From contig NC_085140.1 of the NCBI RefSeq assembly GCF_024139115.2, positions 419,876,283 through 419,940,282 of the forward strand: a stretch of DNA of 64,000 nucleotides, given 5' to 3'. Of this stretch, positions 1 to 64,000 are shown piece after piece. Numbering within the stretch: position 1 is the stretch's first letter; each line of letters starts with the position of its first letter. The position numbers and the translations under genes are program-made. The notes below the pieces were generated by a model. That model was not told the origin of the DNA, ran no database searches, and worked only from the letters and a program-made list of their open reading frames with translations. Source of the DNA: Armigeres subalbatus (Eukaryota; Arthropoda; Insecta; Diptera; Culicidae).

Positions 1-44
1 ATTCGATATGGGGAACGACAGACAAGGGGGTGGGCAGACTAAGA

Positions 45-3000
45 TCACAATCTTACATCAGCAACTTTCACAAATTGGTGGACGAGGGACATGTATTCGA
101 GATCAAGGCCCGCCAACACTTCTCTAATAGGCTTTGGTTGTTTTCCTCGGACCCGGAGATGTTCAGTTAATGCAGATCTGGGGCCGCGATTCTCCTCGCA
201 CGCCCACACGACATGATCAATGTCCTGATAATCCTCGCCGCAAACACAGAGATTGCTTTCCGAGAGCCCCACTCTGAAAAGATGTGCATTTAGAGTGTAG
301 TGATTGGACATTAGACGACACATGGTTCGAATGAAGTCTCGTCCTATATTCAATTTTTTGAACCATGGACGCTTCGACACCTGTGGGCGAATTGAATACA
401 GCCATCTACCCAGCTCCCCATTTGTCCATTTCTGCTGCCAGCTGATCAAGGTTTCCTGACGAACTAATGAGAAAAATTCATCGAAGGTGATTAGCCGATC
501 GTAAATATCACCTTCCATAGCGCCCACCTTAGCCAAAGAGTCCGCTTTCTCATTTCCCGGGATCGAGCAATGAGAAGGGACCCAAGCCATGGTGATTGTG
601 AATGACCTTTTTGATAAAGCACTCAAAGCTTTCTGTATCCCGGTTAGAAGATACGCTGAGTGCTTTACAGGTTTCATTGACCGAACAGCCTCCAAGGTAC
701 TTAGACTGTCGGTGAAGATAAAGAAGTGATCAGGAGGTAGGGATGCAATATGCTCAAGTGAATAGTGTACCGCAGCTAGCTAAGCGGTATACACGGAACA
801 AGGCTTTTTCAGCTTAAAGTAGGCGCTATGAAAAACGTTAAAACCAGTGAAGTCATCCATTTTTGACCCGTCTGTAAAAAAGCTTCTCTCGTCGCTGGCA
901 TGCCCGTATTTGCTTGCAAATAATGGAGGTATGACCTCCGCACGAAGAAAGTCTGGTATTCCATGAACCTCCTGCTTCATGGACAGATCAAAAGTAACAG
1001 AGGAACTGTAAGAGTCTAAGAAATTAGCATGATTGGTGTCAACCGAAGATGGGCTTACCTCCAGCGTCATATACCAGTGGTAAATGCTCATGAATCGAGA
1101 TTGAGGGTTTTGTTCGAGCAGCTTCTCGAAGTTGTCAATGACCAATGGATTGAGAACCTCACAGCGGATGAGGAACCGGAGCGATAATTCCGCGAAACGA
1201 TCTGTTAGAGGCAGTACTCCCGCAAGTACTTCCAGACTCATCGTATGAGTCGAATTCATACAACCCAACGCGATACGGAGACAGCGGTACTGAATCCGTT
1301 GAAGCTTCAGCATGTGTGTTTTAGCCGCGGACTGGAAGCATAAACTACCGTATTCGAGAACCGACAGAATGGTTGTTCGGTACAACGTGATAAGATCTTC
1401 GGGATGCGCTCCCCACCAAGTTCCCGTTATCGTTCGCATGAAGTTGATTCTTTTCTGGCATTTTTGTGTCAGATACACAATGTGTTTCCCGAAGGTACAT
1501 TTCGAGTCGAACCAGACCCCGAGGTATTTAGAAGACATGCTATGAGTGATTGTCTTACCCATCAGTTGGAGCGGAAACTTTGCCGGCTTATGTTTTTTTG
1601 AAAAGACAACCATCTCAGTTTTCTCCGGAGAGAATGCGATACCCAGCTTTAAAGCCCAAGTAGACAAATTGTCCAGAGTATCTTGCAATGGTCCTTGCAG
1701 ATCAACTGCGGTTGGCCCCGAAACGGATACAACACAATCATCTGCAAGCTAGCAATTTGGCATGAGACATTCATCAATGTTTCTGACGTAAAAATTGTAA
1801 AGGAAGGGGATTGAGCATGAGCCCTGGGGGGGGGGAGACCCATGTAGCATATTCGTGAAGTTGCCGAAGCACTACGAGAAAAACTCATACGCTTCTCTAG
1901 CAACAAATTATATAAATAGTTGTATAAAATTGTGAAAGTCCACACGAGTGGAGTTTGTCGGATAAGACATCAACGCAAACTGAATCAAAAGCCCCCTCAA
2001 TGTCCAAAAAAACTGAGCCCATTTGCTCTTTTTAGTGAAAGTAAGCTTAATTTCTGAAGAAAGCAACGCAAGACAATCGTTCGTTCCCTTGCCCCTGCGG
2101 AAACCAAATTGTGTATCTGACAACAAACCATTCGAATCAATCCATTCGTCTAGCCGGAAGAGAATCATCTTCTCCAACAACTTCCGAAGACAGGACAACA
2201 TCGCGATGGGGCGATACGAAATATAATCCGACGCGGGTTTTCCAGGATGGCTAACACCCTCATTTGCCTCCAATCGTCCGGAACAATGTTGCACTCCAGT
2301 AACTGGTTGAACAAGCTCAATAGGCGCCTCTTCGCGACGTCTGGGAGGTTTTTGAGCAAATTGAACCTTATTCTATCCATCCCTGGAGCAGAATTGTTAC
2401 ATGAAAGGAGAGCAAGCGAGAATTCAATCATCGAAAAGGGCCGATCCATATCATCCCTGTCAGCAAAAGCATCACGTGACACTTGCTTAACCGGCACCGA
2501 ATCCGGACAAACTTTCTTCGCAAAATCGAGTATCCACCGCGACGAGCTTTCACGATCTTCGTTAACGGACGACGCGTTGCGCATTCTTCTCCCGACGGTC
2601 CACAGAGTTTTAATTGAGGTCTCGCGCGATAAACCTTCAACAAAAGTGCGCCAATATCCACGTTTCTTCACTTTGACCAGCTTCTTGAACTGGATCTCGA
2701 GCGCGATGTACCGTTTGTGAAGAACGATCGATCCGTGTTTCCGAAATTCCTTAAACGCGTTGGATTTCTCACGATAGAGCTGTGTCACCATGGACTATGT
2801 GGTTTCCTACGAATCGAAACTCCTGGCACCGGCCGGCGTTGTGCATGGAGAGTGCTGTCAATAATTAACTGAGATAGAAACTGGTACTCTTCAAGCGGTG
2901 GAAGAGTTTCTATCGACTGTATGCCATCAGTGATGGCCTCCCCATATTTCCCCCAATCGATGTGCTTTGTGAGGTTATATGAGAGGTCGATAGAAGCGCA

Positions 3001-3081
3001 TTGATTATGTCCATTGGAAATTAAAACTTCGATCGGCAAATGATCACTACCATGGGGATCTTGGACCACCTTCCAAGTACA
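45..3081 (-). pseudogene. LINE ORF2, 3' part: end of endonuclease, reverse transcriptase, RNase H, C-terminal Cys-His (decayed)
   Basis: Second half of the polyprotein of an RNase H-bearing non-LTR retrotransposon (I/Loa-like rather than Jockey, which lacks RNase H). From right to left on the minus strand I see the end of the AP-endonuclease (GSDHLPIEV, near 3040), reverse-transcriptase blocks (SAPGMDRIRFNLL near 2380; SYRPIAMLSCLRKLLEKMI near 2190; SDTQFGFRRGKG near 2110), the catalytic box as LADD near 1740-1750, the RT thumb and connection, RNase H (FFTDGSK near 870; AWVPSHCSIPGNEKADSLAK near 560) and a terminal C-x-C-x8-H-x4-C knuckle near 230. A frameshift lies near 2250, a stop precedes LADD, and TAG replaces the expected RNase H glutamate codon at 780-782. 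The upstream endonuclease continues at 6853-7449 beyond the inserted LTR element. It cannot make an intact enzyme. Bases 1-44 would be its 3' untranslated tail. Clade is inferred from domain content only. Confidence 0.9.
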
Positions 3082-3333
3082 TGTAGTGATGTATAGATGG
3101 TTGGATAATTGGATTAAGAAATATGGCACTAATGTATATTTACAAATTGATTAAAAAATGGATTTAAAAAAAACATAGATACCTTTGGAAAAATAAATAA
3201 TAGATGAAAATGATCAATCCTTCAATCATCAGTCTTTCAACTAATTTGGATGAGTGAAGTCCTGTTTTGAAGGATGATTCATGAACCTGAAGAAAAATAT
3301 GAATGAAAGATTTGGATACCTCCGGTCACAACA
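3082..3333 (+). repeat. 5' LTR
   Basis: 252 bp, TG...CA ends, matched base for base by 6521-6772 except one position (ctttGgaaa here, ctttAgaaa there). It should carry the promoter and R region of the element; I could not fix a TATA box or polyadenylation site. Confidence 0.87.
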
Positions 3334-3334
3334 T

Positions 3335-3352
3335 TGGCGCAGTGTAGGTTAG
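3335..3352 (+). promoter_or_regulatory. Primer-binding site of the LTR element
   Basis: TGGCGCAGTGTAGGTTAG starts one base after the 5' LTR. It begins TGGCGCAGT, resembling the tRNA-Ser-type primer sites used by some insect Ty3/gypsy elements; which tRNA primes it is inference. Confidence 0.6.
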
Positions 3353-3505
3353 TATCCAAAGTATTTAACAGACTGGCAGAAAACAGTGTGAGAATAAAAA
3401 TATTTTGGGCCTAATGTTAAATGTAAAAGGAAAGACTCTGAAAATCGATGTACAACAGACAAAACTTATGATTTTGATTACGCTCTGATCGAGATCTATG
3501 TGAAT

Positions 3506-3735
3506 GGACTCCGAGAAGGAAGACGGAGATCCTGGTCAGATTTGATACAGAAAGTACAGATATAAAACACCGATTGAGAAGGCGGATGTTTTAAATTGAA
3601 ATGGATAGAAATCATGCATGTCTGCAAATGGGCTCTGATAGGGAAGGCAGAGTACCATGAGGAGAGATTCCGATAGGGAAGGCGGAAGTCTCGAATTAGT
3701 TCAAAATTGAGTTCCGATTGGGAAGGCGGAATTTC
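3506..3735 (+). promoter_or_regulatory. Array of five covarying RNA hairpins in the LTR-element leader
   Basis: Five stem-loops lie at 3506-3532, 3564-3592, 3628-3658, 3664-3692 and 3709-3735. Every loop is exactly 10 nt and purine-rich (AGAAGGAAGA, ATTGAGAAGG, ATAGGGAAGG twice, ATTGGGAAGG). Each loop is closed by a G-C pair at the top of a 3-5 bp upper stem, mostly CCG/CGG. A one-nucleotide bulge on the 3' side separates this from a lower stem of 3-6 bp. Stems change together: CTCCG/CGGAG, CTCTG/CAGAG, TTCCG/CGGAA; lower stems GGA/TCC, AAAACA/TGTTTT, ATGG/CCAT, GAGA/TCTC. The location downstream of the primer-binding site suggests a packaging, dimerisation or protein-binding signal; the function is inference. 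Confidence 0.7.
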
Positions 3736-4660
3736 TGATAAGACAAGTGAACATGATATGATAATAACAATTACCGTTTAACTTGCACAGCTTTGATCAT
3801 AAAGCAGAGTTCTGTTTTATTTAATTTCCAAATAATCAGTTCGACAACAAAAAGTTCAGAAAGATACGATCACCAAACACTAATGGCATAAATTTATTCA
3901 TTCAGCATCTTTAAAGAGTGCTTTACCTTTACTAAAAGTATCAAGAAGAGTTTTCCAGATTTTCCTGAAAAGCATGGATGAAATGGTTTGCTTAAGCATA
4001 ACGATGTACTCAACAAATATCACAAGGGTGCAAACTAGCGAAAATATTTTAGATTACGTTTCTTGTGTTTATGAGAACAGTTAAATGAAGTTTATGAACA
4101 CATTGCTTAACTGTTTTGGTAAAACACAATTTTATTTGAAATTTATATCAAATATCAAGGTTACTAGTTGGTTAGCTCGGATAGAACGAGATCGACTCTC
4201 GGTTTAAATCTTATCGAGTATTAATAATACGACTCAACAGGCTCCGCAATTTATTGTTGTGCTTGCGATACAAGATACAAAGCCGTACAAATGGTAGACT
4301 TGAAAAGTCTTGACCCAGTAATTGTGGAAATGCTAGAAATGAAAACTATTTAACATTAGATTTCGACTAACAAACTGAATCTCAATGAGCTAAAGCTGAA
4401 ATGTACTTTGAGTATATATTATTGTCTTTATTTAAGAAGTTTCAAGCGAGGTTCTTAGCCCTAGACTGGCTCACCTCTAAGATTTTGAATACCTACTGTT
4501 TCTTACCCTCAGGAATTGCCAAACACTTTTGATATATGAATATAATACTATTCGTGCTGTGCATGCTACGATGAGTTTCCCATAATATTTTCCACGATGC
4601 ATTAATACCAATAACCTTACTTTCTTTACTATTGTACTGTATCCTACAAATACATCTATA

Positions 4661-4799
4661 GTATAAAGAAATCAATAAAAGTACTTAAATAACGACCAGA
4701 TACTAGAATGTTTGGCATTGATTATTTGATTTAAGGTTAACGATCGTAATGACTTAAAGGAACATTGAGTAATTGAGTAAAATCGAAGATTCTCAACTA
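4661..4799 (+). repeat. Internal direct repeat of the LTR element, copy 1
   Basis: 139 bp repeated at 6085-6223 with two visible mismatches. Neither copy is at an element end, so this is an internal duplication rather than an LTR. Confidence 0.85.
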
Positions 4800-6084
4800 G
4801 GGTAAATCACTACTTGGGCCTATGGACCCGGTTCCCGGCTCACTGAACAGAAAACTAATGATTTATACTGTTTGAAAGCCGTAGGTTCATGATTGATAGT
4901 TTTTAAAAAGTCTCCCATTTATTTTTCACAATACTCAATATTTTTCAACCACTTGTTTCACTCCTAATTGATCCAATTGTAGAAAACAAAAATGTATATT
5001 TCAAAATTTCGCTCTCCGATGCCACGCCACTGAGCCGGAGTGATTCTTTCCACTTTTACAAAACGGTATCATCAAATAAACACCTACCTGAAAATCGTCA
5101 CAGTGCTCGATACAACCATTGCTTGAAGCTGTCAATCACCACACCATAATTCTAAACACACGCGCTTCAATTCTTCCTAATTTTTCGTTTCACTAGAACT
5201 TATTTAAACACATTAGAATACATTTTAAAATGTATCCTCAAACCGAACAAAAAATCACCTCGGCCCAAGAACTTCTTGCCGCACCGTGCTGCCAAAACGC
5301 CAGGAGTATGAAAATGATCCTTCATTGTTAATAGGAAAACTGTCTAATACGTTGACGCTATCATGTTATTTATAATTCTTTCGATTTCAAAAGGTGAAAA
5401 AAATATTGTTTTTAAGTATTTGGAAGAAATTTGGATGAGTAAATATATCTTCTCAACCAAATAAAAATTATTATGAATAATACCATCTGGCATCTTGTTG
5501 TCGTGGAACGTGCATATTTTTGTTTACGTCGCATTTTCTACCGTCCCGAGAGAGAAAGAGAGTAATAAGTTGAGAGATTGAGCAAAATTTTGCTTAGGCC
5601 GGGAATTGGTTTGGAAGTGGGCCGGAAATTAAATCGCTATGACTGAAATGAGTGCTGCACCTCGTTAATTAAAATCAAATAAAAGCTTTTTTGAACGATA
5701 TTTAGCACTGATACCTTTTTTTTTTTAATCAGAAGTGAACCTCAATGCAGTATTACACAGCCCACAAGATTCAGGAAAAGTTGCTTCCTGTCATAATAAC
5801 AATTAAATAATTCAGTCGTATGCAAGTTAGGCCGGGAATGGGGTAAGAAACCCTATGCGAACAGAGCTCGGTAGAAAATATCTCCAGCAAAGCAAACTGA
5901 GCATTAACTTAATTAGCTTGATTCATGCACAGTACACTTAGTGTTTTAACAATAATTGGGAGATAGATAATCAAACAAATCATAATGTAACAATATACTG
6001 GAAGATAGTATGTATGATAAAAAAAAAACGGCAAAATATAAATGTCCTGAAAAATAATAATAAATTGTATGTCAAATACAATAT

Positions 6085-6223
6085 GTATAAAGAAATCAAT
6101 AAAAGTACTTAAATAACGACCAGATACTAGAATGTATGGCATTGATTATTTGATTTAAGGTTAACGATCGTGATGACTTAAAGGAACATTGAGTAATTGA
6201 GTAAAATCGAAGATTCTCAACTA
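6085..6223 (+). repeat. Internal direct repeat of the LTR element, copy 2
   Basis: Second copy of 4661-4799. Short neighbours are duplicated as well: TATGCGAACAG near 5854 and 6222, and TGTATGTCAAATACAATATG near 6065 and 6257. The 3' part of the interior was therefore built by local duplications. Confidence 0.85.
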
Positions 6224-6507
6224 TGCGAACAGATCTCGATAGAAAATAATAAAAATAAATTGTATGTCAAATACAATATGTTTGATAACTAAAGATTTGT
6301 AAGAACATGGACCTCGAATGAATTAGATTTTCTTGTTGGCAAATTATTCAATGTAAGAGATACTGTTTGTGGAGATGTGCTAGATACTTAAACAAATACA
6401 GGAATACGTGATAAAAAAACACAAGAGAAGTACAAAACGAATCAAAGAGTATTTTATAGTATGTAGTTTGGTCAAAGATATTGAAACAAAAAAAAACAAA
6501 AGAGTAT

Positions 6508-6520
6508 AGATGGGGGGTAA
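6508..6520 (+). promoter_or_regulatory. Polypurine tract of the LTR element
   Basis: agatggggggtaa directly precedes the 3' LTR, the expected position for the plus-strand primer of reverse transcription. Confidence 0.6.
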
Positions 6521-6772
6521 TGTAGTGATGTATAGATGGTTGGATAATTGGATTAAGAAATATGGCACTAATGTATATTTACAAATTGATTAAAAAATGG
6601 ATTTAAAAAAAACATAGATACCTTTAGAAAAATAAATAATAGATGAAAATGATCAATCCTTCAATCATCAGTCTTTCAACTAATTTGGATGAGTGAAGTC
6701 CTGTTTTGAAGGATGATTCATGAACCTGAAGAAAAATATGAATGAAAGATTTGGATACCTCCGGTCACAACA
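6521..6772 (+). repeat. 3' LTR
   Basis: 252 bp, the same length and ends as 3082-3333. It is followed by TTGG, the first bases found after the 5' LTR, and then by a partial LTR copy. Confidence 0.87.
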
Positions 6773-6780
6773 TTGGATGA

Positions 6781-6852
6781 CCTGTTTTGAAGGATGATTC
6801 ATGAACCTGAAGAAAAATATGAATGAAAGATTTGGATACCTCCGGTCACAAC
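6781..6852 (+). repeat. Partial third LTR copy at the right end of the LTR element
   Basis: Repeats the last 72 bp of the LTR with an offset of 81 bp (cctgttttgaagg at 6700 and 6781). Upstream, TTGGATGA joins directly to CCTG, skipping GTGAAGT relative to the full LTR. It ends CACAAC against LINE sequence. Confidence 0.85.
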
Positions 6853-7449
6853 GATAATGAGCTCGAACAAATGGAAAGATCTAGACGACTATCTCTTGCT
6901 GGAGGAGCCACTCGTGTAACTTCTCCTGTATTCAAAATTGTCATATTAAAGTCGTCGCAGAGGTCGTATATCATTGATGAACGGTTGTCGTCGTACAGTT
7001 CCCCAGCCTGTTCCGTGGGGAGTAAAAATCTCCCAAGAGCAACCGTGGCTCGGGCATAACCGAGCAGATGTGCGAGAGATCCCTACGAGATATCGCGGTG
7101 TTTGGAGGAAGATATATCGAGGCGATACTGAGGTCTTTTCCTCGAATAGTCACCTGACATGCGACAGCTTCGGTGCATGACATCGAAGCAAAATCGACCC
7201 TATCGAAGGAGTGCTGTTTTTTGATCCCTAAAAGCACCCCTCCATATCGATCTGCCCGATCGCAGCGGTTATGTTGAAATCAGGAAAATGAAGGTTCACA
7301 TATGGTGTTAGCCAAGCTTCACATATAGCAAAAGCATCGTATTGTAATTTGTTAACTAAAAATTTGAATATATCTTATTTTTGAAGAATACTTCGACAGT
7401 TCCACTGTAGAATCGAAATCATGTTACCCTTACTGACTAAGTTAGCCAT
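6853..7449 (-). pseudogene. LINE ORF2, 5' part: AP endonuclease (decayed)
   Basis: N-terminal half of the LINE polyprotein. A start is plausible at 7449 (MANLVSKGNM), leading into ISILQWNCRSILQ, the first endonuclease motif. A TAA follows at once, so the copy is dead. Further left are FAICEAWLTP near 7320, SIASIYLPPN near 7110, a GDF-type motif near 7050 and SRLDLSICSSSLS near 6870, the typical segment before the GSDHLP box. That box is at about 3040, on the far side of the inserted LTR element, showing that 6853-7449 and 45-3081 are one interrupted gene. Several frameshifts separate the motifs. Confidence 0.82.
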
Positions 7450-7654
7450 TGAAGGATACAAATGACTCCAGGAGGGGCATTTTTGAAGCCAGTTGCTTTA
7501 GGAGAGGAGTCAGAATAGGAAGAACAGTTTTGACCATGTTCTTTACGGGGTCGGAAGCATCAAAGAAGTTGAGGATGAGCTCCACGATGCCAGAAAGTGT
7601 GAACATTGGAGCGCTCGGGAGTTCTTCTGCTCGCTCTGTATGCTCTCTTTCTGG

Positions 7655-8806
7655 CTAAGAAATCGCAAAAAATGGGGCATCTGGGATTTTAGATGTTCCC
7701 GGAAGCGGTGGAAACTCTCGATCATCCCGATGTGAAACCACAAAAGTTGAACGTTTTTGAGTATTTCCACCCGCTTTGAATTTGACCATGTTGGATTGGG
7801 GCTCACTTTGCGGTTGTTTTCTAGGCTTTTTCGAGGGTCGCTGGCTCTGTTTTATTCTCTTCCTCGTTGAGCCATTGAAAACAAAGGGAACGCCATTCCC
7901 AACTTCGGAGTCAGAGCTACCTTGATCGTTCAAAGGAAGAGACGAGTAGATGGTGTCAGAAACGAGTGGAGAAGCGGCCTTCCTTAACATTTCGGCGTAA
8001 CTTCGCCGAGAACGCTGCTGAAGAGACCGCTTCTGGTGGATTCGGAGCTGTATGTTCGTTGGGCAAGCTTCAAGAGCATGTGGAGGGCTTTCGTTACAAT
8101 AGACACATTTCGGTGCTGCCTTGCACGTGCCATCCACATGCTTCTCTCCGCACGATGCACAGCGAGGTTTAGTACTAAGCGGTGTGGCCCAGTTGCTTGC
8201 AATTAATACAATCCATCACCTTCGGTACATACAGCCGCACAGGTGGACGAAGTTTGCCAATCACTACGTAGTCAGGCAGTACGGACCCGGAAAAGGTAAC
8301 GCAGAAAGAGTCAGATGGGGAATAAATCCGCTTCTCTTCCTCCTGAGACACCGAATTCATTTGTTTACAATCCAGTATCGCAACAGGAGGCAAAGAAACG
8401 TTCTTGAAACGATCGAACCTTGTTTCAAATCGTCGCATGTCATACTTCCCTCCGTCACCACCCCCGCGATCTCACACACTGCTGACGGTAAATACACTTT
8501 GTATTCGAGAGTGAAAAGCTCACAGGTGGCAATCTCGTTGGTCTGTTTGCGATCACTGACCGTGACACGGAGTTTACTGGACCCAACCATGTCAATGGTC
8601 GTGACAGACGAAAATCGCTTTTCCAGATCTTTGCTAATCTGGCTGATATTCAAACGTTTGCCTTTGGGTCGAAAGAAAACAACATACGGCCCACTAGAGT
8701 CGTGAGGGTAGACCTTGGGACGGGGGCTCGTAGAGGAAATTTTAGCGTTGCTGGTGTCCATTTCGTTTTGGTTTGGAACACCTGAATGCAACGAAACATC
8801 TGACAT
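7655..8806 (-). pseudogene. LINE ORF1, Gag-like nucleic-acid-binding protein (frameshifted)
   Basis: ORF1 lies just upstream of ORF2 on the same strand. I place the start at 8806 (MSDVSLHSG), though the frame is open to 8881. It runs through GPYVVFFRPKGKRLN and a Gag-like domain, shifts frame near 8430, continues with PVRLYVPKVMDCINCKQLGH (first CCHC knuckle, near 8190), shifts again near 8150, and goes on to CVYCNESPPHALEACP (second knuckle, near 8080), a Ser/Lys-rich tail and a PPLPGTS motif near the stop. This is the usual Gag layout of RNase H-bearing LINEs. It binds its own RNA in the retrotransposition particle. Two frameshifts make the copy non-functional. Confidence 0.82.
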
Positions 8807-9330
8807 GGAATACGAAGTACCCCGCCAACTTCGCCTTCGCGCATTGCAGGACACGAAATGCGCCGCTGCAGCGAGGCACAATCTATTTTAAAACTAAACA
8901 ATTATCACAAGGGCAGAAAAACACACACACAAACAAAAATGATTTGGGACAGAGGGAAGACGAGTAAAAAGAGAGAAAAACTATTCCGATAAGATGGAGA
9001 AGGGAGGGGAACAATAAGAGGGAGCTCAATTAAATACTTGCGTTCACACTGCTGTGTTGCCGGCTAACAGTTCTGGCAGCACACACTAGCTCGATGGACA
9101 CTCGCCGGTGGTGCGGTCGAAGCGAACCACGCTATTGTTGGTGTTCTCGCCGCACCCAACACTGCAACTGGGTGGATGGATGGTGGCAGGACGGCAGCGT
9201 CTGTGTTGGTGGAGACGCACGATGGATGATGACTGTCGGCGTGGGACGATGATGCCTGCGCCTGCGATGGACGCCGAATAAACTGCAAAGTTTTGCGTAG
9301 TTGCAAAACCAACGAAATGGCTACTTAACT
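8807..9330 (-). mobile_element. Probable 5' untranslated region of the LINE
   Basis: GC-rich non-coding sequence directly upstream of ORF1. Full-length LINEs carry an internal promoter here. The 5' boundary is uncertain; it must lie before the foldback element at 9362. Confidence 0.45.
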
Positions 9331-9361
9331 GCTAGCTAAGCACCACTTCCACTCAAGCACT

Positions 9362-9516
9362 ATGGTCCAATGCACCGAGTTCATCATTGACGTTTGAGAC
9401 GGGCGCTGTTTACTTAGAATGAATACTTTTTCATTCATCGAGTTCATGCAAGTGTTCATTTTAGTAAACAGCGCCCGTCTCAAACGTCATTGTGTTCATT
9501 CGGTGCATTGGACCAT
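9362..9516. mobile_element. Foldback MITE (arms about 66 bp)
   Basis: The left arm (9362-9427) begins ATGGTCCAATGCACCGA. The right arm (9451-9516) is its reverse complement with a few changes, ending GGTGCATTGGACCAT. Both share GACGTTTGAGACGGGCGCTG. Only about 23 bp lie between the arms and nothing is coded. It marks the 5' side of the LINE. Confidence 0.85.
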
Positions 9517-9710
9517 GCTTCAAAACACTTTCAGAAAAAACCACTACCTGTACTTCAGGAAAAAACCGAATGAGAAGCAGACCGTACGCGGATTTACATC
9601 AACCGTCTCGCACGGATGCTCGACGTGGAATGTCCTTCTTCTTATTCCTTCTTAATTCCTCCTTTCTTTTTCCCTTCTTCCTTTTTCCTTCCCCTTTCTC
9701 TCTTCGTCCT

Positions 9711-10163
9711 CATTAGACCGGTAGTCCTCTACGGACACGAGACCTGGACGATGCTCGTGGAGGACCAACGCGCACTCGGAGTTTTCGAAAGGAAAGTGCT
9801 GCGTACCATCTATGGTGGGGTGCAGATGGCGGACGGAACGTGGAGGAGGCGAATGAACCACGAGTTGCATCAGCTGTTGGGAGAACCATCCATCGTTCAC
9901 ACCGCGAAAATCGGACGACTGCGGTGGGCCGTGCACGTAGCCAGAATGTCGGACAGTAACCCGGTGAAAATGGTTCTCGACAACGATCCGACGGGCACAA
10001 GAAGGCGAGGTGCGCAGCGGGCAAGGTGGATCGATCAGGTGGAAGATGACTTCTCCGTAGACTGCGTGGTTGGCGACGTGTAGCCATGGACCGAGCCGAA
10101 TGGAGAAGACTCTTATATACCGCACAGGCCACTTCGGCCTTAGTCTGAATAAATAAATAATAA
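9711..10163 (+). mobile_element. 5'-truncated RTE-type LINE with 3' end and target-site duplication
   Basis: C-terminal part of a reverse-transcriptase polyprotein followed by its 3' tail. The frame to 10083 reads PVVLYGHETWTMLVEDQRA, LGVFERKVLRTIYGG, GRLRWAVHVARM and RRGAQRARWIDQVEDD, the domain seen at the C-terminus of RTE-clade LINEs. After the stop comes a short 3' UTR ending AATAAATAAATAATAA. The copy is bracketed by an exact 15-bp duplication, TTCTCTCTTCGTCCT (9696-9710 and 10164-10178), proving insertion with 5' truncation. The frame of the remaining piece is intact, so it is relatively young, but it lacks the endonuclease and RT core. Confidence 0.88.
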
Positions 10164-10510
10164 TTCTCTCTTCGTCCTTCTTTCTTTTTTTCTTTCTCTT
10201 TCCATCTTTAATCATTCTTCTTCCTTTCTTCTTACTACTTCCATCATTCTTCTTCTATTTTCTTTTTTCCTTCTTCCTTGTTGTCTTTTACTTCTTTCTT
10301 CTTACTCCTTCTTTTTCTTTATTCCTTCTCCCTTCTTCTTTCATCTGTTTCATCTTCCTTTTTGTTTCTTCATTCTTTTCCTTCCTTTTTCTTCCGTTTT
10401 TTCACCCTTCTTCCACTTTCGACCTTTTGCCCCTTCGTACTTTTGTCTTTCGATCTTTTGTTCTTTCGACCTTTCGTCTTTCGATCTTATTTCTTTCATC
10501 CTTTTGTCAT
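10164..10510 (+). repeat. Polypyrimidine tract
   Basis: About 350 bp of almost pure C/T continuing the pyrimidine run at 9640-9710. The RTE copy sits inside one original tract. Open frames across it (Phe/Ser/Leu-rich on one strand, Lys/Glu-rich on the other) are due to composition. Confidence 0.85.
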
Positions 10511-10647
10511 AGTTTCGGACAACCCAACTCCATGTATACGCTTTCGCTTTCGTATGCGCTTTCGAATATCTGTTCATGTCGTATTCGAATGGCATTGTCG
10601 ATGGAGCTCATCATTCGAGATCCGGTTGTGAGGCCATCAGGCCTGAA

Positions 10648-10775
10648 TTGACCTTTCCCGTCAAAAATTATATCTCGTTTTATTTTCTCAGTCGATTCTT
10701 TGGCTTATTAAAGGTCAACTTTCCCAAAAACCCATATTTTTTTGGAATCTCTAACTATTTTTAAAATCGAAAAAT
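10648..10775. mobile_element. Half-copy of a foldback MITE family (TTGACGGGAAAGG ends)
   Basis: Runs from AATTGACCTTTCCCGTCAAAA through AAACCCATATTTTTTTGG to TATTTTTAAAATCGAAAA. The same blocks occur at 13460-13640, 13870-14195 and 25994-26225, in part as reverse complements. Confidence 0.65.
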
Positions 10776-11067
10776 CAGAAGGGTTGTATGCAAGACACGA
10801 CCGCCCGACGTAAACTACGAAAAACCTTTTGGTGCAATGATAATAACCAATTATTTTCAATAGTCCAATTTGTTTTCAATAATACGCATTTCCAATCAGT
10901 CATAACAACAAAACCAAAGTCAGAATATTGCGAACTTTACTATTCGATGCAATCATATTCAATTCTGCACAGTTTGTCGGAGAGAGACGTTGCAATAATG
11001 TTATTCGCATTGAATTTTGATCAAAGTAAAACTTAATTGCTTGGTGATAGCAGATTGTTTTCCGTCG

Positions 11068-11181
11068 GTAGTAGAATCACGAGAGCACGATTCAGAGAAA
11101 GACTTATAATTTTGGTAGATAGTCATCCATGCGAAAACACTTTTGCAGCTTCTCCGTTTGACGCGCGCTCGTGATTCTACA
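11068..11181. mobile_element. Short element with 15-bp terminal inverted repeats
   Basis: TAGAATCACGAGAGC on the left is answered by GCGCTCGTGATTCTA on the right, about 110 bp apart. Non-coding; probably a small MITE. Confidence 0.45.
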
Positions 11182-11240
11182 TACATACAGAAAACATACG
11201 ATGATTCAACTCATCCATGAGTTTTTAGGTGCTGAAATGT

Positions 11241-11418
11241 CTCGCGCGCGCGGGAGAGCAGTTTTCTTATAATCAATAAAGATGGCTCATTAGTCCCGCC
11301 TCTTTGTTGTCCGGTATGACTGCAAATATTGTGTAACCGTCACACCCCCCCCAAAGGGGCGTGGCTACAGGTTCAACTTTATTGATTACAAGAAAGCAGC
11401 TCTTCCGCGCGCGCGAGC
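11241..11418. mobile_element. MITE with GCGCGCGCG-rich terminal inverted repeats
   Basis: The left end CTCGCGCGCGCGGGAGAGCAG with ATAATCAATAAAG is mirrored by CTTTATTGATTACAAG and CTCTTCCGCGCGCGCGAG on the right, giving arms of about 45 bp around a 90-bp core with a C8 run. Confidence 0.75.
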
Positions 11419-11739
11419 CATTTCGTTCGAGATGTCGCGGAGAGCAGACCGTGGTACCACCTTCGGCATCGGTGGAGCTCCTACCGGAAATTTTATTCCC
11501 GGCGATGGTGTGGGTCGCGCGGTCGTCGTCATTAACATTAGCAGCGCTCAGTTTAAATTTTCTTGTATGAAGTAGGAGGAATGACGGCTTTGGCAGGTTT
11601 TGTTCTATTATTGTCAGGGGGGTTTTTGTTGACCAAATTTTATGAAATTTGGCCACAATATTCTTTGATATGCTATGATATGATATGATATTTGATATGA
11701 AGTACTAACGAACGGCTACAATCAATGAAAGTGGGTCTT

Positions 11740-11897
11740 GGGAGCGTCCACAAATTACGTAACGCTTAGAGGGGAAGGGGGTTGGGCGAAGTGTGACGAC
11801 CCATACATAATTTTAGATGTTTCATACAAAAGTGTGACATAGGGGTGGGGTTGAAAATGCTCAATTTTTGCGTTACGTAATTAAAGGATCTTCCCTT
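11740..11897. mobile_element. Foldback MITE, AATTACGTAACGC type
   Basis: The left arm carries CGTCCACAAATTACGTAACG; the right arm carries GCGTTACGTAATT followed by GGATCTTCCC. It is about 150 bp and non-coding. Elements with this ACGTAA core are common in mosquito introns (my recollection, not searched). Confidence 0.7.
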
Positions 11898-12116
11898 AAG
11901 GTGACTCGGGGAGGCACTACACACCGTGTTATTTTTCCTATCTTGTGTCTCTTTCTAACATTGTCACCTCGTAATTTTGGAGTGGCGTACTTCGGTTTTC
12001 AGTTGTTTGATGTAACTGTAAATGTATCAGCATGTAGATTGCGAATAAGCACGCGCCGATGATACTTTTTCAAAATCATATTTGTTGTAGAAAAAAATTA
12101 AGCATTAATGATAATC

Positions 12117-12306
12117 AATATGTAGTATCAATAGAATTGGCAAATTGCTGAAGGGTTTCCGAATCGATTGATAAGCAAATGTCGAAAATAAGATAAAGAC
12201 GCTATTAGCGTTTGAAATCTATCCTAATTTTGTGACAGTCTCGAATTTGGAAATTTCCGTTTTAAACCCTGTATCTGAGTCTTCCCTTAGATGAAGTTTA
12301 CGTCAA
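12117..12306 (+). repeat. Direct repeat copy 1 (about 190 bp)
   Basis: Begins ATAATCAATA then GTATCAATAGAATTGG and ends TGAGTCTTCCCTTAGA. The second copy is at 13252-13440 in the same orientation with scattered substitutions and a short indel (CCATCGAAAG). I see no coding capacity and no TG/CA ends, so I do not call it an LTR. Confidence 0.75.
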
Positions 12307-12899
12307 AAAATCTGTAGCAAACATCAATACTGACGCCATACAATTTTTTCAGTCATAATGCGAATCAATTGTTTGCATGGTCTCCTTCCGATACTTGCTT
12401 GGGATTCAACTACCGACGTTAGCGTTGCGCTTTGAATAAAGTTTATCTCGGAACCGATTTCTTTTTCAATCATCAACAGGAAAAATACAAAATTAGAGTC
12501 TCGCGGGAAAATTTTATGTTGTGCTGACAACATCCAAATCGTTGCAAACGCCACGTTAGTGAATAAATTGCTGTAGCAATCTTCCGATGACAGCCTATGC
12601 TCGGACCGGCACTGATGCTATGATTCCGCTACCGATGCCAAACAGTTATGCTTTGTTCTATGAGGAAAGTTCGTCTAATATCAACATTATCAATCACTAA
12701 ATTCATACAACTCCGAATTACACTAGAAAACTTCACCGAAGAATTTTCCAGTTCCTAACTTTAGGAAAATTATTTCAACTTAACCTTCTTCACAAATATA
12801 ATGATGGTCCTGCAAAGAACTGATTAATTGCCACTTATGTGCCTTATTAACAGCAGCCACTGGGCTGCGTGACCGCCATCCGATGATTCGGCTCAACGA

Positions 12900-13213
12900 A
12901 CGCCGTCGATTGCCAGATCCGCCGAAGATGGAACACGGATGAAAATGATGTGCTGCTGCTTCCACGACCGCCACCACCACCGACCGAAAAAATTTCATCC
13001 GCACCATTATACCGCTGAGACGGCCGTTGTCACTGGAACCGCTTCTGGACGCCCTGGTCCGCTCGCCGTGACATCCAGAATGAAAATGACGCGCGCACGC
13101 GAAACACGGGGCTTTTTATACACAGGGAAACGAAGAAGTGGATCAAAAGGCCCGTACCTTACTGCAATCTGATGTCCGTGTTGGGGATTTATTAACGGAA
13201 TTGAATTTTTCAC
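12900..13213 (+). other. Non-coding segment with a block shared with 32265-32405
   Basis: From about 13080 to 13205 it aligns to 32265-32405 in the same orientation: a TTTTATAC box, then GGATCAAAAGGCCCGTA here against GGGTCAAAAGGCCCGTA there, then TGATGTCCGTGTTGGG here against TAATGTCCGTGTTGGG there. Small frames on both strands have no recognisable product. Confidence 0.5.
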
Positions 13214-13251
13214 CCGGTTTGGAAAGAAACAACATTTTCAATAGTTTAACG

Positions 13252-13440
13252 TTGATAATCAATAGTATCAATAGAATTGGCAAATTGCTGGAGAGTTTCT
13301 GAATCGATTGATAAGCAAATGTCGAAAATCCATCGAAAGATAAAGACGCTATTAGCGTTTGAAATCTATCCTAATTTCGTGACGGTCTCAAATTTGGAAA
13401 TTTCGGTTTTACACCCTGTATCTGAGTCTTCCCCTTAGAC
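13252..13440 (+). repeat. Direct repeat copy 2 (about 190 bp)
   Basis: Partner of 12117-12306, separated from it by about 950 bp. The second copy joins directly to a MITE copy (13460-13640). Confidence 0.75.
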
Positions 13441-13459
13441 GTAGTTTACGTCAAAAGTG

Positions 13460-13640
13460 CTTTTTTTAAAGATTGGCCCGATTTTGAACGGACATCATCA
13501 TAATTTTTCAGGCCTTTTCCCACGTGCAGCACTTTTTCGGTTTTTGTTTTCGATTTTAAAAATACTTAGAGGCTTTAAAAATATGTGTTCTTTGGGAATG
13601 TTGACCTTAAACAAGCCAAAGAATCGACATCGGTTTGCAG
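13460..13640. mobile_element. Partial MITE copy (ATTGGCCCGATTTT family)
   Basis: Contains AAAGATTGGCCCGATTTT, GATTTTAAAAATACTTAGAGG and AAGCCAAAGAATCGA, all shared with 25994-26225 and 13870-14195. Confidence 0.6.
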
Positions 13641-13869
13641 TTTCGGCGAGATCTCTGCTGATATACACGCTAGTACTGCGCTTCGATAAGGTTAATGATT
13701 TTAACCGGAACTTCCTTGCGTCTAAGCACGTCTAAGGGCGATCCACAGATTTTCGTGTTCAGAACAATTCGTTGTTAATGAATACCAAATAGAGGGACTC
13801 GCTGGAATACGCTGACCTGTTTCAGGATGATATGAAGCGGTCCACACATGATCTTCCGGAGCGGAATCT

Positions 13870-14195
13870 TACCTTCTACCAAAAATCTGCATCTCGTTTT
13901 ATAGTCTCAATCGATCCTTTGAAGCCTCTAACTATTTCAAAAATCGAAAACAAAAGCCGAAAAAGAGCTGCAAGTGTGAACCGGCCTGAAAAATTCTCCC
14001 GATGTTTGTTCAAAATCGAGCAAATGTTAGGCCAATCTTGGAAAACAGCACTTTTTCTATTTTTTTATTAACATTTTAAAAATACTCAGAGGCGGTAAAA
14101 ATATGGGTTTTTTTGGGGAAGTTAACCTTAAATAAAATAAAGAATCAATCGAGCGAATAACATTTTTTGACGGGAAAGGTCAATTCTTGAATTAA
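13870..14195. mobile_element. Foldback MITE copy, TTGACGGGAAAGGTCAATT end
   Basis: The left part holds CATCTCGTTTTATAGTCTCA and CTCTAACTATTTCAAAAATCG. The right part carries their approximate reverse complements, AAAAATACTCAGAGG and TTGACGGGAAAGGTCAATTC. Non-coding. Confidence 0.65.
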
Positions 14196-15354
14196 ACTTT
14201 AATATGTCAGTTCTAATGTTATGTAACATCAAACGATCAAACCATGATAACAGTGGGGCCATAATTAAATTCAGAAACATGCAACAACGTGATTTGGAAA
14301 TTAGCGTGGGATACCGAAATCCGTACAGCAACAACATTCATTCACTTCATGAGATGTCTAAATATTAAAGAGGGTTTAAGCGAAGACCACTTTATCAAGA
14401 TAAGGCCGTTACAAATATTAAATTTAAATTATGTCCTACTGGCCTCCAAAAGGTCATGTGAAGGGGGGGGGGGGGGGATAATAAAAGAAAAATATTAAAA
14501 TGAAAAAAAAAAAAAAACTCCTTGGATTTGTTAAAGAATGTTTTGAAAATTCTCAACATTATCCGAATTTTATTTTGTTGCCCCCTCAAAATATTATTTT
14601 TGAGGAAAAAAATCGGAGGGGGGGGAGACATAATTGTTTTTTAATATTTGTATCGGCCTAATGTGGTCTTCGTTTTTATGCTTTGGCTTCAATCGAAACA
14701 GCATATTTAAAGATTATTATGAATGACAACCCCCTGTGAGACGAAAAAGGGTTTGCATGAGAGATTTTGAACGTATTATTGATTAAAGGATAGCTTTTAA
14801 AAATGTCATCGTATTATTTTTCACTACTAACGTTCAAAAATTTGTTGAAAAGCTTAACGTTGAATTTGTTCAAGAAAGTGCCAATCTCAAATGTAAAATT
14901 GGAACAGAGCAATAATTACCAATTTGAAACATCGATGCACATGTTAGCTCAGCGATGACCTGGCAAAACATTTTTGTGATCTTATCACATTCACAAACAC
15001 CTAATTCTATTTTTTTTTAATCAAAACAGTACAAGTTTCCTTTTAACGGAGCACTATCTCCACAAAATGTATTATAATGCTTATAAAAGTATAACCCCGA
15101 GCGATTCAACCAGGTTAATGTCTCACTTTCACGATAACGTTCAACATCACCCAAAACACCGCGTTTAATATAAGAGTGATTATTTCCATGTCGCTTTTCA
15201 CGAAGCAACATGAAATGTCCAACACGGCGCACTTGTCCAGCTGTCTTTTCTGCTTGACTGAACCATTAGCCACTGACGCCACCGGAGGCGGACAACATTT
15301 TGTGGTTGGCGCTTTTACGCCGTACGTACACGCTGGATGACTGAAAGCACTTAC
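14196..15354. other. Intronic sequence of the Nox gene (transcript runs right to left)
   Basis: No gene found. It holds a run of 15 G (14463-14477), a run of 15 A (14503-14517) and a second G-rich stretch near 14617. The frame at 15115-15408 on the minus strand crosses the Nox donor site at 15354 and shows no oxidase motif downstream of it, so it is read-through of intron. Confidence 0.6.
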
Positions 15355-15575
15355 CGCAAGCTCGCGCCAGGATGACAAATCCGTTGCTCTTGCGGTACTG
15401 GATCGCACGCGATACGAACAGGCCCACGTTGACCAGGATGAAGACGGACAGAAACGAAAGGAAGACGTAATTATTCTTAATGTACGGCGCCGTCAGCTGG
15501 TGGGGCAGCGGTTTCTTCTTGTGCTTTTTCCTGGCGGAGTCCTCCTGCGGAAGCGGAACGAGCCACCGGTCGATG
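15355..15575 (-). CDS. Nox: Nox exon F: linker and first transmembrane helix
   Basis: 221 bp between acceptor CACTCGCAG and donor G|GTAAGTGC. The first base completes a Ser codon from exon E. It reads SIDRWLVPLPQED, a basic stretch KKHKKKPLPHQL, TAPYIKNN, a hydrophobic helix of about 22 residues (VFLSFLSVFILVNVGLFV), SRAIQYRKSN and GFVILARACG. This is the N-terminal edge of the ferric-reductase membrane domain; the basic run sits on the cytosolic side of helix 1. It ends in phase 1, so the next exon should begin by completing a Gly codon and continue into a QCLNF-type motif. I found no such exon at 1-15354; it lies further left. Confidence 0.88.
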
Positions 15576-15658
15576 CTGCGAGTGGGAATGATTTAAATTT
15601 TAATTTTTATGCTTTCGCCGTTGCCTTTGGGGGGGTGAGACACGCGCCCAGAGCTTAC

Positions 15659-15783
15659 CTGATGCTCAAGTTCTCCAGCAAGCCACCGTGCTTTTCCAGT
15701 TGATTTTTGAGCGCCTCGTAGGTGATGGCCCCTCGGTTGAACTTGTCCGCATCTTCGAACATTGCCATCGTCAGGTCCTCGAT
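15659..15783 (-). CDS. Nox: Nox exon E: fourth EF-hand and ENLSI segment
   Basis: 125 bp ending at a strong donor, ATCAG|GTAAGC. It reads IEDLTMAMFEDADK, FNRGAITYEALKNQLEKHGG and LLENLSI. The EF-hand loop DADKFNRGAITYE is about two residues longer than a canonical 12-residue loop, so calcium binding by this hand is doubtful. The frame is fixed by exon D (phase 0 in) and exon F (Ser codon shared). The acceptor at 15784-15785 (GGGCCAG) has no polypyrimidine tract, and the same frame stays open upstream (VEMIDDAGQ), so the 5' edge could lie further right, up to about 15860. Confidence 0.75.
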
Positions 15784-17517
15784 CTGGCCCGCGTCGTCGA
15801 TCATTTCAACAAGCCGAACCGTGTCGCATCCAAGAAGTTTTGGAATGTGACCATTTGGACGCGTTCAGTTGCGGCGCAGATGCGTTGATGAGTTGGATGG
15901 ATGTTAGTATGGCAGAGAAGAGAAATTAAAAGAAGAAATCAATAATTAACAATTATTGCAGGGTTATTGGTGTGACGAGATGTGACGACGATCCTGTCGG
16001 GTTTCGAAAACATGTCAATAATCTGGAATATGTATTGCTTTGAAGTAGTGGTTCTCAAATTACTGAACTGTAGTTAATATTAATTTTGCGATATAGGTTT
16101 TTGATAATATCGCAGATGCGTTCGCTTGCTTCATGATTCATGCTTCAGATTTATGACAAAGCAGTTAAGTAATTGAAATATAGCAAACTTCATTGTTAGT
16201 TTGGCAATTTAGTCAGAGGAAAACTTGAATTCACTAATTCTCATATAAAAAATAGATGCACTCTACATTCGTCTGCTGTACTATACATAAGGCGTGTGGA
16301 ACATCATGTGTCGCGAAATCGTATGGAAGTTTTATATATCGGTAGAATGTTGTAACATGAAGAACATATAAGAATACCGAAAAAGGTGTTTTGGTGTTTT
16401 GCTCCACAGGGCATAATTACATAATATTTTTAATTCGATAGCAACATTAATTTGCAAAAAAGTGTAGTACCATGAAGAATTTAAGTTGGTTCAATGCTGT
16501 ACATATGAAGAAATTATAAACTTAGCGAACCTCTGCTCAAACGCATCGTGCAGAAGCAACCGATCCGATGACAGGTTTGGTAGCTTTGGCCAGCCCACTC
16601 CGATTCCGTGTCCACCACAGGTCTGGCGCTAATTAGAGAGAAGCCAGGCGAGCGGTCTAATTAATCATGGAAAGCATCTTTCGAGAGCCATTTGGAATGG
16701 AACATCCGTCAGCAGAAGTGCCTGATGTATCTCAGATGTCGTTGTGCGATTGCATCCCACTTGAACTTGGACTGGCCATGCCATATCTTCAGCTACCTAA
16801 TGATATTATTTGTAGCAATCGGTTTAATTACGCGAGTTGGGCTGGGCTGGCAGCATTCGAGTGCCGAAGATGACAAGATTTATAATTTATTCCGGTCTTA
16901 ATTTATGATACAAATTATAGTCCGGATGATGACGAGAGGCCGTCGCTGCAAATGAGATATCTGTGTGTGTTTCCGGGCGGGATGTTTGGGTTTTTGCTGT
17001 ACAGCAGAGTTGCTGATTTATGGCCGGAAGCAGGAGAAGAGTTTGACGTTTGACAAGCGAGTGGAAGTTCAGAAATGCGAGCAATGCACATAATTAACGC
17101 AGGGTGTGTATCTATACTGTCAGTTATGATGTATTCGTTTATCTCACTCATTATCTCACAATGTTGACCTGACTAGACCAGTATTCTTTGTTCATAGAAA
17201 AGGTAGGGAAACTAACTGGAATGATACTAAAGCAGTGGTATTTGATTACCCAGTACAAGGAAAAATAGTCGAATGCAATGGGACGAGATAAATCAGTGCA
17301 CTTAAAATTTTTGGATTTGGTTCTAGCAAAATAAATTGCTGAATTGCTTTCAGCAACTGCTTGCATCAATTAGAGCCGTATTGTTAGGGGCCGCATACAC
17401 GCTCCGATATGTTGTACAACTTTGACTCCGCCCCCAGCAAATTTGGTTCGGTCGCAGTAAAGGCGGACCGTCACACTCTCTTTTCGCGAAAATTTTCGGT
17501 AATCAATTACAAAAATT
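15784..17517. other. Start of the 24.6-kb Nox intron, no gene seen
   Basis: AT-rich, non-coding. A 68-codon frame at 16667-16873 (MESIFREPFG) has no recognisable domain, no neighbours in frame and another frame open across it; I do not call it. Nothing else stands out before 17385, where a GGGGCC(G/C)CA(T/C)ACACGCT motif shared with 19570 begins. Confidence 0.5.
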
Positions 17518-17597
17518 TTATGACCGCAACGGGTTTCGAACCTAGAACATCAACAAAACTGACGATGGGTTGCGATCATTATAGCCATCCCACCACA
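17518..17597 (-). repeat. tRNA-like fragment, possible SINE head
   Basis: On the minus strand GGGATGGCTATAATGATCGC resembles an A box and AGGTTCGAAACCCG a B box. No full cloverleaf forms. The SINE at 17608 is inserted at its edge. Confidence 0.3.
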
Positions 17598-17607
17598 TCG
17601 ATTACAT

Positions 17608-17896
17608 CTTCTTCTTCTTATTGGCATTACGTCCCCACACTGGGACAGAGCCGCCTTGCAGCTTAGTGTTCATTAAGCACTTCCACAGTTATTAGCTGCG
17701 AGGTTTCTAAGCCAGGTTACCATTTTTGCATTCGTATATCATGAGGCTAACACGATGATACTTTTATGCCCAGGGAAGTCGAGCCAATTTCAACTCCGAA
17801 AATTGCCTAGACCGGCACCGGGAATCGAACCCAGCCACCCTCAGCATGGTCTTGCTTTGTAGCCGCGCGTCTTACCACACGGCTAAGGAGGGCCCC
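17608..17896 (-). mobile_element. tRNA-derived SINE, copy 1
   Basis: Head at the right end: CCTCCTTAGCCGTGTGGTAA (A-box region), GGTTCGATTCCCGGTGCCGG (B box), GTCTCGACTTCCCTGGGCA... body and a GAAGAAGAAG tail. Flanked by an exact 10-bp duplication, TCGATTACAT (17598-17607 and 17897-17906). It resembles the abundant Aedes Feilai-type SINEs; the family name is from memory. Confidence 0.88.
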
Positions 17897-18898
17897 TCGA
17901 TTACATGTAGGGATTAAGTTGTTTGTTCCATGTTTTTGCAATTAGTGATGGTACAAAAAAGAAGAAAGGAGTGAGAAAACGAGCAAATCAACTTTTCGCG
18001 GACGAGATGAACCCGCCCAGGGCCGAAAATCTCGTAGATAAAGATAATTCAATTCAACTTTTCGCGGAACTGGTAGTGAGGGAGAATTGTTTATCTCTCA
18101 TTACACCGTTTTTTTTTGCTCGCAAACCGATTCTCTGCGAAAATCAGCGTGAGGGAGCATTCTCTGCTAGTGAGAATAAGTGAGAATTACGATCCCTGCG
18201 GAATCGTCTTACTTGATTATAAGTCGCCGAACAGGAGAGCAGCAAATTGCAAACCTATTCGAAATGGATCGAGTCCAGCCTATATTGTCGGGCCGGCACC
18301 AAACCGGACCGCGCGGAAATATTTCATTAGTAGTGCGCATCATGCGCGCATGGATGTAATATCATGCGCACTAATCAGAAATGAGTTGCGACGTCTGATA
18401 ACTGCAGATATTTCATTTTATTGAAAACAAATTTTCGATTTTCTACTATACACGGAATACCAATGCCAATGATGGTCATACACTCCGTGTTGTCTGGCAC
18501 GTCTGGAGTAAAGAGGCTGCACTCATAACAAAGAGACGAAGTGTCAAAATTGGAACAGCGCATTTGCTGTCAAATCGGTTGTTCCAATCGAGCACAAGGT
18601 TGTTAAAGGTAGGAGTATTGCGTCTCTTTGTTTTTAATCCAGGCTCGCTAGTCTGGAGTAAAACCAAATGTAATGTCATATTTCAAGTTTTGTTCTTGGG
18701 CCGCCCGCCAATTGCCAGTCTCCCAGCAGACCTGCCGCACGCGCATCTTCCTCGATTGCATACAGCCAGCAGCCGACGTATTCTTCCAAATTCTATGCTA
18801 AACATTACTTTACAACAAGACTTATAAGCCATTTTATGAGACAGATTCGAAGCCTCCGAGCACTTTTTCGTTGTGCCGATGAAGTTTATCTTCTGGTC

Positions 18899-19412
18899 TG
18901 GTTTTTCAATAGAGGTAATAGACCAGTGCAAGATGACGTAGGTTGACAGTTCACAGAGCTTGTTTACAGGGACTTAGTCTCTGGAGCAGCTTCCGGAAAA
19001 ACTGCTTTGCGATTAATTAAGAATATTGATGTCTTTCGTGATTGATTTATGGTAGGAATTAAAGCATATCACTAGAATATTCGGATCAAAATGATTTTGA
19101 GCGAAAATTACGGATTTTTATTTCCGGCTGATCGATTTTAATTCTAACACCCTGTAAACAAGCTCTGTGAACTGTCAAATAAATGAGGTTAAGTCAAAAT
19201 CTTGCATTGGTCTATAAACTATAGAGGAAGATTGTCGCTGTCGTCACTGGCGAAACATCTTTTGCTGGCGAGGATAGGGCACTAAATGTCAACGAAGGAA
19301 AAATCAGTACGTTTTGACAGATAGGTACCCAACATGTTTGGGAACGATAACAAAGGGAACCGCAGCGACAATCGTCCTCTATAGTTTATTACCTCTATTG
19401 GTTTTTTAATCC
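18899..19412. mobile_element. MITE with AATAGAGGTAATA inverted ends, itself split by a second foldback
   Basis: The left end TTTTTCAATAGAGGTAA continues after the inner element as TAAACTATAGAGGAAGATTG. The right end, reverse complemented, reads CCAATAGAGGTAATAAACTA, TAGAGGACGATTGTCGCTG. The core TGGCGAGGATAGGGCAC is shared with 34906-35099. Confidence 0.78.
18919..19213. mobile_element. Foldback MITE nested in the previous element
   Basis: Left arm TAGACCAGTGCAAGATGACG ... ACAGAGCTTGTTTACAGGG; right arm CCCTGTAAACAAGCTCTGTG ... CTTGCATTGGTCTA. Removing it rejoins GAGGTAA to TAAACTATAG, exactly the sequence of the outer element's other arm, so it is a later insertion. Confidence 0.82.
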
Positions 19413-19764
19413 ATTGCTTTTTAGCACTCCACATCAAACCAGCCTTTTCATTGGTTTTCTTATGTGGTACCAAGTATACCACTGTGATTGTTGTACATAT
19501 TGACAGCCCCGTGTGTTGCCATTATGCGTTTTCTCCAGTTGAGTGTCCTTCGATTCTTTCGTCGAATTTAGGGCCCCACACACGCTTCGACATGGTGTAC
19601 CCCTCTGTTGGACAGACGGTTTCAAAGTTGTAAAGTTCGTCAGATGAAATCAAAACCGTTTGATTTTGGTCAGACTTCGGGTGGGAGGATTCAAATGTTG
19701 TACAGCCAAGTTGTATTGTGTGTAGTGTTGTTATACAACACTGTTGCTTTCTTCTCTTTTGGTT

Positions 19765-20210
19765 TCACCGTAGAGCGCCGGGATTTTTTTAGAATTATTT
19801 GTTGTCGAACCTTGAGTACGAAATTGATGTTGTGACACACACGGACCATTGTGACCACCGGGTCCCCTGGAAGATCCGAAACATCCGTAAAAAGGTCAAT
19901 TCAAAAATTTCATCGTAAGGTGGCGGGATTTTTTTTAGATTCGTTTATTATCAAACATTGAGTACGAAATTGATGTTGTGACCACATACGGCCCATTTTG
20001 GCCACCGGGTGGCCCCCTGGAAGATCCGGAATATCCGTTAAAGACGGAACATACATAAAAATGGTGAATTCTTTAATTTCATCGTGGAGCGCCGAGATTG
20101 TTTAGAACCATTTGTTGTCAAAATCTGATCCACACATGGACCATTGTATCCACCAGGTGTACGCATGGAAGATCCGGAACATTCGTGAAAATGATCGATT
20201 CGTAAATTTC
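19765..20210 (+). repeat. Three diverged tandem units of the left arm of A
   Basis: Units begin near 19771 (GTAGAGCGCCGGGATTTTTT), 19917 (GGTGGCGGGATTTTTTTTAG) and 20085 (GTGGAGCGCCGAGATTG). Each continues through TTGTTGTC/TATCAAA, GTACGAAATTGATGTTGTGA and a GGACCATTGT-like box to a GGAAGATCCG box. Confidence 0.75.
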
Positions 20211-20480
20211 TTTTTATTGCCCCTCCAAGAGAAGATAAGGGGGGAACGCAATGGAGTACGGCAACGGAACGGTAACGGCAAGCGGTTTGTCGATAGCTTA
20301 TACTAAAAATATTCCGCATCATTGCCGCTGTTGCAAAACGCAATGCGTGCGGATGTGCCAGCCAGTTTTTATTTAACGTTAGAAGGAGTAAAAAAGATTT
20401 TAATTATTTCTAGACACGATTTAATTTAATTTCAATAATATTAAAATTAACTTTTTATTAAATACTAGTTGATGGATTGG

Positions 20481-21180
20481 CGCCCTCCTTAGCCGTGCGG
20501 TAAGATGCGCGGCTACAAAGCAAGACCATGATGAGGGTGGCTGGGTTCGATTCCCGGTGCCGGTCTAGGCAATTTTTGGCTTGGAAATTGTCTCGACTTC
20601 CCTGGGCATAAAAGTATCATCATGATATACAAATGCAGAAATGGTAACTTGGCTTAGAAATATCGCAGTCAGTACTGGAAAAGGTCGTGATCGTCATAAG
20701 ACAGAGAGCAAAGCGCCTTTTTCTATTTCAGGCGACCAAATGAAAGAATCGTGGGTTCTTTGATCAATTTCGCATGAAAGGCAGTCATGAAAGGACGTTG
20801 TGCTTTATTTTAAAAATTAAATTGCTAAGTTATTTTAAGATATACATGCGAAGTATAGTGACTAGTCGATAAATTAATCATACTTCTTTAATTCAGTGAA
20901 GTGAAAAAGTGAAAAGTGAAAATAAACACAAAAATAAAGCAGATATTGCACACTTTCATGACCTGTCACGGAACAAATATTTTTGAGATTTTGTAGCATG
21001 CCATTCATCCTTCGCATTTCAATAGAATTTGGGGCAGATATGTAAACATCGCGTGACATCTCTTATTGAAAATGAGAAATTCCAGTACTGATCGCAGTTA
21101 AAACTGTGGAAGAGCTTAATGAACACTAAGCTGCGAGGCGGCAATGTCCCAGTGGGGGATGTAATGCCAATGATGATGAG
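20481..21180 (+). mobile_element. tRNA-derived SINE, copy 2 (split by a hAT-like MITE)
   Basis: Left half 20481-20669, right half 21091-21180. Together they match copy 1: CGCCCTCCTTAGCCGTGCGG, GGTTCGATTCCCGGTGCCGG, then AACACTAAGCTGCGAGGCGG and a TGATGATGAG tail. Imperfect flanking repeats AGTTGATGGATTG and AGTTGACTGATTG are a likely target duplication. Confidence 0.88.
20670..21090. mobile_element. hAT-like MITE inserted in the SINE
   Basis: 421 bp with perfect 11-bp terminal inverted repeats CAGTACTGGAA...TTCCAGTACTG and an exact 8-bp target duplication ATCGCAGT (20662-20669, 21091-21098). CAG...CTG ends with 8-bp duplications are the hAT signature. The interior is non-coding, so it depends on a hAT transposase from elsewhere. 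Confidence 0.93.
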
Positions 21181-21324
21181 TTGACTGATTGACTCCTTTA
21201 AATATATCAGAACAGTAGGGATAATATTAATTGATGTCATAAATCGTCCAGAAATTCCTCCCGAAACTCCGTAGTGTTCCACACAATTTCGAGTGAAAAA
21301 CACTTTAATAAAGAAAATACAAAT

Positions 21325-24300
21325 CCGAAAGATCCTCCCAGAAAGTTCTTCCAGAATTTCTTTCGATAGTTTCTCCAGAAATTCCTCCGGAAGTTCGTAC
21401 AGAAATTCCTCAGGAAGCTATCCATTATGATGCACATCATTCCGATAAAAATACAAATAAGAGTCCTCCGGAAATTTTAGATCTAAGGTAGCAGAGCATG
21501 TGTATAAGGAAAATCACCCAATTACGGCATCCTTAAGAAATGTCTCTTCCCCATGGAAACTCGGTGTAGCTGAGAGTTTGGAAATCTACCGACAGGTACA
21601 AACAGCGCTGTTGAATAAGGATCAGGGAAATGGCAGCTCTTGGTTTCTCTAGGAAATTCTCCAGAATTTCCTCCTGGAAGCTCCGGAATTTTCTCCAGGA
21701 ATTCTTGCACAAGTTCCTCCAGTATTCCTCCAGTAGGAGTTCTTTCAGATGTTCTTTCGTAAATTCCTCCAAGATTTTTTTCCAATACTCCTCCAGAATT
21801 TCCTTCGAAAGTTCCTGGAAGGAAATCATTGAGGAACTCCCGGAATTTTTCCTGGGGGAACTTCCGGAGGAATTCCTGGAGGAATTTCTGGAGGAACTTC
21901 CGGAGGAATTCCTGGAGGAACTTCCGGAGGAATTCCTGAAGGAATTTCTGGAGGAACTTCCGGAGAAATTTCTGGAGGAACTTCCGGAGGAATTTCTGGA
22001 GGAACTTCTGGAGGAATTCCTGGAGGAACTTCCGGAGGAATTTCTGGAGGAACTTCCAGAGGATTTTCTGGAGGAACTTCCGGAGGAATTCCTGGAGGAA
22101 CTTCTGGAGGAATTCCTGGAGGAACTTCCGGAGGAATTCCTGGAGGAACTTCCGGAGGAATTCCTGGAGGAACTTCCGGAGGAATTCCTGAAGAACTTCC
22201 GGAGGAATTCCTGGAAGAACTTCCGGAGGAATTCCTGGAGGAACTTCCGGAGAAATTCCTGGAGGAACTTCCGGAGGAATTCCTGGAGGAACTTCCGGAG
22301 GAATTCCTGGAGGAACTTCCGGAGGAATTCCTGGAGGAACTTCCGGAGGAATTCCTGGAGGAACTTCCGGAGGAATTCCTGGAGGAACTTCCGGAGGAAT
22401 TCCTGGAGGAACTTCCAGAGGAATTCCTGGAGGAACTTCCGGAGGAATTCCTGGAGGAACTTCTGGAGGAATTCCTGGAGGAACTTGCGGAAGAATTCCC
22501 TGAGGAACTTCCGGAGGAATTCCTGGAGGAACTTCCGGAGGAATTCTTGGAGGAACTTGCGGAGGAATTCCTGGAGGAACTTCCGGAGGAATTCCTGAAG
22601 GAACTTCTGGAGGAATTCCTGGAGGAACTTCTGGAGGAACTTCCAGAGGAATTCCTGAAGGAGCTTCCAGAGGAATTCCTGGAAAAACTTCCGGAGGAGT
22701 TCCTGGAGGAACTTCCGGAGGAACTCCTGGAGGAATTCCTGGAAGAACTTCCAGAGGAACTCCTGGAGGAACTTCCGGAGGAACTACCGGAGGAATTCCT
22801 GGAGGAACTTTCGGAGGAATTCCTGGAGGAACTTCCGGAGGAATTCCTGGAAGAACTTCCAGAGGAATTCCTGGAGGAACTTCAGGAGGAATTCCTGGAG
22901 GAACTACCGGAGGAATTCCTGGAGGAACTTCGGAGGAATTCCTGGAGGAACTTCCGAGGAATTCCTGGAGGAACTTCCGGAGGAATTCCTGGAGGAACTT
23001 CCGGAGGAATTCCTAGAGGAACTTCGGAGGAATTCCTGGAGGAACTTCCGGAGGAATTCCTGGAGGAACTTCCGGAGGAATTCCTGGAGGAACTTCCGGA
23101 GGAATTCCTGGAGGAACTTCCGGAGGAATTCCTGGAGGAACTTCGGAGGAATTCCTGGAGGAACTTCCGAGGAATTCCTGGAGGAACTTCGGAGGAATTC
23201 CTGGAGGAACTTCCGGAGGAATTCCTGGAGGAACTTCCGGAGGAATTCCTGGAGGAACTTCCGAGGAATTCCTGGAGGAACTTCGGAGGAATTCCTGGAG
23301 GAACTTCCGGAGGAATTCCTGGAGGAACTTCCGGAGGAATTCCTGGAGGAACTTCTGGAGGAATTCCTGGAGGAACTTCCGGAGGAATTCCTGGAGGAAC
23401 TTCCGGAGGAATTCCTGGAGGAACTTCCGGAGGAATTCCTGGAGGAACTTCCGGAGGAATTCCTGGAGGAACTCTCGGAGGAATTCCTAGAGGAACTTCC
23501 GGAGGAATTCCTGGAGGAACTTCCGGAGGAATTCCTGGAGGAACTTCGGGAGGAATTCCTGGAGGAACTTCCGGAGGAATTCCTGGAGGAACTTCCGGAG
23601 GAATTCCTGGAGGAACTTCCGGAGGAATTCCTGGAGGAACTTCCGGAGGAATTCCTGAGGAACTTCCGGAGGAATTCCTGGAGGAACTTCCGGAGGAATT
23701 CCTGGAGGAACTTCCGAGGAATTCCTGGAGGAACTTCCGGAGGAATTCCTGGAGGAACTTCCGGAGGAATTCCTGGAGGAACTTCCGGAGGAATTCCTGG
23801 AGGAACTTCGGAGGAATTCCTGGAGGAACTTCGGAGGAATTCCTGGAGGAACTTCCGGAGGAATTCCTGGAGGAACTTCCGGAGGAATTCCTGGAGGAAC
23901 TTCCGGAGGAATTCCTGGAGGAACTTCCGGAGGAATTCCTGGAGGAACTTCCGAGGAATTCCTGGAGGAACTTCCGGAGGAATTCCTGGAGGAACTTCGG
24001 AGGAATTCCTGAGGAACTTCCGGAGGAATTCCTGGAGGAAATTCCGGAGGAATTCCTGGAGGAACTTCCGGAGGAATTCCTGGAGGAACTTCCGAAGGAA
24101 TTCCTGGAGGAACTTCCGGAGGAATTCCTGGAGGAACTTCCGGAGGAATTCCTGGAGGAACTTCCGGAGGAATTCCTGGAGGAACTTCCGGAGGAATTCC
24201 TGGAGGAACTTCCGGAGGAATTCCTGGAGGAACTTCGGGAGGAATTCCTGGAGGAACTTCCGGAGGAACTTCCGGAGGAAGTTCTGGAGGAACTTCCGGG

Positions 24301-24965
24301 GGAATTCCTGGAGGAACTTCCTGAGGAATTCCTGGAGGAACTTCCGGAGGAATTCCTGGAGGAACTTCCAGAGGAATTCCTGGAGGAACTTCCAGAGGAA
24401 TTCCTGGAGGAACTTCCAGAGGAATTCCTGGAGGAACTTCCAGAGGAATTCCTGGAGGAACTTCCGGAGGAATTCCTAGAGGAACTTCCGGAGGAATTCC
24501 TAGAGGAACTTCCGGAGGAATTCCTGGAGGAACTTCCGGAGGAATTCCCGTAGGAACTTTAGAAGGAAATCATTGAGGAACTCTCGGAATTATTCCTGGA
24601 GGAACTTTCGGAAGAATTCCTGGAGGAATTTCTGAAGGAACTTCCGGAGGAATTTCTGTAGGAACTTCCGGATAAATTCCTGGAGGAACTTCCGGAGGAA
24701 TTCCCGTACGGAAATCATGGAGGAACTCTCGGAATTATTCCTGGAGGTAATTTCGGAGGAATTCCTGGAGGAGCTTCCGGAATTATTTCTGGAGGAACTT
24801 TTGGAGGAATTCCTGGAGGAACTTTCGGAGGAATTCTTGGATGAACTTCCGAAGGAATTCCTGGAGGAACTTGCGAAGGAATTCCGGAGGAACTTTCGAA
24901 GGAATTCTTGGAGGAATATCCGATGAAATAACTGGAGGAACTTCCGAAGGAATTCCTGGAGGACA
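21325..24965 (+). repeat. 24-bp minisatellite with palindromic half-units
   Basis: Built from GGAATTCCTGGA and GGAACTTCCGGA 12-mers in alternation. From 21325 to about 21820 the array is on the opposite strand and more diverged; from 21821 it is regular, with scattered one-base deletions. GGAATTCC is a perfect palindrome and TTCCGGA nearly so. The motif GGAAATCATTGAGGAACTC marks block starts at 21821 and 24565, with a variant at 24710. All frames stay open because stop triplets are absent from the unit; the 322- and 668-codon frames are not genes. Confidence 0.93.
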
Positions 24966-24999
24966 ATGAATGATTAAAAAAAAAGCCGTCGCTCTACGA

Positions 25000-25215
25000 T
25001 GAAATTTTCAAATTGACTATTTTTGCCGAAGCTCCGGATATTTCAGGGGACACCACGGTAACACAAAGGTTCTTGTGTAGTCAAAACATCAATTTTATAC
25101 TCAGGGTTCGATAACAATAAGTTTTAAAAAAATCCCGCCGCTCTACGATGAAATTTACGAATTGACCATGTTTACAGATGTTCCGTATCTTTCAGGGGAC
25201 CACAATGGTCCATGG
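25000..25215 (-). repeat. Right outer arm of A
   Basis: About 1.4 units, in reverse complement, of the 150-bp sequence of 19765-20210. CGCTCTACGATGAAATTT occurs twice, near 25003 and 25140, with TCAATTTTATACTCAGGGTT between. Confidence 0.78.
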
Positions 25216-25480
25216 TCCATTCGTTCATGTCGTCGATGGTCGATGGGTCCGGGTGTAAATGGGTCAGCGCCCTATCCGACAGTTTGGAGATCGAATAACA
25301 AAAACGTTCGTTGCAACAGTGACTCATTGTCACCCCCAACGACGGTAACTCCAGAACCAATCATGGAAATGGAACCAAATATGGCATGTAGAGGTTTATA
25401 AAGTCAAAAATTGCCAATCAAGCGGTATGTTTAAATTCGACCAAATTTCTCTTACGTTAGCAAATAAACCATTCAGAGTA

Positions 25481-25752
25481 GTGGGGAAGCACAGTAGACG
25501 CTGTAAGACGCACGGCTGCAAAGCAAGACCAAGCTGAGGGTGGCTGGGTTCGATTCCCGGTGCTGGTCTATACAATTTTCGGATTGGAAATTGTCTCGAC
25601 TTCACTGGGCATAAAACTATCATCGTGTTAGCCTGGTAACCTGGCTTAGAAACCTCGCAGTTAATAACTGTGGAAGTGCTTAATGAACACTAAGCTGCGA
25701 GGCGGCTGTAATGCGAATAAGAAGAAGAAGAAGAAGAAGGAGAAGAAGAAGA
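25481..25752 (+). mobile_element. tRNA-derived SINE, copy 3
   Basis: Head diverged (GTAAGACGCACGGCTGCAAA), B box GGTTCGATTCCCGGTGCTGG, body ATTGGAAATTGTCTCGACTT and AACACTAAGCTGCGAGGCGG, then a (GAA)n tail. Same family as copies 1 and 2. Confidence 0.88.
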
Positions 25753-25993
25753 GTAATTACAAGTACGACATCTTGCAATGCGTTGTAGACGTTAGAACAT
25801 GTTTGTAGAGGTTTTAGATTGTATTTAGGGTTGCCGTCAAGTGTCAAAATTAGAACATAATACGCTGTCAGTTCCAAACAAATGCGCGTTCCAAACGAGC
25901 AGGACACCTGTCAAACGTGGAATATGGCGGTACTCTTCTTATAGGACTCTAACCATAACCATACCATGTACCCAAATCAGTACCATTCGAAAA

Positions 25994-26225
25994 CAAAGAA
26001 TTGACCTCTCCCGTCAACAATTTTTTTTCGCTCAATCGAATCTTTGGCTTGTTTAAGGCCAACTTTTCCAAAGAACCCATATTTTTTGACGCCTATAAGC
26101 ATTTTTGAAATTTAAAACAAAAATCGAAAAAGTGCTGTTTTTTTAAGATTGGCCCGATTTTCTGTTTTCAATTTTAAAAATAGTTAGAGACCTAAAAAAA
26201 TATGGGTTCTTTGGAAAGTTAACCA
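25994..26225. mobile_element. Foldback MITE, best copy of the CCCATATTTTTT family
   Basis: Left arm CCAAAGAACCCATATTTTTT with TATAAGCATTTTTGAAATTT; right arm ATTTTAAAAATAGTTAGAG with AAATATGGGTTCTTTGGAAA. The core AAGATTGGCCCGATTTT is shared with 13460-13640. Confidence 0.78.
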
Positions 26226-27027
26226 AATAATTGGTGGTCGATTGGTGGGCAAATTGTTTTATTTTTCATTTTTGTGATTTTTTCAGCAGTGAGCGCTGGA
26301 TAACAACAAAACACGACACAAATTTAGCTTGAATTGCTTGTTTTACGATGGTTATTGATATGGGAGCATGCTCTTAATAATGGAACCGATACCCTACATA
26401 AGAAATCTAACAAATCATGACCGTTGTCCAACATATGACTAAAATTGATCATCTCTTCATAATCAATTCCAACCTTCTAAAGTTACCTAAAAAAGTGTGA
26501 TTTTAGGAATATTTTTTCGATTTTCATTTTCTGAAAGAAATCTTAAACCATGTGGATCGAAAAACGGTTCTCAAATTGCTTCCTTTTGTACTAATGCCTA
26601 ATGAAGAAACTTCTAGAAGTGTCATTTTGAGAAGTGACCGGCATTGTGAGGTGTCCGGCGTTGGGGTATCTCCTATACTAGTAGTGCCAGTTTAGGCGAT
26701 AAATCTTAAACGTTTATGTGCATTTAATTTCAACAAACTGCGAAGTTCTACTGTATTTGGGAAAATCTATTTTATTTGTGAAATTTTACTTTATGTTCTT
26801 GGGAAAATCTGCTGAATTCTCATGGGAAATTCCACTAAAACATAGAAACGCAACTGTGAAGTCTTTGTAAATCTATGAAGAATCTTATTTACAAACTTGG
26901 ATTCTGAAGCCCTCACTCGCTTCTGACTTCTTTTGTAATGAGTTTGATTAACTTTAAAATTTCAGGTTCAGAGATTCAGGTTTCTTCAAAGCTACAACAA
27001 TAATTCATGAATAATTATTTAAGCTTT
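26226..27027. other. Intronic sequence, no feature seen
   Basis: AT-rich and non-coding; no repeat shared with the rest of the window was recognised. Confidence 0.5.
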
Positions 27028-27165
27028 TTTAGTGGAATGTCTTCAACTGTCTAAGACGAGTTTAGTACTTTCCATTTAATTCCACCACGTTTTGTTATCT
27101 TTGCAGTACGCATTTCGACCTCAACTGTGATGCCGTCTTCAGTGTCTCGTACTTGACTCGACCAA
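27028..27165 (+). repeat. Single arm of the foldback family at 47945-48190
   Basis: TTTTTAGTGGAATGTCTTCA, TAAGACGAGTTT, AATTCCACCACGTT and GATGCCGTCTTCAGTG match the left arm at 47940-48065. The second arm is missing here. Confidence 0.75.
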
Positions 27166-28392
27166 TTCATGACTTAAAAGATAATTCTGGTTTCAAAAGT
27201 CAAACCAAATAAGGCCTTCCGGAAATGCACCAGAAAATTGCATTGATGTATTTGGCCCATGTAATACCAGCTTCTAATCAAGCTTCACTTTGATTTAGAT
27301 CGGTGACTGCAAACTCTTTCAAACATGTGGCGCTCGTATATTTCCTTATCTGTCATCTGGTAACATCACCGATGAGTCTAAAGAGTTTTCAGGTCCAGCC
27401 TTTGTATTGATTGACCACTGTGTTGCAGCACCCTTAATGGTTCACATGTACCAGTGGCATCAGTTGGGCTTTCTTCCCACTCGGCGTCAACTACGAAGAC
27501 GGCTGCAACATTAATGCGAAATGAAAATTGCTTCTATTTACTTTTATAATTTAATTAAGCTTAACGAGAAGACGGTCTGAGTACACGGGGAGTAGAAAAA
27601 CCGCCGTTTCTACGTTGACGGGAAACTCCTTGCATGGTTTCGCTGAGTCTGTCAAAGCTTCTGAACGGAGTGGAGCACCCAATAGGCAACTGCGGACGAC
27701 GACAACGCAAAAAGCAGCCGCAACGCCGCACAGATCGGATGACAGAGCCTGGAAACGGCAACGCCAACCAAGCGTAGAAAAAGCGGTTTGCGGAATTTCC
27801 ACAGCTAAAATTGGATTAAATACGTAATGAGCAAAATAAATAATTTATTTATTTCATTCTCCAATCTTTCCCATTTGTCTCGAGGCTCTGTTGGATAGAT
27901 CGAGCTAGGGGCGAAAAAAGTATATTCTCACTCGTCTTCAAAGTATAGAAACACGTCTGTGGGCACCGTAGTATGCAAGTCCGCAAAGCATATCGAAGGA
28001 CTTATGGGAGCAAATGAGCCATACTAGGGGTGAACATGCCCTGCGGCGGGAAATCTGACGCGGATTACGCACCGATCGTTGTTGTGTCCATCGGCGACGA
28101 CGCATGGGATCCGTAAGCTGCTATTTCTGTATAGGGACGCGAGTGATATAAGTGAAATAAGATAATAAAAACGGCAGATTCCATTAACATTCATTGGACT
28201 TAGCGCAAGACGCTTCCAGCAGCACACGGACGGATATGGGATATAGAAATAAAATTGTTAACATAATTTTATTGCCCTTTTAAAAGTGTGTTATGATTCA
28301 TGTAATCAACAAATTAATATTGGCTGTTTGTTGCGTGTGGCATAGCTATGTGGGTAATGGTCGTGCTGGTCGAGTAAATCTACAGCAACAAG
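27166..28392. other. Intronic sequence, no supported gene
   Basis: Frames of 67-83 codons at 27551-27802 and 28024-28227 overlap frames on other strands and have no recognisable domain. AT-rich repeats near 27830-27860. Confidence 0.45.
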
Positions 28393-28465
28393 GTTTCCGT
28401 AGTGTAGCGGTTATCACGTCTGCTTCACACGCAGAAGGTCCCCGGTTCGAACCCGGGCGGAAACA
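28393..28465 (+). tRNA. tRNA-Val (CAC)
   Basis: Complete cloverleaf of 72 nt plus discriminator A. Acceptor GTTTCCG/CGGAAAC, A box TAGTGTAGCGGTTA, anticodon stem TCTGC/GCAGA around loop TTCACAC (anticodon CAC), T arm CCCGG-TTCGAAC-CCGGG. A TTTTT terminator follows at 28468. No intron. It lies antisense within the large Nox intron. Confidence 0.96.
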
Positions 28466-28569
28466 AGTTTTTAAATATTAGGATTATCATTACTTTCTGT
28501 TCTTCTACTAGCATTGAATGGAAACCCTGATTAACTTAACCCACTTTAGTTAGCTATAAAAAAGCGGCA

Positions 28570-28865
28570 TTAGTGCCTTTCTTGCGCAAAAAAAAATATA
28601 TCAAAAAATATAAGTAAGTGACTTTTGCGTGTTTTGCGCATAAAAAATAGTATTTTGGCCATAACTTCTGATCCTATAGTCCAATCTGGCCAATTTTCAA
28701 TACCAAATAATGGGACAGGATTTCCCATCGAATGGACTTGTAATTCGGCCAATGCTATGTTCCAAACATACATAAATACACACATAACAGACATCACCTC
28801 AATTCGTCGAGGATCTGGGAGTGATCATATAGCCTTTACGTACACTTAGTATACAAGAAAGGAAA
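28570..28865 (-). repeat. Probable LINE/SINE 3'-end remnant
   Basis: CCATAACTTCTGATCCTATA, GGGACAGGATTTCCCATCGA and ACATCACCTCAATTCGTCGA resemble the recurrent 3' ends of mosquito non-LTR elements (recollection). No target duplication found. It abuts the broken 3' end of the CR1-type LINE. Confidence 0.4.
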
Positions 28866-28898
28866 AATAAAGAAATAGTGGCACAACTGGAGAGTTTT

Positions 28899-29789
28899 TT
28901 ACATCACAATAATGAATTGTTCAAAATTGGCTTGGACCTTACACACCACAAACACAAACACCAAATCAAGGAAGTGTGATTGGAAATTTGGTATCAAATT
29001 AATCTGGCTTAATCCAAGAAAAGCAGTTCCATCGATGAGAAGGCGGCTGGCAGCAGTAGTCGTCGAATTTTCTGAATCAAGAAACGCAAACCGGTGGCCA
29101 GAGGGTGACCAAATAAGACCAGGTTGATTGAAATCTCCAAGTAGAAGAAGTACATCCATCAGGTCAGTCAAAGAAGATGCGTATTCAATTGCTCCTAAGT
29201 GCTGTTGCATTATGTTACAATCGTGACGTCTGTCAGGAGGGATATACAGTGCACCAATGAAAACGTTTTGTGTAGTAAGACTCACTTTCACCCAAACAGC
29301 TTCTATTGAGGTGAATTGCCCAATAGCAATTTGACAGGTAGCAAGTACATTTGAAACAGCAATTAAGACACCGCCGCCGCGTGAGCGATTACTGTTGGCA
29401 GAGCTTCGGTCGACTCGGTACACGTTGAAGGAATCCCCAAACAGTTGAGCTGAATAAATCCTCTCGTCGAGCCAGGTCTCGGTAAGCACATAAACATCAT
29501 ATTCACCATCGAGTACGGCGAGGAAAACATCGTCAAGTTTGGTCAAAAGTCCTCGGGTGTTTTGATAAAAAACGCGCAGTCCTCGTGATGGTGAGTTGAG
29601 CGATGTACTGTGAACGGAGGATGGGTGAGGGAAGACTTGCTTGTTGCGGATATATACTTGCCTGCATTCGATTTTGGAAGACCCTCTACCACACCCATAC
29701 ACAGGTCCGGGATGGCTGTCGGCCGCTGGTAGGGAATACGCGACTGTGATGGGGGCTTTGGGGCTTCCTTTTGACTGGCTGGCGTGCAT
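28899..29789 (-). pseudogene. CR1-type LINE ORF2: AP endonuclease only, truncated at its 3' side
   Basis: A continuous frame carrying the apurinic endonuclease that nicks target DNA in target-primed reverse transcription. Motifs in order: RVFYQNTRGLLTKLDDVF (catalytic Asn), VYVLTETWLDE (catalytic Glu), RGGGVLIAV, FIGALYIPPDRR and LLLLGDFNQPGLIW (catalytic Asp/Asn). The similarity ends near SHFLDLVF at about 28960, before the SDH box, and no reverse transcriptase follows. LINEs usually lose the 5' side; loss of the 3' side points to deletion or rearrangement after insertion. The N-terminal 100 residues are repeat-derived linker. Endonuclease catalytic residues appear intact. Confidence 0.85.
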
Positions 29790-30240
29790 CCCGGAGGCGA
29801 TCGGTGATCGAATGAATGAACCGATGAAAGTTGACTAGGAAGAATGACTTCATCAGGTAGTGAATGGTCATTATTGAGAGCATGTGTGTACTTGCCTGCA
29901 TTTGGGTTTTGGAAGACCCCTCCACCACACCCATACACAGGGCCGGAATGACTGTTGGTCGCTGGCTGGGAATGCACGACTGTGATGGGGGGCTTCCATA
30001 CGGCTAGCAGGCTTGCATCCCGGTCGATTGACAGATGCATGACAAAGGTTTACAAACGATGTTTTTGTTTCATAATTATTTGATGAATTGGAAGCTTCGA
30101 AGGTGAGGTCACTAGAAACCGAAAGTACATCAGGTACGAAAAGAAGATGATCGACTGAGTACTTGCCTGCGATGGGGGTTCGGAAGGTCCTTCCCCTTTC
30201 CACAGAAACAGGACCAGGACGACTTAGATGACAGGAAACC
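29656..30240 (-). repeat. Tandem repeats (about 240-270 bp) between CR1 ORF1 and ORF2
   Basis: ACTTGCCTGCATT starts units at about 29656 and 29891, and ACTTGCCTGCGAT a shorter one at about 30161. Shared blocks include CACACCCATACACAGG and GCGACTGTGATGGGGG/GCACGACTGTGATGGGGG. They encode a repeated Pro/Ser-rich peptide (ITVVHSQPATNSHSGP). Confidence 0.82.
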
Positions 30241-30358
30241 GAATATTGATGATCTGATAGTTCGAAGCTGATAGCTTCCAATGACTCGACTGTTTCGGGT
30301 GGGTTAGGACCTTCCTTACGGCTTTCGCAGGAGCGTCCTGGAGCGTGTTGACGGATAA

Positions 30359-31153
30359 TTAGTTCGTTGCTGGAGTAACTGGTGTTGTTGGAAATAATCT
30401 GAGAGACGCAAATCTGGGTTTCCGAAATTTTTGAGTGCTGTAATCGTCAAACTGTCGGAACAGGATCCCTTCTGGCCACGTCGTAGGATCGAGGGCAGTG
30501 CTTATCAATGTGGGATCTAAGCCCACCTTGAACGAAATGAAGGTCATGTTGCTAGTATCAGTTCCTTTGGCAACCAATTTCACAACCTCAGGATCAGTTT
30601 CCAGTCCCATATTCGCTTTCACCATTGCGCATATCGCCTCATTTGAAACATCGGGTTTGATACGAGACAAGTAGAGCCAGAACTTACTAGCGGGTTTCTC
30701 GCTTACAGGAACAGATACTACAGTTTGATCTCGTTGTTTCGTTCCAGATTGGCATTCAGAAGAGCTTTGCGCAGAGGAATCATATGCTCGAGGTCGTTTG
30801 GTAGCGCGTGTTTCACTGATCACCGGCCAACGATTCGGAGCCAGAGTGGAGGCTGGTTTAGAAGTGATTTTCTTGATTTCCGTTTGGAGACTATTGATGG
30901 CATCGGTAAGAGATGCAAGGGGGGATTTTTCATCTGCGCGATTTGTAATGGAACGTAAATGAGAATTTTCAAATAGTTCCGCACATTTATCGCACATCCA
31001 ATATAGGTTCTTTCGGTGAGACGTGAAGTAATTCATTAGAGCACGTGAAACACCAGAACACCCCATATGGAAAATGCAGCCACAGTAACCGCGGCAAGTA
31101 ACAGAATCAATCCCAGTAATGAGCTGATTGCATTTGGAGCAGTTGTTTTCCAT
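30359..31153 (-). CDS. CR1-type LINE ORF1 protein with PHD-like zinc finger
   Basis: Intact 264-codon frame. Start MENNCSKCNQLI; residues 5-55 hold a C4HC3-type finger (CSKC, CRGYC, FHMGC, WMCDKC). A short coiled-coil-prone stretch follows (LASLTDAINSLQTEIKKI, about 80-98), then a Ser/Arg-rich linker and a folded C-terminal module (KFWLYLSRIKPDVSNEAICA ...). PHD-fingered ORF1 proteins are typical of CR1/L2-clade LINEs and are thought to bind nucleic acid and help form the RNP. The element's ORF2 lies downstream at 28899-29789. It could still be translated, but the element cannot retrotranspose alone. Confidence 0.83.
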   Translation of the reverse strand: MENNCSKCNQLITGIDSVTCRGYCGCIFHMGCSGVSRALMNYFTSHRKNLYWMCDKCAELFENSHLRSITNRADEKSPLASLTDAINSLQTEIKKITSKPASTLAPNRWPVISETRATKRPRAYDSSAQSSSECQSGTKQRDQTVVSVPVSEKPASKFWLYLSRIKPDVSNEAICAMVKANMGLETDPEVVKLVAKGTDTSNMTFISFKVGLDPTLISTALDPTTWPEGILFRQFDDYSTQKFRKPRFASLRLFPTTPVTPATN

Positions 31154-32229
31154 ATTTTCGTATCGCCTTTCGTTAGGCAGCCAGCTAGGTAATGCTATCG
31201 TGGATTATCTTCCGTGCAAGATGAAGCTATAAGCTTTGTGCTTTGATTGAGATTGTACTAAACACAGGTTTCCAATTTTCACAGCCAGATGTCGCTGGAA
31301 TCGAAAAAATGCGCGGGGAGATGTTATAGGTTTTGCAGTCACTTCAGACAAATTTCCACTGCACTAATGTAGAACTTTGACTAGATAGTTCACAAAACTT
31401 CAACACACACGACGTTCAATTAACACTCAATAGTAACAATAGCTACAAATGACGAATTAATACAATGAGTTGAAACATAAATAACATAAATAAAAATCGC
31501 ATCGATTTCAATCACGGTAGTAAACAAGCAGTGAATGAAACAAATCTTGCATATGCTGCATTGCAGTATCCCCTAATCTGTTAGCAAGGTGCAAACGATT
31601 TTAATTAACGCGATTTTATCGCTTGGCGACTGCGATTCTGCGTATGGTATGGAAGCGCCAGTGGAACATTGCCTGCAGCGACCCAACAATAGTAACGCAG
31701 CGACTAGCTGTCGCCATCGTGGCGATGAAATCGTTTAGGTCTGGGGGAGCCTTTAAGCGTGTGATGTGATGCTTTTTTCAGCCCATGAAGGGTTGGAACA
31801 TTATTCACTATAAATCGTTCGTAAAAGCCGTAATGTAGGCAATTCACCTTGACGAAGCCAAGCTGCTGCCATCTGGTGGAGACGGACGTGTGCGTAAAAT
31901 CACTGTATTTCGTCACGCTGAAGATATAGGAACTTTATTTTAAAATGCATTTAAAATGTTTTAGCAGTGATATACTAAAAACTTTTAAATACGTAGAGTT
32001 AGAAATTTCGAAAACTACATGTTAGGTTACTTATTAACACATGTTTTTTAAATTCAAATAAATCCAACTTCCGTGTTGCTTATCTAAAAAAAATTCAAAT
32101 TTCTAACCCGAAAATTGAACAATTTTCGGCTAAAATGTGTTTTAACGTTTTAATAAGCATTTTAAAATTGACGTCATATATGCCTTGCCGGATGAAATAA
32201 AAAAGCATCACCCAGCTCACATTTCGTTT
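31154..32229. other. CR1-type 5' flank and AT-rich intron, no gene
   Basis: 31154 to about 31350 is probably the 5' UTR of the CR1-type element. Beyond lies unique-looking DNA with a Thr/Ser-rich 70-codon frame (31704-31916) of no recognisable family and AT-rich sequence at 31930-32170. Confidence 0.45.
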
Positions 32230-32264
32230 TCGCGCTGCCGTCAGGGCCAATTATAATGTCCTAC

Positions 32265-32405
32265 TTCAAATGAAAATCGTCAGCCGTGTGTCACGAGCGC
32301 GAAACATGTGTCTTTTATACCCAGAGAAAATGAAACGGTGGGTCAAAAGGCCCGTAACTTACATCATTCTAATGTCCGTGTTGGGAATGCATGAATGGAA
32401 TTGGT
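32265..32405 (+). repeat. Block shared with 13080-13205
   Basis: TGTGTCTTTTATACCCAGAG, GGGTCAAAAGGCCCGTAACT and TAATGTCCGTGTTGGGAATG align with 13080-13205. It directly precedes the minisatellite at 32430. Confidence 0.75.
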
Positions 32406-32429
32406 TGGTTCTAATATTTTTATTGGGTA

Positions 32430-33950
32430 GGCTTTCGAGCCTCTTGGAAGAAGGCTTCCGAGCCTCTTGGAAGAAGGCTTCCGAGCCTCTTGAAAGGGAG
32501 GCTTTTGAGCCTCTAGAAAAGGAGGTTTTTGAACCTCTAGAAAAAAGGCTTTTGAGCTTCTTGAAAGAAGGCTTCCGAGCCTTTTGAAAGAAGCCTTCCG
32601 AGCCTCTTGAAAGGAGGCTTCCGAGCCTTTTGGAAAGTGGCTTCGGTGCCTCTTGGAAGTAGGATTTTGAGCTTCTTGGAAGGAAGCTTTTAAGCCTCTT
32701 GGAAGGAGGCTTTTTGAACCTGGAAGGAGGTTCTTGAGCCTCTTGAAAGAAGGTTTCTGAGCCTCTTGAAAATAGGCTTCTGAGCCTCTTGAAAGGATCT
32801 TGAAAGCCTTTTGAAAGGATCTTGAAAGGAGGCTTCCGAACCTCTTGAAAAAAGGCTTTTTATCTCTGAGCCTTTTGAAAGGATCTTGAAAGGAGGCATT
32901 TGAGCCTCTAGAAAAGAGGCGTTTGAGCCTCTTGAAAGGGACTTTTGAGCCTGTTGAAAGGGACTTTTGAGCCTCTTGAAAGGAGGCTTCCGAGTCTCTT
33001 CGAATGAGGCTTCCGAGTCTCTTGAAAGGAGGCTTCCGAGCCTCTTGAAAGGATCCTTCCGAGCCTTTTGGAAAGTGGCTTCGGTGCCTCTTGGAAATAG
33101 GCTTTTGAGCTTCTTGGAAGGAGGCTTTTAAGCCTCTTGGAAGGAGGCTTTTTGAACCTGGAAGGAGGATTTTGAACCTCTCGAAAGAAGGTTTCTGAGC
33201 CTCTTGAAAATAGGCTTTCGAGCCTCTTGAAAGGATCTTGAAAGGAGGCTTCCGAGCCTTTTGAAAGGAGGCTTTTGAGCCTCTTGAAAGAGGCTTCCTA
33301 GTCTCTTGAAAAGAGGCTTCTGAGCCTTTTGTAAGAAGGCTTCTGAGCCTCTGGAAAGAATGCTTCTGAGCCTCTTGAAAGCAGACTTCTGAGGCTCTGG
33401 AAAGGATGCTCCTGAGCCTCTTGAAAGCAGATTTCTGAGGCTCTGGAAAGGAGGCTTCTGAGCCTCTTGAAAGAAGGCTGGCGAGCCCCTTGAAGTGAGG
33501 CTTCTGAGGGCCTCTTGAAAGGATTCTTCCGGGCTTCTTAAAATGAGGCTTCCGAGCCTCTTGAAAGGAGGCTTCCAAGCCTCTTAAAAGTAGGCCTCCG
33601 AGCCTCTTAAAAGTAGGTCTCCGAGTCTCTTGAAAGGAGGCTTCCGAGGCCTCTTGAAAGGAGGCTTCCGAGTCTCTTGAAAAGAAGCTTCCGAGCCTCT
33701 CAAAAGTAGGCTTCCGAGCCTCTTAAAAGGAGGCCTCCGAACCTCTTAAAAGGAGGCCTCCGAACCTCTTAAAAGGAGGCCTCCGAACCTCTTAAAAGTA
33801 GGTCTCCGAGCCTCTTGAAAGGAGGCTTCCGAGCCTCTTGGAAGGAGGCTTACGAGCCTCTTTAAAGGAGGCAACCTAGCCATTTGAAAGGAGGCTTCTG
33901 AAGTGCCCAGGAGGCTTCCGAGCCTCTTGAAAGGAGGCCTTCGAACTATC
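32430..33950 (+). repeat. Minisatellite of palindromic units, AGGCTTCCGAGCCT
   Basis: About 23-24 bp per unit: GGCTTCCGAGCCT plus CTTGAAAGGA, all in one orientation. AGGCT-TCCG-AGCCT is a hairpin with a four-base loop, and CCTC-TTGAAAG-GAGG a second one; most units keep both. Regular blocks alternate with diverged ones. The 404-codon minus-strand frame (FQEARKPPFKRLGS...) is due to composition. Confidence 0.93.
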
Positions 33951-34905
33951 TAAAATATCAAAAAAATCATTTTGTTCATTCGACGTTTTGTTCGTTTGAT
34001 CTTTTGTTCCGCAGCCCTTCATACATTGTGCTGGTTGTAGAAGGAAGGGTTCAATTGGGATTTGCATATACATGCTCTCCATTAAGACCCATCGACCTGT
34101 GGACCAAGTACGAAGATGAATTTGTGTAATTATGTTTTGCACATTATGCGTATCAGAACTCTACAACCACTTGTAAATTTAAGAAGTCATTTATAACGAG
34201 GTCTTGATTTTGGTAGAACATGTGTTTGATGATGTCGAATTAATCCTTTGCTCATTTGGGAATGACAGTGCCAAATCGACTACAAAACGGTCTTCTGGAA
34301 AATCCAAAATGTAAGTTAAAATCGATTTTTTCGTTAACCGTTCTACTCAGGCTATTGACACCCTTTTGTTTAGCCCATCGCCAGATCGTAGCCAGGATGT
34401 CCCGGGCTACAATTTTTTTCATACTGGGTTTGAATGATGACAGCGGGCTATGTCTATTGATGATGGTGACACCGCCATTGTCACCGGCTTGGTTCTACTT
34501 TTCATAAATTCGAACATTGTGTGAATTTAAATGTATTTTCATGCACATATTTGGAGCATGAAAATAAACGTAAAATAATCGTTCTTACTGTTCTGTTAAA
34601 TCGAAATAAACTTAAAAGGTGCTTGCTAGTAAAATTCAGTCATTTTTAGTTTAATATTAAATTTTAATTCATTTGACGGGTTCAACTGCAATTTTATACT
34701 TAGATGAATATTCAAAACTATTTGCTGTGTGGTCATCAACGATTACAGACTTACAGACTACGGATTTTATTTAGATTTATTGGATATATATTTTGACGAC
34801 TAAAACATTAATTCGACTTAATTTTATGTTCGTTTCGATGAACTCTCCTTTAATTGCTTATAGGTCTGAAATTCTAAAGATGTAAATTTGGTGGAACAAA
34901 AGATA
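33951..34905. other. Intronic sequence, no gene seen
   Basis: Begins with TTTTGTTC(A/G)TT(C/T)GA-type short repeats (33975-34010), then AT-rich DNA without recognisable coding or repeat structure. Confidence 0.45.
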
Positions 34906-35099
34906 TTTTAGTTACCAGATAAAGATTGTCGCTTCGGTTCCCTTTGTTCTGCTGTCCGAAACATGTTGGGTACCGAACTGTCAAAACGTATGTATTTTTC
35001 CTTCATTGACGTTTAGATCCCCTATCCTCGCCAGCAAAAGATGTTCCGGGCAGCGACGACAGCGACAATCTTTATCTGGTAACTAAAATATCTTTTGAT
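34906..35099. mobile_element. MITE related to 18899-19412
   Basis: Terminal inverted repeats of about 36 bp: AAGATATTTTAGTTACCAG, ATAAAGATTGTCGCT on the left and AGCGACAATCTTTATCTGG, TAACTAAAATATCTT on the right. The interior CCTATCCTCGCCAGCAAAAG is the reverse complement of the 19250-19275 core. Confidence 0.88.
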
Positions 35100-35201
35100 G
35101 GAACCTCCACCAAGACGAACATGGTTTGATCAATCTATATGAGATAACTGGCAATATAGTGATTCTCAACTGATCTGATAGGCGCCCAGTTTATCGCATA
35201 C

Positions 35202-35274
35202 GTTTCCGTAGTGTAGCGGTTATCACGTCTGCTTCACACGCAGAAGGTCCCCGGTTCGAACCCGGGCGGAAACA
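35202..35274 (+). tRNA. tRNA-Val (CAC)
   Basis: Identical in sequence to the gene at 28393. The following T-run is only four bases (ATATTTTAG), a weaker Pol III terminator than at 28468. Confidence 0.95.
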
Positions 35275-35366
35275 TATTTTAGAACGAGCAGCCCAAAAGT
35301 AATCATTCGCCATTTCTCATCTATAATAGATTATTTGTATAAGAGGATTATCATGGGCATACATAT

Positions 35367-36189
35367 TAGAGTGGGGCGTCATGGTCATTTTTTCAAATCA
35401 AAGGTTCTGGGTCCCAAACAACTGTGCAGAATTTCAGCCCGATTTATTGCTTCCTCGCTTTCCGCATCGCGTTTGAAGGTTGTATAGAAATTAGTATGGG
35501 AAATCGTATATTTTTGCATTTTTACTTCTAGAGGTTTTAATCCATCGTCAACCTAGTGGTACCTTACGTTAAAGTATGACCCAGAGAATGCGGGAAAATT
35601 TTGCTGAAGAAGGTACGTTACTGGAACGTCCACGAAAAAAGTTATAACGCTTCGAAGATTGATTGTTCAAACCATATGCAAAAAATTGTTTATTCTGCCA
35701 GCACTGACGAACTAGGTGGACCAATAATTCAACTGAGTGTTATTTCAAAATTATTAATCTTCGGCTTTGCAGCTAATGGGAGTTATTCGGAATCATTTCA
35801 CAAAGTAAAAATTCCGACAAGAAGGAAGATGGGTTTTGCCCTCTGACAACCATAGGTAGTCCGGTAGTGCTGGCAGAAACATTGATTTCTTGCATATGGT
35901 TTGAACAACCAATTTTCGAAGTGTAAAAGCATTTTTTGTAAACCTTCCAGCTACGTACCTTCTTCGGCAAAGTTTTTCGGCATCTTTCAGACTATGTGCT
36001 AATGTATTGAGTCACGTAATTGACGATAAATTGAAATATAAATTTAAAACACGATGCGGAAAGGGCGGACGCAACCAATCAAGCCCATATTTGGCACAGT
36101 TGAATGGGATCCCAAAACGATTCAGAAAAACCTTGATCTCACTTGATTGGATAAAGTTTGAGTTTTCCATACAACTGCGCCCCACTCTA
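35367..36189. mobile_element. Long-inverted-repeat DNA transposon, hAT-like, non-autonomous
   Basis: 823 bp. Ends TAGAGTGGGGCG...CGCCCCACTCTA, flanked by an exact 8-bp duplication ATACATAT (35359-35366, 36190-36197). Most of the element is an imperfect palindrome: GAAGAAGGTACGTTACTGGA and CAAACCATATGCAAAAAAT on the left recur as CAGCTACGTACCTTCTTCGG and TTGCATATGGTTTG on the right. The 80-codon and 65-codon frames on opposite strands are mirror products of the arms. Confidence 0.92.
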
Positions 36190-37135
36190 ATACATATAGC
36201 CATGGCAACTGGCCCTTATTCCTGGCAAATGAAACTTGTCACCCCAGAATCAAGAAGAAGAAAGATTATCATTTTGTCCATATCAAAATAATAAATCACT
36301 TGAGAAAAGGCGGCATATCCATATCTAAAGTATCGAATCGATACACAACAATCAAAGACTAACAAAGCGATTACCGGTGCAACATCAACGCCCAGAAGCG
36401 GGGAGCCGTGATAAATTGCAACTTTTATCGTAAACGGTCTTCTGAACACGTCTGATGGCGACCGACAACGCCCATTAAAATATAGATTATGTCCAGTCAT
36501 GAACCGCCACCGGCTCTGCGGTCTAGACTTGAATCGTTGGGCTTCTGATGCGGTTTATCTCTATTGGGTGTAGCACAATGCAATAATGCCTAAATTGCGT
36601 TAACTACGAGCGTGCGTAAAAGAGTGCCTCCAATATGTGGTGCCCAAGTGTAAAGTAGTGGTTGGATGCTGCCAGCATCACCACGGTTCGGAATGACTGC
36701 CCGGTAGCAGCCGGGATCGTTCGTTGCGGCCCCGGTCGGTTCAACCCGAGATATGATTTATGCCGTACGAATCTGTCTTAGTATGATAAATACGAATCGT
36801 AAGCGTGATTTATTTTATAGCCCCCGTTTATTGTATTGCTTTGGCTACTTTTATCGCCTCCCCCTCCTCTTCGCTGCCATTTCCCTGCTCCATATTAGAG
36901 AACTAAATGCGTTTAGACATTATTATTGTTCGGACAGTGCGATTTTATATTATGGTAATAACGGCAGAAATAACAGAGATGACCCACAGATCAAAAACTA
37001 AAATGTTTCAGTAATGAACGTAAGCATGGAACAAAATGGTATGCTTTATTGGTAAAAGCACATTTTTCTCGATTGTAAATTTTGGTGACAATCATTATTT
37101 CTGATTTAGTATGGAAAACAACCCAGAGTATCGAA
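36190..37135. other. Intronic sequence, no gene seen
   Basis: Unique-looking, moderately GC-rich (36500-36760), then AT-rich. No structure found. Confidence 0.45.
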
Positions 37136-37208
37136 GTTTCCGTAGTGTAGCGGTTATCACGTCTGCTTCACACGCAGAAGGTCCCCGGTTCGAGCCCGGG
37201 CGGAAACA
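37136..37208 (+). tRNA. tRNA-Val (CAC), T-loop variant
   Basis: Same as the copy at 28393 except for a T-loop change (TTCGAGC for TTCGAAC). Stems are intact. TTTTT terminator at 37211. Confidence 0.94.
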
Positions 37209-37572
37209 TATTTTTGAATGAGTACAACAGAAGCTACTGTTTTTGGTTTGGTACAAATGGTTTTTGAAGGGGAGAGGTTTTCATGAACCATCGATTACTC
37301 CAGTATTTGGCTACTACGCTCTAAAGAAGCAATACGATTTATACAGATTTTCAAGATCCCTAATACAAAACGTGTTGCAAGGAGATGCTTGTGGGTAGAA
37401 AAGGGTCATTTTTAGTAATTTGCCAATCAACCCTAACTTTCAGGTTCCTCGAGTATTATATTAGGGTTTGGCATAATTTTGAATCCAGTAGTAAAGTGTT
37501 CGTAGAGAGGAGTCCTTGTATTTTGTATGTGTGGATTTTGGTGCCACATGGAAACTTTAATTATTTTGTACG

Positions 37573-38800
37573 GGGGAAGGGCCGTTTGGCCGAAAATTGT
37601 TTAGCCGAATATGGCCGAGCAGAGCATTAGGCTGAAAGTTATTAAGCAGAAAGGGTCATATACTCGAATAGGTTATTTGGCCGAATAGACCATTTGTGCC
37701 GAAAAGGTCATTTGGCCGAAAAGGTCATTTGGCCGAAAAGCCATTTGACCGAAAGATCATTTGTCTGAATAGGTTATTTCGCCGAATAGGTTATTTGGCC
37801 GTGGTTCAGCCAAATCACACCAAGCGCCAACAAAAAATCACCCATTTTTCTGTCAAAAATTTCGTTTATCAGATTTAAGTGATCACAAATCGTATCGGAT
37901 ATCCCTCAACCTTATAACTAAGGATATCCTCTAACAAACGTGCATATGAATTGATATCAAATGATTTCCGTTTCCGTTTTACGAATAAAATATTAGAAGT
38001 CAGTTAAAAAGCCGCTTGGTGCGTTTTGGCAGAACCCTGAGCATATGATCGAAAAGACCATTCAACTGAATAGGCTATTTGGCCAAACACGTCATTTGAC
38101 CAAACAGGTCATTCGGCTGTGAAAAGTGAGAAATAAGAAGTTAGAAGTGATTAGTGAGAAGAGAGGCGTCTCCATTCTCACTCTGCTTTTCTCACTTTGC
38201 TCAGTGAGAAGTTATAAGTGAGAAATGAGGAGTGAGAAGTGAGAAGTGAGACGTCTCATTTCTCACTCCTCATATCATACTTCTCACTTTGCATTACTTA
38301 GTCTTCATTGTGAGAAGTGAGAGATGAGGAGCGAAAAGTGAGTAGTGAGATGTCTTACTTCTTACTACTTATTTCTCACTTTTACTGTGAAAAGTGAGTA
38401 GTGTGAAGTGAGACGTCTCACTTCTCACTTCTCACTGTAAAAAGTGAAAAGTGTGGAGTGAGTAGTGAGACGTCTCACTACTCATTTCGCACTACTCATT
38501 TTTTGCTGTGAGAAGTGGGAAATAAGTAGTGAGAAGAGAGAGTCTCACTTTTCACATCTCATTTCTCACTTCTAAAATGACCTATTCGGCCCAATTACCA
38601 AGTCGGCCAAATGACCTGTTCGGCCAAATGTCCTATTCGGTCAAATGTCCTATTCGGCCAAATGACTTATTCGGCCGGATGACCCGTTCACCCAAATTAC
38701 TTTCGACCAGATGGGTTTCGGCCGAATGGTTTGTTCGGCCTAGTGGCATTCGGCCAAATAGCTTTCAGTCGAATGGGTTTCGGCCAAACGACCCTTCCCC
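37573..38800. mobile_element. Foldback element B: GGCC-palindrome arms, palindromic core
   Basis: Ends GGGGAAGGGCCGTTTGGCCG and CGGCCAAACGACCCTTCCCC. Flanks ATTTTGTAC (37564-37572) and ATTTTATAC (38801-38809) look like a 9-bp target duplication with one mismatch. The left arm (to about 38120) is tandem ATTTGGCCGAA(T/A)AGG words, the right arm (38575-38800) their reverse complement. TTYGGCCRAA is itself palindromic. No protein is coded. Confidence 0.88.
38115..38575. repeat. Six tandem palindromes centred on GAGACGTCTC in element B
   Basis: Each unit of about 70-105 bp reads GTGAGAAGTGAGA... to a centre, then back ...TCTCACTTCTCAC. Centres near 38168 (GAGGCGTCTC), 38248 and 38410 (GAGACGTCTC), 38347 (GAGATGTCTT), 38468 (GAGACGTCTC) and 38540 (GAGAGAGTCTC). 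Each could extrude as a hairpin. Confidence 0.88.
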
Positions 38801-38809
38801 ATTTTATAC

Positions 38810-40219
38810 AATGGGGTCACTTTTTACGCGGATGTATTTAATCAACTCCTCGATTTATCTCAATTCCCACAACTTTTAAATTACATTTGATTTTTCTTTG
38901 ATTTTTTGTAGATTATGTTTCCAAAGGCCATAAACAAGCAAAAATAAATCGCATATTGTTCCACCTCGCGTTTTGGATATCACCTCACAACGCTTCCAAT
39001 ACACATCCGTTAAACAATTTTTTTTTCATGTTTCGCTTACAGTAAAGGGATGTGCCAATTTAATTAAAAAAAAATCAAAACCATACACATGTATGAATTT
39101 CACCAATATCATTAGTCGAAGTTGTGAAAATTTAAAATTCTAGAAGCAGACATCCACCCAATAGTTCAACTCCTATCTGAAAGGCGAACAGAGTGGTTAG
39201 TTGTTATTGGACCGGCAAGCGAGTATCTCCTGCTAGTTTCCGGAAAACGGAACGAGAAAAATGAATTACGGCAATTTAATTATGAAATATGTGCTTTCTT
39301 CACTTGATCTATGTGACCCTTTTTGCCGGGGCAACCCACAGCGGCGGCGTGTCATCCTCCAGGCGATCCCCAGCTGGGACGTAAAAACTATCATTATATG
39401 GAGCTAGGCAAGAGGTAACGTAACAGAAGGAGCCGAGAGCCAACAGCGAACAGTCAGCGTTGGGAATGGCAAAGTTGCATCCCCACTCTGCTGTTCCCGT
39501 GGGTCAAGTTAGCTCGGGTTGTTCTGGCTGCTGGTTTCGTGGTGCAACCCATAACTACTAAACTATATCACTGACTGACTCTGTCGGATGTTGCGGGGGT
39601 TGGCCTGCGTGTAGAGCATGCCGTGCGGAAGGGGCCACTATAAATTACACTCTTTATGGGAGATAACGTTATGCGATGTATATTTAAAGAAGCGAATGTG
39701 CACGTTTGGTATGTTGTTCACATACTGCTGTATGCAGATGCTGTTGTTCCTTCCTCTGAACTGTTGAGCAAGGACAAACTGTGTATTATTTAAATATTTT
39801 TTTTGATAATACCTATTAGGTGAAAATTATAATACAGTTGCATAACAGAGACACTTCAGGATGTATTATCATGTCATTACAGATCATCTATTTAACATGT
39901 CTGCGAAAAAGTTTCCCGATGTATTCCGTTACCTATAACAAGGGAACGACTTGGATTCACCTTTCCATTTTGTTCCAAGTTGTTCCAAATTTATTTCATT
40001 ATGCTTCACTTTCAAGAAGCATATGGTGAAAAAAATAACGTATCTTTATATTGAATTGCAATATCTCGGCACCGGAAAATTGCTGCAAAGATGAAAATTG
40101 AAAAAAAGGCAAACTCCCATGCATGAAATGAAACATTGTTGCAATATGTTGCAGTCCTTTTTGTAACTACCCTTTTGGTTTTACCTCTTCAGTTGTGTCT
40201 ACAGTACATGGTTTTAGGT
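38810..40219. other. Intronic sequence, no gene seen
   Basis: AT-rich at first, then a GC-richer unique stretch (39160-39700) that could hold regulatory DNA, but nothing specific is recognisable. Confidence 0.45.
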
Positions 40220-40288
40220 TGTTGTCAATCAAATTGACTGATTTCGTGCTTAAGTTAAGCACGAAATCAGTCAATTTGATTGACAACA
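40220..40288. repeat. Perfect 34-bp inverted repeat with a 1-base spacer
   Basis: Arms 40220-40253 and 40255-40288. TGTTGTCAATCAAATTGACT ... GTGCTTAA, then G, then the exact reverse complement. No mismatch found. Confidence 0.92.
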
Positions 40289-40357
40289 TATTGTTTTTCA
40301 AATCATTCGTATGCAATCGAGTTGGTATCTATGATATCTATGTTTGCTTGTACTGAC

Positions 40358-40443
40358 CTGATCTTCGGAGAATCTCATCCCGTTCTCCTCCATGCAGGCG
40401 CGCATCACATGCTGCAGCTCCAGGTGCTGTATCAGACCGTCAC
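40358..40443 (-). CDS. Nox: Nox exon D: third EF-hand
   Basis: 86 bp between acceptor CTGTAAACAG and donor GATCAG|GTCAGT. The first two bases complete the Gly codon begun in exon C, giving loop DLDGDGLIQHLE, a canonical 12-residue EF-hand with Asp at positions 1, 3 and 5 and Glu at 12. The rest reads LQHVMRACMEENGMRFSEDQ, the exit helix and linker. It ends in phase 0 at the 24.6-kb intron. Confidence 0.9.
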
Positions 40444-42051
40444 CTGTTTACAGACAGCGAGCGTTGTTCCGGTGCACCACATCGAGTGTAGCATGGAATA
40501 AAAGAAACAACCGTAATTAAAACATGTGGATAAGCCATTGCTTGGTGTTATATTTATGGAGTTCATGCGGTTCAGGGATGCTCGGTTTCGTTATCGCACT
40601 ACTGGGACTGGAACTGCATCCAGGAAACCAGCAGAAACGAACAATGTTGTTGGTTATGTGGTTTTGATTTAGTGTTGACTGTTGGAATAATGAGTTCAAG
40701 ATAATTTCAAAAACCCCTGTGCGGCGATAATGAAGTGGAATTTTTACTTGATATTGTGACGAGAAAGCTTCATGAGGAGTCAATTAATTATGATAGCGCC
40801 AATGAATGAAACAAAAATAGACAAGGAAAAACTAACGTGAAAACAATCCTAAAGATACAAAGACTATATATTAACTATTGTAGTTGTTAAAACTGTCATT
40901 CAAACGACATAACCGTTAAAAAAAATTCAATATTTTTTTTATATTTTATAACACGCAGCTAACCACATCATCGAAAGCGGATGCTCAATAAGCATCTCGT
41001 TTCCGTAGTGTAGCGGTTATCACGTCTGCTTCACACGCAGAAGGTCCCCGGTTCGAACCCGGGCGGAAACACGCTACTTTTTGTCAACCTCAGTCGTATA
41101 CGAAATGCAACCTCTGAATGGACCCGCGGACGTTCGTTCTACTTTTAGCCGCCGTTGCCGCTGGTCTCATTTTGAATACTGCGTTGCGCGTCGAAGAGAC
41201 AGAGGCAGGATAATTACTATCCAAATAAATTAGCCAAAACCGGTGATCAAAAGTGAGTAATGGACTTGGGTTGTCAAATGCTCGCTCACACGGTGGTAAT
41301 TACCCTGTTCGTTAGCTCGGAAACATCCGAATGTGAGCTTGTAAACATGTTTGTACACTGGCGAATAAGGCGTTGGTAACAAATCCACCGGCCGGTGTTT
41401 GGATTTATTTCAACAATTTATGCACCGACAGTCTTGTAATGGTTGATGGTGTGTTCTGTCCTCGGGCAATGGGCAACGATTCGCAGAAGATTTGTATTTG
41501 TAGAATTTTGAATTACAACGAGAAACCTGTACTGCTATATGCTAGTAAAACATGTTCTGAAGAATACTCTGCGGATGTTTATCTACAGAAAACTAAATGT
41601 CCAAACAAGCATTAAATTAGAACCCAGAAGAGACAGACATTCGAACGTGTTACGACGTAGCCTATACAAAGATATAGAAGATGTCATACAAAGTCTAACT
41701 TGGCAAAAAGTTATGGCGACAGCTGGCAACAGCTCAGGATGCGAATCTACCAAGTCGGCCATTTGCATCCTTAAGTAATTTAGTAAATGATTGACGAATG
41801 ATTATTCTGAATTGTGTTCAATATGAATCAGTGTCACCTTTTGCAATGGGTTGGTCATATGGTCATATTGAAAAAGGTATTTCCCTAGATTACGTACCGA
41901 TTTACTGACTGTTCATGAGGCTGCTGATGATTATGATGATGGTAATTATGATACTGAATTACATTCATGATGATGAAAGTTAGCATGAAAATGGTGAAAG
42001 CGGTAATCAAGCTAAAATAAATCAAATAAATCAAATCTTTCGAATATATAC
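40444..42051. other. Nox intron between exons D and C
   Basis: 1.6 kb. It contains the fourth tRNA-Val gene. Other frames (41373-41615, 41539-41778) have no recognisable domain. Confidence 0.7.
40999..41071 (+). tRNA. tRNA-Val (CAC)
   Basis: Identical to the copy at 28393, antisense to Nox, TTTTT at 41078. Confidence 0.95.
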
Positions 42052-42136
42052 CATCCAAATCATATACTTTGAATAAAAATTTAATTTTATCCTCTGGAGA
42101 CTGTCCCGCGAACTGATGAATGGCATCGATAAACTC
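42052..42136 (-). CDS. Nox: Nox exon C: end of second and start of third EF-hand
   Basis: 85 bp; acceptor GTCGCCAACAG, donor GGATG|GTATAT. It reads EFIDAIHQFAGQSPEDKIKF and LFKVYDLD, then one base of a Gly codon. The first Glu is position 12 of the EF-hand loop begun in exon B; the last residues open the loop completed in exon D. Introns thus cut EF-hand loops at matching places. Confidence 0.9.
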
Positions 42137-42232
42137 CTGTTGGCGACAGAGCAGTATAAACATGTTGGTTCGGATGTAATAATATACAAGGAAACAATTA
42201 ACGGCTAAATTATGTTCAAGATGAAACTTTAC

Positions 42233-42298
42233 CTGCAGAGAGATGGAACCGGAGTTATCTTTATCGAAGATCTGGAAGACACGCTCAGTGAAGAAGGG
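42233..42298 (-). CDS. Nox: Nox exon B: second EF-hand loop
   Basis: 66 bp, exactly 22 codons, between acceptor ATCGTTGCAG and donor CTGCAG|GTAAAG. It reads PFFTERVFQIFDKDNSGSIS and LQ, an entering helix and canonical loop with Asp at 1 and 3. The reading frame runs through the 96-bp intron to exon C without a stop, so a frame of 139 codons appears here that includes intron. Confidence 0.9.
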
Positions 42299-42353
42299 CT
42301 GCAACGATAATAAATAAGATTTTGAAGGTGGTATGCGATTGAATTGGTCTTAC

Positions 42354-42474
42354 ATTTTTAGATGTGACAATTTTCTTGAACTCCTCTCGTCGAATTTCCT
42401 TTTCGTTGCCGACCGTTTTGACGAAAAGCTGCTCCAGCCGTTCCAGGGACGTTTTGTCGAATCCTGTTCGGGGC
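42354..42474 (-). CDS. Nox: Nox exon A: first EF-hand-like module
   Basis: 121 bp; acceptor TATCCTCCACAG, donor AAAAAT|GTAAGA, phase 1 in and 0 out. It reads PRTGFDKTSLERLEQLFVKT, VGNEKEIRREEFKKIVTSKN. The loop VGNEKEIRREEF lacks the first Asp of a calcium-binding EF-hand, as in the degenerate first hand of NOX5 proteins. Upstream exons, including the start, are not recognised in 42475-64000. Confidence 0.82.
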
Positions 42475-42889
42475 CTGTGGAGGATAATGGCATCATTGAG
42501 CTAGGTAATAAATAGAAGGACTATAAAGGATCTAGTGGATTTCTCGCTTAACTTTTCAAAAGGACCTAAGCATCATTTTTTACATGAATTAATTTGAATA
42601 GCGCAATCAACAGAAAAACATGAAAGCTTTTGATTGCAGTACTCATTGTGTTATCTTTCTCTTTGAATAGGTGAAGATTGAATTACAAAATCGTTTGAAG
42701 TAGCCTCTCATAATTTTGATGCACTCAGAGTCCAGTGTTGAGGAAAACTATAATCTCAATACTCATGAACGATTAAAATCAATCGTGAGATGAAACCCAT
42801 CCAACTCAGCACCTTGCAACTGACTCATGGCTGAGTTGAATCATCCATTTAAATCATTGTAGGTTTTCTTTTGTTCTCCTTCGTTGAAA

Positions 42890-43550
42890 CCAGCAGCAAA
42901 ATTAAATTTCCATGAAGGATTAGAAATTTTCCATAAAAAATAAAGAAATCAATATTTCCATAAAAAAATTAAAAATTTCCACAAAATTATCAATAAAGAC
43001 CAATACAATTTTTTTCATAAAATAAATATTTTTTTTCACAAAAACTTAAAAACTTTTCCATGAAAAAATCAGTAAAGAGCAATAAAGAAATATATAAAAA
43101 AAGCTCAAAATAATTTTCTTAAAGAAATATGAAAAATTCCATAAAAAAATACAAAAAAGCAACAAATCTGATAAAATTTTCCATGAACTTTAAACGCTTT
43201 TGAAAAAGGGGTCATCTATGGAAAAATACTCAGTTTTTTTTGGATTTTTTATATTTTTTATGGAATTTTTCATATTTTTTTATTGCTCTTTATTGATTTT
43301 TTCGTGGAAAGTTTTTAAGTTTTTTTGAAAAAAAAAAAATTTTGTTGAAAATTTTGTAATTTCTTATTGCTAATATTGATTTATTTATGAAAATTTAGTA
43401 TTTTTTTCGGGGAACATTTTGATTTATTTATGGAAAATGCAATTTTTGCTTCTAAAAGTGCCAATTTATTTTTGTTTTGTGGAAAATTCTTGATTGTTTA
43501 TGGAACATTTGCATTATTTGTGGACATTTTATTTTTATTAATTGCTCATG
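42890..43550. mobile_element. Foldback element C: AT-rich minisatellite arms
   Basis: The left half repeats words such as TTTTCCATAAAAAAAT and ATCAATAAAGACCAATA. The right half is the reverse complement (TTTTTATGGAATTTTTCATA, TTGCTCTTTATTGATTTTTT, CGTGGAAA). Centre near 43200. No protein. Confidence 0.78.
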
Positions 43551-43944
43551 GGGGAGGAATTCCACAAAATTCCTGAATGAGTGTTCCGGAGAATTTCTGT
43601 AGAAGCAATTCTTGTAGGCGAAATATTTATTTTTATTTATTCAATAGATTGCAATTGCATAGATAAAATGTCCCCTAAAACCAATTATTATACAAACATG
43701 GACAAAGTAAACTTATAATACTGGAATCAGAATACATAAGAAATACATCAACACAATAAAACAGGACTTAGCAATCTTCAGTTTTTGTGTTAATTTGTGC
43801 CTCGAAAGTATGCTGCGAAAAGTCGTTGTAGAGCAGCTGGCGATGGATTAAAATCAAAGAGATGGAACACTGCGTTGAAATTGGAATATCCCAGAGCTTC
43901 CCAGAGCAGGGGTTAACCTTTCCGTCCCCAACGTCTGTTTTTAG
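43551..43944. other. Short GGAATTCC-type fragment and unique DNA
   Basis: GAGGAATTCCACAAAATTCC and TTCCGGAGAATTTCTG near 43556-43600 are a fragment of the type-A minisatellite; the rest is AT-rich without a gene. Confidence 0.45.
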
Positions 43945-44459
43945 AGGCTTTCAAAATTCTAAACTGCTGTAAAAATCGCATTTCGTGACCGATTCTTTCG
44001 CAACAAGTTGCATTCCATGCGGATGGATCCCAATTTACGATTTATACTAGTTTTTAGGCTATCCATAGTACGGTTCCATAATTATTCCAAATTTCGTTGA
44101 AGTCAGTTGTCCTCGGAATAAGTGGACATTTACAAATTTAAGTCGAAACAAGTCGTGCGACACCTCGAACTTCATGATTTCACAAAGCAATGATGGGAAT
44201 AATATTTTTAGGACTCCTGGCCCACTCGGACTCGTGCGACACTTCAAACTTTATGATTTTACAAAGCAATGATGGGAATGATATTTTTAGGGTTCCTGGT
44301 CCACTCGGATCCATTCCGGCCACAATCCGGAGGACCTAAGGAATGGCCATTTTTTAAATTGATTCAAAATAGGTCGTGTGACACCTCAAGCTTCATGATT
44401 TCACGAAGCAATGATGGGAATGTTACAAGGGCGTTGCCAAAGGGGGCAGGTTGGGGCAA

Positions 44460-46660
44460 AACAACTCGAAAAATTTCGGGCTCAAGAATTTTCCTTGAAA
44501 CCCTTCTAGAAGCTCCCCTGGAAACTTCTAAATTTCTTCGGAAACTTATCCACAAAGTCCTCTGAATATCGTTCGAAAATCTTTCTCATGTAATTGTTTT
44601 TTCTCTTTATCTAGAAACCCCTCACTAAATATGTTTTTTTAAGAAATTCATAAGGAAATTCCTTGAAGCTTTCTTTTCTTCTCCAATTTTTCCTTCTAGA
44701 AATTTCTTTGGCTATTCTTCCAGAAAAATCTCCGACATTTCCTTCAGGAATACTTGTAAATCTATAAGAAATCCCTTCGGAAATTCTTTTAGGAACTTCT
44801 CCGGGCATTCCTCCAGGAACTCTTCCTTTAATTCCTCCAGGATAACTTTCAGGAGTTTTTCCGGGAATACCTCCATAAATTTAATAGCGAAATCCTCTAG
44901 GATTTCATTCTGGAATTACTTCAAAATATCCTTCAAGAATTCATCTAAAAATTTCTTTAGAAATTTCTCCAGGAATTCGTCCATGTATTTCCTCGGAAAT
45001 TCTTCCAGGTATATTCCCGGGAATTGCTTCAGGTACTTCTCCAGGAATTACTTCAGGAATTTCTCCCGCGGAATTGTCCTAGAATGCTTTCCGGACTTCA
45101 CTAGAAAATTACTCCAGAATTTCATTCGGATATTAATTTGAGAGTTCCTCCAAGATATCTTCCAAGAGTTCTTCCAGGAATTTCTTCAGAGCTAACCTCC
45201 GGGAATCCATCCGGTAATTTCTTCAGCATTTCATCTGGGAATCTGCATTAATTCCTCCTGGTATTTTTTCCGGGAATTCCTTCAGATATTTATCCAGAAA
45301 TTCCTTCATGAACTTCTCCAAGAATAAGTTCAGGACTTTTTTTGTAAGAATTCTTCCGGAAGTGCTTATGGGAGTTCCTCCGGGAGCTCCTCCAGGAGTT
45401 TTTCCAAGAGTTTCTGCGGGAATCCATCCAAGAACTTCACAGGGAATTTCTGGAGGATATATGGCAGGAATTTCACGGGAAATGGGATTTCGGAAGTTCC
45501 TCTAGAAATTCAACTTCGGGTATTCCAACGGCTGTTCCTCTGAAAATTCCTCCGGGAATTACAGCAGTAGCTTCTCCAGGAATTCATTCAGGCTTTTTTT
45601 GGGAATTTATCTACAAAATCCTCCATAAGTTCCTCGGAGAATTTCTTTGGTAGTTCCTCCGAGAGATCCTTTGAGAATTCTTCCAGTAGTTCCTCCTGGA
45701 ATTCTTACGGAAGTTTATTTGGGAGTTCATCCAGGAGTTTTTACGAGAGTTACTCTAGAAATTCTTTCTGTAGTTTTTTAAGAAATTCCTCCAGAAGTTC
45801 CACCGGAAGTTCCTCCAAAACTTCCTCTGATTATTTCTCCGGAAATTCCTCCAGAAATTCCTCCGGAAATTAATCCAGGAGTTCCTTCTGAGAGGAACAC
45901 TCGGAAGAACTGCCGGTGAAATTTCCGGAGGAATGCTCATAGAAACTGCCGGTGGATCTTCCGGAGAAATTCCCGTAGGAACTACCGGAGGAGCTCCCGT
46001 AAGAACTCCCGGAGCAATTTCAGGAGGAACTCCTAGAAGAATTCTTAGAGGAACTCCCAGAGAAACTATTGGAAAAACATTGGGAGGAATTTCCAGCAAA
46101 ATTTCTGAAGAAGGCCCAAATGATTTCCTGAAAAAAACCCTGCATGATTTCCTAGAAGAGCTACTGGTTGAACTCCCGGAGGAGCTCCCAGATAACCACC
46201 CGGATTAATTGCTTGTGGAATTCCCGGAGGAACTCTCGGAGGAATTCTTGAAATAACTTCCGGAGAAATTTCTGAAAAAAAAACTCCAGGGAGAATATTC
46301 AAATGAACCCCCGAAGGAACTGCCAGTGAAACTACCAGAAGAATTCACGGAAAAATTCTTGGATAATTCATCTTATAGACAAATCTCGTCTAGCTGAAAC
46401 CTTTCTAGGGGTTTGTAACTGAATCATCATCATCATCAGAGGTCCTCCCGGAGAATTCCTTGAGGAGCTCCCAGAGAAATTCTCGGTGGAGCTTCTGGAG
46501 GATGTTCTATATAAATTCCTGAAGAAGCCTAAATGAATTCCAGAAAGAAAACTTGAATGAATTCCCGGAGGCAATTCTGGAGAAATTCCCGTAAGAATTT
46601 TCAGAGGAACCCCCGGAATAATTCTCAGAAAAAAAAATCCTGCAGGAACTCTTTGAGAAA
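44460..46660. repeat. Degenerate GGAATTCC/CCTCCAGG minisatellite, two opposed halves
   Basis: Same basic words as the array at 21325-24965 (TTCCTCCAGGAATTC) but far more diverged. Orientation flips near 45890, where CAGGAGTTCCTTCTGAG meets AGGAACACTCGGAAG. Confidence 0.82.
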
Positions 46661-47012
46661 CTATGTAAAATCATGAAGTTTGAGGTGTCGCACGACCTAT
46701 TTTGAATCAATTTAGTAAATGGCCATTCCGTAGGTCCTCCGGATTATGGCCGGAATGGATCCAAGTGGGCCAGGAACCCTAAAAATATCATTCCCGTCAT
46801 TGCTTTGTAAAATCATGAAGTTTGAAGTGTCGCACGACCTATTTTGAATCAATTTAGAAAACGGCCATTCCGTAGGTCCCCAGAATGTGACCGATGTGGC
46901 CAGATTGAGTCCGAGTGGGCCAGGAGTCCTAAAAATATCATTCCCATCATTGCTTTGTGAAATCATGAAGTTTGAGGTGTCGCACGACCTGTTTTGACTT
47001 AAAATTGTAAAT

Positions 47013-47460
47013 TAGCATTAGCATTAGCATTAGCATTGAGCATTTCGCACAAATTCGTAGGTGGTACAAGCCAAGACTATTGTATGAGAGTAGTATCACT
47101 TTCATCCGTTACCACAGATATTGATTTGGGACTAATCGCTATCTTTTAGATGGAAGCAATGCACTCTCCAATAGTCGAGATCTGTCCTGGCCACGTCCTT
47201 GCGAATGCTGAGGAAGGAAGGATGGTTAGTTGGACACCTACTTAAGAAAGATGCAGAGAACTCTACAACCTCTCATAGGTGCCACGGGAGGTTTTGGGAT
47301 TGTGTGGAAGGTTACAACAGTAGGAATCGTTTTGGTAGAACGTGAAACACGGAAAGAACTAAGATAGAAATACAAAGTAGGAAAGGGACGAGCCTGGAAT
47401 TGAACCCACGACCTCCTGCTTATAAGGCAGAAGTGGTAGTCACTAGACCACCGAGCTCGT
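47013..47460 (-). mobile_element. SINE with tRNA-Ile(UAU)-like head, inserted in foldback D
   Basis: Head at the right: GACGAGCTCGGTGGTCTAGT and GGTTCAATTCC with the perfect acceptor stem GACGAGC/GCTCGTC and anticodon loop CTTATAA. It ends at the left in four ATGCTA repeats. A 24-bp exact target duplication (46989-47012 and 47461-47484, starting CTGTTTTGACTT) surrounds it. Too diverged in the T arm to call a working tRNA gene. Confidence 0.88.
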
Positions 47461-47673
47461 CTGTTTTGACTTAAAATTGTAAATGGCCACTTTTTCCGGG
47501 GACAACTGACCCCAACGGAATCTGGAATAATTCTAGAACCGTACTGTGGATAGCCTCGAAACTAGTATAAAGGAAAAACTGGGATCCATCCGGATGGAAT
47601 GCAACTTGTTGCGAAAGAATCGGGCAAGAAATGCGGTTTTTACAGCAGTTTAGATTTTTGAAAGGCCTCCACT

Positions 47674-47944
47674 AGAAACGAATCCACTATCTCATTATAC
47701 GTAAATCTACGTTCATTTGTGGTCGTGTTTTTGATTACAACCTTCTACTTTTTCCCTGCCTGTCCTGATGCGTTGAGACTGTCTGAACGCATTGGGTTCA
47801 CGAAATGGTAATATAAAACTAGCAAATGTCAGCATGCAAATTCAGAACTTCAATTCTATCATCAATTTCCAGTGTGATAGAATTTCTCTCACGTTATCAG
47901 TCCAAACTATTTAAAGTGTGAAGAAAATTATTTTGAGCTTTTTA
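47674..47944. other. Unique spacer, nothing seen
   Basis: AT-rich DNA between two foldback elements. Confidence 0.4.
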
Positions 47945-48190
47945 GTGGAATGTCTTCACTTGTCATAAGACGAGTTTGTACAATCCCATTGAATTCCACC
48001 ACTTATTGTATCTTGACAGATACGTATTTCGACCTTAACAGTAAGGCCGTCTTCAGTGCCTCGTGAGTCGAGTAAAGTACGAAACACTGAAGACGGCCTT
48101 ACTGTTGAGGTCGAAATACGTATCTGTCAAGATACAATTAAGTGGTGGAATTCAATGGGATTGTACAAACTCGTCTTATGACAAGTATTT
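47945..48190. mobile_element. Foldback MITE with arms of about 120 bp
   Basis: Left arm AGTGGAATGTCTTCACTTGT ... AGTAAGGCCGTCTTCAGTGC; right arm ACTGAAGACGGCCTTACTGT ... TACAAACTCGTCTTATGACA. Both hold GATACGTATTTCGACC or its complement. A single arm is at 27028-27165. Confidence 0.9.
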
Positions 48191-48219
48191 AAAGTGCCAA
48201 AGAGACACAGACAATCAAG

Positions 48220-48487
48220 ATTTGCTTCGTAAAGGATTTGTCCATGGCGTCCGGATTAAGGTACGAGGTTGAAACCGTAGAAATTGGACCGCGGGAATTT
48301 CATTCGACATTTTCGAGCCAAGCACATAGAGCTCAGCCGCGTGCGTGAATTACTAAAGGACGATGAAAATGGATACAGGGTGGATGCGAAAAAGCGGCAA
48401 TTATGCAAAGTACACGTTGCCATTGATCATCAAACCGTAGCGGAGCTACCAATCAGCATGACAGGAGTTGAAGGTGTCCCTGTCTAA
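48220..48487 (+). pseudogene. Possible BED-finger/transposase-like remnant
   Basis: A 67-codon frame from 48284 contains RGNFIRHFRAKHIEL, resembling the C-terminal half of a BED-type zinc finger as found in hAT transposases and ZBED proteins. The preceding cysteine pair is not in frame. Downstream, 48690-49100 has short peptides (STYYVDKHLSALR, DRFVIKCLRSMKSF) in other frames that could belong to the same decayed gene. Weak evidence. Confidence 0.3.
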
Positions 48488-50924
48488 AAAGTGAACACGG
48501 AAAATAATAATGAAGCACCTCGACGTCTGCGCAAAACAAGTAAAAATGGAAAAAGTACCAGGTAACCTGCTTTCATTAAAAATTGATTCCGCTTCTCGTT
48601 ACGAGCGACACGTTTTAGGCAATAATATCCTGTTTTGGAATGGTGCAGATGTGGTCAATCACACCCTGCCTATGTCTGTATGATTTATTGAATTATGATG
48701 CCAGAGTTGGAGCCCTCCACATACTACGTGGACAAGCATTTATCAGCCTTAAGGTAGGCAATTATCATTGAGAACCACTTTTAAACAAATATAGCAGATG
48801 ATATCGAGAAAGGCATTTCCTCTTGGATTTTCTAATCATTTCTTATAGACAGATTTGTTATCAAGTGTTTGAGGTCGATGAAAAGTTTCTGCATGATATT
48901 TTGCTGCCAATTCCTCATCAAGGCAAAGTTCCTAATAATAGTGACATGATATAAATCGTGATAATCAACATCTTCGGGAGTCTCGCTGTGTCCGGTGTTC
49001 CATCCGGACTGTCAATGTTCACTAACTTTCTGGCAGTGGTGTCCTTGAAAGGATAGAACCAGACCAAAAAGCTTTCATAAATAACCGTTTAAAGAAAGGA
49101 ACTACGGTCGGCTCGAAAATCCCAGAAAAATTGCTTACGTAAGTGAGTCATCTTTCGAGGAATTGCTTCTCATTGTTATTTTCAACTTTCTTCGCAGTTA
49201 TTTTCGATTCATAACAAAACAAGACACCATTTCGATCTTTTCGTATCAGACAAACTCTGTTCAATCCGTTGAACGGTATTGGTGCTTTCTCGTTTTTTTA
49301 TAAACAGTAAATGAGTTTCTCTCGGAGGAACTACACGACGAGAAAGGCAATATCACCGCTAGGTAGATTAATTAGAGTAGCAAAACTTTTTTCTTAGTTT
49401 TGATGGGGAAGACGAAGGTATACTTGCCACACGCAATAAATCCTGCCTGTCGGCTGGACAGACGTAGAAAGACGAATTGGTCGACATCATCCTACACACG
49501 ATCGCAATATACAGCCCCTCGCCGTAATTGATGACATCAAAAGAAGTCATTCATCTTTCATTCGGTGTCAGAAGAGCGATGTCCGTTTACCATTTTGAGT
49601 GGGGGACTACTAAGTGGCGCTTGTTAAAGTTTTTATTCACTTGCAGAATCCGTTCGCTAAACTGTTTTAGCAGACCTGCGAGGTTGATCTCAAATCCCCG
49701 TGGCCTTTTAGTTATATCACCGAATTCAGTCTCATTCAAAAGTGGATAATTTTTTCCTCTATCCCACCCAAAAGATCCCATTCAATCCGCAACTATTTGA
49801 TGTTGGTGTGATAGACAATGTCAGCCATTCAGCTACTAATCTCCATCTTCGGAACGGTTCAGGTACAGCGGTCCTTTAGAAGAGTAATAGCTCTTCTTTG
49901 ATCACGCAAACACTCCGTCGTGACTTGTCCGAGCTTTGGCAAAGTCCGTGTATTTTCTATTTACCAAACGACTTAATAGCTAACAACAACAAATCCATGG
50001 CACCGAACAACCTGGCATATAAATCTTCCTGCGATAGTAACCGGCCGATACCGAAGACCCCAAGAATATTATGAGAAAGCATCGCTGGACCACAAACAAG
50101 CAGTGGATCGCAACATCTCATATCTGTCAAAACTGATCACGATCGACATGGGACCGAACTCGCGAATCACGCGCAAACCAGACCCAGAAGAGATGGCAAA
50201 CGCTAATAATATTTGAGCCCCTTTCAGCACATGCAGCGAAACGAGTAGGAGGAGGTTGACTGGCGAAAATCTAAGATCACGATCCGGTCCGATTCACAGT
50301 GCAAATAGTGCGCATCAGATTAGGCTCGAGTTTATAGCTGCATCACGCAAAAGTTGGCGCGCAAATTAGAAGCCAATTGGTATTTGCGGTATTGCAGACG
50401 GTTGGCTTGCGGTGGCGTTAAGGCGGTCGAGCGGACCCAGCTTCCAGGTTATAGGTTAGGTTGGTACGGTACAGTAGGAGAAACCCACCGTTGAAGAGGA
50501 ATTTCTGCCGGCAGCTACGGAGGAATCCGTTTTGGGTGCACGGCCGGCTTGGCGAGCGCACACGCAACATCGGCTGTCTGTGGGTTAGATTGACATGGCG
50601 AGATTAGATTTCGTGCCGGTGCCGATATAACGGGGGCGCTTTTGGTCCAGCAGGTGCCTTAAATAGCAGACTAGATTATCGGTAATTATGGATTTATTTA
50701 ACGAATTGGCATAATCGAACAGTTGGAATCGCATGATTAATTCAATGTCTTCGGCATAATACGCCTTTTCGAAGATTTTTATGAACGGAAGATAAGTTAT
50801 TTAATTAACGTTGCATCTTTTCGTAAATTCGTTACGGATGTGAGCTTTTCATCGGCAGAGTAATAACAAATCACAAAAAAAAACTAAGTGGAAAGGAAAG
50901 CTTTTCAGGACTCATTGGTTTTGA
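48488..50924. other. Mostly unique DNA, no supported gene
   Basis: Short frames on both strands (49368-49550, 49528-49749, 49587-49781) overlap one another and match nothing I know. 50220-50900 is GC-richer unique sequence without open frames; it could be regulatory, but no site is recognisable. Confidence 0.45.
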
Positions 50925-51640
50925 ACTGGATTGGGTCTCGATTAAATTTGGTTTGGATTTGGATTGAATTTGGATTGGATTTCAATTGGATTTGGATTAG
51001 ATAGGATGTAGATTGGATTGGAATTGGATATAGATTGCATATGGATTGTATTAAATTTGGATTTGTATTGAATTTGGAGTTGAATTCAGATTGGATTCGG
51101 ACTGGATTGGGTTTCGATTAAACTTGGATGGGAGTTGGATTGTGATTGAATTTGAATTTGATTGAAAGTAAATTGGATTTGGATTTGAATTCGGATTTGG
51201 ATTGGATTTGAATTTAATTTAGAATGGATTGCAATTGGATTTGGATCGACTTTGAATTGGATGTAGATTGTATATAAATTGTATTGATATTGGATTGGAT
51301 TTGAATTGGATTCCGGTTGAATTTGGATTGGTTTTGGATTGAATTTGTATTGGTTTTGGATTGGATTTGGATTGGTTTTGGATTCAATTTGGATTGGTTT
51401 TGGATTGAATTTGGATTGGTTTTGGATTGGTTTTTATTGGATTTTGGATTAGATTTGGACTGCATTTGGATTGGATTTGGATTGGATTTGGATTGGATTT
51501 GGATTGGATTTGGATTAGATTTGGACTGCATTTGGACTGCATTTGGATTGGATTTGAATTGGATTTGGATTGGATTTGGATTGGATTTGGATTATATTTG
51601 GACTGCATATGGACTGCATTTGGATTGGATTTGAACTGAC
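50925..51640 (+). repeat. Short-period satellite, TTTGGATTGGA words
   Basis: Tandem TTGGATTTGGA/TTGGATTGGAT words of 5-6 bp in 11-12 bp units, degenerate at the left and regular from 51340 to 51600. Open frames on both strands (e.g. SNPNPIQIQ repeats) are artefacts. Confidence 0.93.
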
Positions 51641-54600
51641 CTGGATTGACCGACTGGATCTGACTGGACTGGATTTGGACTGATCTTGACTGACCTGATC
51701 TGACTGGACTGGATCTGGATTGACCTGGACTGACCTGGACTGACTGGATCTGGACTGATTTGACTGACTTGGACTGATCTGGATCGACCTGACTGGATTG
51801 GACCAGACCTGACTGGATCTTGACTGACCTGGACTGGATCTGGACTGATCTGACTGATCTGACTGACCTGGACTGGATCTGGACTGACTGACCGACTTGG
51901 ACTGACTGACCTGACTGACTGACTGATCCCGCCGAACCTGAACTGGTTTGGATCGAACCTGGTACTGGCTCTGGACTGATCTGGACTGGCCTTTAGATCC
52001 AACCTGGACTGGTTTTGGACTGAACCTGACTGGCCTGACTGGCTCTCATTGATCTTTGGATCAGATCTGGACCGCACTCTGGACTGGATCTGGACTGGAC
52101 CTGGACTGGATCTGGACTGAAACTGGGACTGACTGACCTGACTGACTGGACCGACCTGACTAGATCTGGACCGCACTTGACTGGATCTGAACCGACCTGG
52201 ACTGACCTGACCGACTGGACTGACCTTGGACCTGGATCTTGACCGATCTGGACTGATCTGGACTGACCTGGACTGACCTGGACTGGATCTGGACTGGATC
52301 TGGACTGACCTGACCGATCTGGACTGGACCTGGACTGATCTTGGACTGGATCTGGACTGGATCTGGACTGATCTTGACTGGATCGACTGGATCTGACTGA
52401 CTGGACCTGGACTGGATCTGGACTGACCTGGACTGACCAACTGGATCTGACTGACCGACTGGACTGGACTGGACTTGACCGACCTGACCGACCTGACTGG
52501 ACTGGACCTGGACTGACCTTGGACCGACCTGACTGGATCTGGACTGGACTCTGACTGGATCTGACTGATCTGGACTGACCTGACCGGATCTGGACTGACT
52601 GGACTGGACCTGGATCTGGACACCTGGACCGACCTTGGACTGGATCTGACTGATCTGACTGACCGACTGATCTGACTGACTCTGGACTGACCTGACCGAT
52701 CTGGACTGGATCTGGACTGGATCTGGACTGACTGGACTGATCTGGACTGATCTGGACTGACCTGGACTGACTGATCTGGACTGGATCGGACTGGACCTGA
52801 CTGACTCTTGGACTGGATCTGACTGATCTGGACTGGATCTGACTGGATCTGGACTGACCTGACTGGACTGGATCGACTGGACTGGATTGACTGGACTGGA
52901 CTGGACCTTGGACTGGACCTGGACTGGATCTGGACTGGATCTGGACTGGATCTGACTGGACCTGGACTGACCTGGACTGACTTGACCTGACTTGACTGGA
53001 TTTGGACCGACCTGGACTGGATCTGACCAATTTTGACTGGATTTGACTGATCTGACTGGATCCTGGACTGGACTGACTGGATCTGGACTGGATCGGACTG
53101 ACCTGACTGGATCTGGACTGACCTGGACTGGATCTGACCGACCTTGACTGGATCTGGACTGGATCTGACTGAACTGACTGGATCTGGACTGACCTGGACT
53201 GACTGACTGGATCTGGACTGACTGGACTGACCGACCTTGGACTTGACTGGATCTGACCTGATCGGATCTGGACTGACTTGACTGGACCTTGGACTGACCT
53301 GGACTGACCTGGACTGATCTGGACTGGATCTGGACTGGACCTGGACTGATCTTGACCGATCTGGACTGACCTGGACTGACTGGACTGGATCTGGACTGAC
53401 CTGGACTGACCTGACCGACCTGGACTGGACCTGGACTGGACCTGGACTGGATCTGGACTGACCTGACTGGATCTGGACCGATCTGGACTGATCTGACTGG
53501 ATCTTGGACCGACCTGGACTGACCTGACTGGATCTGGACTGGATCTGACCGACCTGACTGACTGGATCTTGGACTGGATCTGGACTGGATCTGGACTGGA
53601 TCTGGACTGATCTGGACTGATCGGACTGACCTGACTGGATCTGACTGGACTGACTGATCTGGACTGGATCTGGACTGACCTGGACTGACCTGGACTGGAT
53701 CTGACTGATCTGACTGGATCTGGACTGATCTGGACTGGATCTGACTGACTTGACTGGATCTGACTGGACCTGGACTGGATCTGACCGACTTGACTGATCT
53801 GGACTGGATCTGACTGACCTGACCGACCTGGACTGGATCTGGACTGATCTGGACTGACCTGGACTGGATCTGACCGATTGACTGACTCGACTGGATCTGG
53901 ACTGACCGGACTTGGATCTGGACTGGATCTGACTGGATCTGACTGACTGGACTGGATCTGGACTGGATCTGGACTGACCTGACTGACTGGACTGACCTGA
54001 CCGACCTGGACTGATCTGGACTGGATCTGGACTGACCTGGACTGACTTGGACTGGACCTGACTGACCTGGACTGACCTGGACTGGACCTGACTGACCTGA
54101 CTGATCTGACTGACTGGATCTGACTGACCTGGACTGGATCTGGACTGATCTGGACTCGATCTGGACTGATCTGGACTGACCTGGACTGGATCGACTGATC
54201 TGGACTGGATCTGGACTGGATCTGACTGGATCTGACTGACCGATCTGGACTGGATTCCCGACCTTGGACTGGATCTGGACCTGACTGATCTGGACTGACC
54301 TGGACTGACTCTGACTGACCTGACTGACCTGACTGGACCTGGACTGGACTGACCTGACTGGACCTGGACTGGACCTGGACTGGATCTGGACTGACTGGAC
54401 TGATCTGGACTGACCTGACTGACCTGGACTGGATCTGGACTGACCTGGACTGGATCTGGACTGGACCTGGACTGACCTGGACTGGACTCGACTGACCTGG
54501 ACTGGATCTGGACTGACTGGACTGACCTTGACTGACTGGACCGATCTGGACTGACTTGACCTGACTGATCTGGACCGACTGACCGACCTGGACTGATCTG

Positions 54601-57600
54601 GACCGACTCTGACTGATCTGGACTGATCTGGACTGGATCCTTGACCGGACTGACCTGGATCTGACTGGATCTGGACTGACCTGACTGGATCTGGACTGGA
54701 TCTGACTGGATCTGACTGGACTGATCTGACTGACCTGGACTGGACCTGACTTGACTCAATTGACTGACTGACTGACCTGACTGGACTGACCGACTGACCT
54801 GACTGGACTTGGACTGAACTGGACCGACCTGGACTGGATCTGGACTGGATCTGGACTGGACCTGACTGGATCTGGACTGACCGATCTGGACTGACCTGAC
54901 TGACCTGATCTGGACCGACCTGGACTGATCTGGACTGGACTGACTGGATCTGGACTGGATCTGACTGGATCTGGACTGGATCTGGACTGACCTGGACTGG
55001 ACTGGACCGACCTGGACTCGGATCTTGACTGGACTGACCTCGACCTGATCTGACCTGACTGGACCGATCGACTGACCTGACTGGATCTGGACTGGATCTG
55101 GACTGACCTGACTGACCTGGACTGATCTGGACTGACCTGGACTGACCTGACTGATCTGGACTGACCTGGACTGACCTGGACTGACTTGACTGACCTGACT
55201 GACTGGATCTGACTGACCTGGACTGGATTCGACTGGACTGGATCTGGACTGACCTGGACTTGACTGACCTGACTGACTGACCTGACTGACTGATCGACCT
55301 GGACTGGATCTGGACTGACCTGGACTGGATCTGGACTGATCTGGACTGATCTGGACTGACCTGACTGGACTGACCTTGGGATCGACCTGGACTGATCGAT
55401 CTGGACTGGATCTGGACCGATCTGACCGATCTGGACTGACCTGGACTGACCTGGACTGGACCTGGACTGGATCTGGACCGGACTTGACCGATCTGACTGA
55501 CTGGACTGACCTGGATCGACTGACCTGGACTGACCTGACCGATCCTGGACTGGACCTGACTGATCTGAATTCTGACTGACCTGGATCTGGACCGACCTGG
55601 ACTGACCTGGATCTGGACCGATTTGGACTGACCTGACTGGACCTGGACCGATCTGGACCGGATCTGGACTGACCTGACTGACCTGGACTGAACCTGGACT
55701 GACCTGACTGACCTGGACTGGACCTGACCGATCTGGACCGACCTGGACTGATCTGACTCGATCTGGACTGACCTGACCGACCTGGACTGACCTTGACTGG
55801 ACCTGACTGGATCTGGACTGACCTGGACTGACCTGGACTGGATCTGGACTGACCTTGGACTGACCTGACTGGATCTGCTCGTGATCTGAATCTTGACTGG
55901 ATCTTGATCTGACCGATCTGGACTGGACTCTGACTGGATCTGACTGACCTGACTGGATCTGGACTGGATCTGGACTGACCTGACTGGATCTGGACTGATC
56001 TGGACTGGATCTTGACTGGATCTGGACTGACCTGACCGACTGGACTGGATCTGGACTGATCTGGACTGGATCTGGACTGACCTGGACTGACTTGGACTGA
56101 CCTGGACTGATCTGGACTGACTCTGGACTGACCTGACTGGATCTGGACTGGATCTGGACTGACCTGACTGACCTGACTGGATCTGGACTGGATCTGACTG
56201 GACCTGACTGACCTGACTGGATCTGGACTGACCTGGACTGACCTGGACCTGGACTCTGGACTGACTGGACCGACTGGACCGACTGGACTGGATCGGACTG
56301 GACTTGACCTGACTGGATCTGGACTGGACCGACCGACTGACCTGGACCGATCCTGGACCGACCTGACTGGATCTTGGACTGATCTGGACTGGATCTGACC
56401 TGACTGACTTGACTGACCTGGACTGACCTGGACTGACCTGGACTGACCTGACTGACTGGACTGGACTGGATCTGGACTGATCGGACTGACCTGGACTGGA
56501 TCTGGACTGACCGACCTTGACTGGACTGGACTGACTGGACTGATCTGACTGGATCTGGACTGGATCTGGACTGACTGACCGACCTGGACTGACCTGACTG
56601 GATCTGGACTGACCTGGACTGACCTGACCGATCTGGACTGACCTGACCGACCTGACTGGACTGGACTGACTCGACTGACCGACTGACTGACCGACTGACT
56701 GGACTGATCTGACCGACCTGGACCGACTGACCGACCTGGATCGATCTGGACTGACTGGACTGACCTGACCGACCTGGACTGACCTGACTGACTGACCGGA
56801 CTGACCTGGACTGGATCTGGACTGGACCTGGACCGACTCTGGACTGGATCTTGACTGGATCTGGACTGACCTGGACTGATCTGGACTGGATCTGGACTGG
56901 ATCTGGATCTGGACTGACTGACCTGGACTGGACTGAACCTGGACTGGATCTGGACCGATCTGGACTGATCTGACCTGGATCTGACTGACCTGGACTGACC
57001 TGGACTGGATCTGGACTGATCCTGGACCGACCTGGACTGACCTTTGGACTGACTTGACCGATCGACCTGGACCGACTTGGACTGACCGACTGACCTGGGA
57101 CTGACCTGGACTGGACTTGACCGGATCTGACTGGACTTGATCGACTTGACCTGGACTGGACTGGATCTGACTGATCTGACTGGACCTGACTGGATCTGGA
57201 CTGATCTGACTGACCTGGACTGGATCTTGACTGGATCTGGACTGGATCTGACTGGATCTGGACTGACCTGACTGGACTGGACTGATCTGGACTGACCTGA
57301 CTGATCTGGACTGACCGATCTGACTGGATCTGGACTGGATCTGGACTGACCTGACCTGACCGACTTGACTGATCTGGACTGGATCTGACTGGATCTGGAC
57401 TGGATCTGGACTGACCGACTGGATCTGACTGGACCTGGACTGGATCTGGACTGACCTGGACTGACCTGGACTGGATCTGACTCGACCTGGACCGATCTGG
57501 ACTGGACCTGGACTGGATCGGACTGACCTGACTGGATCTGACTGACTTGGACTGGATCTGGACTGACTGGACTGACTTGACTGACTTGACCGATCTGGAC

Positions 57601-60600
57601 TGGATCTGACTGACCTGGACTGGATCTGGACTGGATCTGGACTGACCTGGACTGGACTGACTGGACTGACCTGGACTGGATCTGGGACTGACCTGGACCG
57701 ACCTGGACTGACCTGGACTGGACCTGACTGGATCTGACTGACCTGGACTGATCTGACTGGATCTGGACTGACCTGACTGATCTGGACTGGATCTGGACTG
57801 ACCTGGACTGATCTGACTGGATCTGGACTGGATCTGGACTGATCTGGACTGACCTGACTGACCTGGACTGACCTGGACTGACTCTGACTGACCTGGACTG
57901 ACCTGACTGGATCTGACCGATCTTGGACCGACTCGGACCGACCTGACTGGACCTGGACTGACCTGGACTGGACTGGACTGACCTGGACTGGACCTGGACT
58001 GACCTGACTGACCTGACCGGATCTGGACTGGATCTGGACTGGAATTGGACTGACTGGATCTGGACCGACTGGACTGACCTGACCGGATCTGGACTGGATC
58101 TGACTGGACCTGGACTGGACTGGACTGGACCTGACTGGATCGACTGGACCGACTCTGACCGAACTGGACTGACTGGACTGACCGACTGGACTGGATCTGA
58201 CCGGATCTTGACTGACCTGGACTGACCTGACTGATCTGGGACTGGATCTGGACCGACCTGGACTGGATCTGGACTGGACTTGGACTGACCTGACTGACCT
58301 GGACTGGATCTGGACTGACCTGGACTGACCTGGACTGGATCTGGACTGGACCTGGACTGGATCTGGACTGATCTGGACTGACCTGGACCGACCTGGACTG
58401 ACCTGACTGACCTGACTGGATCTGGACTGGATCTGACTGACTTGACTGACCTGACTGACTGATCTGGACTGGACTTGACTGGATCTGGACTGGACCTGGA
58501 CTGACCTGGACTGGATCTTGGACTGGATCTGGACTGACCTGGACTGACCTGGACTGACCTGGACTGGATCTGGACTGGATCTGGACTGACCTGGACTGGA
58601 TCTGGACCGACCTGGACTGGACTGGACTGACCTGACTGATCTGGACTGGATCTGGACTGACCTGACTGGATCTGGACTGGATCTGGACCGACTGACTGGA
58701 TCTGGACCGACCTGACCGACTGGACTGGATCTGGACTGACTTGGACTGATCTGGACTGACCTGGATCGATCTGGACTGACCTGGACTGGACCTGGACTGG
58801 ATCCTGACTGGATCTGGACTGGATCTGGACTGACTGGACTGACCTGGATCTGACCTGACTGACCTGATCTGGACTGGATCTGGACTGGACCTGGACTGGA
58901 TTTGACTGGACTGACTGGATCTGGACTGACCTGGACCGATCTGGACTGACCCTGACCGGACTGGATCGACCTGGACTGGATCTGACCGACCTGACTGGAT
59001 CTGGACTGACCTGGACTGACCTGGACTGACCTGACTGGACTTGGACCTGACCGGATCTGACTGATCTGGACTGGACCTGGACTGGATCTGGACTGACCTG
59101 ACTGACCTGGACTGGACCTGGACTGACCTGACTGGATCTGACTGACTGACTTGACTCTGGATCTGGACTGACCTGGACTGATCTGACTGGACCTGGACTG
59201 ACCTGGACCGATCCAATTGACCTTGGACTGGACTGACTGGACTGACCGACTGACCTGACCTCTGGACTGACCTGGACTGACTTGGACTGGATCTGGACTG
59301 ACCTGGACTGGATCTGGACTGACCTTGACTGATCTGGACTTGACCTGGACTGGACCTGACTGGATTGACCTGGACCGATCTGACTGACTTGGACTGACCT
59401 GGACTGGATCCTGGACTGATCTGGACTGACCTGGACTGGATCGACTGACCTGGACTGACCTGGATCGACCGGACTGGACCGACCTGACCTGGACTGGATC
59501 TGACCGATCTGGACCGACTGACCTGACTGATCTTGAACCGACCTGGACCTGACTGACCGGATGACTGACCTGACCGACCTGGACCGAACTGGACCTGACC
59601 TTGACCGACCTGACTGGACCTGACTGACTTGACCGATCTGGACTGACCTGACTGACCAGACTGGATCTGACTGACCTGACTGGATCTGGACCGATCTGGA
59701 TCTGGACTGACCTGACTGGATCTGGACTGGATCTGACTGACCTGACCGACCTGACTGATCTGGACTGGATCTGGACTGGACCTGACTGGACCTGGACCGA
59801 TCTGGACTGACCTGGACTGGATCTGGACTGATCTGACTTGACCTGGACTGACCTGGACTGGATCTGGACTGATCCTGACTGGACCTGGACTGACCTGGAC
59901 TGGATCTGACTGGATCTGGACTGATCTGGACTGATCTGGACCGATCTGACCAGATCTGGACTGACCTGACTGATCTGACTTGACCTGACTGACCTTTGAC
60001 CGACTGACTTGACTGGACTCGACTTGGGATCTGACTGACTCGACCTGACCTGGATCTGACTGGATCTGGACTGACCTTGGACTGACCTGGACTGGACTGA
60101 CCTGACTGGACTGACTGGACTGACCTGGACTGACCTGACTGGATCGGGACTGGATCCTGACCGACCTGGACCGGATCGACTGACCTGACCGACTCCTGGA
60201 CTGACCTGGATCTGACTGACCTGACCGACCTGGACTGATCTGGACCGACCTGACTGGATCTGGACCGGACCTGGACCGATCCTGACTGACTCTGACCGAC
60301 CTGGACCGGACCTCTGACCGATCTGGACCGATCTGGACCTGGATCTGACTGACTTGGACTGATCCTGGACTGATCGGGACTGACCTGATCTGGAATTGAC
60401 CGACTCTGACCTGGACACTGACCTGGACTGGATCTGACTGATCTGGACTGACTGGATCTGGACTGACTTGACCGACTGGACTGGATCTGGACTGACTGGA
60501 CTGACCTGGACCTGGATCTGGACTGGATCTGACCGGATCTGACTGACCTGGACTGACTTGACTGACTGATCTGGATCTGACCTGGACTGGACCTGGACTG

Positions 60601-63600
60601 ACCTGGACTGATCGACCGACCTGGACTGGATCTGATCTGGATCTGGACTGACCTGGACTGACTTGGACTGACTGGATCTGGACTGGATGACTGACCGACT
60701 CTGACTGACCTTGGACCGATCTGGACCGATCTGGACCGACTGACCTGGACTGACCTGGACTGGACTGGACTGACCTGGACTGGATCTGGACTGACCTGAC
60801 TGATCTGACTGGACCTGACCGACCTGGACTGATCTGGACTGGACCTGGACTGGATCTGACCTGACTGGACTGGACTGGATCTGGACTGACTGGACTGACC
60901 TGGACTGACCTGGACTGACCTGACTGGACTGATCTGACTGGACTGACCTGGACTGATCTGGACTGGATCTGGACTGGACCTGGACTGGATCTGGACTGAC
61001 TGACTGGATCTGGACCGATCTGGACTGACCGACTGGATCTGGACTGGATCTGGACTGACCTGACTGGATCTGACCGACTTGGACTGGATCTGACTTGACC
61101 GACTGGACTGACTGACTCGACCTGACCGACTGGACTGACTGGATCTGGACTGACCTGGACTGATCTGGACTGGATCTGGACTGACCTGGACTGGATCTGG
61201 ACTGGATCTGGACTGACCTGACTGACCTGGACTGGACCTGACTGGATCTGGACTGATCTGGACTGACCTGACTGGACCTGGACTGACCTGACCGACCTGG
61301 ACTTGACCTGACCTGGACTGACCGACCTGACCGATCTGGACTGGACCTGACTGATCTGGACTGGATCTTGGACTGGATCTGGACTGGATCTGGACTGGAC
61401 TGACTCGACTGGATCTGGACTGACCTGACTGGACCTGACTGGACTGGATCTGGACTGACTGGACTGGACTTGACTGGATCTGGACTGATCTGGACTGACC
61501 TGGACTGGATCTGGACTGACCTGACCGATCTGGACTGACCTGACTGATCTGACTGGATCTTGACTGACCTGACTGACCTGGACTGACTTGGATCTGACTG
61601 GATCCGACTGACCTGGACTGGACCTGGACTGACCTGGACTGACTCTGACCGACCTGGACTGGACTCTGACCGATCTGGACTGGACCCTGACTGACCTGAC
61701 TGGATCTGGACCGATCTGGACTGGATCTGGACTGGATCCTGGACTGACCTTGACCGAACTGGACTGACCTGACTTGACTGAACCTGGACTGGACCTGACT
61801 GATCTGGACTGATCTGACCGGATCTGGACTGACTGGATCTGGATCCTGACCGACCTGGACTGACCTGGACTGGACCTGGACTGACCCTGGACTGACTTGA
61901 CTGACTGACCTGGGACTGACCTGGATCGATCTGGACTGACCTGGACTGACTGGACTGGACTGACCGGGACTGACTGGACCTGATTGATCTGACCGATCCT
62001 GACTGACCTGGACTCGACCTGACTGGATCGGATCTGACTGGATCTGGGACCGGACTGGACTGGAACTGGACCGATTGACTTGACCTGGACCGATCTGACC
62101 TGACTGACCTGGATCTGACTGGATCTGGACTGACTGACTGATCTGGACTGGATCTGGACTGGATCTGGACTGACCTGGACTGATCTGGACTGGATCTGAC
62201 TGGACCTGGACTGACCTGACTGGATCTGGAACTGACCGACCTGGACTGACCGACCTGGACTGACCTGGATCGGACCTGGACTGACTGGACTGGATCTGGA
62301 CTGACCTGGACTGACCTGACTTGACTGACCTGGACTGGATCTGACTGACTGGACCGACTTGACTGGACCTGGACTGGATCTGGACTGACCTGGACTTCGA
62401 CTCTGGACTGACTGACTGACTGATCTGGACTGGATCTGGACTGACCTGGACTGGATCTGACTGGATCCTGACCTGACTGGACTGACTGGACCGACCTGGA
62501 CGGATTGACCGACTGATCTGACTGACCTGGACCGATCTGGATCGACTTGACTGACCGACCTTGGATCTGGGACTGGATCTGACTGATCTGGACTGACCTG
62601 ACTGGATCTGGACTGACTTGACTGGACCTGACTGACCGACTGACCTGACCGATCTGACTGGATCTGGATCTGACCTGGACTGACTGACTGATCTGGATCT
62701 TGACTGACCTGACTTGGACCTGGACTTGACCTGGACTGGACCTGGACTGACCTGGACTGATCTGACTGGACCTGGACTGGATCTGGACTGGATCTGGACT
62801 GACCTGGACTGACCTGGACTGACTCTGGACTGACTGGACTGGATCTTGACTGATCGGACTGGATCTGGACTGACCTGGACTGGATCTGGACTGGACCTGG
62901 ACTGGATCTGACTGGATCTGGACTGATCTTGACTGACCTGGACTGACCTGGACTGGATCTGGACCGATCTGGACTGACCTGACCGGATCTGGACTGGATC
63001 TGGACTGGATCTGGACCGACCTGGACTGACCTGACTGACTTGACTGGATCTGACTGACTGGACCTGGACTGACTGGATCTGGACTGACCTGGACCTGATC
63101 TGACGACTTGGACTGGACCTGACTGATCCTGACTGACCTGGACTGACCTGGACTGACCTGGACTGATCTGACTGGACCTGGACCGACTGGATCTGGACTG
63201 ATCTGGACTGGATCTGACCTGACTGGATCTGGACTGACCTGGACTGACCGATCTGACTGGACCTGGACTGGATCTGGACTGGATCTGACTGACCTGGACT
63301 GACTGATCGATCTGGATCTGACTGACCTGGACTGGATCTGGACTGACCGACTGACTGACTGGACTGGATCTGGACTGGATCTGACTGACTGACTGGATCT
63401 GACGATCTGACCTTGACTGACTGACTCTGGACTGCATTCTGGACTGACTGACTGATCTGACTTCCGACTGACCTGGTAATGACTGGATCGATGACTGGAC
63501 CGACCTGACTTGGACTTACTGGATCTGGACCTGACTTCCTGGACTCTGACCGATCTGGAACTGGACTGGCTCTGACTGGACTGACTGGATCGGTTCGAAC

Positions 63601-64000
63601 GACTGACTGGACCTTGGAAACGGATCTGGACTGACTTGGACTGGACTGGACTGGACTGGACTGACTTGGACTGACCTGGACTGGATCTGGACTGACTTGG
63701 ACTCGATCTGGACCTTGGATCTGACTGGATCTTGGACTGACCTGACCGATCTGACTGACCTGACCGATCTTGACTGACCTGGACTGGATCTGGACTGGAT
63801 CTGACTGATCTGACTGACCTGACTGGATCGACTGACCTGGATTGATGACCTGGATCTGGATTGACCTGACTCCTGACTGGATCTGGACTGATATAGACTG
63901 GATCTTGGCCTGAACTGATCTGGCCCTGACTGGATCTGGACTGGATCTGGAACGGATCTGGACTGATCTGGACTGACCTGGACTGGATCTGGTACCTGAT
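51641..64000 (+). repeat. Satellite of CTGGACTGGAT/CTGGACTGACC words, at least 12.3 kb
   Basis: Made almost only of CTGGA, CTGGAT, CTGACC, CTGATC and CTGA words, mostly in 10-11 bp pairs; irregular order with no obvious higher-order unit by eye. The right 560 bp (from about 63440) is more degenerate, suggesting an edge near the window end. The minus strand has almost no stop triplets in any frame, which yields frames of up to 2893 codons; none begins or ends like a gene and all are Ser/Gln/Val/Pro repeats. Confidence 0.96.

Follow-up and report, generated by a model that had tools for sequence, protein, structure and literature searches.

A constant-loop hairpin array, probably a packaging signal, in the leaders of coding and non-coding LTR retrotransposons of Armigeres subalbatus

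In the window, the 64,000-nucleotide stretch of DNA from the Aedini mosquito Armigeres subalbatus that was analysed, positions 3082–6772 were occupied by an LTR element (Table 1), assigned to family A. Its interior was without coding capacity, the longest stop-free stretch being 93 codons. An earlier annotation made from the sequence alone (the first-pass annotation) had described a hairpin array in the leader of a non-coding LTR element, and the LTRs, the primer-binding site (PBS) and the short open frames bore out this context. The PBS, beginning TGGCGCAGT, is presumably of the tRNA-Ser type. Based on the two LTRs, the PBS, the absence of coding capacity and the target duplication of two further copies (L130 and L131), family A was classified as a non-autonomous LTR retrotransposon. 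The window copy contained an extra stretch of about 1.05 kb, which we read as a later insertion or duplication. Approximately 150 bases at 4647–4799, repeated at 6073–6223 with 97% identity, flanked this stretch. On the minus strand, open reading frames at 1–3081 and 6853–8900 resembled those of a non-LTR retrotransposon that the LTR element interrupts. Large tandem arrays, for which part of the copies were listed, were observed at 21700–25500 and 51600–64000, with a 12-base unit and, toward the end of the window, a degenerate GACTGGATCTG-like satellite.

Table 1. Features of the LTR element in the window and loci of the families discussed. Free energies are those of single hairpins folded with short flanks.
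Feature	Positions	Strand	Description
5′ LTR	3082–3333	+	starts TGTAGTGA / TGTAGTGATG, ends GGTCACAACA; one mismatch in 255 aligned sites against the 3′ LTR
Primer-binding site	3335–3352	+	begins TGGCGCAGT; length assumed; LTR end and PBS start common to other families
Hairpin H1	3506–3532	+	GGA-CTCCG / CGGAG-A-TCC, loop AGAAGGAAGA; −10.1 kcal/mol
Hairpin H2	3564–3592	+	AAAACA-CCG / CGG-A-TGTTTT, loop ATTGAGAAGG; −8.0 kcal/mol
Hairpin H3	3628–3658	+	ATGGG-CTCTG / CAGAG-T-A-CCAT, loop ATAGGGAAGG; −10.8 kcal/mol
Hairpin H4	3664–3692	+	GAGA-TTCCG / CGGAA-G-TCTC, loop ATAGGGAAGG; −9.7 kcal/mol
Hairpin H5	3709–3734	+	GAG-TTCCG / CGGAA-TTT, loop ATTGGGAAGG; −7.6 kcal/mol
Extra stretch of about 1.05 kb	4800–5853	+	no counterpart in copies L130, L131 and L132
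3′ LTR	6521–6772	+	matches the 5′ LTR, one mismatch in 255 sites
TTGGATGA and a second, partial copy of the 3′ part of the LTR	6773–6852	+	72/72 identical
Family A			window
Family A2			L137
Family B			L184, L186, L192, L199
Family C			L183, L201–L205
Family D			L172, L179, L187
Family E			L181, L206–L209
Family F			L197
Ungrouped, beside families A–F			L200

The hairpin array began about 170 nt and ended about 400 nt past the PBS. Each loop was 10 nt long and closed by a G-C pair, with the sequence AGAAGGAAGA in H1 and a sequence of the AUNGRGAAGG type in the other four. Under a rule demanding G-C closure, a 10-nt loop, at least three inner pairs and −7 kcal/mol or lower, the array gave five matches; 3000 dinucleotide shuffles averaged 0.055 matches, with three at most. 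None of the shuffles reached four, confirming the five sense-strand stem-loops at 3506–3734. Elsewhere in the window (50.7 kb, satellite end excluded), the rule gave 28 matches on the plus and 20 on the minus strand. The more detailed description in the first-pass annotation held in part. The G-C closing pair and the fixed loop length were present throughout, but the loops were purine-rich rather than pure purine (AUAGGGAAGG, AUUGGGAAGG), and the one-base 3′ bulge was clear in H1–H4 while H5 folded without one. H2 had just three inner pairs. In the thermodynamic folding that had been proposed, the hairpins folded singly, whereas the fold of the whole 281-nt region was unremarkable and mildly stable (z −1.63; 13 of 200 shuffles equally good). 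A search of window positions 1–9000 against Rfam (E ≤ 10) yielded four matches, all far under the gathering scores and none within the array.

In the ensemble of the full leader, H1–H3 folded locally with a probability of 0.91–1.0, and H4 and H5 with 0.07 and 0.08, because their near-identical arms can swap. The 5′ arm of H4 paired with the 3′ arm of H5 at −12.0, compared with −9.7 and −7.1 for their own pairs. Such swaps, favoured by folding of the whole leader, would suit a dimerisation or structural-switch element in which the arms pair with those of an adjacent hairpin or another RNA molecule. In another family A copy (L132, reverse strand, around 2300–2339), a deletion had fused the 5′ half of H4 with the 3′ half of H5 into one perfect and stabler hairpin (−12.0). 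We nevertheless consider this role quite unlikely, as H1–H3 were local and most arm swaps among the five were weaker than the true pairs. The loops were not self-complementary by eye, and kissing-loop dimers are therefore not expected.

A genome search for copies returned 10 matches at nine places, the window included. Copies L130–L132 had LTRs on both sides, and L133 had two LTRs in tandem at its 5′ side. Target duplications of 5 bp flanked L130 (GCTTG) and L131 (GTACT); L132 had none, nor had the window copy, which is rearranged at its 3′ end. An old copy (L137; 78% over 125 nt) with its own LTR end and PBS still had five hairpins, two of them poorly paired. Compared with L137, 29/138 sites had changed in the hairpins and 42/107 in the spacers; compared with L131, the values were 11/138 and 16/108, a difference that was not significant. 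The first-pass annotation had proposed a covariation test on element copies, and the alignment of eight family A copies gave no covariation above shuffles. It had also named stems broken without compensation in other insertions as evidence against its reading. Broken pairs did occur in H4 of L135 and H5 of L137, yet the stems covaried between hairpins and between families (see below).

The pattern formed by the LTR end and the PBS (ACAACATTGGCGCAGT, one mismatch allowed) was found at 52 places in the genome, versus nine for the reversed pattern. We examined 42 of them: 30 cut out with a tool, one inside L172 and 11 picked by hand because their PBS variant resembled families already known to have hairpins. 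Several groups with different LTRs carried the same hairpins, and families were delimited by hand from the bases following the PBS (Table 1). Families C, D, E and F were related; over the longest pieces, C shared 77% with F, 72% with D and 74% with E. In one hairpin of C–F, the closing pair was A-U (CCA/TGG) instead of G-C.

A single-hairpin model (R2) built from 25 instances was run on 36 sources, namely 33 PBS-type and control loci plus the window, L131 and L137; the other family A copies, L168, L170, L171, L173–L176 and L185 were omitted, being copies or duplicates. At E ≤ 0.5, R2 matched 17 of the 21 loci with the LTR end and PBS of the group and none of 12 others (six elements with a similar PBS but a different LTR end, and six presumed chance matches). 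The array was thus enriched in related leaders, including that of the gag-pol family B, in line with the first-pass annotation, for which a lack of enrichment would have counted against the idea. By selection, matches were obtained in 8/10 tool-cut and 9/11 hand-picked loci, and in 13/17 loci outside the training set. All 62 R2 matches were in the sense orientation relative to the PBS, and 42 of them fell in 14 untrained matching sources, many of which were near-copies of trained ones. No hairpin was detected by R2 in four of the 21 PBS-type loci (L169, L179, L200 and L209), and L204 had one weak match. With a looser motif based on the loop alone, single matches also appeared in three of the 12 others, and five matches on the antisense strand. 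Among the 44 unique cores of this motif, one (at three loci) is H1 read in a shifted register, and several are due to chance.

Genome-wide, the core pattern TCYGATNGRGAAGGCRGA had 78 exact matches, compared with one for the reversed control. The PBS pattern (one mismatch allowed) was present within 2 kb upstream of 22 of 44 core clusters and absent there from the other 22. At C1:114769198, C1:234463726 and C1:291270799, a further family (G) was observed whose four exact cores span about 200 bases and include three of the CTG/CAG type. Cores of several hairpin-bearing families cluster within 27 kb at C1:234463726–234490098, where G, C, a lone core and three arrays of B occur, with both orientations represented.

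Stem covariation was assessed with 24 hairpins from five families (A 5, A2 5, B 6, C 5 and F 3), with one representative per hairpin; L192, L199, D, E and some decayed hairpins were dropped. With one common loop, the true pairing amounted to −169.1 kcal/mol, against a mean of −106.5 kcal/mol when the 3′ arms were re-dealt, and this stability was reached in 0 of 200,000 re-deals. The number of inner pairs was 104 (mean 96.0; 132 of 200,000 re-deals equally good). When A2, A, B or C together with F were left out, 0, 0, 0 and 5 per 50,000 re-deals were as good in energy, and 23, 245, 231 and 57 in inner pairs, respectively. For the window hairpins alone, the true pairing ranked second among the 120 exchanges of 3′ arms (−45.4 versus a mean of −26.4 kcal/mol), and for the L137 hairpins it ranked 12th of 120; with both sets together, 142 of 100,000 re-deals were as good. 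A permutation of only the outer helices with free bulges was not significant (0.17 for the window, 0.46 for L137 and 0.15 for all), so that covariation is not claimed for the outer stems by themselves and the claim rests on the full-energy test.

In an ungapped alignment of 25 hairpins, both-side changes (25 versus 12.5 expected) and the covariation score (0.291 versus 0.201) were each reached by 0 of 500 shuffles, although related sequences may surpass shuffles of this kind; pairs changed on both sides (83/500) and further pair types (300/500) were not unusual. The 78 exact cores comprised 56 CCG/CGG, 18 CTG/CAG, four CCG/CAG and no CTG/CGG. Fisher's test gave 3e-14 for this pairing if the cores are independent, which copies are not. 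The four CCG/CAG cores are broken pairs, and CTG/CGG, with a tolerable U-G pair, was absent; both were counted against the reading of the array as a packaging tag. Cells with G-U versus A-C mismatches numbered 29 and 10 in A2, 11 and 9 in A3, and 4 and 4 in the inner stem of A3, a weak signal. Based on the re-deal test, the proposal of the first-pass annotation that compensated stems reflect selection on RNA structure was well supported between hairpins and families.

These data bear on two other explanations. The five units repeat one another, and the family A copies did not covary above shuffles, as neutral tandem duplication of a functionless palindromic unit would predict. This explanation appears extremely improbable, since the loops remained constant while the stems diverged in step, the hairpins were more conserved than the spacers relative to L137 (not significantly relative to L131), and the hairpins were the only internal similarity found between A and B–F. 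The gypsy insulator consists of DNA sites bound by su(Hw) and is not known to have compensated RNA stems. A comparable role of the array at the DNA level, as an insulator or enhancer, is improbable, as a DNA site needs neither compensated stem changes around a constant loop nor a fixed orientation to the transcript. A gypsy-type insulator should be independent of orientation and stem pairing, and it was rejected as a candidate with all 62 matches in sense and the stems compensated. The likeness is one of position: the gypsy repeats likewise lie in the 5′ untranslated region of an insect LTR element, and according to PMC3286476, repeats in the 5′ leaders of fly elements can be insulators or enhancers.

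When the 3.18-kb interior of A was compared with the first 1.5 kb inside B–F (plus strand), all 16 matches with E ≤ 0.01 were located within 3504–3739. This comparison yielded no array match to F and no other internal similarity between A and B–F outside the array. The interiors of B and C–F had one 18-base core in common, in C. LTR tips and the PBS are signals needed by the integrase and the primer tRNA, respectively. The LTR end GGTCACAACA with the PBS start was found in A–F; L137 had ATTACAACA instead. An LTR start within two mismatches of TGTAGTGATRTATAGA was present in A, B, D, E, F, L200 and one of two C loci, being 539 bases off in E, and absent from L183, L137 and all five unrelated elements with a similar PBS. 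Sites complementary to the loops formed no pattern, with one CCTTC in the LTR of A, one CCTTCCC upstream of the LTR of B and none in C.

Family B was the member with gag and pol. In L184, the PBS was located at approximately 1508, six hairpins at 1607–1916 and the gag ATG at 2032, placing the array between the PBS and gag. The six hairpins lay at +119 to +389 from the start of the pattern, with neighbours 35 nt apart three times; the spacing of H3 and H4 in A and A2 was also 35 nt. In the full-leader ensemble of B, the six hairpins formed locally with a probability of 0.01–0.52. The Gag frame was open for 304 codons from stop to stop in L192. In L184, gag was in two overlapping frames and pol in several, and no intact B element was found among the copies read. 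Two CCHC knuckles (one detected with Pfam, both by pattern), reverse transcriptase, RNase H and integrase were encoded downstream in L198. Judged by the order reverse transcriptase–RNase H–integrase after a CCHC-bearing Gag, family B is a Ty3/gypsy element. The N-terminal stretch had no Pfam or NCBIfam match and was termed Gag because of its place and the knuckles that follow. The 3′ LTR of B was found in L185, and the LTRs were 99.6% identical over 270 aligned bases. At L184 2909–2975, the Gag was interrupted upstream of the zinc knuckles by an intron-like stretch beginning GTATGT and ending TTATTAG.

Relatives of the B Gag were found in Aedes albopictus (65%), Topomyia, Toxorhynchites, Uranotaenia and Wyeomyia. 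The best named relative of its reverse transcriptase was a K02A2.6-like protein of Sabethes (65%), a name that we take to be linked with the Mag lineage and that was the only hint of B being Mag-like. Among 130 scored matches to the B Gag (of 1132 candidates), four at three places, all of them B, had an exact core within 3 kb upstream, and the exact tag is therefore not a general feature of the Gag clade. In a B-like fragment of 95% identity (C2:105288495), no exact core was present within 3 kb upstream. In the stretches of C, D, E and F examined (downstream ends excluded), no similarity to the Gag or Pol of B was found.

Since the array of this protein-coding relative lies between the PBS and gag, packaging is the most economical reading. 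We hypothesize that the array is an RNA recognition tag of the non-autonomous LTR element, probably a packaging signal that is recognised by Gag and common to B and the non-coding families. As expected of a psi element, the array occupied the leader of a gag-pol element (L184, with its gag and pol in pieces), and its RNA secondary structure was conserved across families, although not visibly so among the eight A copies. Transcripts would start in the 5′ LTR, and their hairpins would expose purine loops to be bound by the two CCHC zinc knuckles of the B Gag. Consecutive hairpins would give avidity and mark the RNA for loading into particles. Non-coding elements with the same tag, which presumably depend on a helper, would be loaded, reverse transcribed and integrated in trans, with reverse transcriptase priming at the common PBS and integrase acting on the common LTR tips. 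Family B may in this way mobilise A and the other non-coding families. More broadly, there is an even chance that the array is a packaging code for several families in one genome, by which a gag-pol element selects its own RNA through a row of constant-loop hairpins that A, C–F and probably G have kept or independently assembled.

The array could also serve post-transcriptional control other than packaging, with a host protein binding it to govern RNA export, stability or translation. Selection on RNA structure and the position in the 5′ untranslated leader of B, upstream of gag, would both fit, and host RNA-binding proteins are compatible with all results. Such control is still unlikely to be its role, as the array persisted in elements without detected coding capacity, for which loading and reverse transcription are required but translation is not, and as it accompanied other cis signals used in trans (LTR tips and PBS). 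A precedent for loops as Gag targets comes from mouse mammary tumour virus (MMTV), for which PMC8096270 describes a nine-purine apical loop as a high-affinity Gag site needed for packaging; by analogy, the array loops may act likewise. The MMTV element (SL4 ssPurines) resembles the array in that a stem in the 5′ leader, upstream of gag, presents a purine-rich apical loop as a proposed Gag target. It has one loop of nine purines, whereas here five or six hairpins repeat a 10-nt loop across unrelated-looking families and the role as a Gag target is predicted. Single-core matches in a viral collection (at least 120 stretches) were taken as chance matches of a short pattern and not used.

Hairpins that serve packaging are known, as are LTR elements that depend on a helper. 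In plants, RIRE2/Dasheng and BARE1/BARE2 are pairs in which a non-autonomous element uses the Gag/Pol of a helper; to our knowledge, they share long leader or LTR similarity and not hairpins alone, as here. Perhaps the nearest relatives in print are Culex quinquefasciatus elements, set beside A by description alone. According to PMC3286476, these include 38 non-coding, repeat-bearing LTR families without a master copy, and the cqUNK group resembles A in being mosquito LTR elements with a PBS, a non-coding interior and internal repeats. The cqUNK repeats are described there as tandem DNA repeats without a master copy, whereas the part shared by A is an RNA hairpin with B as a candidate partner. 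The same source reports Culex Mag-like elements with a tRNA-Leu or tRNA-Ser PBS, three of them with repeats in the 5′ untranslated region. TRIMs and the TRIM-like Helenus and Ajax are likewise non-coding, thought to be mobilised in trans and equipped with Gypsy-like PBS regions (PMC10886601, main text). Their link to a helper is PBS or internal similarity, and the word hairpin does not occur in that main text. In the open-licence literature, we found no paper that assigns a packaging role in insect LTR retrotransposons to such an array, and no constant-loop multi-hairpin array common to a gag-pol family and non-coding families. If correct, the hairpin reading would link "orphan" LTR elements to their helpers by computation, and with so short a covarying tag, packaging could be tested using a single purified Gag domain and RNAs of 30 nt.

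At several loci, TTGG or a longer stretch resembling TTGGCGCAGNCGGT separated the LTR end from a further piece of LTR or from other DNA (window 6773–6852; L133, reverse strand, 1468; L185, 1507–1527; L172, approximately 1507). These stretches appeared as if part of the copied tRNA primer had been retained at the 3′ end.
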